Both the position numbers and the translations under genes were made by a program. The notes under the pieces were generated by a model that was not told where the DNA came from, did no database searches, and was given only the letters and a program-made list of their open reading frames with translations. From Bacteroidaceae bacterium (GTDB lineage: Bacteria > Bacteroidota > Bacteroidia > Bacteroidales > Bacteroidaceae), in NCBI GenBank assembly GCA_017617575.1, contig JAFZVY010000108.1:1-50193 (forward strand): 50,193 bases of DNA, in the 5' to 3' direction. Below, one piece after another: positions 1-50,193 of this stretch (position 1 is the first letter of the stretch; every line of letters starts with the position of its first letter).

Positions 1-280
1 AAAAAAAAGCGAACTGTATGGTTGTAGTTTTGCACAAAGGTGCCAATTAGAAAAACCTTAAAGAAACAGAACAAAAACAAGAAAAAACATGTTTTTTTGA
101 TTTTATTTGGTTTTTACCATGTTTTTTTAACTGGCCGCACTGCGGCAAAAAACAACATACAGTTTCAACCGTACAGGTCGAAAAAAAGCGGTGCAAAGCA
201 TCGTGCCTTACACCACCTTTTTTATCATAATTTCGTTATTATTTTGTAGTCAAAACTTGACTACAAAACTTTTCACATCA
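1..280. other. Gene-free AT-rich edge with repeat fragments
   Basis: No convincing gene. The stretch is A/T-tract rich. It holds a CGAACTGTATGGTTG segment at 10-24 whose near-copy (one mismatch) is at 50056-50070, and a partly inverted counterpart around 160-180. A 69-codon open frame at 40-249 is low-complexity Lys/Asn and looks like chance. The perfect hairpin at 242-268 is listed separately. Confidence 0.6.
242..268 (-). terminator. Perfect 12-bp hairpin downstream of the phosphatase gene
   Basis: TTTTGTAGTCAA at 242-253 pairs perfectly with 257-268 around a 3-nt loop. The stem ends in A/T runs, so it could act in either direction. It lies 13 nt past the stop codon of the minus-strand phosphatase gene and is its likely terminator. 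Confidence 0.6.
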
Positions 281-1579
281 TCACTTTGAAACCTCAAACT
301 CGTCGAGCTTGTTCAAGTAATACTTGCGAAGGTCACTCCACTTGTAGTAAGGATATGAGTCCGTCTTGACTGGCATTGTTGCCTCCTTCTCATTGAGGAG
401 AGCCTTGACGAGGATGTCGCCATTACCTTTCTTTGGGCGGTAGAACACCAACTGGACGTTACAAGCCATAGGATAGATGCGGTAGTTAACCCAGTAATCC
501 TCAAGGTGGTCAAGGTCTTCAACCTTACGTCCACACGAATCAAGTTCAAGGAGACAGGCGAGTGGCATAACACACACCTCATGACCGAAACGGAGAGTAG
601 CACCATTGAACTTTCTGTTGTCAACGATTGTGTCAGCCGTGCTAATCATATTACGCAAGAGATTGCGCTGGCTGAATGGCATGATACCCTTTGTCTGTGG
701 AGCAGCACCATAACCCAGATACCAGTCAATGTTCTGAATCTTCCAAAGGTCATAGCACTCTTCCTCTGTGAATAGTGGGTAGAGGTCAACGTCTGTATCG
801 TGGCTCTGCATATTTGTAGTCACCCAGAAGAGTGAGCCCATGAATGCGTGAGCATTAAGACTGTCCTTAACATACTGGCTATCGTTAAAGAGCGAAGCCA
901 TAAGGCGGTCAGGATGAGTGTACATAGTACGATACTTATGCACAATCTCACCACGACCACGTGCAGCATCCTTCAGTCTCTTGTCCCAATCCTGATTGAG
1001 ATAATACTGGAAGGCATTGCTCACGTCATTGTGCATCTTCACCTTGCTGTTGAATGCTGTTATCTCTTCACATTCTGCTACCATGGAGAGGATGCAACGG
1101 ATGACAACTGTACTGCGTGCATCCACCTGTGCGTCACCCTTGAACACCTCTGGGAAGTGCTCAGTCATACGCTTACCAATACCATGATGCTGGCGTTCAC
1201 CTACAGAAGTGAGGTCACCAAGACGCTTAACCGTACAAGGGTAGAAAGCTTCCAAGTCTGCCAAGGTTTTCTTTCCAAGCTCCGTAAGCTTGCCATATCC
1301 ATCAGCCTTCTTCAGTTTCTTGATAAGACCCATGTAGTCATTATCGCTCAATAACCAACGAGAGCCATGACGGCCGTAGTGGCTGATATAGAAAGGTTCA
1401 TAGCCCTTTGGTGTAGCAGTTAGTGGTGCATCAGGAGCTACGTATGCCATGTGATTACTTCCAGAACGAAGAATATTGTCGTGAATCTCCTCACGAGCCG
1501 TCTGGGCAAATGAAGAAAATGGTAAAACAAGGAGTGACAAGGAGAGTACACTCTTGATAATAGGTTTGTTTATATCCAT
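281..1579 (-). CDS. Secreted histidine-type phosphatase (histidine acid phosphatase, MINPP/phytase-like)
   Basis: A 432-aa exported enzyme of the histidine acid phosphatase superfamily, which hydrolyses phosphomonoesters (phytate, inositol phosphates or sugar phosphates) through a phosphohistidine intermediate. A hydrophobic signal peptide spans residues 9-26 and ends at SFAQ. The signature motif RHGSRW starts at R70, with H71 as the nucleophile. The distal proton-donor motif is GHE at residues 332-334 (H333, E334), matching the HAE/HD position of the family. Bacteroides MINPP-type phosphatases have similar length. The gene is monocistronic: a TAnnTTTG box lies about 50 nt upstream and a hairpin follows the stop. 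It is co-oriented with the thi operon but has its own promoter. The substrate cannot be told from sequence. Confidence 0.85.
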   Translation of the reverse strand: MDINKPIIKSVLSLSLLVLPFSSFAQTAREEIHDNILRSGSNHMAYVAPDAPLTATPKGYEPFYISHYGRHGSRWLLSDNDYMGLIKKLKKADGYGKLTELGKKTLADLEAFYPCTVKRLGDLTSVGERQHHGIGKRMTEHFPEVFKGDAQVDARSTVVIRCILSMVAECEEITAFNSKVKMHNDVSNAFQYYLNQDWDKRLKDAARGRGEIVHKYRTMYTHPDRLMASLFNDSQYVKDSLNAHAFMGSLFWVTTNMQSHDTDVDLYPLFTEEECYDLWKIQNIDWYLGYGAAPQTKGIMPFSQRNLLRNMISTADTIVDNRKFNGATLRFGHEVCVMPLACLLELDSCGRKVEDLDHLEDYWVNYRIYPMACNVQLVFYRPKKGNGDILVKALLNEKEATMPVKTDSYPYYKWSDLRKYYLNKLDEFEVSK

Positions 1580-1630
1580 TGTTTGTTATTAGTATTACGC
1601 ACGTAACGTGCTAAGTTATAAGATTTGTGA

Positions 1631-1638
1631 CAAAGGTA
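1631..1638 (-). promoter_or_regulatory. Candidate -7 element for the phosphatase gene
   Basis: On the minus strand this reads TACCTTTG, the Bacteroidota -7 consensus TAnnTTTG, 52 nt upstream of the start codon. No clear TTTG -33 element is present. Confidence 0.55.
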
Positions 1639-1678
1639 AACAATATTCATAAATATTGCATTACATTATGGTGGATTT

Positions 1679-2515
1679 TTACTCTGAGGAATGACTTCCG
1701 TCAAAGAAGGACGAGGAAAGAGGCATCCACAAAGGGCCGTTACCATTACCCACATGAAGGTTCTTTCCACCAATGATAGCCTTGGTTACATAATCCTTGG
1801 CAAGGAGAACCGATGACTGGAGGTCATGCCCCTGTGCAAGCATTGAGGCTATGGCTGAAGACAGCGTACATCCCGTGCCGTGTAGGTTCTTGCTGTCAAC
1901 CTTCTCCGTGGCAAAGGAATGTGAAGTGCCATCAGAGCAATAGAGGCGGTCAACCATTGAAGAGGATGCGGAATGTCCTCCCTTCAACAGGAAAGAAGCT
2001 GAATAACGCTCTACAAGTAGGCGACCGACAGCATCAAAATCGGACGAGGAACGAAGTGACATACCTGTCAATGTCTCCGTCTCTGGTATGTTTGGCGTGA
2101 TGAGAGTACACAACGGAAAGAGGTTGGCGAGGAGGAAAGACACGCAATCCTCCTCCATCAGCCGTCTTCCACTTGTGGAAATCATAACAGGGTCATAAAC
2201 CACAGGTACGTGCCTGTGGGAAAGGTAGTTACATAGTTCCTCACAGATAACAACAGCCACCTGACGATTAGGTATCTGCCCTATCTTTATGGCAGACACC
2301 TCCAAGTCGTCAAGTACGGAACGAAGTTGAGAGCGTACCGTCTGCGGAGGCACAGCCATCACATCCTGCACTCCCAAGGTGTTTTGCGAGGTAAGTGCAG
2401 TAATCACGGTTGCACCATAACAGTCAAGTGCCGTCATCGTCTTCAAGTCCTGCTGTATGCCAGCTCCTGCCGAAGGGTCGGAACCAGCTATGCTTAATAC
2501 AATCTTCATTTCCAT
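1679..2515 (-). CDS. thiD: Hydroxymethylpyrimidine/phosphomethylpyrimidine kinase ThiD
   Basis: A 278-aa kinase that phosphorylates HMP to HMP-P and then HMP-PP, the pyrimidine half of thiamine. It has the ribokinase-like ThiD fold: an N-terminal IAGSDPSAGAGIQQDLKT nucleotide/substrate segment (residues 9-26) and the anion-hole/catalytic GTGC motif at 213-216. It is the last gene of the thiamine operon and overlaps the end of the preceding thiE-like gene by 10 nt, or less if translation starts at Met3 (2509). No terminator hairpin was seen after it; the next 40 nt run into the phosphatase promoter. Confidence 0.95.
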   Translation of the reverse strand: MEMKIVLSIAGSDPSAGAGIQQDLKTMTALDCYGATVITALTSQNTLGVQDVMAVPPQTVRSQLRSVLDDLEVSAIKIGQIPNRQVAVVICEELCNYLSHRHVPVVYDPVMISTSGRRLMEEDCVSFLLANLFPLCTLITPNIPETETLTGMSLRSSSDFDAVGRLLVERYSASFLLKGGHSASSSMVDRLYCSDGTSHSFATEKVDSKNLHGTGCTLSSAIASMLAQGHDLQSSVLLAKDYVTKAIIGGKNLHVGNGNGPLWMPLSSSFFDGSHSSE

Positions 2516-3069
2516 GCGTCTCCTAATATCATTACACCACCAAAGCCAAGGGCAAGGGTATCGGAAATAGAGTCGAATGTTACGCCTCCAAGCGCATACA
2601 CCCTGTCATCTATAAAACCCTGTCGATGTGCCTCAATAAGTTCCTCACGAGTGAAAGCCGACAGATACCCCTTCTTTGACACAGAGTCATAGATGGGGGA
2701 GAGAGAGACATAATCGCAGCTCTCCTTCCGCTCCCTCACCTCATTAAGGGTGTGGCAACTACGGCTCACGCTTCCCTGCCATCCCTTTGGAGGAACAGGG
2801 TTACGTCCATTGAGATGGACACCAAACACGCCATAGCGTGATGCAAGGCAATGATGGTCATGCAACACTAACCGACCACGCAAGTCCTCAGGAATGGACG
2901 AAATAAGAGCTGACACCTCTTCCTCCGTACTTTCTGGTTTACGGATATGAACCAAATCCACCCTTCCACTCTTTAACAACTGTACGATACGGTCAGCCTC
3001 ACCATCAAAAAAGACAGGTAGGGTTATAACGATACACACTCCCCGACCAAAAGCGTGATGTCCTGACAT
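2506..3069 (-). CDS. Second thiamine-phosphate-synthase-like protein (ThiE/TenI family)
   Basis: A 187-aa TIM-barrel protein of the ThiE/TenI superfamily, divergent from the ThiE encoded upstream. Conserved strands read as VDLVHIRKP, LVLHDHH, GVHLNGRN, SPIYDSVSKKGY and YALGGV, matching ThiE/TenI positions. The canonical ThiE residues QLRMKD, IDDR and GPxFxTTTK are replaced. TenI-type members act as thiazole tautomerase or in salvage, so that role is more likely than a second coupling enzyme; this is inference. The start at 3069 is preferred because AAAGGA sits 7 nt upstream. An in-frame ATG at 3087 is possible. The open frame extends to 3240 but overlaps thiH and should not be used. It lies between thiH and thiD. 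Confidence 0.8.
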   Translation of the reverse strand: MSGHHAFGRGVCIVITLPVFFDGEADRIVQLLKSGRVDLVHIRKPESTEEEVSALISSIPEDLRGRLVLHDHHCLASRYGVFGVHLNGRNPVPPKGWQGSVSRSCHTLNEVRERKESCDYVSLSPIYDSVSKKGYLSAFTREELIEAHRQGFIDDRVYALGGVTFDSISDTLALGFGGVMILGDAWK

Positions 3070-3112
3070 GATATTTTCCTTTACCATAGCTACAAGAATA
3101 GGTGAGAATACA

Positions 3113-4273
3113 TTATACCACAGCTTCCCTGAGAAGGGAGGAATGTACCACATCGAAACTTGCATCCCAATCCTTCCATACTGGTTCACGTCCAAGCATA
3201 CGCAAGCGTTCATTGATAACCTCTGGCGCACGTTCGTCACTCACGGTGAACTGTTCCAAAGCCTGTGGATAGGTATGGTAGCCACCGGGATTAACCCTTG
3301 AACCAGCTGACATTGTAGTGACGCCAAGCGTACACATATTGTCACGGATATAGTCAGGCTCACGAGTAGAGTAAGAGATATCCACGTCATGGTCAAATAT
3401 TCGCATGGCAAATGTTGCCTGCGCAAGTTCTCGGTCAGTCATATAGCAATTAGGATGGAAGCCCTCGTTCTGTGCTGGACGCATACGAGGGAAGTTCACG
3501 CTATACTTGGTACGCCAATAGTGCTTCTGAAGATATCGGAGATGATAAGCCATCATAACCACATCAGTGCGCCATTCCTTTTCCAAACCGATGAGAACGC
3601 CCATACCGATGGAGTGGACACCTGCCTGTCCCATACGGTCAAAGCCATTGCAACGCCACTCAAACTTAGACTTCATTCCCCTTGGATGATACAGGTTGTA
3701 ATGCTCACGGTTGTATGTCTCCTGAAAACAGATGACGCCATTCAACCCATGAGTGGTCAGTTCCCTATACTCCTCGGTGTCAAGGGGCATTACTTCAATC
3801 TTAATGTTTGAGAAGTATTTCTTTGCAATGTCAATTGCCTTGGCAAGGTACGGAACACCAGCCTTGGCTGGGTTCTCACCCGTCACAAGCAGTATGTTCT
3901 CAAAGGGTGCAAGAGCCTTGATAGCCTTGTACTCGTCCTCTATCTGCTCTGGGGTGAGGATGGTGCGTGCCATCGGGTTCTCACGGTGAAAACCACAATA
4001 CACGCACGAGTTGGAGCATGAGTTGGTAATATATAAAGGTATGAACATTGACATTGTCCTGCCAAATCGCTCCTCCGTATATTTTCGCGAAAGGCGTGCC
4101 ATAGTCTCAAGATATGGCTCTGCCGCTGGCGACAGCAACGCCATGAAGTCATCGACATCACAATGTTGCTTGCCAAGTGCACGACGCACATCCGCATCGG
4201 TCTTACTGGCTATCTTCACCGTGGTTTCCTCCCACGATATTTTACTTAATTCGTCTGAAAACATAATATACAC
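3113..4273 (-). CDS. thiH: 2-iminoacetate synthase ThiH (radical SAM)
   Basis: A 386-aa radical SAM enzyme that cleaves tyrosine to 2-iminoacetate (dehydroglycine) for the thiazole ring; the usual route in anaerobes instead of ThiO. The 4Fe-4S motif CSNSCVYC gives C86, C90 and C93. The N-terminal FGRTMSMFIPLYITNSC is typical of the family, as is the length. Met1 (4273) and Met4 (4264) are both possible starts. Upstream is a 369-nt gap containing a repeat element, an unusual interruption in an otherwise tightly packed operon. Confidence 0.95.
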   Translation of the reverse strand: MYIMFSDELSKISWEETTVKIASKTDADVRRALGKQHCDVDDFMALLSPAAEPYLETMARLSRKYTEERFGRTMSMFIPLYITNSCSNSCVYCGFHRENPMARTILTPEQIEDEYKAIKALAPFENILLVTGENPAKAGVPYLAKAIDIAKKYFSNIKIEVMPLDTEEYRELTTHGLNGVICFQETYNREHYNLYHPRGMKSKFEWRCNGFDRMGQAGVHSIGMGVLIGLEKEWRTDVVMMAYHLRYLQKHYWRTKYSVNFPRMRPAQNEGFHPNCYMTDRELAQATFAMRIFDHDVDISYSTREPDYIRDNMCTLGVTTMSAGSRVNPGGYHTYPQALEQFTVSDERAPEVINERLRMLGREPVWKDWDASFDVVHSSLLREAVV

Positions 4274-4642
4274 AATTCAAGTTTGGATTGTAGTTAAATT
4301 GTAGTTAAAATGTAGTTATATAGGAAGTTAAAAAGACGTTTGATTGCTCGCGGATTTTTTTAGAAGAACGAAAATTTAGAAAATTTCTTATAACATTCTT
4401 CGTAAAAATGAGAATGAGAACGAAAACAAGAGAAAATGAGATGAAACAAATTTTACCTTCGGTGAGAAATTTTCTTTAATTTTTTTTAATTTTCGTTTAC
4501 CCCAAACCACTTTGCGATGGACATTCGTCTCTTTTACTCCACTTTAACTACTTTTTAACTCCTTTACTTAACTCCTTGCAAGTAAAGCGTCAGCTGGACT
4601 TGCGAAACTTTAATATATAATTTCAAATCGACAATCTTTGAT
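4274..4642. repeat. Inverted-arm element (copy A) inside the thi operon
   Basis: No gene. The left arm (about 4290-4338) carries TTGTAGTTAAA-type repeats ending in GGAAGTTAAAAAGACG. The right arm (about 4525-4592) carries the inverted motifs TCGTCTCTTTTACTCC and TTAACTACTTTTTAACTCC. The AT-rich centre includes runs such as TTTTTTTTAATTTT. A 25-nt stretch of the left arm (4314-4338) is identical to 26159-26183, inside a similarly built element in the glycan locus. It separates thiF from thiH. Confidence 0.6.
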
Positions 4643-7170
<2,528 letters not shown>

Positions 7171-7198
7171 TCATGGAAAACAATAATGTTTCGACAAG

Positions 7199-7969
7199 CT
7201 ATCCCAAGAATGCAGTCAAAGGAGAGCTTGCCTCTGCATAGTCGGCTATGGCACCAAGACCTGCCTCGTATGCCCTGCGACCTGCAATAACGGCTTCCTT
7301 GAATGCAACAGCCATCTGTACAGGGTCGCCAGCCACGGCAATGGCTGTATTGACAAGGCAACAGTCGGCACCCATCTCCATAGCCTCGGCAGCATGACTT
7401 GGAGCACCGATACCGGCATCCACCACAACAGGAACGGTTGCCTGTTCAATGATAATCTGCAGGAAATCCTTCATCCTAAGTCCCTTGTTCGTACCTATAG
7501 GTGCTGCAAGTGGCATGACGGTAGCCGCACCTGCCTCTTCAAGGTGCTTGCATAGTGTAGGGTCAGCCTGACAGTAAGGAAGGACGACGAAGCCAAGCTT
7601 CACGAGTTGTTCCGTAGCCTTGAGCGTCTCTACCGAGTCTGGGAGAAGATAGCGAGGGTCAGGGTGAATCTCAAGCTTGAGCCAGTTAGTGCCAAATGCC
7701 TCACGTGCCATCTGGGCAGCAAACACAGCCTCCTCTGCATTACGCACACCACTCGTATTAGGCAATAGCTGTATGCCACTATTCTGAGTGATATGTGCGA
7801 GGAGGTCATCCTGCTTATCATCCAGTTCTATACGCTTCATTGCGACTGTCACCATCTCCGTCTCACTTGCCTTGATTGCTTCTGACATAAGGGTGTTGTT
7901 GCTAAACTTTCCTGTTCCGAGAAAAAGGCGGGAGTTAAATTCACGTCCCGCAATAACTAATTTAGACAT
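7199..7969 (-). CDS. thiG: Thiazole synthase ThiG
   Basis: A 256-aa TIM-barrel enzyme that condenses DXP, dehydroglycine and ThiS-thiocarboxylate into the thiazole phosphate. [10 protein letters not shown] near the N-terminus and the Schiff-base lysine K98 in [16 protein letters not shown] are recognisable, as are [18 protein letters not shown] and the phosphate-binding region. It lies 41 nt after thiE in the operon and works with ThiS, ThiF and ThiH encoded nearby. Confidence 0.96.
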
Positions 7970-8010
7970 AAATGAATGTTTTTATTTTGCTTATGTTGTG
8001 ACTAATATTA

Positions 8011-8625
8011 TTACCGAACCATTCCGACAAATCTTCGGGCTTCATCCACGGGATTATCTGCATTAAGTATTGCGCCACTAAGTGCAATACCCGTAACGCC
8101 AGTTGCGAGTATCGAAGGAACATCGTCTGCCGTGATGCCACCTATGGCTACTATAGGCAGGTCGATTCCCTCACGTTTCATTCCCTCAACGATTGACTTG
8201 TAACCGTCAAGACCGAGTATAGGGGAAAGGCGTTTCTTAGTCGTGGTAAAGCGGAAAGGACCGCACCCGATATAGTTGGCACCCGACGCATAATGACGCT
8301 TTACGTCATCAAGTGTATTGGCAGTTCCACCTATGATATAGTCATCGCCCAATATCTGACGTGCCTCGGCTATGGGCATATCTTCCTTGCCAAGGTGAAC
8401 ACCATCGGCATGAAGTTCCTTGACAAGAGCCACCCTGTCATCAATGATGAATGTTGCACCATTCTCCCAACATAGCCTCTGAGCCTCTATGGCAATGGGA
8501 CGAACCTCATCGTCCGTGGCATCCTTCATCCTCAACTGCACCCACTTGCAACCTCCTTCGAGGACAAGGCGAATACCGTCAAGATAGGAGTACCTGTCAT
8601 TCTGATGTGAAATAAACTGTATCAT
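8011..8625 (-). CDS. thiE: Thiamine-phosphate synthase ThiE
   Basis: A 204-aa enzyme joining HMP-PP and thiazole phosphate to thiamine phosphate. It carries the canonical blocks QLRMKD, FIIDDR, ADGVHLGKEDMP, IIGGTAN, IGCGPFRFTTTKK and AIGGI. The start at 8625 is chosen because its ATG overlaps the thiS stop as ATGA. An upstream in-frame ATG at 8634 would overlap thiS by 13 nt. It is the orthodox ThiE of the operon, in contrast to the divergent paralogue at 2506-3069. Confidence 0.95.
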   Translation of the reverse strand: MIQFISHQNDRYSYLDGIRLVLEGGCKWVQLRMKDATDDEVRPIAIEAQRLCWENGATFIIDDRVALVKELHADGVHLGKEDMPIAEARQILGDDYIIGGTANTLDDVKRHYASGANYIGCGPFRFTTTKKRLSPILGLDGYKSIVEGMKREGIDLPIVAIGGITADDVPSILATGVTGIALSGAILNADNPVDEARRFVGMVR

Positions 8626-8819
8626 CCTCCACACGCAGCCTTGATTATTACCACACTATCATTCTCGGCAAGCGACGTGCTTGCCCACTCCATGCGAGGA
8701 ATCATCCTGTTGTTCACAGCCAAGGCAATACCTTTCTGAGGCAATGACAACTCATCAGCCAAAGCACCTACGGTACTTGCGCTTGTCTCTGTGTCCTTGT
8801 TGTTAATCTTTACTTTCAT
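8622..8819 (-). CDS. thiS: Sulfur carrier protein ThiS
   Basis: A 65-aa beta-grasp ubiquitin-like sulfur carrier. It begins MKVKINNKD and ends in the diagnostic Gly-Gly tail (KAACGG) that ThiF adenylates. It is the first gene of the thi operon, about 60 nt downstream of the terminator hairpin of the TPP riboswitch leader, and is coupled to thiE by ATGA. Confidence 0.95.
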   Translation of the reverse strand: MKVKINNKDTETSASTVGALADELSLPQKGIALAVNNRMIPRMEWASTSLAENDSVVIIKAACGG

Positions 8820-8880
8820 GTTCTATTTCCGTTAGTTTGGTTACACGAATAATATCACGGAAATACTTTGCCTGAAAGCC

Positions 8881-8935
8881 TTTAGAAAAAGAAATACCCC
8901 TATTGCAACATAGAAACGCGTGCAATAGGGGTATT
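8881..8935 (-). terminator. Riboswitch-controlled intrinsic terminator in the thi leader
   Basis: A perfect 15-bp stem pairs 8893-8907 with 8921-8935 (AATACCCCTATTGCA and its complement). It is followed on the minus strand by TCTTTTTCT. It lies between the TPP aptamer and thiS, the expected place for a TPP-dependent attenuator. Confidence 0.85.
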
Positions 8936-8954
8936 CCCTTTATTGATATATAAT

Positions 8955-9030
8955 CATCTCCCTTCGTCAGAATTATCTGTATCAGGTTCAATGGGTATAA
9001 TCTCAGCCGATATCTCAGCACCCCGTGATG
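8955..9030 (-). promoter_or_regulatory. TPP (THI-box) riboswitch aptamer
   Basis: The minus strand reads CATCACGGGGTGC, then GGCTGAGAT, ATACCCATTGAACCTGAT and GACGAAGGGAGATG, the THI-box core. P1 is CATC (9030-9027) with GATG (8958-8955). P2 pairs CGGGGT with ATACCC(A). P3 is GCTGA/TCGGC with a GATA loop. The conserved CTGAGA and ACCTGAT elements that bind pyrimidine and pyrophosphate are present. It controls the thiS-to-thiD operon through the terminator at 8881-8935. Confidence 0.95.
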
Positions 9031-9040
9031 TTTCTGGGTG

Positions 9041-9071
9041 CAAAGGTAACACTTCAATCAATACCATCAAA
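9041..9071 (-). promoter_or_regulatory. thi operon promoter
   Basis: On the minus strand, TTTG (9071-9068), a 19-nt spacer, then TACCTTTG (9048-9041) match the Bacteroidota sigma-ABfr consensus. Transcription would begin a few bases before the riboswitch P1 helix. Confidence 0.8.
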
Positions 9072-9088
9072 ACTTTTCTTCCTTTTTT

Positions 9089-9880
9089 TTACAAATTACG
9101 TGGCTTATGGATAACGAAAGTCACCGTTCCCCACACATTGAAGTTGTCATCAGGTGTGATACGCCACTCTGGGAAGTCACGGTTGGCAGGAACCAAGATA
9201 CCTCGTTTATCCCTCACGCGTACATACTTGATGGTGTACTCGCCATTAAGCTCACACACGGCAAGCTCACGGTCTGTAGGATTACGGTTACTCCTATCCA
9301 CAATGATGATGTCACCGTCATAGATGTCAGCATCAGTCATGGAATCACCCTTCACCTTGATAAGGGCAGAAGTACCAGGATGTGGACAAAGCATACCAAG
9401 GATATCCATGTCTTGTGACTTCACCTTATTACTATCCAACTTAGGGAAGCTTGACGAATCCTCCTTAGTATCATAGTATGGCATACTGAATGTCTTGGCA
9501 TCCGCATCGGCACACATCTCCCCAAGGACAGAATAATCGAAGTCGTTGTATGGCGACTCCGTATGCTCTGCCTTAGCAGGTTCTGCTGCCTGTGTCGCAC
9601 TCACAACCTCAGGAGCTACAGGAGCAGCTTCAGCAGGTGCAGCATCAACAACATTAGGAGCATCAGCAACCGCAGGAGCAGTAGCATACTCACCCCTCAT
9701 CTCCTTGATGACGCAACCCTTTATAAACTCAGATTTATGCTCATGCGACTCAATATACCTTGCCAAGTCGTCATTAGCCCTGATTGAATATACACGTTGA
9801 ATAGTTGTTGTTCGTGGTCTTCCCGAGCCTTCTCTCTTTCCACCCCATCCATTCTTATTCTTTATTTTATCTTTTTCCAT
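9089..9880 (-). CDS. S24/LexA-family peptidase with an N-terminal DNA-binding-like region
   Basis: A 263-aa protein. The C-terminal half is a LexA/UmuD-type S24 domain with Ser180 in KVKGDSMTDADIYDGD and Lys218 in YTIKYV, the expected 38 residues apart. The N-terminus has GGKREGSGRP (a motif often seen before small DNA-binding domains) and then TTTIQRVYSIRANDDLARYIESHEHKSEFIK in two parts resembling a ribbon-helix-helix fold. Residues 65-105 are an Ala/Pro/Val-rich linker. No Ala-Gly or Cys-Gly autocleavage dipeptide lies about 35 residues before Ser180, so LexA-style self-cleavage is doubtful. It may be a stress repressor or UmuD-like; no umuC/dinB lies nearby. Confidence 0.7.
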   Translation of the reverse strand: MEKDKIKNKNGWGGKREGSGRPRTTTIQRVYSIRANDDLARYIESHEHKSEFIKGCVIKEMRGEYATAPAVADAPNVVDAAPAEAAPVAPEVVSATQAAEPAKAEHTESPYNDFDYSVLGEMCADADAKTFSMPYYDTKEDSSSFPKLDSNKVKSQDMDILGMLCPHPGTSALIKVKGDSMTDADIYDGDIIIVDRSNRNPTDRELAVCELNGEYTIKYVRVRDKRGILVPANRDFPEWRITPDDNFNVWGTVTFVIHKPRNL

Positions 9881-10177
9881 ATCATATTCTGCTATTGTGG
9901 CACAAAGATAATTATTTATTTTTGATTCGAGTAATCTTTTTTCATTAAAATTTCAACAGAACAAAGAAAAAAGAAAACCATTTCTTTTATTTCAATCTTT
10001 TTACACCAAAATGAGCCAAAAACAATGTTGTTCCTTCAAGCAAAGAAAACAACAATAGCATTCCCTTATGTTTCTGTACAAATCCGCAGAGAACAGTAGA
10101 GGATAGTAAGGGAAAAGCAAGGAGAAGTCATGAGGAACAGTTAGGAGGCCATTCTGCGTGAATTATTTGATGGGGTG
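9881..10177. other. Intergenic region with promoter for the S24 gene
   Basis: AT-rich, with no gene seen. On the minus strand 9910-9903 reads TATCTTTG, a good -7 element 23 nt upstream of the S24 peptidase start. The rest holds A-rich runs and no hairpin that clearly terminates the glycosyltransferase gene. Confidence 0.5.
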
Positions 10178-11053
10178 CTACAAGCAAGAATAATATCCGA
10201 GTTTATAGACGGAGAACCAGAAGAGGGATGGGCTCTTGCCAAGGAGGTGCTGTTTGATTGTGCCAGCGAAACACTTGTGGAACAAGCGCATTGCCCAAAG
10301 GAGATGGAGGGATTGGAGACGTGCGTATGAGTTTTCAATCTTGCTATTGCCGAGCATCTTACCCTTGAGACCTTTGAGCGTGCGAAGACTTGTTTCAGTC
10401 TTACGGAGGAACACATCGTTTGTATCAATCCCCGCATGAATAAGGGGATTGTCAATGTGAAGAACACTTATTCCACGCCGATTTAGCTCCACACCAAAGA
10501 GAGCGTCCTCATAGCCGTACTCGTGACAATCCTTGTCGAACATGACGGAAAGGAATGTCGTCCTACGCATCAGCATATTAAATGCCGTAAACTGTCCATA
10601 AGGAGCTTTATTGCGTTCTTCTGCACTTCTGTGCTTATCAGCCTCCGCCTCATACCTGTAACGAAGCGACACTTCTGGATTGAGGTGCAAATCTGGCGTG
10701 ACAAGCCCACCAATTATTACCTCTGCTTTGTCAAAACTGTCAATATAATTACGAATGAAATCATTGCTACACGCCTTGGCATCCGAATCAATAAACAGAA
10801 GCCAGTCGCCCTCTGCCATTTCCGCCATCTTATTGCGAGTATGAGCTTGCCCCATGCCTTCCTGACGAATATATTTGCAATTGCTTAAGTCTTTCGTCTT
10901 GAGGTTTGCAATCATCGTAACAGGGTCGCGACTGCCATCCTCCACAAGTATTATCTCGTATGAAATGCCAAGAGCCTCCGCTTGTTCATGAAGACTGTAA
11001 ACAAGTGGATAAGCGTTATAATCGTGTGTGGGAATCAATATACTTAATTGCAT
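10178..11053 (-). CDS. Family 2 glycosyltransferase
   Basis: A 291-aa GT-A fold glycosyltransferase. The N-terminus MQLSILIPTH, the nucleotide-binding LVEDGS (D39) and the metal-binding FIDSDAKA (DSD at 89-91) are characteristic of GT2. A later YGYEDALFGVELNRRG segment corresponds to the acceptor/ED motif. There is no signal peptide or clear TM helix, so it is a cytoplasmic or membrane-associated enzyme that adds a sugar to a surface polysaccharide or lipid. It stands alone on this strand with no other polysaccharide genes around it, so its acceptor is unknown. Confidence 0.88.
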   Translation of the reverse strand: MQLSILIPTHDYNAYPLVYSLHEQAEALGISYEIILVEDGSRDPVTMIANLKTKDLSNCKYIRQEGMGQAHTRNKMAEMAEGDWLLFIDSDAKACSNDFIRNYIDSFDKAEVIIGGLVTPDLHLNPEVSLRYRYEAEADKHRSAEERNKAPYGQFTAFNMLMRRTTFLSVMFDKDCHEYGYEDALFGVELNRRGISVLHIDNPLIHAGIDTNDVFLRKTETSLRTLKGLKGKMLGNSKIENSYARLQSLHLLWAMRLFHKCFAGTIKQHLLGKSPSLFWFSVYKLGYYSCL

Positions 11054-11623
11054 CTTTTTCTAAGTTAATGTTTGAGGTTTTAGTTCTTCAAGGACATCAC
11101 TTTATGTTGCCATTTTGTTACCGCCCATCTGGGATGTGCAGCTCTTTAAAATAAAAAAGGGATACCGCCGTATCCCGAATTTGTTAACCTTAAATCTAAT
11201 ACTATGAAAAACACATTGCAAAAGTAAGCCTTTTCCACATAACGTGCAAAGAATGTAAGAAGAAAGTGTCCTCTTTTAAGAAAATTTTTATCATTTAGGC
11301 TTAAATGCACCATATTTTGCGAAAAATGCTATTGTTTTTCAGTGTTTAGAAATAAAATGATAGCAATAAGGGGCAAAATGACACACTATTGATTTCTCGT
11401 CAAATAGAATAGCGTATAAAAGGTAAGCAAAACAAGAAATTTATACATTTTTTAATATTTTTTCTGTGTTCGATAACAATTATTAACTTTCTTCTTATTA
11501 CCTTTGTGCCCGAATTAGAATTACAGGCATCGACAGTAAGTTCTGGTTACATTTGAACCGAAGATAGGACAAGAAGTTTTTACAACTACATTTTTTATAT
11601 AACCTTTATTACAATCAAAAATT
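11054..11623. other. Intergenic region with ncRNA and the receptor-gene promoter
   Basis: Apart from the small RNA at 11150-11213, the stretch holds a candidate plus-strand -7 element TACCTTTG at 11499-11506 for the receptor gene. This implies a 5' untranslated leader of about 110 nt. No -33 TTTG is evident. No other gene seen. Confidence 0.55.
11150..11213 (-). ncRNA. Small ncRNA resembling the Bacteroidales-1 RNA
   Basis: A free-standing minus-strand transcription unit of about 64 nt between two genes. The -33 TTTG (11250-11247), a 20-nt spacer and the -7 TACTTTTG (11226-11219) form a near-consensus Bacteroidota promoter. The RNA contains TTTCATAGTATTAGATTTAA and GGTTAACAAATTC, then a terminator stem GGGATAC/GTATCCC (11159-11176) and TTTTTT. 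Promoter plus conserved body plus intrinsic terminator matches the published description of Bacteroidales-1 RNA (Rfam). The family assignment is from memory and needs a covariance search. Read on the plus strand the same segment offers a 7-codon MKNTLQK frame, probably coincidental. Confidence 0.65.
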
Positions 11624-14600
11624 ATGCAGAAAAGAATTTCTCTTTTTGCTGCTTTCTTATTGTTGTGCGCAACAACAGTAATGGCACAGGTGACAACCTC
11701 AGGTATGAGCGGTAAGGTTACCGATGGCAAAGATGATGTAATTGGTGCTATCGTGGAAGTGACTCACACTCCTTCAGGCACACGTTACAAAGCAGTGACT
11801 AACTCCAAGGGACAGTTTACCATCAATGGTATGCGTGTCGGCGGACCTTACGAGGTCAAGATTAACTACATTGGTTACCAGACTAAGGTAGTTAACGGCA
11901 TCACTCTCCAGCTTGGTGAGACTTACCGTCTCAAGACTTCTATGACAGAAGACACTAAGGAGCTTAGCAACGTCATCGTAACTGGTTCTGCCAGCAAGTT
12001 TGCTTACGAGAAGACTGGTGCATCTACCAACATTTCAAATGCTCAGATTCTCGCAACACCAACTGTGAACCGTAGCATCACGGACATCACTCGTCTCTCT
12101 CCTTATGGAGGTAACGGCATGACATTCGCTGGTACTGACGGACGTACAGCTAACTTCACAGTGGATGGTGCAAGCTTCAACAACAACTTCGGTCTTTCCT
12201 CTAATCTCCCAGGTGGCGGTAGCCCTATCTCTATCGACGCTATCGAGGAACTTCAGGTTGTTATCTCTCCATTCGACGTTCGCCAGACAAACTTCATCGG
12301 TGGTGGTGTAAACGCAATCACTAAGTCTGGTACAAACACTCTCAAGGGTTCTCTCTCTCTTTATCACAAGAACGAGCAGATGCGTGGAGACGCTGTTGAA
12401 GGCGAAGCTATCGCTGGCGCACGCGAGAAAGACCGTAAGACTACGGTTGTTGCAACGCTTGGTGGTCCTATCATCAAGGACAAGTTGTTCTTCTTCGTAA
12501 ATGTTGATTATTCTAAGATTCCTACAATAGCTAACCGTTGGAGAGCTTCTGAGGACGGTGTAGCAGACGCAGACAACTATATCTCACATGCAAAGGCTGA
12601 GGACTTGCAGACAGTTTCAGACTATGTTGCTCGCAAAGATACATATAATTACAACACAGGTTCATACACTTCTTTCCCTGCTGACGAGAGCAACTTGAAG
12701 CTCCTCGGTCGCATCGACTGGAACATTAACGACATGCATCATCTCGCTGTTCGTTACAACTACACAAAGAACCGCAACTGGAATGCACCTAACCGCACAT
12801 CTATGGATGGTGGTACACGTTCTGCCTATGACCGTATGGGCTTGATGGCGATGTCTTACGCCAACTCTATGTATGCTATGGATAACAAGGTTTATACATG
12901 GTCTTTCGACCTCAACAGCCGTATAAACGACAAACTCTCTAACCAGTTCCTCGCTACTTATTCTAAGATTTCTGATGTTCGCTACACAGATTCTGATGAA
13001 TTCCCATTCATCGATATTCTTGACGGAACTGGAACAACTTCTAACTACATCTCTCTCGGATACGAGCTTTTCACTTATCATAATGCTGTTAACAACGACG
13101 TTGTAAACATCAAGGATGAGGTTACTTACTATCTCGACGCTCACAAGATTACTGCAGGACTCGGTTACGAATACCAGATGGCAGACAACCAGTACATGCG
13201 TAATGGTACAGGTTACTATCGTTATGCAAGTGTTGATGACTTCATCAATGGCGCTGCTCCTGAAATCGTAGCCCTCACTTACGGTTACAATGGAGAGAGC
13301 GACCCAGCTTCACGTGTTCGTTACAACAAGGGTAGCATCTACGCTCAGGATGACTGGAACGTAAATGACAACCTCAAGCTCACTCTCGGTCTCCGTTTTG
13401 ATGGTCTCTTCTTCAACAACTGCGACCTCATGACTAACAACGCTATCCTTGCACTTGACTACAACGGACAGCACCTCGACACAGGTAAGTGGCCAGGCAA
13501 CACTGTCACAATATCACCACGTGTAGGTTTCAACTGGGATGTATTCGGTGACCACAGCCTCAAGGTACGTGGAGGTACAGGTCTCTTCGCAGGTCACTCT
13601 CCACTCGTATTCTTCACTAACATGCCACAGAACAGCGGTATGATTCAGTACGCAGCTGCACTCAACAGCAAGAACGCAGACATGAGCCAGTTTGCTGGTG
13701 GTCTCGTTACAGACGCAAATGGTCATGCTACTATCGAGGCTCTCAAGGAGAAGATTCTCAACACATACAACCTCAAGGATAAGAATGCTGACGGAACTTA
13801 CAATAAGTTCCCTAACACAATCACTCCAGAGCAGGGTTCAAAGCCATCAACTATCAACGCTGTTGACCCAAGCTTCAAGATGCCACAGGTATGGAAGACT
13901 TCACTCGCTGTTGACTACAACATTCCTGTTTCATTCCCACTCACAGTTACTGTAGAGGGTATTGTAAACAAGACTGTAAATGCAGCTTGCATCTCTGACC
14001 TCAGCATCCCTAACGTAGGTGGTTTCACTCGCTTCAACGGTGCTGACAACCGTCCTATCTATCCAGAAGGATTCCGTGGTAGCAAGTCAAGCGCATTCGT
14101 GCTCTCTAACACAGGCAAGGGTTACGGATATTCTACAAACTTTACAGTTACAGGTCGTCCATTCGAGTGGATGTCATTCATGGCTGCTTACACTCATCAG
14201 GCTTACAAGGAAATCACAAGTATGCCAGGTTCAAATGCTGAGTCAGCATTCACTTACGTTCCTACATACGAAGGTCCTAACAACATCCACCTCCACAATG
14301 CAATCAACACTACTCCAGACCGTGTTATTGCTTCTCTCACTCTTCATGACAAGAGCAACAACCACTATAGCTTCATCTACGAAGGATGGAGAGGTGGCAA
14401 CAACTACTCTTATATGATGGTTAACGACATGAACGGTGACGGTTACAACTATGACGCTCTCTACATCCCAACTGACGAGGAAGTTGCAAACAATCAGTTC
14501 CGCTTTGTTTCAGAGGATGACCAGAATCGTTTCATGAGCTACGTTCATAACAACGACTATCTCTCAGCTCATCAGGGTGAGTATGCAGAGGCTTACAGCG

Positions 14601-14929
14601 TTTACTCTCCATGGGTACACCGCATCGACCTTGGTTACAAGCATGACTTCATCCTCAATACTGGCAAGATTAAGCATACTTTCCAGCTTAGCTTCGATAT
14701 GAAGAACGTTCTCAACTTCTTCAACTCAAGCTGGGGTGTACAGAAGTACCTCAACCCACAGATTGGTACAGAGGCACGCATCCTCAAGTATGAAGGCATG
14801 GATAAGGACGGCTACGCTACATATTCTACTCCAACATCTATCAATGGAGACATCAAGACATTTGTACCAAGCCACACTATCGGCCAGTGCTGGTATGCTT
14901 CTATCGGTATCAAGTACATGTTTAACTAA
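11624..14929 (+). CDS. Oar-like TonB-dependent outer membrane receptor
   Basis: An 1101-aa outer membrane protein. The signal peptide ends at VMAQ (residue 22). A carboxypeptidase-regulatory-like domain (about 27-112, SGKVTDGKDDVIGAIVEVT) is followed by a plug with TVDGASFNNNFG and a large C-terminal barrel rich in aromatic-Asn turns. The plug and barrel resemble Oar/TonB-dependent receptors rather than SusC, because the SusC signature PLYVIDGV is absent and no SusD follows. It likely imports a ligand that is peptide-like or nucleic-acid-related; unknown. Codon choice is strongly biased (CTC, GGT, CGT, AAC, AAG), suggesting high expression. It forms an operon with the lipoprotein 21 nt downstream. 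Confidence 0.85.
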   Translation: MQKRISLFAAFLLLCATTVMAQVTTSGMSGKVTDGKDDVIGAIVEVTHTPSGTRYKAVTNSKGQFTINGMRVGGPYEVKINYIGYQTKVVNGITLQLGETYRLKTSMTEDTKELSNVIVTGSASKFAYEKTGASTNISNAQILATPTVNRSITDITRLSPYGGNGMTFAGTDGRTANFTVDGASFNNNFGLSSNLPGGGSPISIDAIEELQVVISPFDVRQTNFIGGGVNAITKSGTNTLKGSLSLYHKNEQMRGDAVEGEAIAGAREKDRKTTVVATLGGPIIKDKLFFFVNVDYSKIPTIANRWRASEDGVADADNYISHAKAEDLQTVSDYVARKDTYNYNTGSYTSFPADESNLKLLGRIDWNINDMHHLAVRYNYTKNRNWNAPNRTSMDGGTRSAYDRMGLMAMSYANSMYAMDNKVYTWSFDLNSRINDKLSNQFLATYSKISDVRYTDSDEFPFIDILDGTGTTSNYISLGYELFTYHNAVNNDVVNIKDEVTYYLDAHKITAGLGYEYQMADNQYMRNGTGYYRYASVDDFINGAAPEIVALTYGYNGESDPASRVRYNKGSIYAQDDWNVNDNLKLTLGLRFDGLFFNNCDLMTNNAILALDYNGQHLDTGKWPGNTVTISPRVGFNWDVFGDHSLKVRGGTGLFAGHSPLVFFTNMPQNSGMIQYAAALNSKNADMSQFAGGLVTDANGHATIEALKEKILNTYNLKDKNADGTYNKFPNTITPEQGSKPSTINAVDPSFKMPQVWKTSLAVDYNIPVSFPLTVTVEGIVNKTVNAACISDLSIPNVGGFTRFNGADNRPIYPEGFRGSKSSAFVLSNTGKGYGYSTNFTVTGRPFEWMSFMAAYTHQAYKEITSMPGSNAESAFTYVPTYEGPNNIHLHNAINTTPDRVIASLTLHDKSNNHYSFIYEGWRGGNNYSYMMVNDMNGDGYNYDALYIPTDEEVANNQFRFVSEDDQNRFMSYVHNNDYLSAHQGEYAEAYSVYSPWVHRIDLGYKHDFILNTGKIKHTFQLSFDMKNVLNFFNSSWGVQKYLNPQIGTEARILKYEGMDKDGYATYSTPTSINGDIKTFVPSHTIGQCWYASIGIKYMFN

Positions 14930-14950
14930 ACAACTTCGTAGAGACAAATT

Positions 14951-16471
14951 ATGAAACTAAGAAATATAATCCCAGCACTCGTTGCTGGACTCACAATGCT
15001 CGTAAGTTGTAACGACGACGAAGCAACTTATCTCGATAGTGTCCGTGTTTCACAGTCTATCGTTTCTCTCCCTGTTGAGGGTGGTGATACAGCAATAACT
15101 GTAAATGCAAATTCTGCATGGGAATTCAAAAACGTTCCTGATTGGCTTAAGCTTTCTAAAACAACAGGTGAAGCAGGATTGTCAGAAGTTAAGTTCTCTG
15201 CAGAAGCAACAGCTACTACACGTGAGGCTATCATTAAACTCATGTGTGCTGGTGACTCACAGCTTATTAAGGTAATGCAGTCATACGGCAAGGTTGAACT
15301 TCCAATCTCTACTTGTGCAGACGTAAATGCTAATGGTGCAGGAAAGACTGTACGTGTCAAGGGTATATGTACAAGCATTGCCAATACTACTTATGGTAAC
15401 TGGTACATAAGCGACGGTACAGGAGAGGTTTACATCTATGGTACACTTGACGCTTCTGGTGCAGAGAAGAACTTCGCAAGCCTTGGTATCGAGGTTGGTG
15501 ACATCATCGACGTTGAAGGTCCTGCAAAGCTCTACAATGGTACAATGGAACTTGTTAATGTAACAGTTAATTCTATTGAGAAGTCACTCGTAAAGGTTGA
15601 TTCTGTCTATGTAAATGATGAGAAGTCTGATGTTGTTCCAGCAGAAGGTGGCAAGGTTACAGTATTCCTTACTTGCAAGGGAAATGGCGTTGACTACACA
15701 GCATCTGCTGAAAACGAATCAATCCTCTCTATTCGCTCAATCTCAACAAAGGGAACTCAGTCTGTTTATACATTCAACGTAGCAAAGAATGAAGGTGGCG
15801 ACCGTGTCGTTTCACTTGAGTTCAACACTACAGATAACAATGGCAAGCAGTACAGTGCTCCAACAAAGTTCAACCAAAAGGGTTCAATCATTGCTGGCTC
15901 TTGTAAGGAGTTCAACGCAGCTGAGAAGGGAACAAACTACCGTCTCTCAGGTGTTGTAGTCAAGATGCACGAGAAGAACGCTAATTGCTACTACATCCGT
16001 GACTGGTCTGGTGACACAGTATATGTTTACAATGCTAAGGCTGTTGCTATACCAGAGAACATCAAGGCAGGTTCTATCGTAACAGTTGTTGGTACTCGTG
16101 ATGCCTACAAGGAAACAATCGAGATGACAAACTCAACGGTTGAGGATGTTAAGGAAGTTGCAGTTGCTACAGTTGCCGAGATGCTTGCAAAGGAAGACAA
16201 TACAAATGCTTACTTCATGGTAACTGGTAAGATTGGCAAGATTGCAAACGAGAACTACGGTAACCTCGACCTTGTTGACGAGACAGGAACTATCTACGTT
16301 TACGGTCTTCTCTCTGGCTACGGAGCAACAGGCGATGCTAAGAAAGGCTTCATTAAAGCATCTGGACTCAAGGAAGGCGATACTATCACCCTCATTGGTT
16401 ACAAGACAACACACAATGGCAATGCCCAGATTGGTGGCGCATTCTTCTGGAACAAGGCTGTAGAGGAATAA
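14951..16471 (+). CDS. Surface lipoprotein with BACON and OB-fold domains
   Basis: A 506-aa lipoprotein. The lipobox LVSC ends at Cys20 and is followed by NDDE, an acidic stretch like the Bacteroidota surface-export signal. Domain order by eye: a BACON-type Ig-like domain (31-112, with VEGGDTAITVNANSAWEF), OB-fold 1 (about 115-210, GNWYISDGTGEVYIYG), a second BACON-like domain (about 216-310, AEGGKVTVFLTCKGN), OB-fold 2 (about 312-400) and OB-fold 3 (about 404-503, GNLDLVDETGTIYVYG). OB-folds of this type are called nucleic-acid-binding-like, but they also bind glycans or protein. It probably acts as the surface partner of the upstream receptor. A strong terminator follows. Confidence 0.8.
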   Translation: MKLRNIIPALVAGLTMLVSCNDDEATYLDSVRVSQSIVSLPVEGGDTAITVNANSAWEFKNVPDWLKLSKTTGEAGLSEVKFSAEATATTREAIIKLMCAGDSQLIKVMQSYGKVELPISTCADVNANGAGKTVRVKGICTSIANTTYGNWYISDGTGEVYIYGTLDASGAEKNFASLGIEVGDIIDVEGPAKLYNGTMELVNVTVNSIEKSLVKVDSVYVNDEKSDVVPAEGGKVTVFLTCKGNGVDYTASAENESILSIRSISTKGTQSVYTFNVAKNEGGDRVVSLEFNTTDNNGKQYSAPTKFNQKGSIIAGSCKEFNAAEKGTNYRLSGVVVKMHEKNANCYYIRDWSGDTVYVYNAKAVAIPENIKAGSIVTVVGTRDAYKETIEMTNSTVEDVKEVAVATVAEMLAKEDNTNAYFMVTGKIGKIANENYGNLDLVDETGTIYVYGLLSGYGATGDAKKGFIKASGLKEGDTITLIGYKTTHNGNAQIGGAFFWNKAVEE

Positions 16472-16495
16472 TCCCACATACATTATAAATATATT

Positions 16496-16535
16496 AAAGG
16501 CTTAGTCTGTTAATGCAGGCTAAGCCTTTTTTCTT
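16496..16535 (+). terminator. Intrinsic terminator of the receptor/lipoprotein operon
   Basis: AAAGGCTTAG (16496-16505) pairs with CTAAGCCTTT (16520-16529), and TTTTTTCTTT follows from within the right arm. Confidence 0.9.
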
Positions 16536-16572
16536 TAGATGACATAGAACAAACAAAGTAGCCAATATGCCC

Positions 16573-16748
16573 AAACGTTTAGATTGATTCAATGAAAGCT
16601 TTCGTTTGACCCCACCAAAGCTTTAGATTGATTCAATGAAAGCTTTCGTTTGACCCCACCAAAGCTTTAGATTGATTCAATGAAAGCTTTCGTTTGACTT
16701 CACCAAAGCTTTGGATTGACCCAACGAAAGCTTTGGTTGATTTGTAGC
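16573..16748. repeat. 22-bp-period tandem array 1 (eight units)
   Basis: Eight consecutive units start at 16573, 16595, 16617, 16639, 16661, 16683, 16705 and 16727, all exactly 22 bp apart. Units open with the palindrome AAAGCTTT (the first with AAACGTTT). Two unit types alternate: one continues AGATTGATTCAATG, the other CGTTTGACCCCACC. The last two units diverge. The array sits after a terminator and before the next gene's promoter. Confidence 0.9.
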
Positions 16749-16795
16749 GAAACGATTAAAGTGGATAAATATATGGCTAAATCATCGAAAATATT

Positions 16796-16803
16796 TATAT
16801 TTG
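16796..16803 (+). promoter_or_regulatory. Candidate -7 element for the prolyl-tRNA deacylase gene
   Basis: TATATTTG fits TAnnTTTG. It lies 86 nt upstream of the start codon and directly downstream of the 22-bp array, which therefore occupies the upstream promoter region. Confidence 0.6.
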
Positions 16804-16888
16804 CAGCGTCGTGTTCACACGACAATAACAAACAGACAGAAATAACTAACAAACTCAAAAAATCACAAACTTATAAACTATAGGACTC

Positions 16889-17410
16889 ATGACACGAGAA
16901 GAAGTCGTATTGAACTATCTCAACGAGCATAACATACCATTCACTTGTTACAACCATCCAGAGGGCAAGACCATAGAGGAAGCAAAGCGATGGTGGAAGG
17001 ATGACGGAAGCGTGCATTGCAAGAACATCTTCCTGCGCAACCACAAGGGCAACAAGCATTACCTTGTATGCTTCCATTGTGACCACGACCTCGACATCCA
17101 CGACCTTGAGGCACGCTTGAAGGCTACACTCGTAGCACAGGGACTGCCATCATGCGGAAAGCTCTCCTTCGCCTCACCAGAGCGAATGATGAAGTATCTC
17201 GGACTCGAACCGGGTAGCGTGTCCCCCTTCGGACTTATCAACGACGAGGAGCACCACGTCCACCTCTTTCTCGATGCCAACCTACAAGAGGCAGAGACAC
17301 TCAGTTTCCACCCCAACGATTGCAGGGGAACGGTAGTCATCACTCGCCCAGACTTCGAGCGATACCTTGCCACCGTAGGAAACACATACGAATATCTCAC
17401 CCTCTATTAA
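16889..17410 (+). CDS. Prolyl-tRNA-editing deacylase (ProX/PrdX, YbaK-EbsC family)
   Basis: A 173-aa YbaK/ProRS-associated domain protein that hydrolyses mischarged Ala-tRNA(Pro) in trans. The catalytic lysine is K45 in SVHCKNIFLRN. The GxxxP-type loop GSVSPFGL and the FHPND segment (FHPN in the family) are intact. Length is typical for a free-standing editing factor. It is cytoplasmic and monocistronic. It is unrelated functionally to the neighbouring surface-protein operons. Confidence 0.9.
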   Translation: MTREEVVLNYLNEHNIPFTCYNHPEGKTIEEAKRWWKDDGSVHCKNIFLRNHKGNKHYLVCFHCDHDLDIHDLEARLKATLVAQGLPSCGKLSFASPERMMKYLGLEPGSVSPFGLINDEEHHVHLFLDANLQEAETLSFHPNDCRGTVVITRPDFERYLATVGNTYEYLTLY

Positions 17411-17805
17411 GAGCAAACACAATAACCAAATACAAAAGAGAGAGAAAACAACGATAAACACATTAGCAAAGCGGTTTCACCCACATAGACATAGTTTTCT
17501 ATGTAGGTGATTCCGCTTCGCTTAGTTGTTAATTATTAATATGCCCTCCACGTACTTGCATGTTAATTATTAATCATTAATTGTTAATTATATATGCCCT
17601 CCGCATACCTGCATGTTAATTGTTAATTATATATGCCCTCCGCGCACTTGCATGTTAATTGTTAATTGTTAATTATTAATTGTTAATTGTCAAGTTAATT
17701 GACCAACTCAATTGCAATCTCCACATTACACTCCTTCGTATCGATGTTCGCATGTCGTGTTAAATTTTCTTAAAGAGCGAAGATGAGAGATGAATGTGAT
17801 ATTAT

Positions 17806-18001
17806 TTTGTCGATATATTAGTATCTTCGTCGCAATTCTGAAAAGCAAGACAAAATGATGCAGAACCACACGGGACAAAAGGGAGTAGATGCATAATAAA
17901 AGGAAGCATGAAACACTTTGTTCTGGTGGGAGGCTTACGAAGCTGATACGAAGGAAGCACGAAGGATTGCCGAAGGAATAGGGGTAGAGAACTACGCCTA
18001 A
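17806..18001 (+). pseudogene. Possible decayed ORF remnant
   Basis: One reading frame gives two coherent-looking pieces separated by stop codons: NSEKQDKMMQNHTGQKGVDA, three stops within the next few codons, then NTLFWWEAYEADTKEARRIA continuing EGIGVENYA and a stop at 17999-18001. I do not recognise the family. It may be chance; the amphipathic composition of the second piece is the only support. Confidence 0.25.
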
Positions 18002-18146
18002 TTGTGTGCAAGGCTAACCGAAATGAACAACTGACAATTTCACACCAACCGTTGCATAATAGTTACTATTTTTAATAATTTGTGTTAAAAATATAATATT
18101 TCACAACATTTTCCATTATTCTTGCACCAAATTGAATAAATATTCT

Positions 18147-18154
18147 TACCTTTG
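18147..18154 (+). promoter_or_regulatory. Candidate -7 element for the AraC regulator gene
   Basis: TACCTTTG, with a TTG at 18122-18124 about 22 nt upstream as a weak -33 element. It lies 32 nt before the start codon. Confidence 0.65.
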
Positions 18155-18185
18155 CAACAGCAAAATAAACATCACATAATAAATA

Positions 18186-19130
18186 ATGGAGAGCAATTAC
18201 ATAATCCAAGAAATAACTCCGTTACAGGAAAATGACTGCTTCTACTTAGCTGAACGAGTGAAAGACAGTTTTACTTATCCCCTTCATAAGCACGAAGTCC
18301 TTGAGTTGAATTTCATTGAAAACGGAATTGGAGCAAAGCGTATAGTCGGAGACTCAATAGAGTACCTCGACAGATATGACCTTGTTCTTATTGGTGCAGG
18401 CCTTGAACACGGTTGGGAACAGTACAACTGTAAGATGAAAGAGGTGCACGAAATCATGATTCAGTTTCCTTCAAACCTGTTAAGTAACTCACTCTTGCAA
18501 AAGAACCAGATGTCAAGCTTGCGCAAGCTCATGGAAAATGCCAAGCGTGGAGTGTCATTCGGACAGAAGGGATGCAAGAACATGAAGGCAAAGATTCTTG
18601 AGATTATGAATACGCAAGCTGGCTTCTACCGCGTACTCAAGTTGTACGAGATTCTGTACGAGTTGTCACTTCAGACAGACCAGCACGTGCTTGCTTCCGA
18701 CTCATTTGCACACACACGCATAGACGACAGCGATAGCCGCCGCGTAAGAAAGGTGAAGGAGTATATCGAACGTGAATACAAGAATGACGTGTCACTCCCT
18801 ACCCTCGCCTCACTTGCAGGCATGACACCTACTTCATTCAGCCGCTTCTTCAAGGTGCGCACAGGCAAGAGCCTTTCCGACTACATCATAGACATACGTC
18901 TCGGTCACGCTTCACGCCACCTTGCCGACAGCAAGATGTCCATTGTCGAGATTTGCTATGACAGCGGATTTAATAATGTATCAAACTTCAACCGCATATT
19001 CAAGAAGAAGAAGGGCTGTACACCAAGTACATTCCGCGAAAACTATCACAACATACTCAAACAGCATGTCCTCAATGAGTCCTCAATCGCCAAGAAGGAC
19101 AAGTTCCACAAGAAGAAGGAAATCATTTGA
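18186..19130 (+). CDS. AraC-family transcriptional regulator with cupin-like sensor domain
   Basis: A 314-aa cytoplasmic regulator. The N-terminal half resembles an AraC ligand-binding cupin (YPLHKHEVLELNFIENGIGA). The C-terminal half (about 185-290) is a two-helix-turn-helix AraC domain with VSLPTLASLAGMTPTSFSRF and MSIVEICYDSGFNNVSNFNR, the second carrying the usual GF.....F.R.FK signature. It lies 0.5 kb upstream of a SusCD glycan locus in the same direction and is the probable activator of that locus. Bacteroidetes mannan and xylan loci are often HTCS-controlled, so an AraC switch here is plausible but not proven. Confidence 0.88.
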   Translation: MESNYIIQEITPLQENDCFYLAERVKDSFTYPLHKHEVLELNFIENGIGAKRIVGDSIEYLDRYDLVLIGAGLEHGWEQYNCKMKEVHEIMIQFPSNLLSNSLLQKNQMSSLRKLMENAKRGVSFGQKGCKNMKAKILEIMNTQAGFYRVLKLYEILYELSLQTDQHVLASDSFAHTRIDDSDSRRVRKVKEYIEREYKNDVSLPTLASLAGMTPTSFSRFFKVRTGKSLSDYIIDIRLGHASRHLADSKMSIVEICYDSGFNNVSNFNRIFKKKKGCTPSTFRENYHNILKQHVLNESSIAKKDKFHKKKEII

Positions 19131-19151
19131 GGCCATTGACAGATAAAAAGT

Positions 19152-19216
19152 AAACACAGAGGACACAAAGGACACAGAGAGAATAATCTCTGAGTACTCT
19201 GTGCCCTCTGTGTTTT
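19152..19216. repeat. Dispersed CTCTGTGT palindrome, copy 1
   Basis: AACACAGAGGACACAAAGG on the left is mirrored by CTCTGTGCCCTCTGTGTTTT on the right around AATAATCTCTGAG. Related copies are at 34896-34973, 48848-48910, 49687-49711, 49944-49970 and 50129-50156. The T-run lets it act as a terminator for the AraC gene. Confidence 0.7.
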
Positions 19217-19483
19217 TAAAAAACAAAAGAATTTTTCGTTTTCAAACATACCATCAGAAACAAAATTGTCAAAATTACACTTATACCATGAAAAGAGTTA
19301 TCCTACATCAATTATTGTCGTATTTTATTACTCATATCAAAAAAGTATCATATATAGGTAAAAAATCGATAAGTTAATTTATATTAAATATCTACTTTTG
19401 CAACCAGAAGGTAATTATTTACCTGCCAAAAGCAAAGCCTGAATGTTCAATCATCTAATACATATTATATATGTATCGTGATA

Positions 19484-19603
19484 ATGAATAACACAAGGAA
19501 TGCCACTATTGGACAGATACCTGCCCCCAAGCAGTTGTCTAACACCAGAAAAAACCGTCCAGCAATGGACATCGAGATAGGTAACCAGTTAACTAATTCT
19601 TAA
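19484..19603 (+). CDS. Candidate 39-aa leader ORF upstream of susC
   Basis: Begins MNNTRNATIGQIPAPKQLSN and ends GNQLTNS, stopping 22 nt before the SusC start. It lies wholly within the inferred 5' leader. The composition looks protein-like (no low complexity), yet no family is recognised and no Shine-Dalgarno is evident. It could be a regulatory leader peptide or a chance frame. Confidence 0.35.
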   Translation: MNNTRNATIGQIPAPKQLSNTRKNRPAMDIEIGNQLTNS

Positions 19604-19625
19604 CCAATTCAAAACATCATTAACC

Positions 19626-22600
19626 ATGAAGGCGAAAAAGACTTTTCAAATTAAGATGGTTTTGATTGCGCTATTTACGCTTTTCTCCGTAAATATCTTT
19701 GCACAGCACACCGTATCGGGTACTGTCTTTGATGATTTAGGCGAAAGTGCTATTGGCGTGACAATCCGAGAAAAAGGTACAAACAACGGTGTTGCAACAG
19801 ACATCAATGGTAAGTTTACCATTACTGTCAGCAACCAGAATGCAGTACTTCAAGTAAGCAGCATTGGTTTCACACAGCAGGAAATCAAGGTTGCAGGTAG
19901 AAAGGCTCTCACTATCCGATTAGTAGAGGACCGCAAACTTCTTAGTGAGACCGTAGTCGTAGGTTACGGTACTATGAAAAAGAGCGACATCTCCGGTGCA
20001 TCTGTTACCGTAGGCGAAGACAAGCTCAAGACATCTATCATCACATCACTTGACCAGGCACTTCAAGGTCAGGCAGCTGGTGTTACCGCTGTTCAGACAT
20101 CAGGTGCTCCAGGTTCTTCTTCATCAATTCGTGTACGTGGTACAGCAACAATCAATGCAAATGCTGAGCCACTTTACGTTATTGATGGTGTTATCGTTCA
20201 GAGCCAAGGTCAGTCTGGTAGTTCATACGGACTTGGTGACGCACTTGGCAATGGTGATGTTTCCACTATCTCTCCACTTTCTACTATTGACCCAGCTGAT
20301 ATCGTAAGCATGGAAATCCTCAAGGATGCTTCTGCTACAGCAATCTATGGTGCTCAAGGTGCTAATGGTGTTGTACTTATCACTACAAAGCATGGTAAAG
20401 CTGGAGAAGCAAAGTTCAATTACACCGGTTCATTTGCATATAGCCGTCAGACAAAGCGACTCGACGTATTGAACTTGCGTGAATATGCCGACTACTACCA
20501 GCAGTATGTTGACCTTGGCGAGGCAGACCCAGATGCCATCCTCAGCGACACTTCTTTGCTTGGAGTTGGTACAAACTGGCAGGACGCAATCTTCCAGACA
20601 GCATTCCAACATAATCACCAGATTTCAGCACAAGGTGGTAACGAGAAGGTTAAATACTACATTTCTGGTTCTTACATGAATCAGGAAGGTACTATTATTG
20701 GTTCTAAGTTCGACCGTCTTTCCCTTCGTACTAATTTGGATGCTGACCTCAAGAGTTGGTTGAAGGTAGGCTTGAATCTCTCTTACTCAAATTCCAACGA
20801 TGACCTCAAGCTTGCAGATAGTGATGAGGGTATTGTAAACTACTCACTTACAACGACACCAAACCTTCCTATCTATGACATAGACGGAAGCTATGCATCA
20901 CATTCATATCAGGGTTCAAACAACCCTAACCCAATTGCAATGGCATTGTTGAACTCTAACACACTTAATCGTCAGAAGTTCAATGGTAACATCTACTTCG
21001 ACGTGAAGTTCTACAAAGACCTTGTATGGCACACAGAGCTTGGTTTCGATATTGGTTCAAGTCAGGCAGAAAGATATCGTCCTATTATCAATTTGAACAC
21101 ATACCATCAGTTGGAGAACAGAAGCGCAATTCAGAAGAACTCTAACAAGTACTACCAGATAAAGAACTACCTCACATGGTCACATCAGTTTGACAAGCAT
21201 CGTGTGACAGGTATGTTTGGTCATGAGGTATGGGAAAGCAAATACAATTTCCTTGGCTTGGATAAAGCAAACCTCCCATCAGATGACGTTCACAACCCAG
21301 CACTTGCATCAACTGTAAAACAGGAGACTTATGGTTTCGGAAGCTCTGCAATGGTTTCTTACTTCACACGTTGGACATACAGCTATGATGACCGTTACAA
21401 TGCAACATATACATTCCGTCGTGATGCATCATCTAACTTCGGTCCAGAAAACCGTTGGGCAGGATTCCATTCATTTGCAGCAAGCTGGCGTTTCAGCAAT
21501 GAGGCATTTATGGAAAATACAAAGTCTTGGCTCAGCAACGGTAAGCTCCGTCTTGGCTGGGGACAGACTGGTAACGCTAATATTGGTGGCTACAAGTGGG
21601 GTGTAGCAATGAAGACACAGACTTCAGCCCTTGGTTCAGGTAGCCGTCCTGCAGGTATTGCAAATACAAATATCAAATGGGAGTCACAGGAACAGTTTAA
21701 CATAGGTCTTGACCTCAGCTTCCTTGACGACCGTATTAGCACAACAATCGACTGGTATCGCAAGGAGTCAAAGGATATGCTTACTCGTCTTCAGTTGCCA
21801 TCATACATGGGAACAAAGGGTAATCAATCATCTTGGCTTGAAGCTCCTTGGGGTAACTTTGGTACAATCCGCAACACTGGTATTGAAATTTCCATTAGCG
21901 CACATCCAATACGTGGCGGCTTCCAGTGGGATATTGACGGACAAGTTTCATTCAACAAAAACAAGCTCGTAGAATATAACGGTCCATCACTTCAGGGATG
22001 GGGACAGTGGTCTGACCAAGACCCACAAGTGTCACAGACACTTGTAGGTGGTTCACTTTATAACTTCTACGGATATGTATGTGACGGTATCTACACAAGT
22101 CTTGAAGACATAGAGAATTCTCCAAAGCCTGCACGTGCAGCAAAGGACGGAACATACATCAAGAATTCAACTGTATATGTTGGTGATATCAAGTACAAGG
22201 ACTTGAGCGGTCCAGAAGGAAAGCCTGATGGCATAATTGATGAGTACGACCGTACAGACCTCGGCTCACCATTCCCTAAGTCAACATTTGGTTTGACTAA
22301 CACTTTCCGCTACAAGAACTTTGACCTTAGCATCTTCATTATCGGTTCTATAGGTAACAAGGTCGGAAACTTCACAAAATGGAAACTCTCAAAGATGAAC
22401 AATGTGTGGACTAACCAGTTGACAGATGTTCGCGATGCCGCAAGATTAGAGCCAATTGATCCTAACAAGGACTACAGCAATGGCGTTCCTCGCATGGGAG
22501 ACGGTGAACTTGTATATAACTGGTATGATGATATCACTAACGTGAAAATCGCAAATGAGGGAACATCCATCCCACGTGTATCAGTTGGAGACCCTAACGA

Positions 22601-22880
22601 CAACTCACGCTGGTCAGACCGCTACATCGAAGATGGTTCATACGTCCGTTTGAAGAATATCTCACTCGGTTATACTATTCCTAAGGCATTATGCAACAGA
22701 ATGCAGGTAGATAACATCCGTGTATATGCCAACATCCAGAACCTCTTCACTATCACAGGCTATAGTGGTTATGACCCAGAGGTCGGTGCAAGCACTCAGA
22801 ACCAGTATGTGTTCGGTCTTGATAACGGACGTTATCCTTCACCAACAACTTATTCATTTGGTATCAATGTATCATTCTAA
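19626..22880 (+). CDS. SusC/RagA-family TonB-linked glycan importer
   Basis: A 1084-aa outer membrane transporter. The signal peptide ends at IFAQ (27). The CarboxypepD_reg-like domain covers about 28-113 (VSGTVFDDLGESAIGVTI). The plug contains the SusC signature SIRVRGTATINANAEPLYVI followed by DGV, and a 22-strand barrel follows, ending in an aromatic residue (TYSFGINVSF). It forms a pedal-bin complex with the SusD encoded 16 nt downstream. With the GH26 and GH5 genes of this locus, the cargo is probably a mannan- or glucan-derived oligosaccharide. Confidence 0.93.
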   Translation: MKAKKTFQIKMVLIALFTLFSVNIFAQHTVSGTVFDDLGESAIGVTIREKGTNNGVATDINGKFTITVSNQNAVLQVSSIGFTQQEIKVAGRKALTIRLVEDRKLLSETVVVGYGTMKKSDISGASVTVGEDKLKTSIITSLDQALQGQAAGVTAVQTSGAPGSSSSIRVRGTATINANAEPLYVIDGVIVQSQGQSGSSYGLGDALGNGDVSTISPLSTIDPADIVSMEILKDASATAIYGAQGANGVVLITTKHGKAGEAKFNYTGSFAYSRQTKRLDVLNLREYADYYQQYVDLGEADPDAILSDTSLLGVGTNWQDAIFQTAFQHNHQISAQGGNEKVKYYISGSYMNQEGTIIGSKFDRLSLRTNLDADLKSWLKVGLNLSYSNSNDDLKLADSDEGIVNYSLTTTPNLPIYDIDGSYASHSYQGSNNPNPIAMALLNSNTLNRQKFNGNIYFDVKFYKDLVWHTELGFDIGSSQAERYRPIINLNTYHQLENRSAIQKNSNKYYQIKNYLTWSHQFDKHRVTGMFGHEVWESKYNFLGLDKANLPSDDVHNPALASTVKQETYGFGSSAMVSYFTRWTYSYDDRYNATYTFRRDASSNFGPENRWAGFHSFAASWRFSNEAFMENTKSWLSNGKLRLGWGQTGNANIGGYKWGVAMKTQTSALGSGSRPAGIANTNIKWESQEQFNIGLDLSFLDDRISTTIDWYRKESKDMLTRLQLPSYMGTKGNQSSWLEAPWGNFGTIRNTGIEISISAHPIRGGFQWDIDGQVSFNKNKLVEYNGPSLQGWGQWSDQDPQVSQTLVGGSLYNFYGYVCDGIYTSLEDIENSPKPARAAKDGTYIKNSTVYVGDIKYKDLSGPEGKPDGIIDEYDRTDLGSPFPKSTFGLTNTFRYKNFDLSIFIIGSIGNKVGNFTKWKLSKMNNVWTNQLTDVRDAARLEPIDPNKDYSNGVPRMGDGELVYNWYDDITNVKIANEGTSIPRVSVGDPNDNSRWSDRYIEDGSYVRLKNISLGYTIPKALCNRMQVDNIRVYANIQNLFTITGYSGYDPEVGASTQNQYVFGLDNGRYPSPTTYSFGINVSF

Positions 22881-22895
22881 TCTTATTTGTAAATC

Positions 22896-24692
22896 ATGAA
22901 ACTATCATATATAAAGATATTCACATTTGCCGCTCTTGCAGGTTTTGGAATGTCTTCATGTGAAGACTTCCTTGACAGACCAACAGAAGACAACTATGTT
23001 GCTGATGGTTACTACAAGACAGATGAGCAGTGTCTCCTCGGAACGGCTTATTTATATAGTTCTCCTTGGAGTGACTTCACTCGCCATTTCATCAATGTGG
23101 GAGAAGTGCTTTCTGGAAACCACTACCCTGGAAGCGAAAACGCTTTCCTCGATTTCACAGTCAACAGCTCAACTCCTGAGATACAAGAGATGTCAAACTC
23201 TCTTTGGTCTGTCATCTCTCACTGTAACACTGTGTATGGGTACATACAACGTTCAAGTGGTCCTTCACAGGCTGCAAAGAATCAGACTATGGGAGAATGT
23301 CTCACATGGAAGGCAATGTCATATTTCTTCCTTGTCCGTTCTTTTGGAGAAGTACCTATAGTACACGACAACAATGAACTCATAGGCTCAAACTCATATA
23401 GCGACCTTCCAAAGGCTACACGCCAGAGTACATACGAGTATATCATCATGACATTGGAAAAGGCTATCGAGCTTCTTCCAGACGAGCCAATGCAGGCTGG
23501 ACGTATTGACAAGGCAGCAGCACAGGGACTTCTTGCCAAGGTATATCTTGCTAAGGCAGGTGTGTCTGGCAAGATTGATACAGAAGACCTCAACAAGGCT
23601 GTAAAGTATGCAGAAGATTGCTTGTCTTCTTCTAATCACGGTCTTTTGGAGAAGTATGAAGACAACTTCCTTATCAAGAACAATGTCAACAAGGAAGGCC
23701 TTATTGCATGGCGTTGGAACGCTCAGAACAACCAGTGGACAGACCAGAGTTTTATGCAGAGTGACTACCAGATGGAAGGCTTCTCTGAGAATGGCGACTG
23801 CTGGGGTTCTTGGAGAGGTATGTCCATTGACCTTCAGGAGGAATTCGGTATTAAGATTCTTGAGCAGCAACCAGACGCATGGATTAACTGCATAGATACA
23901 CGTCTCCATGCTACCATGATGCTTCCAGGTTTTAAGTATGACCAGTTCTGGCAGGACAAGGGTGGATTTGATTTCCTCCGCTTCGTATATGACAAGGAAT
24001 ACAACCCTTCTGTAAAGAAGGAAGGATTCACAATTCCAACAGGTGCAGCTGTAGTAAAGCATCTTTCTGGAAACCAGAAAGACCATGCTGCTGCAGTAGG
24101 TTATGCTTCAGGTCGTATGGCTTACGCACTTGCTACTCAACTTCTTCGTGTAGCTGACGTAAAGCTCGTACTTGCAGAGGCAAAGCTTATCCTCGCAAAT
24201 CCTAACGACCCACAGTCTGCTTCTACTACAGACAAGGAAGCCGTTGATGCATTTAACGATGTTCATACACGTGCAGGCCTTACTGCTGTTGACCACATCA
24301 CATGGGAAGACGTATGGAAGGAGCGTCGCCTTGAACTTGCATTTGAGGGAGACCGTTGGTATGACTTCGTTCGTGTTTCATACTACAACCCAGATTATAC
24401 AATCGACAAGCTCACAAAGCAGAAGCGTAATCAGTTGTGGTCATTTGACGTTGTAGCAAAAACATACTATGAGACAGGAACATGGAGTGTTGACACAACA
24501 GTCACAATGTACGCAAAAGACCATCTTCCACTTTCAAAGGCACAGATAGAGTTACTTATGAAGGAAGACCCTAAGACAAACAAGAAGTTCTTCCTCCTTC
24601 CACTTCCAAATGGAGATGTTGTTTTCAACGAGAAACTCGCTACAAGTGCTCCTGCAGAGGATGTTGACGTGAGAAGTCTCTATGCTTACTAA
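22896..24692 (+). CDS. SusD/RagB-family glycan-binding lipoprotein
   Basis: A 598-aa lipoprotein, partner of the upstream SusC. The lipobox GMSSC ends at Cys22 and continues EDFLDRPTEDNY, the classic SusD opening. TPR-like helices follow (CLTWKAMSYFFLVRSFGEVP, DKAAAQGLLAKVYLAKAG). The C-terminal ERRLELAFEGDRWYDFVR is the conserved SusD motif. It sits on the cell surface as the lid over the transporter. Glycan specificity is not readable from sequence. Confidence 0.93.
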   Translation: MKLSYIKIFTFAALAGFGMSSCEDFLDRPTEDNYVADGYYKTDEQCLLGTAYLYSSPWSDFTRHFINVGEVLSGNHYPGSENAFLDFTVNSSTPEIQEMSNSLWSVISHCNTVYGYIQRSSGPSQAAKNQTMGECLTWKAMSYFFLVRSFGEVPIVHDNNELIGSNSYSDLPKATRQSTYEYIIMTLEKAIELLPDEPMQAGRIDKAAAQGLLAKVYLAKAGVSGKIDTEDLNKAVKYAEDCLSSSNHGLLEKYEDNFLIKNNVNKEGLIAWRWNAQNNQWTDQSFMQSDYQMEGFSENGDCWGSWRGMSIDLQEEFGIKILEQQPDAWINCIDTRLHATMMLPGFKYDQFWQDKGGFDFLRFVYDKEYNPSVKKEGFTIPTGAAVVKHLSGNQKDHAAAVGYASGRMAYALATQLLRVADVKLVLAEAKLILANPNDPQSASTTDKEAVDAFNDVHTRAGLTAVDHITWEDVWKERRLELAFEGDRWYDFVRVSYYNPDYTIDKLTKQKRNQLWSFDVVAKTYYETGTWSVDTTVTMYAKDHLPLSKAQIELLMKEDPKTNKKFFLLPLPNGDVVFNEKLATSAPAEDVDVRSLYAY

Positions 24693-24711
24693 CACTTAAA
24701 TAAACTGAAAA

Positions 24712-26109
24712 ATGAAAATTCTCAATAAATTATCAAACTGTTTGATGGTCGCTACTACATTGTCAGCATTCTGCATAACTGGATGTACAGACCAGCCAGA
24801 CAAGTATGAGTCAACTGATGGTACGCCACGAATTGACTATATAAGACGACTTAGTTCGGAGATAAAAACAAAACAGGACAATGCCGAGACTGTTTACACA
24901 AATGGTCAGTTGGTAACAAGTGCAGCTCCTAACGATGCTATTTGTTTTGTCGGAGACAATCTTCGTTCCATTATGAAGATTTTTTTCAACGACAAGGAGG
25001 CAGCCATTAACACAAGCCTTGTTACAGACAACACTCTTATTATAAACGTTCCGGGTGAAGTCCCTAACTATGTTACTGATAAGATTTATCTGATTACAAC
25101 AGGAAACGATACTTTAACCTATGACTTTTCTGTTGAAATCTCAGCTCCTGTCATTAACTCCATGTCATGCGAGTATGCACATATTGGCGATGAAATTGAG
25201 CTCAAGGGACAGTATATAATTGACGACCCAGGGGTTCCTCTTACAGTTGAGTTTACTGGTGCAGGTGGTTCAAAGATTCCTGCCGTTATTAAGTCTATTG
25301 CTGACGACTATACTTCACTCACTTGTGTTATTCCAGAGGGAGCAGAAGAAGGACCTATCACAGTGACTTCAATCTATGGAGCATCAGAGACTGTATTCCA
25401 CTATCTCGATACTCGTGGTATGATGTTCGAGTTTGATGGTAAGACAGGTCTTGGCAACCATGGTTGGCACGATATGATTATTACTGCCGATGAGTATTCA
25501 CTCAATGATGGCGACCATTATCTCCAACTTGGAGACGGAAGTGAAAAGGATGGACTTCTAAATGAAAACGGGGATTGGAATGATAAGCTATTCTCATTCG
25601 AATATTGGTGTGGTTCATGGGATGACCCTCAGAACTTTACTTCTGGCAATGGTATTGCACTCTACAACCTTGTTGATTTCTCTAATGCAGCAAATATGAC
25701 ACTTAAGTTCGAGATGCAGATTCCAAAGGAAAACCCTTGGTGCTCTGCAGCCATGCAGCTTATCTTTGCAGGAACAAATGCTGTTACAATCAGTGGTAAT
25801 GGTGGATACCCTAAAGCCAACAATACGTTCTTCAAGACTAAGGCTGAGAAAGGCTTAGACATTCCTCGCGCACTCTATCGCCCATGGACAGAAACTGGTT
25901 CATACGATACAGGTGGCAAGTGGATAACAGTATCTATCCCTATCGCTTCATCATTCACATTCAACTTCGATGGTTCTGGTCTTGATTATAACCTCAAGAC
26001 TGAGGACTTCGCAAGCTTCACAATGTTTGTGATTGGTGGTGGTGTGAAGGGTACGGCATGTAATCCTATCATCCGTATAGACAATATCCGTGTGATACCT
26101 AATAAATAA
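24712..26109 (+). CDS. Surface glycan-binding protein (SGBP-type lipoprotein)
   Basis: A 465-aa lipoprotein with lipobox ITGC, in the position of SusE/SGBP genes. About residues 35-230 form two IPT/TIG-like Ig folds, the second with VINSMSCEYAHIGDEIELKG. The C-terminal half, about 235-460, resembles the carbohydrate-binding domain of SGBP-B proteins, with FDGKTGLGNHGWHDMII and Trp-rich segments FEYWCGSWDDPQNF and NPWCSAAM that may form the binding platform. It lies 19 nt after susD. It would capture polysaccharide at the surface for GH26/GH5 attack. Confidence 0.82.
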   Translation: MKILNKLSNCLMVATTLSAFCITGCTDQPDKYESTDGTPRIDYIRRLSSEIKTKQDNAETVYTNGQLVTSAAPNDAICFVGDNLRSIMKIFFNDKEAAINTSLVTDNTLIINVPGEVPNYVTDKIYLITTGNDTLTYDFSVEISAPVINSMSCEYAHIGDEIELKGQYIIDDPGVPLTVEFTGAGGSKIPAVIKSIADDYTSLTCVIPEGAEEGPITVTSIYGASETVFHYLDTRGMMFEFDGKTGLGNHGWHDMIITADEYSLNDGDHYLQLGDGSEKDGLLNENGDWNDKLFSFEYWCGSWDDPQNFTSGNGIALYNLVDFSNAANMTLKFEMQIPKENPWCSAAMQLIFAGTNAVTISGNGGYPKANNTFFKTKAEKGLDIPRALYRPWTETGSYDTGGKWITVSIPIASSFTFNFDGSGLDYNLKTEDFASFTMFVIGGGVKGTACNPIIRIDNIRVIPNK

Positions 26110-26115
26110 ATTAAG

Positions 26116-26355
26116 TTTCGGAAGTTTAGTAGGAGTTAACTTCGTGGAGTTAAAAAGGAGTTATATAGGAAGTTAAAAAGACGATTGTCTGTACGTCAAA
26201 TTTCAAATCTATCATCTATGCGCTCCAGACGTATAAATTTGACATTATAAACTTGAAATACGCGATTAGTCTATCGTCTCTTTAACTCCATTTTAACTTC
26301 CCTATAACTACTCTATAACTACATAGAAGTAAAGCTTAAACAAAACTTCCGAGAC
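26116..26355. repeat. Inverted-arm element (copy B) inside the glycan locus
   Basis: The left arm begins CGGAAGTTTAGTAGGAGTTA (from 26119) and contains GGAAGTTAAAAAGACGATTG. The right arm carries the inverted motifs ATCGTCTCTTTAACTCC and TTAACTTCCCTATAAC and ends AAAACTTCCG. The outer 8 bp of the two arms are perfect inverted repeats. A 25-nt block (26159-26183) is identical to 4314-4338 of copy A. The element separates the SGBP gene from the IPT lipoprotein gene. Confidence 0.7.
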
Positions 26356-26374
26356 ACAAAAATAAGAAAATAAC

Positions 26375-28753
26375 ATGAAAAAGTATTTCAATATATTCGC
26401 AGTGTTGATGGCCACCCTTATCGGTGTTTCATTGACTTCCTGCAACGACGATGACCTCAAGACTGGTCAGTACGGAGGCGGTGTACAGTTGAATGTATTC
26501 GGTCCAAGTCCAGTAATGCGTGGAGGTACACTTCGTTTCATTGGTAGTAACCTCGACCAGATTAGCCAAGTGCTTATCCCTGGAGTGCCTGCCATCACTA
26601 ATATTGAGGTTGTAAAAGGTGGCGTGCCAAGCGAGATTAGGGTAACCGTGCCAAAGGATGGTTCTGAACCTGGTATCGTTACACTCGTCACTAAGACTGA
26701 CCAAGTGATAAAGACTCTCACTCCACTTGCTTATAGCGAGCCAATCGAGATTGATGAGTTCATCCCAGCTTCTGCAATGCCGGGTGAGGAAATAACTATC
26801 AAGGGTGACTACCTCAACCTCATTCACATGATTGAGTTTGCTGATGGTGTGTTTGTGTCAGAGAAGGCTTTCAAGTCACATGACCGCTACCACATCACAG
26901 TTGTTGTCCCAGAGGAAGCTAAGACAGGCAAGCTCGGTCTCTATGACCTTGATATCTCGGACAGCGAGAGTGCTTCAGCTGATGTGTCTTACAATATCAT
27001 CAAGACAGAAGAGGCTCTCAACGTAGGTACTCCTACAATCACAAGCCTTGCTTCTCCACGTACAGCAAAGGCAGAGGCAAACGAGACTGTCGTTGCAAAG
27101 GCTGGTGAGGAAATAACTGTCAATGGTGAGCACTTCAACCTTATCGCTTCAATCAAGGTTGGCGAAGGTGAAAGCGCGGTAGAGTTTAACGACTTTACAG
27201 TTGTAGAAGACAAGAATGCTATCACATTCAAACTCCCAGAAAATGCTCCATCTGGTGACATCGTTCTCGTATGTCGTTCAACAGTTGAGATTCCTGTTGG
27301 TAAGCTTACTACAGTCAAGCCTTCTGAACTCAAGGTTAATCCTACTCCTGTAAAGAATGGTACTGAACTTACTATCACAGGTAAGGACCTTGACCTTGTT
27401 AAGTCTGTAACATTCCCTAATGCTGATGCCGTAGAGGTAACAGCTGAGGAAACTAAGATTGTTGTCAAGGTTCCTGAGACAGCAACAGAAGGTGACATCG
27501 CTCTTAACATGGCTAATGGTGAGTCTGTAACAGTTGCTTACACTCTCGTTAAGCCTGAGTTTAAGGCATACTCAACTGCAAAAGCTTCTGCAGGTGGTGT
27601 ACTTTCTATCGCAGGTACAGACTTTGACCTCGTTAAGAGCGTTACATTCACAGGTGCAGAGCCTGTTGAAGTAGAAGCTGCTGCAACTCTTATTAACGTA
27701 AATGTTCCTATGGAGGCTAAGACAGGTGCTGTTACACTCAACCTCAAGAACGGTACTACAGTTGAGATAGCTTCTATTGATATCGTTGAGGCTGTGTTCT
27801 GTTACGCTAAGTCTCTCCCATCAGAGGAGGAAGAGATTCACGCAGGTCAGACTCTCACACTCACAGTTGCTAATCCAGACGTATTCCAGTATGTAGAGGT
27901 AAATGGCACAAAGGTTCAGCACATCCTTCAGGGCGACCGACTCATCATTGCTATTCCTGATAATGCTAAGGCTGGTGCGCAGTTCAAGCTCGTTTCTTCA
28001 AATGGTGAAATATCATACATCATCAATGTCATTCCTAACACAGAGATTAAGACTGTCGTATGGACAGGACTTGAAGAATTCAGCAACTGGTCATCAAGCA
28101 TCAACATTAGTAACGACACCTTCAACTGGGGTGGACTTACTCCGGGTGCAACGCTCAAGGCAAATGTTGTTGTTGACCAGAAGTCTGACGGCTGGGCTTG
28201 TCTTGCTGTCGTAGGTTCAAACTGGGCAGAAGAAAGCAAGAACCAGATTAATCTTCCAAATGGTGAACAGACAATAGAGATATTGCTCGATGATGCTTAT
28301 ATCCAGAACATCAAGAATTGGGGCGGTCTCTTGTTTACAGGTCACAATGTAGTCCTTAGCCGTCTTGAGGTTATTGAGCACATCTCACTCGAAGAGACAA
28401 TCTGGGAAGGAAATCATAGTGCAGGTGGATGGGCAAATGGATTCACAGCGCTCTCATGGGGTGGATATGACTGGTCAACAGTCAAGGCAGGAAAGACTCT
28501 TGTTGTTCACTTCACAGTTGACCCTGCCAAGGAATATGGTTGCCAGATTCGCTTCGGTAATGGTAGCTGGACTGCACTTCCTGGTACTAAGCAGTTGGAA
28601 GGTGCTGATGGTGAAGGTAACATTGCCATGGCAGATGATGCTAAGGAGTATCGTCTCACTCTTACACAGGAGATGATTGACGAGATGGTTGCCAACGGCG
28701 GACTTGTAATCTGTGGTGCTTGGTTCAACCTCACAAAGGTCGGTATTGAGTAA
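26375..28753 (+). CDS. Multi-IPT-domain surface lipoprotein with tandem C-terminal beta-sandwich modules
   Basis: A 792-aa lipoprotein (lipobox LTSC followed by NDDD, an acidic surface signal). About six Ig-like IPT/TIG repeats run from about 35 to 560. Recurrent motifs are GEEITIKGDYLNLIHMIEF, GEEITVNGEHFNLIASIKV, GTELTITGKDLDLVKSVTF and GGVLSIAGTDFDLVKSVTF. Two related modules follow (about 565-670 and 675-792), each with a Trp-Gly core (FNWGGLTPGATLKANVVVD and YDWSTVKAGKTLVVHFTVD). They are probably carbohydrate-binding. I read it as a long surface stalk presenting two glycan-binding heads. A terminator follows. Confidence 0.75.
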   Translation: MKKYFNIFAVLMATLIGVSLTSCNDDDLKTGQYGGGVQLNVFGPSPVMRGGTLRFIGSNLDQISQVLIPGVPAITNIEVVKGGVPSEIRVTVPKDGSEPGIVTLVTKTDQVIKTLTPLAYSEPIEIDEFIPASAMPGEEITIKGDYLNLIHMIEFADGVFVSEKAFKSHDRYHITVVVPEEAKTGKLGLYDLDISDSESASADVSYNIIKTEEALNVGTPTITSLASPRTAKAEANETVVAKAGEEITVNGEHFNLIASIKVGEGESAVEFNDFTVVEDKNAITFKLPENAPSGDIVLVCRSTVEIPVGKLTTVKPSELKVNPTPVKNGTELTITGKDLDLVKSVTFPNADAVEVTAEETKIVVKVPETATEGDIALNMANGESVTVAYTLVKPEFKAYSTAKASAGGVLSIAGTDFDLVKSVTFTGAEPVEVEAAATLINVNVPMEAKTGAVTLNLKNGTTVEIASIDIVEAVFCYAKSLPSEEEEIHAGQTLTLTVANPDVFQYVEVNGTKVQHILQGDRLIIAIPDNAKAGAQFKLVSSNGEISYIINVIPNTEIKTVVWTGLEEFSNWSSSINISNDTFNWGGLTPGATLKANVVVDQKSDGWACLAVVGSNWAEESKNQINLPNGEQTIEILLDDAYIQNIKNWGGLLFTGHNVVLSRLEVIEHISLEETIWEGNHSAGGWANGFTALSWGGYDWSTVKAGKTLVVHFTVDPAKEYGCQIRFGNGSWTALPGTKQLEGADGEGNIAMADDAKEYRLTLTQEMIDEMVANGGLVICGAWFNLTKVGIE

Positions 28754-28781
28754 AGAATCTTTTTAAACAAATATGAAACAT

Positions 28782-28816
28782 AAGGGGAGTGCATTGTTGC
28801 GCTCCCCTTTGTTTTT
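28782..28816 (+). terminator. Intrinsic terminator after the IPT lipoprotein gene
   Basis: AAGGGGAG (28782-28789) pairs with CTCCCCTT (28802-28809), extended by GCA/TGC, and is followed by TGTTTTT. It splits the glycan locus into two transcription units. Confidence 0.85.
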
Positions 28817-28824
28817 AGACATAA

Positions 28825-28959
28825 ACCATTGCCGAGGTAAAACAAGATGCCAAAAGGTATGACCATGACAAGTTCATGGAGAAAGTGGAATATATGAAAC
28901 AGAATGTATTGCCAAAGTATAAAGTTGAGACAATGCTACTGACTATGGAGGATATGTAA
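28825..28959 (+). pseudogene. C-terminal gene remnant inside the glycan locus
   Basis: A stop-to-stop frame of 44 codons reads TIAEVKQDAKRYDHDKFMEK and continues VEYMKQNVLPKYKVETMLLT MEDM to a stop. It has no start near its left end and lies right after a terminator, so it looks like the tail of a lost gene. The Lys/Glu-rich helical style is reminiscent of nuclease-like transposase C-termini, but this is a guess. Confidence 0.4.
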
Positions 28960-28998
28960 TGGTTCTCCTTTAGGCATAGCCTCATCTCATTGCCTAAT

Positions 28999-29029
28999 AA
29001 TGATGGTACTGCAAAAAAGTACCATCATT
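28999..29029. promoter_or_regulatory. Perfect 12-bp palindrome upstream of the GH26 promoter
   Basis: AATGATGGTACT (28999-29010) and its exact complement (29018-29029) flank a 7-nt loop. It lies 38 nt upstream of the -7 element of the GH26 gene. It lacks a plus-strand T-run, so an operator or processing hairpin is more likely than a terminator. Confidence 0.5.
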
Positions 29030-29066
29030 TGCAAAAAAATAAAGATGGAAAAGCAAATAAATATAG

Positions 29067-29074
29067 TATATTTG
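29067..29074 (+). promoter_or_regulatory. Candidate -7 element for GH26-GH5
   Basis: TATATTTG matches TAnnTTTG, 26 nt before the GH26 start codon. This gives a short leader. Confidence 0.6.
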
Positions 29075-29100
29075 CACCATTCAAATAAAAAATCACAATC

Positions 29101-30276
29101 ATGAAAGCATTGAAAAGTATATCAACACTATTATTGTCAGGTATGTTGACATCGCTCATCTCCTGCAATGACAGTACAAAGGCTTCCGACCCGATAGCTG
29201 ACAGCGGAAGGACGGAACGCACGGAAAACCTTTTGACAAATATGAGAACTTTGTCAAATACGGGTTATATGTTTGGTCATCATGACGACACAGTATATGG
29301 CATAGGATGGGTGGGCGACAGCGCAAACTCAGACGTCAAGAGTGTGTGTAACGACTATCCTGCCGTGATAGGATTTGACATAGCAAATATAGAGAATGGC
29401 GATTCCGTGAACATAGACGGTGTGCCATTCGACAAGATACGCGAAGAGGTTATCAACCAGTTCAACCGTGGAAGTGTTGTTACCATCAGTTGGCATGCAA
29501 ACAATCCGAACACCAACTGTAACGCTTGGGTGAAGGATGCAAGTAAACCCACATCGGCAGAAAAGAACACGGTGGCTTCTATCCTCAAGGGTGGAGACAA
29601 GCATGATAAGTTTGTGGCATGGATGAAGAACGTGTCCTCTTTCCTCAACTCCCTTGAAACACCTTACGGAGTACGAGTGCCAGTCATCTTCCGACCTTGG
29701 CACGAGAACACAGGTTCTTGGTTCTGGTGGGGCGAGGCGGAATGCAGCCCAGAGCAGTTCAAGGAACTATGGACTATGACCATAGACGAGTTGAAGGAGA
29801 ACGATGTGGTTAACGCCTTATACGCATATTCACCAGGTGGAGAAGATACGCCTTCGGCAAGTCACTATATGGAGAGATACCCGGGTGACGAATATGTAGA
29901 TGTCCTCGGACTTGACATCTACTGCATGGCAGAAAGTTCAGACGACACACTTTCTATAGCAGCATTTGCCGAGAACCTTGACAAGAATCTTGATGTGGTA
30001 TGTAAACTTGGACAGGAACACAATAAGGTTGTTGCACTTACGGAAACAGGCTTTGAGGGAATAAAGACAGCAAACTGGTGGACTGCAACCCTTGCGCCAG
30101 TACTCGACAAGCACAATATTGCATACGCATACGTTTGGCGTAATGCTCACGACAAAGTGAACCACTACTATGCTCCTTATCCGGGACAGAAGAGTGCTTC
30201 CGACTTCGTGACATTCTACAATCTGCCAAAGACATTATTTTCTCATGACTTAAACGGAATGTATCTGAAGAACTGA
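29101..30276 (+). CDS. GH26 beta-mannanase (surface lipoprotein)
   Basis: A 391-aa lipoprotein with lipobox ISC (Cys22) then NDS. The GH26 TIM barrel fills the rest. The catalytic acid/base is E202 in FRPWHENTGSWFWWG and the nucleophile is E315 in ALTETGFEG, both in canonical contexts. GHHDDTVYG near residue 59 and SWHANNP (130-136) are typical substrate-site segments. The enzyme cleaves beta-1,4-mannosyl bonds at the cell surface or in the periplasm. It has its own promoter downstream of the terminator at 28782 and is followed by the GH5 gene after a 91-nt gap containing a dispersed repeat. Confidence 0.93.
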   Translation: MKALKSISTLLLSGMLTSLISCNDSTKASDPIADSGRTERTENLLTNMRTLSNTGYMFGHHDDTVYGIGWVGDSANSDVKSVCNDYPAVIGFDIANIENGDSVNIDGVPFDKIREEVINQFNRGSVVTISWHANNPNTNCNAWVKDASKPTSAEKNTVASILKGGDKHDKFVAWMKNVSSFLNSLETPYGVRVPVIFRPWHENTGSWFWWGEAECSPEQFKELWTMTIDELKENDVVNALYAYSPGGEDTPSASHYMERYPGDEYVDVLGLDIYCMAESSDDTLSIAAFAENLDKNLDVVCKLGQEHNKVVALTETGFEGIKTANWWTATLAPVLDKHNIAYAYVWRNAHDKVNHYYAPYPGQKSASDFVTFYNLPKTLFSHDLNGMYLKN

Positions 30277-30285
30277 TTCTTTCTG

Positions 30286-30330
30286 TTCTTCGTCCGCGCC
30301 TCTGGTGCGATAACTTTTCCGCAAGAACTA
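30286..30330. repeat. Dispersed CTTCGTCCGCGCC repeat, copy 1
   Basis: CTTCGTCCGCGCCTCTGGTG followed by CGATAAC. Copies occur at 35021-35060, 49753-49780 and, inverted, at 49856-49887. It sits between the GH26 and GH5 genes. Confidence 0.75.
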
Positions 30331-30367
30331 AAAAACATAAAAACTCAATAACTTAAAAACTTACAAT

Positions 30368-31897
30368 ATGAACAGACTAACCAGAAACCTTTTGAGCATA
30401 TTTGCTCTTATATCAAGCTTATTCATCGCTACATCATGTGGCGACGATGCAACAGAGGACGTGCCTACAGGTAAGAGGACAACAATCGTGACTCGCTCAA
30501 GCAGTATCAAGGAGGGAGCAGAGGTTGATGCCGCCACTGTCACAAAGATTACCATAAGCTACAACACTACCGTAACTCAGGCAGCTGATGCCAACATCAC
30601 GCTTAACGGAGTGAAGGTTGTAGGACAGAAGGGCACAACCACAGCAATGGACATGGATATCATGGTAACTCTTGAGGAAGGCAAGGAATATACCCTTATC
30701 ATCCCGGAAGGCTCTGTGGTTTCCACCACTGATGCCAACCAGACAGCACCAGAGTTTGTGCTCCACTTCTCTACTAAGAAGAGCCTTGAGGACTCTCTTC
30801 CTGACAATGAGGCTATGGCTGTGACACGTATGCTCGGCTTCGGCTGGAACCTTGGCAATCACTTTGACTCACATAGCAATGGAAACAAATGCAATTGGTG
30901 GGATAATGTAAACACCACGGAGGCTCTCTACCAGAATCTTGCACAGGCTGGTGTAAAGACCGTCCGTATCCCTGCCACATGGGGACCTTGGCAGGGCGAA
31001 GCTCCTGACTATAAGATAGAGGACTCTTTCATGGCAACAATAAAGGAGAACGTACTCTGGGCAAAGGCTGCTGGACTCAACGTAATCCTTAACAGCCACC
31101 ATGATGAATACTGGCAGAATGCCTATTCTGCATCAACCAATACTGAGACAAACGAGGCATTAAAGGCACGTATCGTTGCCACATGGAAACAGATAGCAGA
31201 GGAGTTCAAGAACGAGGGTGACTACCTCATCCTCGAAGCCTTCAATGAGTTGAACAACAACTGGGCTGTACCTACCAATGGTGAGCTAAAGATTATGAAC
31301 GAGTGGAATCAACTTGTGGTAAACACCATTCGTGCCACTGGTGGCAATAACGCAACACGCTGGATTTCCGTTCCAAGTTATCAAGCAAGCCCAACATACG
31401 CTCTCGATTCTCGCTTCACCATCCCTACGGATGATGCAAACAAACTTATCGTGGCAGTACATTGCTACGACCCATACAATTTCACACTCAACAAAAGCCT
31501 TGCTGAGACATGGGGACACAGCGCAGGCAACGCCAACGACGAGAAGAGCATAACAACCCTTCTCAACAAACTCAAGGAAACGTTTATTGACAAGAACATC
31601 CCTTGCTACCTTGGTGAGATTGGTTGCTCAATTCATGAGACAGAGTTAGGCAATAAATGCCGTGACTACTACCTTGAATACTTCTGTCGTGCTGCCCACT
31701 ATGCAGGACTTGCCGTTACACTCTGGGACAACCACAGCCCTGGTGCAGGAGCAGAGCATCACAATTATTTCTCACATAAGGATGGCTCATGGATGAACGA
31801 TAGCGAGAGCCTCATCAAGACAATGATTAAGGCCACTACAAGCACAGACCCAACATACACACTTGAGTCTATCTATAATCGTGCACCTAAGAAGTAA
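30368..31897 (+). CDS. GH5 endo-beta-glycanase with N-terminal Ig-like domain (surface lipoprotein)
   Basis: A 509-aa lipoprotein (lipobox ATSC, Cys24, then GDD). Residues about 35-137 form a Big_5-like Ig domain, typical of spacer domains. The GH5 barrel spans about 150-500, with the acid/base E294 in LEAFNEL and the nucleophile E417 in YLGEIGC. RIPATWGPW, VILNSHHDEYW and HCYDPYNFTL complete the active-site strands. The pattern GFGWNLGN...HYYDPY-like suggests subfamily GH5_4, whose members cleave glucomannan, xyloglucan or mixed-linkage glucan. With GH26 beside it, glucomannan or galactoglucomannan is the best guess. Confidence 0.9.
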   Translation: MNRLTRNLLSIFALISSLFIATSCGDDATEDVPTGKRTTIVTRSSSIKEGAEVDAATVTKITISYNTTVTQAADANITLNGVKVVGQKGTTTAMDMDIMVTLEEGKEYTLIIPEGSVVSTTDANQTAPEFVLHFSTKKSLEDSLPDNEAMAVTRMLGFGWNLGNHFDSHSNGNKCNWWDNVNTTEALYQNLAQAGVKTVRIPATWGPWQGEAPDYKIEDSFMATIKENVLWAKAAGLNVILNSHHDEYWQNAYSASTNTETNEALKARIVATWKQIAEEFKNEGDYLILEAFNELNNNWAVPTNGELKIMNEWNQLVVNTIRATGGNNATRWISVPSYQASPTYALDSRFTIPTDDANKLIVAVHCYDPYNFTLNKSLAETWGHSAGNANDEKSITTLLNKLKETFIDKNIPCYLGEIGCSIHETELGNKCRDYYLEYFCRAAHYAGLAVTLWDNHSPGAGAEHHNYFSHKDGSWMNDSESLIKTMIKATTSTDPTYTLESIYNRAPKK

Positions 31898-31925
31898 TCC
31901 ATATTGTTTGGGTTGACACTAAAGA

Positions 31926-31969
31926 ATAATCGGTTCGTTATCTTAAGATAGCGAACCGATTATCTTTTA
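31926..31969 (+). terminator. Intrinsic terminator after GH5
   Basis: A 17-bp stem (31926-31942 with 31947-31963, one G-T pair) around TTAA is followed by CTTTTATT. It ends the glycan locus. Confidence 0.85.
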
Positions 31970-31984
31970 TTGGCAGAGTGAACA

Positions 31985-32106
31985 ATACGTATTGCCAAAA
32001 TCATTTATACGTTTCGTCGGAATCATCCATACGTATCGTTTTACTAATCTATACGTTTCATTGAATCAATCTATACGCTTCATTTGATTAACTTATACGC
32101 ATAACC
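31985..32106. repeat. 22-bp-period tandem array 2
   Basis: Units beginning ATACG start at 31985, 32007, 32029, 32051, 32073 and 32095, each exactly 22 bp apart. The first 8-10 bases of a unit are conserved (ATACGTTTC, ATACGTATCG, ATACGCTTC) and the second half drifts (AATCATCC, ACTAATCT, ATCAATCT). It lies between the GH5 terminator and the convergent hrpB gene. The sequence is unrelated to array 1, but the period is the same. Confidence 0.9.
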
Positions 32107-32150
32107 TTTTCCACACATAATTGCGTCAACCCCTAATTTTGCATTTTGCA

Positions 32151-34682
32151 TTATGCATTATTCATTTTTCTCACTCCCCTTACCGCTTCTGCTTCAAGTG
32201 GATTGTCTGGCCAATAGTGCTTTGGATAGCGACGCTTGAGTTCCTTCTTCACATCGAAGTATGTGCCTTGCCAGAAACTGCGGAGATCCTTGGTCAATTG
32301 CACAGGCTTGAAGCCCGGGGAGAGCAATTCCATCAGGATGGCAGTCTTGCCGTCGTTTATCCTTGGCGTGTCCTCAAGCCCGAAGCATTCTTGCAGTCTC
32401 ACCCTCAGGATAGGCTCTTCCGCTCCCTGACGATATTCCACCTTTATCCTACTTCCCGTAGGAACGGCTATGTGGGTAGGAGCAAGCCTTTCCACCTCCT
32501 GCTGCTGGTCGTACGGGAGCAAGGACCAGATGACGGCACACATATCTATCTTCTTCAGCTCAGTAGCACTAAGGTTCTTGCCTGCATAGAACGGCAACCA
32601 TTCGGAAGCCCTTCGGAACAAGGCGTCCGTACTCACGTCTGGCAGTTCCATCTCTGGGTGCCACTTTTGTACGGTTGCTATCCTCTGCTGCATGTTTTGC
32701 ACACTATCATTTATGTCATACATGCTGAGACCATACTTCTGTGAAGCCTCAGCAACGATATTGATGGCAAGGTCACGATTCATGTCCTGTAGCGGACGTG
32801 AGTCAAGAATAAGCTTTCCGATGCACAGTTCCTTTCGTGCCACAAGCACACCTTCCTTGTTGTCCCATTGGATGCGTTCCCTCTCCTTGGCGATATTACG
32901 TATATCCTTTGTGTCAAGTGGCGAGGCAAGGAATATGCGTCCACCGCCTCGCTGGGCATTCACGCTTGCCACGGCTATCCATTCATGGGCGGCAAGTGTG
33001 TCATCCTTATCCACCAAAGCCGTGTCTCCACTTGCAAGCATGAACCTGCCACAGCCATCCTTGTGGGCGGAGCCTATGCGTTCAGGGAAAGCACATGCTA
33101 TGAGACGTCCCACGGCGTGGGTGTCAACTGGCTCGTTGTCTTCCTTGCATCCTATGAGTTGGCGATACTGGGCTGCTTCCCTTGCAATCTGTTCCCATTG
33201 CCTTTGCACAGCCTTCCTTGCCCTCATGCTTCGCAAGGCGTCAAGGCGATAATTGATGTCTGCCGTCATAACTGAGTCTGCCATTGGGTCTTTTGCCTCA
33301 AGGAGTGAGGCGATGTCCGTGGCAAGCGACTTCAAGGTGTCTGAGTCAGCCGACGTGAGCATACGTGCAATGCGAGGGTTGCAAGGCAACTTAGCCATGC
33401 GCCTGCCTATGTCCGTTATCTTTCCTTCTTCCGTTATTGCCCCAAGGCTCTGCAATGTGTCTTGTGCCATTGCCACCTTTGCCGTTGGCGGAGGTGTGAG
33501 CCAAGGTAATTCGTTCACGTTGCCTTCGCCCCAAGCACATATATCCAGCATCATAGGCGACAGGTCGGCTTCAAGTATCTCTGGAGTACGACACTCGTCC
33601 ATCCTGTGTTCCGTGGCTTTGCTCCAAAGGCGGTAGCACACACCCGAAGACACTCGTCCTGCACGTCCACTTCGCTGAGTTGCCATGTCCATGCTTATTC
33701 TTACCGTCCTAAGGCGACTCATTCCGCTTTGTTGGTCATACTCCATCTTACGGCACAATCCTGAGTCCACAACAATCCTCACGCCCTCAATGGTGAGGGA
33801 TGTCTCAGCCACAGGAGTGGCAAGCACCACCTTCCTTTCGCCCTTTCCACTCGGAGCAATAGCCTTGTGTTGGTCGTCAAACGACTGCATACCATAAAGA
33901 GGATAGACACCAGTCTTTCCAAGCGTATCGCCAAGGATGGCAGCACACTTCATAATCTCGCCTTGTCCTGGAAGGAAAGCGAGAATGTCCCCCTCATTGT
34001 CCCTGTGAGCCTCGATGATGTTGAGTGCCACAGCCTTTGCTATGTCGTCGGAAGTGGGATAAGCAGTTGCGTCAAGGGCATCGTCCTTGTGAATGATGTC
34101 AACAGGGAACATTCTGCCCTCGCTCTCAACGAGTGGAGCATTCAGTTTGGCACATATCTCCGTGGCATCAATCGTTGCCGACATTATCACCACCTTTAGG
34201 TCGGGACGTATCATCTGCTGAGTCTCACGCACAAGGGCAAGTGCAAGGTCGCTGTTTATGCTTCTCTCGTGGAACTCATCAAAGACGACAACCGACACGC
34301 CTTCCAACAAAGGGTCATCCACAATCATGCGAGTGAGTATGCCCTCTGTAAGAACCTCTATGCGTGTGTTGTCCGACACCTTGTTCTCAAAGCGAACCCT
34401 ATAACCGATGGTATCGCCACACTTCTCGCCAATGAGGTGTGCCATTCGCTCTGCAATCTGCCTTGCAGCAAGGCGTCTTGGCTCAAGCATAAGGATTTTA
34501 CCATCATCTGCCATGCCCTGCAAGATGGTAATAGGCAAGAGTGTTGATTTACCAGCACCCGGAGGTGCGGTAACAACAAGACATGACGAAGATTGCAGAT
34601 GTCGATTGACGGCATCTGCAATATCCATGGCTGGTAGAGTACCAGCATCACTTGTAAGTTTGATTGTCTTATGCATCGGCAT
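32151..34682 (-). CDS. hrpB: ATP-dependent RNA helicase HrpB
   Basis: An 843-aa DEAH-box helicase. Walker A PPGAGKST covers residues 40-47, the DEFH Walker B 135-138, and ATPVAETSLTIEGV and QRSGRAGR form the later helicase motifs. The HrpB-specific C-terminal region follows (from about 600, with RGGGRIFLASPL and LLSPGFKPVQLTKDLRSFW). It remodels RNA, and its precise role is poorly defined. The last codons, MNNA and stop, lie in a short GCATAATGCA-like repeat stretch. The start overlaps the preceding small ORF by 14 nt. Confidence 0.95.
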   Translation of the reverse strand: MPMHKTIKLTSDAGTLPAMDIADAVNRHLQSSSCLVVTAPPGAGKSTLLPITILQGMADDGKILMLEPRRLAARQIAERMAHLIGEKCGDTIGYRVRFENKVSDNTRIEVLTEGILTRMIVDDPLLEGVSVVVFDEFHERSINSDLALALVRETQQMIRPDLKVVIMSATIDATEICAKLNAPLVESEGRMFPVDIIHKDDALDATAYPTSDDIAKAVALNIIEAHRDNEGDILAFLPGQGEIMKCAAILGDTLGKTGVYPLYGMQSFDDQHKAIAPSGKGERKVVLATPVAETSLTIEGVRIVVDSGLCRKMEYDQQSGMSRLRTVRISMDMATQRSGRAGRVSSGVCYRLWSKATEHRMDECRTPEILEADLSPMMLDICAWGEGNVNELPWLTPPPTAKVAMAQDTLQSLGAITEEGKITDIGRRMAKLPCNPRIARMLTSADSDTLKSLATDIASLLEAKDPMADSVMTADINYRLDALRSMRARKAVQRQWEQIAREAAQYRQLIGCKEDNEPVDTHAVGRLIACAFPERIGSAHKDGCGRFMLASGDTALVDKDDTLAAHEWIAVASVNAQRGGGRIFLASPLDTKDIRNIAKERERIQWDNKEGVLVARKELCIGKLILDSRPLQDMNRDLAINIVAEASQKYGLSMYDINDSVQNMQQRIATVQKWHPEMELPDVSTDALFRRASEWLPFYAGKNLSATELKKIDMCAVIWSLLPYDQQQEVERLAPTHIAVPTGSRIKVEYRQGAEEPILRVRLQECFGLEDTPRINDGKTAILMELLSPGFKPVQLTKDLRSFWQGTYFDVKKELKRRYPKHYWPDNPLEAEAVRGVRKMNNA

Positions 34683-34806
34683 GATTAGGAGTGTCCGTAT
34701 TCATGGCCTCCATAAATCCTTGAATAAACTCCTCCACATATTGCTGTCCCTGAGCAACAACCTCAGGCATAGCCATCACTATCTCTTTTGCTTCTTCGTA
34801 AGTCAT
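34669..34806 (-). CDS. 45-aa ORF translationally coupled to hrpB
   Basis: A short frame starting MTYEEAKEIVMAMPEVVAQG, continuing QQYVEEFIQGFMEAMNTDTP and ending NHADA. It overlaps the hrpB start by 14 nt. It is acidic and predicted helical, with no signal peptide or TM segment. The close overlap and clean amphipathic composition argue it is real. I do not recognise the family. Confidence 0.55.
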   Translation of the reverse strand: MTYEEAKEIVMAMPEVVAQGQQYVEEFIQGFMEAMNTDTPNHADA

Positions 34807-34895
34807 CGTCCCTTTGGAAGTTAAAAGTTATAAGATGAGTTTGTAATTTCTTAAGTTTATAAGTTATTGCGGAATAAAGAACGAAAATTATTTTC

Positions 34896-34973
34896 AACAC
34901 AGAGAGTACAGAGAGCTCTGAGAAGAAAAGAGAATCTTGTATTTCTTAAAAAAACTCTGTGTTCTCTGTGTTT
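34896..34973. repeat. Dispersed CTCTGTGT palindrome, copy 2
   Basis: AACACAGAGAGTACAGAGAG on the left and CTCTGTGTTCTCTGTGTTT on the right form a long imperfect hairpin. It is the same family as 19152-19216. It lies between the Dabb gene and the hrpB unit. Confidence 0.7.
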
Positions 34974-35020
34974 CGGAAAAACTGTTTTTGTATGTTTTTA
35001 TTTGTTTTTCTCTGTTTTTT

Positions 35021-35060
35021 CTTCGTCCGCGCCTCTGGCGAGATAACCTTTCCGTATGAA
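35021..35060. repeat. Dispersed CTTCGTCCGCGCC repeat, copy 2
   Basis: CTTCGTCCGCGCCTCTGGCG then AGATAACCTTTCCG. It abuts the stop codon of the Dabb gene (35062). Confidence 0.75.
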
Positions 35061-35061
35061 C

Positions 35062-35367
35062 TTAAAACTCGTAGTCCAAGCAAGTTCTCTGAACTGTGTA
35101 AGGGCGAACCTTTGTGTTAGCCACAGCCACGTGTTCTGGATGAACAGCGTATGCCTTGAGAGCCTCAGGACTTTCGAGTGTGCTGTCAAGCATCACATCA
35201 CAGTTTGACGAGTCGAGTCGTCCGTCGATGTTAACCTTTACCTCCTTAAGACCAGGAACCTTACCAACAAGTCCTTCGAGTCCTTCCTTTATACCAGCCT
35301 TTACGGCCTTCTTTTCTGCCTCTGGCAGTTCTGGATTGAGAGTCCAGAGAATGATATGCTTTACCAT
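35062..35367 (-). CDS. Dabb (stress-responsive A/B barrel) family protein
   Basis: A 101-aa ferredoxin-like dimeric alpha/beta-barrel protein. It opens MVKHIILWTLN and has the family middle segment VKVNIDGRLDSSNCDVMLDS and the tail YAVHPEHVAVANTKVRPYT. Function in bacteria is unclear; some relatives act on small aromatic or polyketide-like substrates. The start at 35367 is chosen because the fold begins there and a TACTTTTG -7 element lies at 35402-35395. The open frame extends upstream to 35433, across that promoter. Confidence 0.85.
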   Translation of the reverse strand: MVKHIILWTLNPELPEAEKKAVKAGIKEGLEGLVGKVPGLKEVKVNIDGRLDSSNCDVMLDSTLESPEALKAYAVHPEHVAVANTKVRPYTVQRTCLDYEF

Positions 35368-35436
35368 AATGTTTGTATTTATAATATTTCCGTGCAAAAG
35401 TACACAAAAATATTGAGAAATACGGTTTTTCACGCA

Positions 35437-36207
35437 TTAGTTTTTCTCCCCAGCATCTTGGGGGGTAATCTCATCTAGTGCATTGGTGGCAAAGTCAATG
35501 ACTATGCCATACTCGCAAAGCGAGTAGAAGATATAGACAAACACCCCGATTCCGATAGAAAGTAACAGTGTATAAGGCCATACGGCACTAGGGTTGAATG
35601 CCGTCAGGATGATACTGCCTATACCAAACCCAATGATTAGATGACAACTTAGAAGGAATGAACGATGATATGTGAACAACGAAAAATTTTTCTTGCCATC
35701 CGTCTGCTCGTACAGCTTCTTCTCTATCATGCGACGTGACACCGTGAAGTAGGTGTAGTAGAACTTGAAAGAAAGCCATACAATGTGCAGCAGGAATATT
35801 ATTAATGACAGGTGAAACACGGAAAGCGAACACATGACTGCCGTAGTCCAATAGGCAGCAAGTCCAATGACGACAATCGTAATGTCGCGAACCATGATTC
35901 CACGTGTCAGGTAGGAAGGATTGAGCAACGAGGTGTGACTCCATGACATCATAGTACCGCCTGCATGAAAATAAGAGACGGACAATGCCGTTGCCCCTGC
36001 TGGCCATACCGTGCGCCATACCAAAGCATAGTGAAGGAAGAATCCCGTACCAAACATGATAAAGCACAATGCCGTGAAGAGACATGCTCGTTGATATACT
36101 TCATAATTACGGTAGATGTAGTTAGTATGACACAGCGTAAACGCCATGGCAAAATTAAATATTCCCGCTATGAGAAGAGCGGATTGATATAACTCTACAT
36201 CGACCAT
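35437..36207 (-). CDS. Orphan multi-TM membrane protein (sensor-like)
   Basis: A 256-aa integral membrane protein with about seven hydrophobic helices (roughly 8-27, 39-60, 68-88, 106-127, 130-152, 187-208, 211-236). It ends in a short soluble tail (FATNALDEITPQDAGEKN). The layout resembles the membrane half of the AraC-type regulator encoded divergently at 36634, but no DNA-binding domain is present. A TATCTTTG -7 element lies at 36369-36362 on this strand. Function unknown. A sensor, an antagonist or a partner of the regulator is possible. Confidence 0.6.
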   Translation of the reverse strand: MVDVELYQSALLIAGIFNFAMAFTLCHTNYIYRNYEVYQRACLFTALCFIMFGTGFFLHYALVWRTVWPAGATALSVSYFHAGGTMMSWSHTSLLNPSYLTRGIMVRDITIVVIGLAAYWTTAVMCSLSVFHLSLIIFLLHIVWLSFKFYYTYFTVSRRMIEKKLYEQTDGKKNFSLFTYHRSFLLSCHLIIGFGIGSIILTAFNPSAVWPYTLLLSIGIGVFVYIFYSLCEYGIVIDFATNALDEITPQDAGEKN

Positions 36208-36633
36208 TTTGTAATCTTTAGTTTTTATGTTTTTAAGTTTGTGAGTTTTTAAGCTACTGCCACTTTACGTTTTCTGTTCTTGCGGCTTTTACGTTTCTGC
36301 GGAAACTAAAACTATTATCCTATTCCGCGACGACTAACTTCAAAAACTCATAAACTTGCCGCAAAGATAGAGTCATTGCTCCAAATAAGTTGTTTAAAAT
36401 ATTGCATTGGTGTATAAAATCGTGATGTTTGGTGTATAAAATCGCGATTTTATATAAAAATGCACTCTGAGTACAAATTTAAATGCACGGATTTTTATAT
36501 TTTTGCAAGCATTTTCACAATAAAGCCCGACAAACATCTTTCTTTTTGTAAATGAAACAAGGATATAAATGTCTAAAGAACTTAGTGGACTTGCACTATT
36601 CTTTCATCTAAAATTCTCACCACATACGAATAA
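36208..36633. promoter_or_regulatory. Divergent promoter region with a 22-bp-spaced direct repeat
   Basis: A minus-strand -7 element TATCTTTG (36369-36362) serves the orphan membrane gene. A plus-strand -7 element TATTTTTG (36498-36505) serves the AraC gene. Between them TTGGTGTATAAAATCG occurs at 36407-36422 and again at 36429-36444, the starts 22 bp apart. Direct half-sites two helical turns apart are typical of AraC-type operators. The remaining sequence includes GCGGCTTTTACG...GCGGAAACTAAAA-type imperfect repeats. Confidence 0.65.
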
Positions 36634-37767
36634 ATGGACAAGATAATCATCAGCAACTTTCAGTTTACTGCAATCGTCATCATGTTTATGTTGACGATGT
36701 CACTTGTGCTCACCCTCTTCAGACGTGTACGATTGCAGAACGTACTTAACCGTTCACGATGGTTGCTGGCACTCGGAACGGGAACATTGTTCCTTCAGTT
36801 CCTGTTGCAATATACTCTTCACTTGCGTGACATGGGCAACGTACAGGCACTCATGCTCAACCTTCTCCTCATTTCTCCGTCGGCATGGTTCATGAGCCTT
36901 GCCCTACTCTACTTGCAGAAATGCGGTAAACTAAAGACGATAGAATGGTGCGAAGGAGGAGTGGTATGGCTTATCATCATCATCATGCTCGTCATAGCCA
37001 CTACCGATGACGGCGAACCGTTCTTCTGCGACACCCCAGCCGTGCGAATGGCAGAGAGGATAAGCGCCATCATCTTCTTCCTGTCACGTTGCCACTACAC
37101 CTATATACAATATACCCAGCTACGTCGCACACAACGCTCATTGGACAACTACTACGACTACGACACGAGTGACAAACTGCGATGGATGTCGCTATCCATA
37201 ATTTGGATGGTCATAATGTCCGTAACCGTGCCAATAGCCATCATCTGTCCAAACCGTTTCCTTTTCCTCTACGGCTTCTTTGCCATTGCAGGCCTGTGCT
37301 ATTTCGTAATGTCATTCAGGGATTACGCCATAAGTCGCCATGCCATTCAGGTTATGGAGGCACAACAGAATGCCGAGAACGCAGGTATGGATGACGAGGA
37401 AGAGTTCTGTCCGGAGATCCTCACGGAGGAAGAGAAGCAAAGGACGGAACGTGCCATAAGCGAATGGATAGACAGAGGCGGTCACCTACGAGCAGGTGTC
37501 ACCATGTCAACCGTAGCATCAGAACTGCGAATATCACAAATAACCCTCCGCAACTGGTTCCACGAGACCGGCTACAAGTCGTACCCAGAATGGATTCAGT
37601 CCATACGCGTCAACCACGCCAAGAAACTCATGAACGAACATCCAAACTACACCATTGAGACCATAGCCGAGCAATGTGGCTTCAGTTCGCGCAATTACTT
37701 CCAGACCATCTTCAAGAAACACGAAGGCATGACGCCTATACAATACTTCTCAAGGATAAATAGATAA
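36634..37767 (+). CDS. Membrane-anchored AraC-type transcriptional regulator
   Basis: A 377-aa protein. The N-terminal half (about 10-240) holds six or seven TM helices, including FTAIVIMFMLTMSLVLTLF and VVWLIIIIMLVIA. After an acidic linker (DDEEEFCPEILTEEEK), residues about 280-375 form an AraC DNA-binding domain with VTMSTVASELRISQITLRNW and YTIETIAEQCGFSSRNYFQT. Such one-component membrane regulators sense envelope or membrane-embedded signals. It is divergent from an orphan membrane protein and lies 360 nt upstream of the S8-S9/SusCD locus, so it could regulate either or both. Confidence 0.82.
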   Translation: MDKIIISNFQFTAIVIMFMLTMSLVLTLFRRVRLQNVLNRSRWLLALGTGTLFLQFLLQYTLHLRDMGNVQALMLNLLLISPSAWFMSLALLYLQKCGKLKTIEWCEGGVVWLIIIIMLVIATTDDGEPFFCDTPAVRMAERISAIIFFLSRCHYTYIQYTQLRRTQRSLDNYYDYDTSDKLRWMSLSIIWMVIMSVTVPIAIICPNRFLFLYGFFAIAGLCYFVMSFRDYAISRHAIQVMEAQQNAENAGMDDEEEFCPEILTEEEKQRTERAISEWIDRGGHLRAGVTMSTVASELRISQITLRNWFHETGYKSYPEWIQSIRVNHAKKLMNEHPNYTIETIAEQCGFSSRNYFQTIFKKHEGMTPIQYFSRINR

Positions 37768-38127
37768 AAAGTGATGTAAACGGAACAGATAGGAAGCAAA
37801 CGAAAGTTATTGCTTCCTATTGTCGTATGGAAGCCAACGTACAATAGCCTGTTTGCAAAGCGTTATGATGAACAAAAACTCCGATGATTTATACCCTTAA
37901 CTCCTAATGGAGGGATGAACAGTCAAAGCATACATAGAATATCAAAAGAGAGCAAAATAATACAATATTATATTATTTAATTGCAAAATGGTTAAAATAA
38001 TTGCAAAATGATAGTATAATTCAATATTATGTGTTAATTTTGCGCAAAATTGCATATAACAAGAGTATAAATAGCCCAAAGTGATTATTGTAAAGGGTCA
38101 GATAAAGATAGGTAAATAATAGTTAAT
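37768..38127 (+). promoter_or_regulatory. Upstream region of the S8-S9/SusCD locus
   Basis: A perfect 11-bp hairpin (37789-37799 with 37810-37820) follows the regulator gene but has no T-run. AATTGCAAAATG occurs at 37979-37990 and 37999-38010, 20 bp apart, and GCAAAATTGCAT follows near 38044. A -7 element TAATTTTG lies at 38035-38042, 86 nt before the protease start. The repeats just upstream of the promoter are candidate operator half-sites. Confidence 0.5.
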
Positions 38128-41100
38128 ATGAATTATCGCTTTAGTTCCACATTCATCGGTGTATGTTTGCTTATGGGACAAGGTGCAATGGCACAGAAAA
38201 TTCAGGACAATTGGTGGTTTGGTCAGAGAAATGATAGTGTGGCTGGCATCAATGTCAAGGGTATGAAAGAGTTTATTGGTAGCAAGAATCTTAAACCAGC
38301 TACCATTCCCGTTTATTCAGTAATAGATGGCGGATTCGACATGACACATCCTTACATCAAGGATGTCGTTCGTGATACGCTTGGTTGGAACTTCCTCGGC
38401 AACGCCAAGGAAAGCTTTGACCGTGCAGGTACTGAAGCCTATCGCCAGTTCAAGCGTCTTCACCCTAAATATAAGAATGTGAAGGATGCAAAGGCTGTGA
38501 CTGACACCGCAGAATACAAATACTACCTTCAGATGGCTAACGAGATTCATATCCAGAGCTATCTGATGATGGCATGGAATCATGAATATACATACAAGGC
38601 GGTTCACACCGTCGATTCTCTCATGAAGCTTTGCTACGGCAACAAGAAGACGCACCTAAGCGACTTCATGACGATTGACGTGGCAGACACTACTGGTTTG
38701 ATGGGCGACATTGAAACCACATACTCATATTGTGTTCGCTACACTCCTGAGACATCGTGGGACAGTATCGTGTCTGTCATCAAGGCTGACTACGAACTTA
38801 GCCATAAGCGTGTGGCAAGCCTTGACAAGGACGACGACCCACACCACAAGCTGGGTAATGACTTCGACGATTTCCGCAATCTTCACTACGGCAATGCCGA
38901 CATCACAAGTGACGCCTACCATGGAACAATGGTAAGCGGACTTATTGCCACTATGCTCCGAAACGCTTCACTTCATGGCGTACAGATTCCTGTTCGTGCC
39001 ATACCAGACGGTGACGAGTACGACAGGGACGTTGTTGCTGCAATACGATGGGCTGTGGATAATGGCGCAAAGGTTGTGAACATGAGCTTTGGCAAGAAGC
39101 ACTCGCCTCATGCTGACAAGGTGAAGGAGGCAATACAATACGCTCTCGACCATGACGTGCTCCTCATCCATGCGGCAGGAAACGACGGCAGGGACAATGA
39201 CAAGTTCCCAATCTACCCAACTCCTTTCCGCACAGGCGAGAAGGAACGCTGGGACAACATGGTTGTTGTGGCAGCAAGTGACATAGACGGTAAACTTGCA
39301 GGCATAAGCTGCTATGGTAAGAACTCCGTTGACATCATGGCACCTGGCATGGCAATAACAAGCTGTAAGCCTGGTGGAACGTATGACACTCAGCGAGGCA
39401 CATCACTTAGTGCTCCTATCGTATCAGGTCTTGCAGTGGTCATCCGCAGCTATTTCCCAGACCTTACAGCCAAGGAAGTACGTGACATCCTTGTTTCCAC
39501 GGCTAACAACAACATAGTGGATGCACTCGCAGCATTTGAGAAAGCATGGAGTATGAGTCGCTATGGTGATGGCATTTTCTATCAGGCTGAGAAGATGACA
39601 AGCGATAGCATATATAATCTAATGACCAACAAATCAATGTCCGTAACATTTCTTCCAGATGGTAGATACGTTCACTTCACTCGTGAGGATAACGGACAGG
39701 AAACACCCACACATTACCTCATCGACACAAAGCAAGGCAAGGAGATACGATTGTTTTCCGACCCAAAATATCGTTATCTGAGTGACATGCACATCACACG
39801 TGATGGAAAGGCTTTTGCCTTCCGCGCCAAGGGTAAGCCTATGCAGTACAACTGGGCAACAAAGTTAATGGCGGAAAGCACCGACACACTCAAGGCAGAA
39901 CATCATCAGTTCGGTCCAAGAGGTGACTACCGTCGCAACTATAGTGCAGACAGTCTCTATTACGTCACAGCCATAGGTCATGACATGTGGCTGTATGACA
40001 CACAGAAAGGTGACAGCGTGCGCCTTACTGACAATGGTAAATATCTTAGCTCATATGCAACAGGTGGTAACAGTACATCTGACAACGTGAAGCCGGGAGA
40101 ACGCGGTTCTGCCCTCGGCTCATGGATAGGCAACACTCATCGCTATATCTGTATTCGTGAGGATAAAAGCAATGTAGGCAAGATGACCATTGTGAACAAC
40201 CTTGCCAATCCACGTCCAAAAGCTGTGACTTATCCATTCCCAATGCCCGGCGACGACAAGGTCGGTGTGTTCCACAGCTACCTGCTTGATGCAGACAAGC
40301 GTGAGATGAAAGAGATAAACCTTACTGAACGTGAGGATGACATGATAGAGATCCCACGCTTCACTCCTCTTGCACAATCTGGCAACTATGTGTATGCCCT
40401 TCAGAAGAGTCGTTATCAGGACACCATAACCTTGTGGCGCATTGATGGCGAACACTGTGAGATAAAGCCTATCATTCGTGAGACAGTCTCACCACACCTC
40501 TGCGAACAATTATTCAGTTTCCATCCTCTTAACAAAGGACGCGACATCCTCTGGTGGAGTGAACGCACTGGTCGTGGACGCTACTATCTATATGATGGCG
40601 AGGGTAATCTCAAGAATGCCATCACTCCAGACAATATGATAGCAGGACAAATTGTGCGCATCGACACTCTCGGTCGCTCACTCATACTTGAAGGCTACGG
40701 AAGAGAAAAACACGATTGCAATCCTGCATACAAATACTACTACCGTTGTTCATTCAATGGTAAGCAGACTGTCTGCCTCACACCAAAGGCAGGTCACCAT
40801 AGTGCAACATTCAACAAGGATTATACCCTTGTCTTTGACAACTGTAGCAGTATTGACAAAGCACCAGTATATTCCATCTACAACACCAAGGGCAAGGAAA
40901 TTGCAGTCATTGGCAAGGCTGACGACAGCAAGATGAAAGCATCTGGACGTAACCTTCCTCAGTCTGTCAAGGTGATGTCCGCCGACGGTAAGACTCCAAT
41001 ATGGGGAGTTGTCTATACACCTTGGTGGATGAAGGCAGACGATAAGCTTCCAGTCATTACCAATCCTTATCCGGGTCCTCACACAGACCTCGTGCCATTG

Positions 41101-41730
41101 GGCTATGAGATAAACGACAACGGTAACCAGACACTTGCCGACCTCGGTTTCGTAGTGATATGCTTTAGTTACCGTGGCACTTGTCCTTGGCGTGGACGCG
41201 ACTTCTACACATACGGTTATCAGAACCTTCGCGACTATGCCATTGATGATGACATGGCTGCCATACGCCAGTTGCCTGCCATCGTACCACAGGCAGACAC
41301 CACACGAGTAGGAATCTACGGACATAGCGGTGGTGGATTCATGACTGTAGCTGCCATGCTCCAGCATCCAGACTTCTACAAGGTGGGAGTAGCAGCAAGC
41401 GGCAATCATGACAACAATATTTATACTAAGTGGTGGGGCGAGACCTTCCACGGCCGTGGAAGAATTCCAACGAACATCGAGATAGCACAGAACCTCAATG
41501 GAAGGCTATTGCTCATCCATGGTGACATGGACAACAATGTTCACCCAGCCAACACCATTCGTATGGCAAACGCCCTTATCAAGCAGGGCAAGACATTCGA
41601 CATGCTCATCATTCCCGGACAGGACCACGGACTTGGAGACAAGTACTACATGAACCGCATCCGCTACTACATGATGGAGCATCTTTCCAATCACAAATTT
41701 AATCACATTGACATACTCAATCACAAATGA
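38128..41730 (+). CDS. Exported S8 subtilisin - S9 (DPP-IV/prolyl oligopeptidase) fusion protease
   Basis: A 1200-aa protein with a signal peptide ending AMAQ (residue 23). N-terminal subtilase, about 55-465: Asp67 (SVIDGGFD), His265 (DAYHGTMVSG), oxyanion Asn352 (HAAGNDG) and Ser426 (RGTSLSAPIVSG). About 200 residues separate Asp67 and His265, a large insertion. A beta-propeller-like region, about 485-930, has repeated blade motifs (FLPDGRYVHFTRED, ITRDGKAFAFRAKG, LWWSERTGRGRYYLYDGEG). The C-terminal alpha/beta hydrolase, about 940-1190, has Ser1067 (GHSGGGFMTVAA), Asp1135 (HGDMDNNVHP) and His1167 (GQDHGLG). Both triads look intact, so one chain should combine endoproteolysis with exo- or oligopeptidase activity. 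The stop overlaps the SusC start (ATGA). Either parent family alone is common in Bacteroidota; the fusion is what stands out. Confidence 0.9.
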   Translation: MNYRFSSTFIGVCLLMGQGAMAQKIQDNWWFGQRNDSVAGINVKGMKEFIGSKNLKPATIPVYSVIDGGFDMTHPYIKDVVRDTLGWNFLGNAKESFDRAGTEAYRQFKRLHPKYKNVKDAKAVTDTAEYKYYLQMANEIHIQSYLMMAWNHEYTYKAVHTVDSLMKLCYGNKKTHLSDFMTIDVADTTGLMGDIETTYSYCVRYTPETSWDSIVSVIKADYELSHKRVASLDKDDDPHHKLGNDFDDFRNLHYGNADITSDAYHGTMVSGLIATMLRNASLHGVQIPVRAIPDGDEYDRDVVAAIRWAVDNGAKVVNMSFGKKHSPHADKVKEAIQYALDHDVLLIHAAGNDGRDNDKFPIYPTPFRTGEKERWDNMVVVAASDIDGKLAGISCYGKNSVDIMAPGMAITSCKPGGTYDTQRGTSLSAPIVSGLAVVIRSYFPDLTAKEVRDILVSTANNNIVDALAAFEKAWSMSRYGDGIFYQAEKMTSDSIYNLMTNKSMSVTFLPDGRYVHFTREDNGQETPTHYLIDTKQGKEIRLFSDPKYRYLSDMHITRDGKAFAFRAKGKPMQYNWATKLMAESTDTLKAEHHQFGPRGDYRRNYSADSLYYVTAIGHDMWLYDTQKGDSVRLTDNGKYLSSYATGGNSTSDNVKPGERGSALGSWIGNTHRYICIREDKSNVGKMTIVNNLANPRPKAVTYPFPMPGDDKVGVFHSYLLDADKREMKEINLTEREDDMIEIPRFTPLAQSGNYVYALQKSRYQDTITLWRIDGEHCEIKPIIRETVSPHLCEQLFSFHPLNKGRDILWWSERTGRGRYYLYDGEGNLKNAITPDNMIAGQIVRIDTLGRSLILEGYGREKHDCNPAYKYYYRCSFNGKQTVCLTPKAGHHSATFNKDYTLVFDNCSSIDKAPVYSIYNTKGKEIAVIGKADDSKMKASGRNLPQSVKVMSADGKTPIWGVVYTPWWMKADDKLPVITNPYPGPHTDLVPLGYEINDNGNQTLADLGFVVICFSYRGTCPWRGRDFYTYGYQNLRDYAIDDDMAAIRQLPAIVPQADTTRVGIYGHSGGGFMTVAAMLQHPDFYKVGVAASGNHDNNIYTKWWGETFHGRGRIPTNIEIAQNLNGRLLLIHGDMDNNVHPANTIRMANALIKQGKTFDMLIIPGQDHGLGDKYYMNRIRYYMMEHLSNHKFNHIDILNHK

Positions 41731-44700
41731 AACAGCTTCTACTAATTATCCTGATGTGCCTTACATCAGTCACCCTTGTCAATGCCCAGACTATTGACTT
41801 CTCAGGTCATGTTGTGGATGACCACTCAAGTCCATTGCCCGGAGCTACCATCAAGGATGCAGACGGCAAAGCCATCGGTGTTACTGACAACAACGGTAAG
41901 TTCAGCGTGAAGGTAAAGCAAGGCTCACCTGTCACATTCGTGTTCCTTGGCTTCAAGGACGAGGTCGTTCGTGCCGTTAAGAAATCCACACGTGTCATCA
42001 TGAGTGAGGACTCAAAGATGATGAGCCAGGTGGTAGTCAATGGCTATCAACAGTCTGACATACGCAAGACAACAGGTAGTGTAGGTATCCTTTCGGCTGA
42101 AGACCTCAAGGATCAGCCTCTTGCCAATGTTGACCAGTTAATGCAAGGAAAGCTCTCTGGTGTCAACGTGTCTTCAGTAAATGGTCGTCCGGGCGCAAGT
42201 GCAAAGATACGCATACGAGGCATAAGCAGTATCACGGGTAACAACGAACCTCTTTGGGTCGTAGATGGTGTACCTATCCAGAAAGAGATTCCTGCCATGG
42301 GTAGCACATACGTACGAAGTGGTGACTTTAGCACTCTATATGCAAATGGAGTGGCTGGCATTGCCCCTCAGAACATAGAATCCATCACCGTGCTCAAGGA
42401 TGCTGCTGCCGCAGCCATATATGGTAGTCAGGCACAGGCTGGCGTCATTGTCATCACGACAAAGAAAGGTAAGGAGGGAAGAATGCGCATTGACTACAAT
42501 GCGAGCCTTTCAGTCCAGACTTCGCCAACCCGCAGCGACAACCTTATGAACAGTGCCGAGAAGATAGCTTACGAGCGTGGCATCTGGAACGAGTTCTGTG
42601 CTGATGCCTATGCTAATGGAACATACTACCCACGCATCGGTATCGTAGGACAGGTTCTCAGCGGATACGGTCAGTATGCAGGTATGACTACAGAAGAACA
42701 GGAGGCTTACCTCAGTTCCTTGTCAAGCCAGTCAACAAACTGGTTCAATGAGTTGTTCCGCAACAGCCTCTCCACAGGTCACAACATCAGCATTAGTGGT
42801 GGAGGTGACAAGACACAATATTATGTAGGAGCAGGAATAAACACAAACAATGGTATCGTAAAGCGCACTTCAAGCGACAGCTACAACTTCATGATGAAGT
42901 TGAGCGGCCAGCCCCTCAGTCGTGTGTCATACAATCTTTCCATAGACTTCAACTACCTAAAAAGCACAGGAAGCAGCTATGGCTTCGACATATTCAAATA
43001 CGCCTACTTCGCCAATCCATACGAGAAGGTGTACAATGAAGATGGTACATACGCATCAGACAACACATACTTCTCCATGCCACAGGCCAATGGAAGCGTT
43101 TCGTCGCTCATGCCTTCAAACGGATTTAACGTCATGCGAGAAGTCAATGAGACAAGCAACACAGCCACAAGTGCCACTACAAGCCTACGCGCCGACGTAA
43201 GCTGGAACGTGACAGACGACTTCCGTCTCTTCGGTCTTGCATCATTCACCAGCTCATCCGACGTCAGCGAGAACATCGTTGGACAGGACACCTATGCAGC
43301 TTGGCTCGACCGTCCATTCGACACATACGTCTATAACTCAAAGCGCATATATGGCAACTACACCAACGCCCAGACTGCTAACCGCAACTGGCTCTTGCGT
43401 GCACAGGCTAACTATAGCCACCTATTCAACGGCCTTCATCGTGTAAGTGCCGTAGCAGGTACGGAGGTTCGCCGTAGCATGGCAGATGCCGTGTTCCAGA
43501 AGCAATATGGATACGACCCTGTCACGGGTAATCACAATACTCCACTCCTTGTCATCCCATCCACTCAGAGCGAATACACACAGGCAAACATGGAGACGTA
43601 CAGGAGCATCCTTAATTCATGCGCTGGACAGAACAAGTCAGAGAATGCCTTTGCCTCGTTCTATGGTGCGGCTGATTATATCTACAATAACAAATACGTG
43701 TTTAATGCCACGGTACGAAGTGACGGTAGCAACAACTTCGGTTCTGCCGAGCAGTTCAACCTCACATGGAGTACTGGTGTGGCATGGAACATCGACGAGG
43801 AGTCATGGATGAAGTCCCTCCGTCCATACCTCTCACGTGCCACAGTCCGCATATCAACAGGTGTCACAGGAGGTGTGAACAAGAGCGTCTATCCTGTACT
43901 CATCATGAACTACAGCACGTCCTATCGCGAGTCGGACACAGAGGCAATGCGACTTGGATACATCAATAATGCTCCTAATGAGCACTTGAGATGGGAACGT
44001 ACTCACGACCTCAATGGAAGCATTGACCTCGGATTCATGGATGACCGTTACAACCTCAACGTCAGTCTCTACCGCCGAAAGGGCACAGACCTCGTCACTC
44101 CAGTGCGCATCGTTAGTACCACAGGATTCACAACCCAGAGCTTCAACACAAGCGAACAGTTGAACCAAGGTATAGAGATAGGCATAGGTGCCGGCATCAT
44201 CAGGACCAAGGAGTGGCGATGGAACATGAATGCCAACATAGCATACAACTATAACAAGCTCACCAAGTACCAGACACCTACGGGTAGCGTGCTTGGCGAC
44301 ATATATGTGAACTATCCACTCGGCAAGCTCTTCACGGGAATATGCAATGGCATCGACCCAGAGACAGGTCTCTACACATTCCAGTTGCGCAGCGATGCCG
44401 TCATCGAGACTGCTGCCGACAAGCGCAACATGGACAACTACATGTTCTACGTCGGTACGAGCAATGCCCCATGGACAGGTGGAATGAGCACAAGCGTAAG
44501 TTGGAAAAACTTCACACTCAGCATTGCCGGTAGCTATCAGCTGAAGGCAATACTCAGCAACAGCATCTCTCCACAGACATACTACAGCCAGTTGTCAAAG
44601 TCCATGACCAACACCATCCCTACCACAAAGAACGACCTCTACACGGCACACCTCAACGTGGTACGAGACATGGCAGATCGATGGACTCCTACCAACACGG

Positions 44701-45014
44701 ATGCACAGTACCCACGTCTTATTGATGCCTACGGTAAGGCTCTCAATCTTACCACGGAGAGTGTTACAAGTAGCTTCATCACCGAATGCGTCTATTATGA
44801 GAAGTGCAGCTTCTTCAAGCTTAACAGCCTCACGTTGTCCTACTCCATGCCAGACGACTTGGTACGCCATACGCCATTCACCAACGTAGGCTTCAGTTTC
44901 ACGGCTAACAACCTGTTCTATCTGACCAATTACACAGGACTTAATCCAGAGACTCCGGGAGCTGTTTATCCTATCTCACGTAGCTTCACATTCGGAATAA
45001 ACGTAGGGCTATAG
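41727..45014 (+). CDS. SusC/RagA-family TonB-linked transporter of the protease locus
   Basis: A 1095-aa outer membrane transporter. The signal peptide ends VNAQ (21). A CarboxypepD_reg-like domain (about 23-95), a plug with KIRIRGISSITGNNEPLWVV followed by DGVPI, and a barrel ending SFTFGINVGL follow. The start overlaps the protease stop by 4 nt, so the two are translationally coupled. By analogy with RagA of Porphyromonas gingivalis, which imports oligopeptides, it probably takes up peptides released by the S8-S9 enzyme. That cargo is inference from context. Confidence 0.92.
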   Translation: MKQLLLIILMCLTSVTLVNAQTIDFSGHVVDDHSSPLPGATIKDADGKAIGVTDNNGKFSVKVKQGSPVTFVFLGFKDEVVRAVKKSTRVIMSEDSKMMSQVVVNGYQQSDIRKTTGSVGILSAEDLKDQPLANVDQLMQGKLSGVNVSSVNGRPGASAKIRIRGISSITGNNEPLWVVDGVPIQKEIPAMGSTYVRSGDFSTLYANGVAGIAPQNIESITVLKDAAAAAIYGSQAQAGVIVITTKKGKEGRMRIDYNASLSVQTSPTRSDNLMNSAEKIAYERGIWNEFCADAYANGTYYPRIGIVGQVLSGYGQYAGMTTEEQEAYLSSLSSQSTNWFNELFRNSLSTGHNISISGGGDKTQYYVGAGINTNNGIVKRTSSDSYNFMMKLSGQPLSRVSYNLSIDFNYLKSTGSSYGFDIFKYAYFANPYEKVYNEDGTYASDNTYFSMPQANGSVSSLMPSNGFNVMREVNETSNTATSATTSLRADVSWNVTDDFRLFGLASFTSSSDVSENIVGQDTYAAWLDRPFDTYVYNSKRIYGNYTNAQTANRNWLLRAQANYSHLFNGLHRVSAVAGTEVRRSMADAVFQKQYGYDPVTGNHNTPLLVIPSTQSEYTQANMETYRSILNSCAGQNKSENAFASFYGAADYIYNNKYVFNATVRSDGSNNFGSAEQFNLTWSTGVAWNIDEESWMKSLRPYLSRATVRISTGVTGGVNKSVYPVLIMNYSTSYRESDTEAMRLGYINNAPNEHLRWERTHDLNGSIDLGFMDDRYNLNVSLYRRKGTDLVTPVRIVSTTGFTTQSFNTSEQLNQGIEIGIGAGIIRTKEWRWNMNANIAYNYNKLTKYQTPTGSVLGDIYVNYPLGKLFTGICNGIDPETGLYTFQLRSDAVIETAADKRNMDNYMFYVGTSNAPWTGGMSTSVSWKNFTLSIAGSYQLKAILSNSISPQTYYSQLSKSMTNTIPTTKNDLYTAHLNVVRDMADRWTPTNTDAQYPRLIDAYGKALNLTTESVTSSFITECVYYEKCSFFKLNSLTLSYSMPDDLVRHTPFTNVGFSFTANNLFYLTNYTGLNPETPGAVYPISRSFTFGINVGL

Positions 45015-45285
45015 AAGACCCACCCTAACCCTCCCTATAGGGAGGGGAGCGGACCTTCCCCCATCCCCTTCCTTTCAGGACGGGGAGTAGTTACTCCGTT
45101 CGCTTGCTGCGAGTTAAGACTCAAAGAATGGCAAGATGACTTCCTTTCAGTCAGTGAGAATAGTTGGTAATTTAGCTCCCGACAGGGAGCGGGCTCTAAA
45201 AAAAATACGTGCTAAGCATTTTTAATTTTTAACTTTTAATTTTTAATTCCCGAAAGGATGGGAGGGGGCTTTAACTTAAAACGAA
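45015..45285. repeat. C/G-rich repeat insertion between susC and susD
   Basis: No gene. It begins with the palindromic CCCTCCCTATAGGGAGGGG (45032-45050). A C-rich run (CTTCCCCCATCCCC), a GCTCCC/GGGAGC hairpin near 45175-45195 and TTTTTAATTTTTAACTTTTA follow. A related C/G-rich block is at 48981-49020. SusC and SusD genes are normally spaced by tens of bases, so this looks like an insertion. Confidence 0.6.
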
Positions 45286-46656
45286 ATGAAAAGAATAACA
45301 TACATACTTGCAATTACAGGAGTGCTGCTTTCATCATGCAACGACTTCCTGGACATCAAGCCTTACGGCAAGACCGTGCCAAAGACACGAGAGGAGTTCA
45401 AGGCTCTCATCGACAACACGCTCGAAGGCATTGACAAGGGCAACACGGGAACAGAGTACGTCATGGGTAGCATATCCACGGCTTCCGAGATGGAGGAGTG
45501 TGCCGACAATATGGAGACAAACATCCAGACAACGGACTACCTCACCAACTATGTGGGCGACATACTCTCAAACCGACAGTCCGTGTACCAGAACCTCTAT
45601 GAGGTGATACGTACTGCCAACATCACCCTCGATGGCTATAAGCCTGCAACCTACGAACGTCAGGACAGTGACATCATCGGTACCTGCTACGCACTCCGAG
45701 GCGTATGCTACTACCAGCTGTTGAAGCAGTTCTGCGTACCAGCCATGACTGCGGACAACGCCCTCGGTGTACCTCTCGTAACAGAGTTCAACCTTGAGGC
45801 TACGCCATCCCGTAGCACATGGGATGCAACCTTCCGTCAGGCAGAGACAGACATGAAGACAGCCATGTCCTACCATATTGCAGACAAGATGTACCGATTC
45901 AACGATGACGTGATGTGTGGCTATCTTGCACGCCTCTACCACTGGTCAGGCCATTGGCAGGAAGCCTACGACTACGCCATGAAGGTGGTGGAACGTCACC
46001 CACTCCTCGACAGCACTGAGTACCGCAAGATGCAGGATGCCACATACGGATTGGTAGGTAACCGTATTGCCATGGGTAGCCTTCTCTTCAACTCCAACTT
46101 GAGTCCAAGCTCCCGATTCGAGACTCTCAAGGGACGTCCACTCAGCAAGCGTTTCCTCGACCTCTTCAATGAGGGTGACCGTGATGTACGCTATGCAAGC
46201 ATCGTTGCCAAGAAGCGCAGGAACAACAAGATGCCTCGTGCCACAATGCGTTCAGCCGAGATGTACCTTATCGCCATGGAGTGTCAGGCTCACCTTGGCA
46301 ATGAGACTGAGGCACAGGACATGCTCATGACACTTCGCAAGCTTCGCACGCCTACGTTCCCATACATCCGTCTTGCAAGCATCCCTAAGACGGAATACAT
46401 ACAGACGGATGCCACAGGCAAGCCCCTCACAAAGTTGATGTACAACATACTTCGTGAGCGTCGCAAAGAGATGTACATGGAGAACGGTGACCGCTTCTGG
46501 GAACTCAAGCGCAATGGATGCCCAGAGTTCTGGGTAGCAGTAAAGGGTAAGAAATACTGGACACGTTCCTATATGTACACCTTCCCTATTCCTGTCAATG
46601 ACATCTATGTCAATCCATCACTACAACAGAACGAGGGATACGGAGATGTTGAATAA
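45286..46656 (+). CDS. SusD/RagB-family surface lipoprotein of the protease locus
   Basis: A 456-aa lipoprotein (lipobox LLSSC then NDFLDIKPYGKTVP, the usual SusD opening). TPR-like helices include ACY-type CYALRGVCYYQLLKQFC and DDVMCGYLARLYHWSGHW. The C-terminal NILRERRKEMYMENGDRFWE and LKR matches the conserved SusD end motif. It is shorter than the 598-aa SusD of the glycan locus, as RagB-type peptide-binding partners often are. It is the likely lid of the transporter encoded at 41727. Confidence 0.9.
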   Translation: MKRITYILAITGVLLSSCNDFLDIKPYGKTVPKTREEFKALIDNTLEGIDKGNTGTEYVMGSISTASEMEECADNMETNIQTTDYLTNYVGDILSNRQSVYQNLYEVIRTANITLDGYKPATYERQDSDIIGTCYALRGVCYYQLLKQFCVPAMTADNALGVPLVTEFNLEATPSRSTWDATFRQAETDMKTAMSYHIADKMYRFNDDVMCGYLARLYHWSGHWQEAYDYAMKVVERHPLLDSTEYRKMQDATYGLVGNRIAMGSLLFNSNLSPSSRFETLKGRPLSKRFLDLFNEGDRDVRYASIVAKKRRNNKMPRATMRSAEMYLIAMECQAHLGNETEAQDMLMTLRKLRTPTFPYIRLASIPKTEYIQTDATGKPLTKLMYNILRERRKEMYMENGDRFWELKRNGCPEFWVAVKGKKYWTRSYMYTFPIPVNDIYVNPSLQQNEGYGDVE

Positions 46657-46981
46657 TAATGAGCAATGAGTAATTAGAAATTAGTAATAGCCGTTCGGAA
46701 CTGAGCGTAAATGTTATTACTCACTACTAATTACTAATTATGTATTTACTAAGTAACAAGCAAAAAATAATATGGAATATTTTAAGCATAAATTATCACG
46801 AATTTGCCACAAATTATCATTAATTATGATTTCGATTATATCGAAATCTATTTGTGATAATTAATTCGTTACGCAAAATATTTATGATAATTCGTGGTTA
46901 ATTCATGGTAATTCGTGTAAAAACAAAAAAAGTCATATTTTGTACCAAGTTATTTTTTAATCATTACTAATTAAATAAAAA
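46657..46981. repeat. AT-rich palindromic intergenic region
   Basis: No gene. TAATTAGAAATTAGTAATA and ATTACTCACTACTAATTACT form one inverted pair (46672-46740). ATTATCACGAATT and AATTCGTGGTTAATTCATGG form another (46791-46915). ATTCGTGTAA-type pieces recur near 49400-49470. No promoter could be chosen with confidence. Confidence 0.5.
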
Positions 46982-47170
46982 ATGAAATTTTTTTATGTTT
47001 TGGTGTTATCGGCGATAGCCTTTACATCATGTGACAATCTTAAGGAAGAGCCGGAGGTGAATCATGGTTACAAGACCACGCTTCGCATGCCCGACCCAGA
47101 GGACTTGACTGAAGACGACCTTGCAGGAATACAGGAACTTCAGAACGAGTTCGACAGAAACGCAAAGTGA
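46982..47170 (+). CDS. 62-aa small lipoprotein
   Basis: A signal peptide with lipobox AFTSC (Cys17) is followed by an acidic DNLKEEPEVNHGYKTTLRMP and a short helical acidic tail (LTEDDLAGIQELQNEF). The mature peptide is about 46 residues. The acidic residues after Cys suggest surface display. It follows the SusD gene and precedes two small exported proteins, so it probably belongs to the same locus. No family recognised. Confidence 0.7.
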   Translation: MKFFYVLVLSAIAFTSCDNLKEEPEVNHGYKTTLRMPDPEDLTEDDLAGIQELQNEFDRNAK

Positions 47171-47216
47171 GTGTTATTAAATATATTTTTTAATCAATTA
47201 AAACAACGCAGGAACT

Positions 47217-47687
47217 ATGAAGAAAACTTTCAGAATGATGCTCCTCGCTATGTGTTGCCTCTTCTCTGCCAGCGCAATGGCAAAGAATGAGAATGCAGTA
47301 GTCTTGAAGCTTGCGTCAGGAGAAGTCGTAAGTTTCTCCTTTGACGAATGTACAAAGATTACCTACTCTGGCAACGACATGGTAATCACCACTGGTGAGA
47401 CAAGCGTTAGCTACTCTATGGATGAGTTGACTTGCACCTTCGACGAAGTGCAGACAACAGCCATCGAGGAAACGCAGACTTCCAAGACAGAGTTCGCAAT
47501 CAAAGGTGGAAACGTCAGCACAACTGGTCTCAACGCAGGACAGGTTGTCAACGTGTTCTCAGCCAACGGAACAAAGGTGGCAACCATCAAGGCAGATGCC
47601 GAGGGCAATGCAACAGTTTCGCTCCCAGGCAAAGGAGCTTACATAGTTAACACAGGTAAAATCACGTATAAAATCGCAACAAAATGA
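47217..47687 (+). CDS. Small exported protein with type IX-like C-terminal module
   Basis: A 156-aa protein with a signal peptide ending AMAK (23). The segment VVLKLASGEVVSFSFDECTK opens a short beta domain. The C-terminal 60 residues (GLNAGQVVNVFSANGTKVAT, then LPGKGAYIVNTGKITYKIAT) resemble the type IX secretion C-terminal domain found in Prevotella proteins. It would be exported and retained or secreted. The stop overlaps the next start by 4 nt (ATGA). A distant similarity of its N-terminal motif to that of the next gene suggests a shared module. Confidence 0.65.
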   Translation: MKKTFRMMLLAMCCLFSASAMAKNENAVVLKLASGEVVSFSFDECTKITYSGNDMVITTGETSVSYSMDELTCTFDEVQTTAIEETQTSKTEFAIKGGNVSTTGLNAGQVVNVFSANGTKVATIKADAEGNATVSLPGKGAYIVNTGKITYKIATK

Positions 47688-48346
47688 AAAAGATATTACT
47701 CGCTATAGTTGCTGCCTTCATGGTAGCAGGTGTTGCTTCTGCTCAGAAGCTCATGACCATTGCTTTGAACAATGGCGATACAATCACAGTAAAGACATCA
47801 AAGATTAAGGACATCACATTTCAGGAGATTCCACCTTTCTATGTAGGTACTTGGAAGGTAAAAAGTATTGTTGATAATAAGACTACTTATTGGGAATACG
47901 TCGATATAAACTGGGACGGTTTCCCAGAATACTATCCTGGTGACACATTTGAGTTCACGACAGACGGTAAGTTGAAGACTAACCTCGGTAGTACATTGGC
48001 TAACTACTTCTACGAGGAGAGCAACTATGTAGTAGATACAACTCTTCCAGATGATAAGAAAACACTTCATATTACTTATACAAGTAGTACTGTTCCAACC
48101 GTTCTCTCTTTGGATAACGTAAATCGTAACTTCTCTGACAAGGATAAAAGTGAAGATAAGCAAGCATTTCTTGGTGTTTTGCCAAACGAAGATGATGATG
48201 AATTGTTGAATATCTACATCATGGATTACAAATCTACAACATTCGGAAATCCATTATTCTACACTTATGCTTGCTATTACGATACAAAGCCAATGGCAAC
48301 ACAAAGCGGTATGCCGATAGTTGTAACCCTTGAGCGTGTAAAGTAA
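47684..48346 (+). CDS. 220-aa exported protein, unknown function
   Basis: The signal peptide ends VASAQ (21). The mature start LMTIALNNGDTITVKTSKIK followed by DITF parallels the previous protein's N-terminal motif and is common in Bacteroidetes exported proteins. The rest (IGTWKVKSIV-like YVGTWKVKSIVDNKTTYWEY and FEFTTDGKLKTNL) has the look of a lipocalin-like or calycin beta-barrel, commonly seen as small envelope proteins. It is translationally coupled to the upstream gene and is the last gene of the locus. A weak terminator follows. Confidence 0.65.
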   Translation: MKKILLAIVAAFMVAGVASAQKLMTIALNNGDTITVKTSKIKDITFQEIPPFYVGTWKVKSIVDNKTTYWEYVDINWDGFPEYYPGDTFEFTTDGKLKTNLGSTLANYFYEESNYVVDTTLPDDKKTLHITYTSSTVPTVLSLDNVNRNFSDKDKSEDKQAFLGVLPNEDDDELLNIYIMDYKSTTFGNPLFYTYACYYDTKPMATQSGMPIVVTLERVK

Positions 48347-48390
48347 TCCATCAAGATTAAGGACAAGAGAATGATATACTCACTTAAATT

Positions 48391-48422
48391 CCCCTCAGTC
48401 GCAAGGCTGGGGGGATTCTTTG
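48391..48422 (+). terminator. Probable terminator of the protease locus
   Basis: CCCCTCAG (48391-48398) pairs imperfectly with CTGGGGGG (48407-48414), followed by ATTCTTTG. Confidence 0.55.
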
Positions 48423-48469
48423 TTTATGAGTAGGCTAAGCACTATACAGAAAGTCAAGTATGTTTATGG

Positions 48470-48661
48470 AGCAAAGGTTATAGATATAAAGCAGACAAAC
48501 TCGCTTTGATTGAAATACCTCTCCACTACCCTTCTCGTCAGCATGAGATAGCATTTTTGACTCTTGATGCGATGTCGTCGTTGAAAGATAAGCTAAAGGA
48601 GGAGATAGAGATGCGTAAGAAGCAGTATGAATATTACCGTGAGGCGTTGCTCTCATTCTGA
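48470..48661 (+). pseudogene. C-terminal remnant of a type I restriction specificity subunit (HsdS)
   Basis: An in-frame fragment reads ADKLALIEIPLHYPSRQHEI, then LKDKLKEEIEMRKKQYEYYR and EALLSF with a stop at 48659-48661. The ending RKKQYEYYREALLSF is a hallmark of HsdS C-termini. There is no start codon, target-recognition domain, hsdM or hsdR nearby, so it is a leftover tail. The left boundary is approximate. Confidence 0.7.
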
Positions 48662-48722
48662 CAAATAGGGGCTGTAGTCACGACTAATGGGTGCAGTCGC
48701 TCAGACTAACGCATGTTGTCCT

Positions 48723-48810
48723 CAGTACGTCGCCTACGTACTCTCAGTACGTCCGTAACGTACTCACAGTACTATCGGCACGTACTCGCAGTACGTAGCT
48801 CGTCGTACTG
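48723..48810. repeat. 22-bp-period array 3
   Basis: CAGTAC occurs at 48723, 48745, 48767 and 48789, and ACGTACT at 48736, 48758 and 48780, both exactly 22 bp apart. A final TCGTACT at 48803 is at 23 bp. Between the anchors the bases vary. It lies just after the HsdS remnant. Confidence 0.8.
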
Positions 48811-48994
48811 GGGCTTGCGCCCGAATGAGTGATTTTATATCTCCAACAGAGCGCACAGAGAACACAGAGATAATTAACAATTAACATGCAAGCTCGCTGC
48901 TTATTCTCTGTGAGACCACGGAGGTCGCAGATGCTCCGAGGAAGACACGGAGCCATTCGGGACAAATGATTGCATTAGTCACCCTCCCCTTAGA

Positions 48995-49016
48995 GGGGGA
49001 GGGATGGGGAGAGGGG
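48995..49016 (+). other. Potential G-quadruplex
   Basis: Four G-runs (5, 3, 4 and 4 G) are separated by loops of 1, 2 and 3 nt, fitting the canonical G4 pattern. The adjacent C-rich CCCTCCCCT could alternatively form a hairpin with it. Confidence 0.5.
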
Positions 49017-49740
49017 CTCCTTTGTGTACTCTGTGGAAGAATTAAAAAATACACGTACCAAACATACGACTGTTATTGTATAACATCGCTCTTTGACATA
49101 TTGAAAACAAAAGAAAGGGAAAGAAAGAAGCCTGAAAGGCTGACAAGATTACAGGCAGGGGGTGAAGCGTAGCGAAAACCCTGCTTATGGGTATCACATC
49201 AACGGATGAACCCTGGAAGGGTGACAGAATAAGTTTTGGGACACGAATGACACGAATGGGCACGAAGTTCTAAGTCCTCTCATGTTATTTTATTTCACAA
49301 AGCCATCCAGAGGATGTCGACTAATTACACGAATGCCGTTCGGACGATTGACAGAATAAAAGGATTCGTGTTATTCGCCTAATTGCAAAGCAATTATTCG
49401 TGTAATACACTTGAGCGAATAATGCATATAGAAAATGTTCGTGTCCATTCGTGTAATTCGTGGTTGAAAAAACATTCTGTCACTCCTTCGGAGTTCTGGA
49501 TACCAGCATACAAATTATACAGGGGTTACGCTACGCTCCACCCCTGCCTGTGTTCCTTCAGCCCTTCGGGCTTGGCTGTTAATTTGTTAACTGCGAGCTT
49601 GCATGTTAATTATTAATTATTAATTGTAAATAGTTAATTACCTCCCGTTGGTCAGTGAGACCGCTTCGCTTAGTTGTTAATTGTCTCCGTGCCCTCTGTG
49701 TTTTCAATAAAAAAATGTTTTTCCCTGTTTTTCTTTGTTT

Positions 49741-49912
49741 TTATCGGTTTTTTCTTCGTCCGCACCTTGGGTGCGATACCTAAAAGAGCCATTCGGGATA
49801 GTGCCTCATGTGTGTGAAACATGGGGTTGGGGAATTTTTAGTTCTTATGTTCGTGGGGTGTTATCGCACCAGAGGTGCGGACGAAGAAAAAACATGGAAA
49901 TACCGATAAAAA
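49741..49912. repeat. Nested inverted pair of the CTTCGTCCGC repeat
   Basis: TTATCGGTTTTTTCTTCGTC, CGCACC at 49741-49766 is mirrored by GGTGCGGACGAAGAAAAAAC and TACCGATAAAA at 49874-49911. Each arm also holds a small GCACC/GGTGC hairpin. About 75-90 bp separate the arms. Confidence 0.8.
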
Positions 49913-50193
49913 CAGTTAAAAACATATTTTGTCTTTATTGAAAACACAGAGGACACTGAGGTCACAGAGTTGTTCAAACCATTTTTTTGCATGAATTATC
50001 ATGTAATTGACCACGAACCTTTAGCTCGGCGTAGCCAATAATCATAAATATTTTTCGAACTGTACGGTTGCAAAAGGAGCTCACGTAATAAAACTGGAAA
50101 TCCGAAATGTCAACGATATTTTTATCTCCCACAGAGTTCACAGAGAATACAGAGATTCAGTCACATAGCCTTTCCATTTAAACGAGCTCACAG

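Follow-up and report, generated by a model that had tools for sequence, protein, structure and literature searches.

A lineage-specific fusion of S8 and S9 serine peptidase domains encoded directly upstream of a SusC/SusD pair in a Bacteroidaceae bacterium

A single open reading frame from a Bacteroidaceae bacterium encodes two serine peptidase domains of different families, a subtilase (S8) and an S9 hydrolase, and the genes that follow it specify a SusC/SusD-type pair. Does this chain represent a new type of proteolytic machine or a variant of an arrangement already present in its relatives, and what might it do beside an uptake system? We addressed these questions within the window, the whole 50,193-nucleotide stretch of contig JAFZVY010000108.1 that was analyzed, and by comparison with genomes of the same genus, family, order and phylum. 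The reading that we favor, though at little better than even confidence, is that a lineage-specific fusion arose within an S8-S9-SusC-SusD cluster and that its product digests, in the periplasm, peptides imported by SusC and SusD.

Two peptidase domains on one chain

The gene and its parts are listed below in window coordinates.

38128..41730, forward strand: fused S8-S9 peptidase gene, 1200 aa, reading frame open from its ATG
38128..38193, forward strand: probable type I signal peptide, residues 1-22, with the cleavage site placed by eye ahead of Gln23; no lipobox
38317..39513, forward strand: subtilase (S8) domain, residues 64-462, from Pfam PF00082, phmmer and conservation
38329..38919, forward strand: Asp67-His265 insertion, residues 68-264, largely helical in models of low to moderate confidence
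39514..39597, forward strand: junction of the two halves, residues ~463-490, with no remnant of a second signal peptide
39949..40860, forward strand: DPPIV-type beta-propeller, residues 608-911, from Pfam PF00930, without the DWxYEEE motif
41128..41655, forward strand: S9 alpha/beta-hydrolase domain, residues 1001-1176, from Pfam PF00326 and, by sequence, from DPP4 chains

Three Pfam profiles match the chain, all above their curated cut-offs: Peptidase_S8 at residues 64-462 (E 9.6e-39; 133.8 bits against a cut-off of 21.8), DPPIV_N at 608-911 (E 4.9e-22) and Peptidase_S9 at 1001-1176 (E 2.6e-36). The initial annotation had described two complete triads of different fold joined by a propeller-like region. 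All seven residues that it named are where it placed them: Asp67 (VIDGG), His265 (YHGT), the oxyanion Asn352 (AAGN) and Ser426 (GTSLSAP) in the S8 half, and Ser1067 (GHSGGG), Asp1135 (GDMDNN) and His1167 (GQDHG) in the S9 half; the DPPIV_N match places the propeller between the two triads. In alignments of relatives, two rows of which (L074 and L116) appear to be one genome, the Asp, His, Asn and Ser columns are kept in 22 of 25 S8 rows and the Ser-Asp-His triad in all 31 S9 rows. The first half therefore has the profile, triad and oxyanion Asn of the subtilase family, kept in its relatives, and the second has the propeller and S9 profiles together with the triad of the DPPIV-type S9 family. 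By sequence, the nearest solved structures are subtilisins for the S8 half, with phmmer matches mostly confined to residues ~254-461, and bacterial DPP4-type enzymes for the S9 half. The joining of the two on one 1200-aa chain is a real gene fusion.

The three exceptional S8 rows are apparent pseudoenzymes of 538-574 aa encoded downstream of other SusC/SusD genes (L071, 6936-8552; L072, 6583-8307; L073, 6893-8599). All triad residues are lost in them, the four columns reading S/V/E/N, G/V/E/G and G/T/D/G, respectively.

AlphaFold predictions for the full-length protein (from five sequences; mean pLDDT 44.5, pTM 0.33) and for the S8 half (from two; mean pLDDT 45.6, pTM 0.46) were too poor for active-site geometry. 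Foldseek searches with the S8 model (pLDDT 45.6) returned subtilisins as best matches (E ~2e-6, with TM of only 0.26/0.44), which does no more than agree with the assignment of this half from sequence.

The insertion of about 200 residues within the S8 domain had been singled out as unusual. It is indeed present, with 198 residues separating Asp67 from His265, but it typifies an S8 family that is widespread in Bacteroidota, and the description as unusual was rejected. The same spacing is 198-222 residues in the 22 rows with intact triads, except for 156 in G777, and 206-222 in the wider family, in all 19 members that could be read (26 loci were tried, seven of which had no frame passing the motif filter). 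Members of this family are single genes of ~530-600 aa that share with the window protein both the triad and the 200-residue insertion; they mostly stand alone, no S9 match being found in flanks of up to 1.5 kb at 25 of 25 loci (L081-L105). Models of the insertion place helices at residues 128-170, 191/192-202 and 211-232/234, with block pLDDT of 51-83 for residues 151-230 and lower values elsewhere.

The S9 half resembles bacterial DPP IV and prolyl tripeptidyl peptidase (5olj, 2ecf and 2z3w) in combining a propeller, an S9 domain and a Ser-Asp-His triad, and the Tyr of its PYPGP segment aligns with a DPP4 Tyr that we take to be the oxyanion Tyr. It differs from these enzymes in carrying GHSGGG rather than GWSYGG, in being fused to an S8 domain and in lacking the DWxYEEE anchor. 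In DPP4 this double-Glu motif anchors the substrate N-terminus; it is present in 5olj, while the window protein contains no EE pair anywhere. Among the 31 S9 rows, WxYEEE occurs in one, a paralogue from the window genome (L003) that served as a positive control. Because the motif is missing, membership of DPP4 was rejected, and dipeptidyl activity of this half should not be presumed: the domain is best read as an S9 enzyme by family, for which we claim no dipeptidyl peptidase specificity. The S9 clade linked to SusC/SusD genes shares the motifs GHSGG(G/A) and GN(H/Y)DNN...WGE, as do some unlinked relatives.

Relatives, rarity and history of the fusion

The same four components, in the same order, occur in 13 other loci (L036, L063-L070, L074/L116, L118, L119 and L121) in which S8 (509-542 aa) and S9 (755-809 aa) are adjacent genes. 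Whereas the window encodes one chain, these loci encode two separate exported peptidases, 33-38% (S8) and 37-53% (S9) identical to the window protein, each beginning with its own hydrophobic signal-like segment. Gaps between the two genes range from -82 to +69 nt, reckoned from longest-ORF starts, with a 4-base overlap in five loci (L064, L065, L066, L067 and L068), and susC then susD lie downstream in 13 of 13. Neighborhoods were read for the best S8 and S9 matches, so these counts describe close relatives and not a random sample of Bacteroidales; L074 (Prevotellaceae bacterium SUG1803) and L116 (G779) have equal protein lengths and were counted once. Since these 13 loci keep the two peptidase genes next to each other and ahead of susC and susD, cooperation of the two halves is likely. 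To that extent the initial view of the chain is supported, but "self-contained" does not describe a gene that directly precedes susC and susD and whose two enzymes are separate proteins in 13 loci.

Wide flanks were read at 27 loci of the S9 clade, one of them the window's, and in 24 susC adjoins the S9 gene or lies two genes away; it is not beside the S9 gene in L039, L040 and L041, the first of which ends with its contig 942 bases past the gene. Four loci carry S9 with SusC and SusD and no adjoining S8 (L037, L038, L075 and L076; the last two are Butyricimonas records with two ORFs between S9 and susC). S8 is thus dispensable there, which counts against the import-and-digestion model.

To gauge how rare the fused form is, we searched overlapping genome samples with the S8 half. 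In the family, the S8 half matched 25 of 301 genomes at E ≤ 1e-10, and a single frame encoding both halves was demonstrated for two of them, the window genome and G215; the G215 protein is 59% identical to that of the window in S8 and 58% in S9. Within the genus of G215, 7 of 139 genomes matched at E ≤ 1e-20, six with fused genes (G215, G717, G734, G828, G796 and G777) and one with split genes (G779), and in the window's own genus the only match among 45 genomes was the window genome itself. Matches were found in 70 of 393 genomes of the order (E ≤ 1e-20) and 133 of 395 of the phylum (E ≤ 1e-40). Among the matches listed for these two samples, judged mostly by frame length and with the window excepted, frames were either too short for both halves or long with a weak match. 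Ten of the weak matches in long frames (804-3174 aa), taken across the family, order and phylum (G563, G092, G371, G588, G537, G413, G501, G011, G328 and G1024), were examined, and none had an S9 match within the 6.9-12.5 kb read. Viral contigs scanned with the S9 half yielded no relative. Together, these searches place both halves in one chain in seven genomes, the window's and six of one other genus, and in separate genes at 13 loci: the fusion is a rare, lineage-specific variant of an existing S8-S9-SusC-SusD cluster and not a new type of machine. Among open-licence papers, judged by titles and opening abstract lines, we found no description of an S8-S9 fusion or of this operon; one candidate, PMC13039773, deals with a protease carrying an M1 metalloprotease annotation and was set aside as irrelevant.

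We built maximum-likelihood trees for each half, with 21 rows for S8 and 27 for S9, after removing L074 (the L116 genome), the three pseudoenzymes (L071-L073) and the paralogues from the window genome (L002-L004). For the eight genomes that make up the fused clade, the two trees are compatible with each other, as expected for a jointly inherited unit. Fused proteins form two groups, one of the window and G215 and the other of G717, G734, G777, G828 and G796, with the split G779 as sister of the second; two changes between fused and split states are needed, which fits two fusion events or a single fusion followed by a split. The next branch out in the S9 tree is the S9 of G068, a protein without S8 beside it.

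This history bears on a neutral explanation, in which the linker is cut after export or the halves work independently, so that the fusion has no mechanistic meaning. We consider this possible but clearly the less probable account. It draws on the split form being the commoner among the loci read (13 against seven), on the two changes implied by G779, and on linkers that differ between the fused groups, as flexible tethers do (G717 has a Ser/Pro-rich stretch, G734 a shorter one). Against it, the fused state has been kept in both groups despite identities to the window protein of only 36-59% in S8 and 50-58% in S9.

The SusC/SusD pair and its surroundings

Four further features flank the peptidase gene.

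36634..37767, forward strand: AraC-type regulator (PF12833)
41727..45014, forward strand: SusC/RagA-type TonB-dependent transporter (TIGR04056, E 9.6e-192; Plug)
45286..46656, forward strand: SusD-type protein (PF14322, PF07980)
46828..46848, forward strand: terminator-like hairpin after susD, weak

The ATG of susC overlaps the peptidase stop codon by 4 bases, there is no other gene-sized ORF between peptidase, susC and susD in the window, and the adjacent SusC and SusD genes mark a SusCD-type uptake locus. Compared with solved structures, the window SusC matches 8ypu/8ypt, 8aa4 and 5t3r better than RagA (6sli; E 7.4e-50) or BT_2264 (5fq6; E 9.2e-38); 8aa4 and 5t3r are presumably glycan-type SusC proteins. 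This ranking does not favor a peptide transporter over a glycan-type one and so counts against the import model. Precedents for peptide uptake exist among SusCD-type complexes, namely RagAB and BT_2261-2264, described in PMC11817032 and PMC7782687, the former describing uptake of gingipain-cleaved peptides by RagAB of Porphyromonas gingivalis. These systems share a SusC/SusD-type pair with the window and provide the model for peptide import, but the resemblance of the window SusC to them is a general one.

Both SusC and SusD (41727-46656) match PDB 8ypt/8ypu best, and the substrate of that complex could clarify the window locus; no literature naming these entries was found among open-licence papers.

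The upstream AraC-type gene is a possible regulator. Beside the annotated related loci its sole match at a threshold of E 1e-4 lies next to L005, a distant S9 paralogue in the same genome, and because it was not seen beside relatives it was not counted as part of the system. Searches for promoter patterns gave nothing usable. The hairpin after susD may, weakly, mark the operon end; terminator-like sites are not enriched (five found, against a mean of 8.8 in shuffles).

Cellular location and proposed role

A hydrophobic 12-mer at residues 5-16 and a start that, by eye, ends in AMA before Gln make a signal peptide probable. The description of the protein as exported therefore stands for passage through the inner membrane; beyond that membrane it finds no support. 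Gln after the cut fits the Q-rule for Bacteroidetes (PMC10653852). A hydrophobic 12-mer lies within the first 75 residues of all 33 proteins compared (seven fused, 13 separate S8 and 13 separate S9), and none of the 33 has a lipobox in that stretch. The lack of a lipobox points away from an extracellular processor and towards an enzyme that acts in the periplasm on what SusCD brings in; with location judged from motifs alone, the fused enzyme probably stays in that compartment.

We infer the periplasmic location, the peptide substrate, the division of labor and the benefit of tethering in the favored model, which would run as follows. Polypeptide or oligopeptide fragments probably enter through SusC and SusD. 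In the periplasm they would meet the fused enzyme, which one signal peptide exports and which probably stays there. Its S8 domain would cut the fragments internally, and its propeller-gated S9 domain would trim or cut the short products to a size suited to inner-membrane transporters. Fusion would set a 1:1 ratio of the two activities and hold both active sites close together. One feature speaks against a periplasmic enzyme: only ~40 residues separate the signal peptide from the S8 domain. The usual inhibitor propeptide of subtilases is longer, so this stretch is too short to be one, and a free periplasmic subtilase would have to be kept under control.

Natural fusions hint at which proteins cooperate, and this one points to S8, S9 and SusCD as one likely functional unit; it leads us to expect a locus dedicated to scavenging protein or peptides, the counterpart of the polysaccharide utilisation locus. 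Two linked questions thereby become testable: which of the SusCD pairs take up peptides, and by which enzymes the digestion is completed.

A more elaborate version would have the enzyme act as a tethered two-stage peptidase that channels its substrate while docked to the periplasmic side of the SusC importer. Here the helical insertion of the S8 domain would act as its gate in place of a removable propeptide, and the products of that domain would pass directly to a propeller-gated S9 oligopeptidase of new specificity, free of the DPP4 anchor. We regard this version as unlikely.

Digestion at the cell surface, with the chain turning extracellular proteins into peptides before SusCD import, comes nearest to the initial view of a protein-to-peptide processor and strikes us as a little more doubtful again. 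An S8 endopeptidase would suit the first cut, and PMC11817032 discusses peptidases possibly acting outside together with RagAB. The absence of a lipobox from all 33 proteins argues against it, however, as does the C-terminus, which stops 24 residues past the S9 Pfam match and leaves no extra sorting domain.

Periplasmic digestion of imported peptides can also be set against a specialized task, in which the enzyme would mature or process one specific polypeptide and have no general nutritional role. S8 domains do serve peptide maturation, the S8 half matches mycosin and PatA models below their cut-offs, and the locus is sparse, being found in 1 of 45 genomes of the genus. No conserved precursor gene was noticed among relatives' ORFs of at least 120 aa, a weak point against this improbable alternative. 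Least credible by far, and rejected, is an assembly or sequencing artefact joining two genes: the window genome is in draft form, 86% complete and broken into 162 contigs, but fused homologues in six other genomes contradict it, and the junction holds no second signal peptide, its top 12-mer scoring 0.89 (Kyte-Doolittle) against at least 2.0 at the 13 separate S9 starts.

Two observations concern the rest of the window. The susC-susD gap (45015-45285) measures 271 bases, as against -11 to +65 in cluster relatives (L037 has an apparent -157, counted from a long-ORF start), and contains the palindrome CCTCCCTATAGGGAGGG, a dispersed genomic repeat with 28 forward and 28 reverse matches at up to two mismatches (each palindromic site counts on both strands) and none for the reversed control. 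Further upstream, at 19626-31897, lies an ordinary-looking glycan utilisation locus with SusC, SusD, a xyloglucan-binding SGBP_B domain, a TIG protein, GH26 and GH5.
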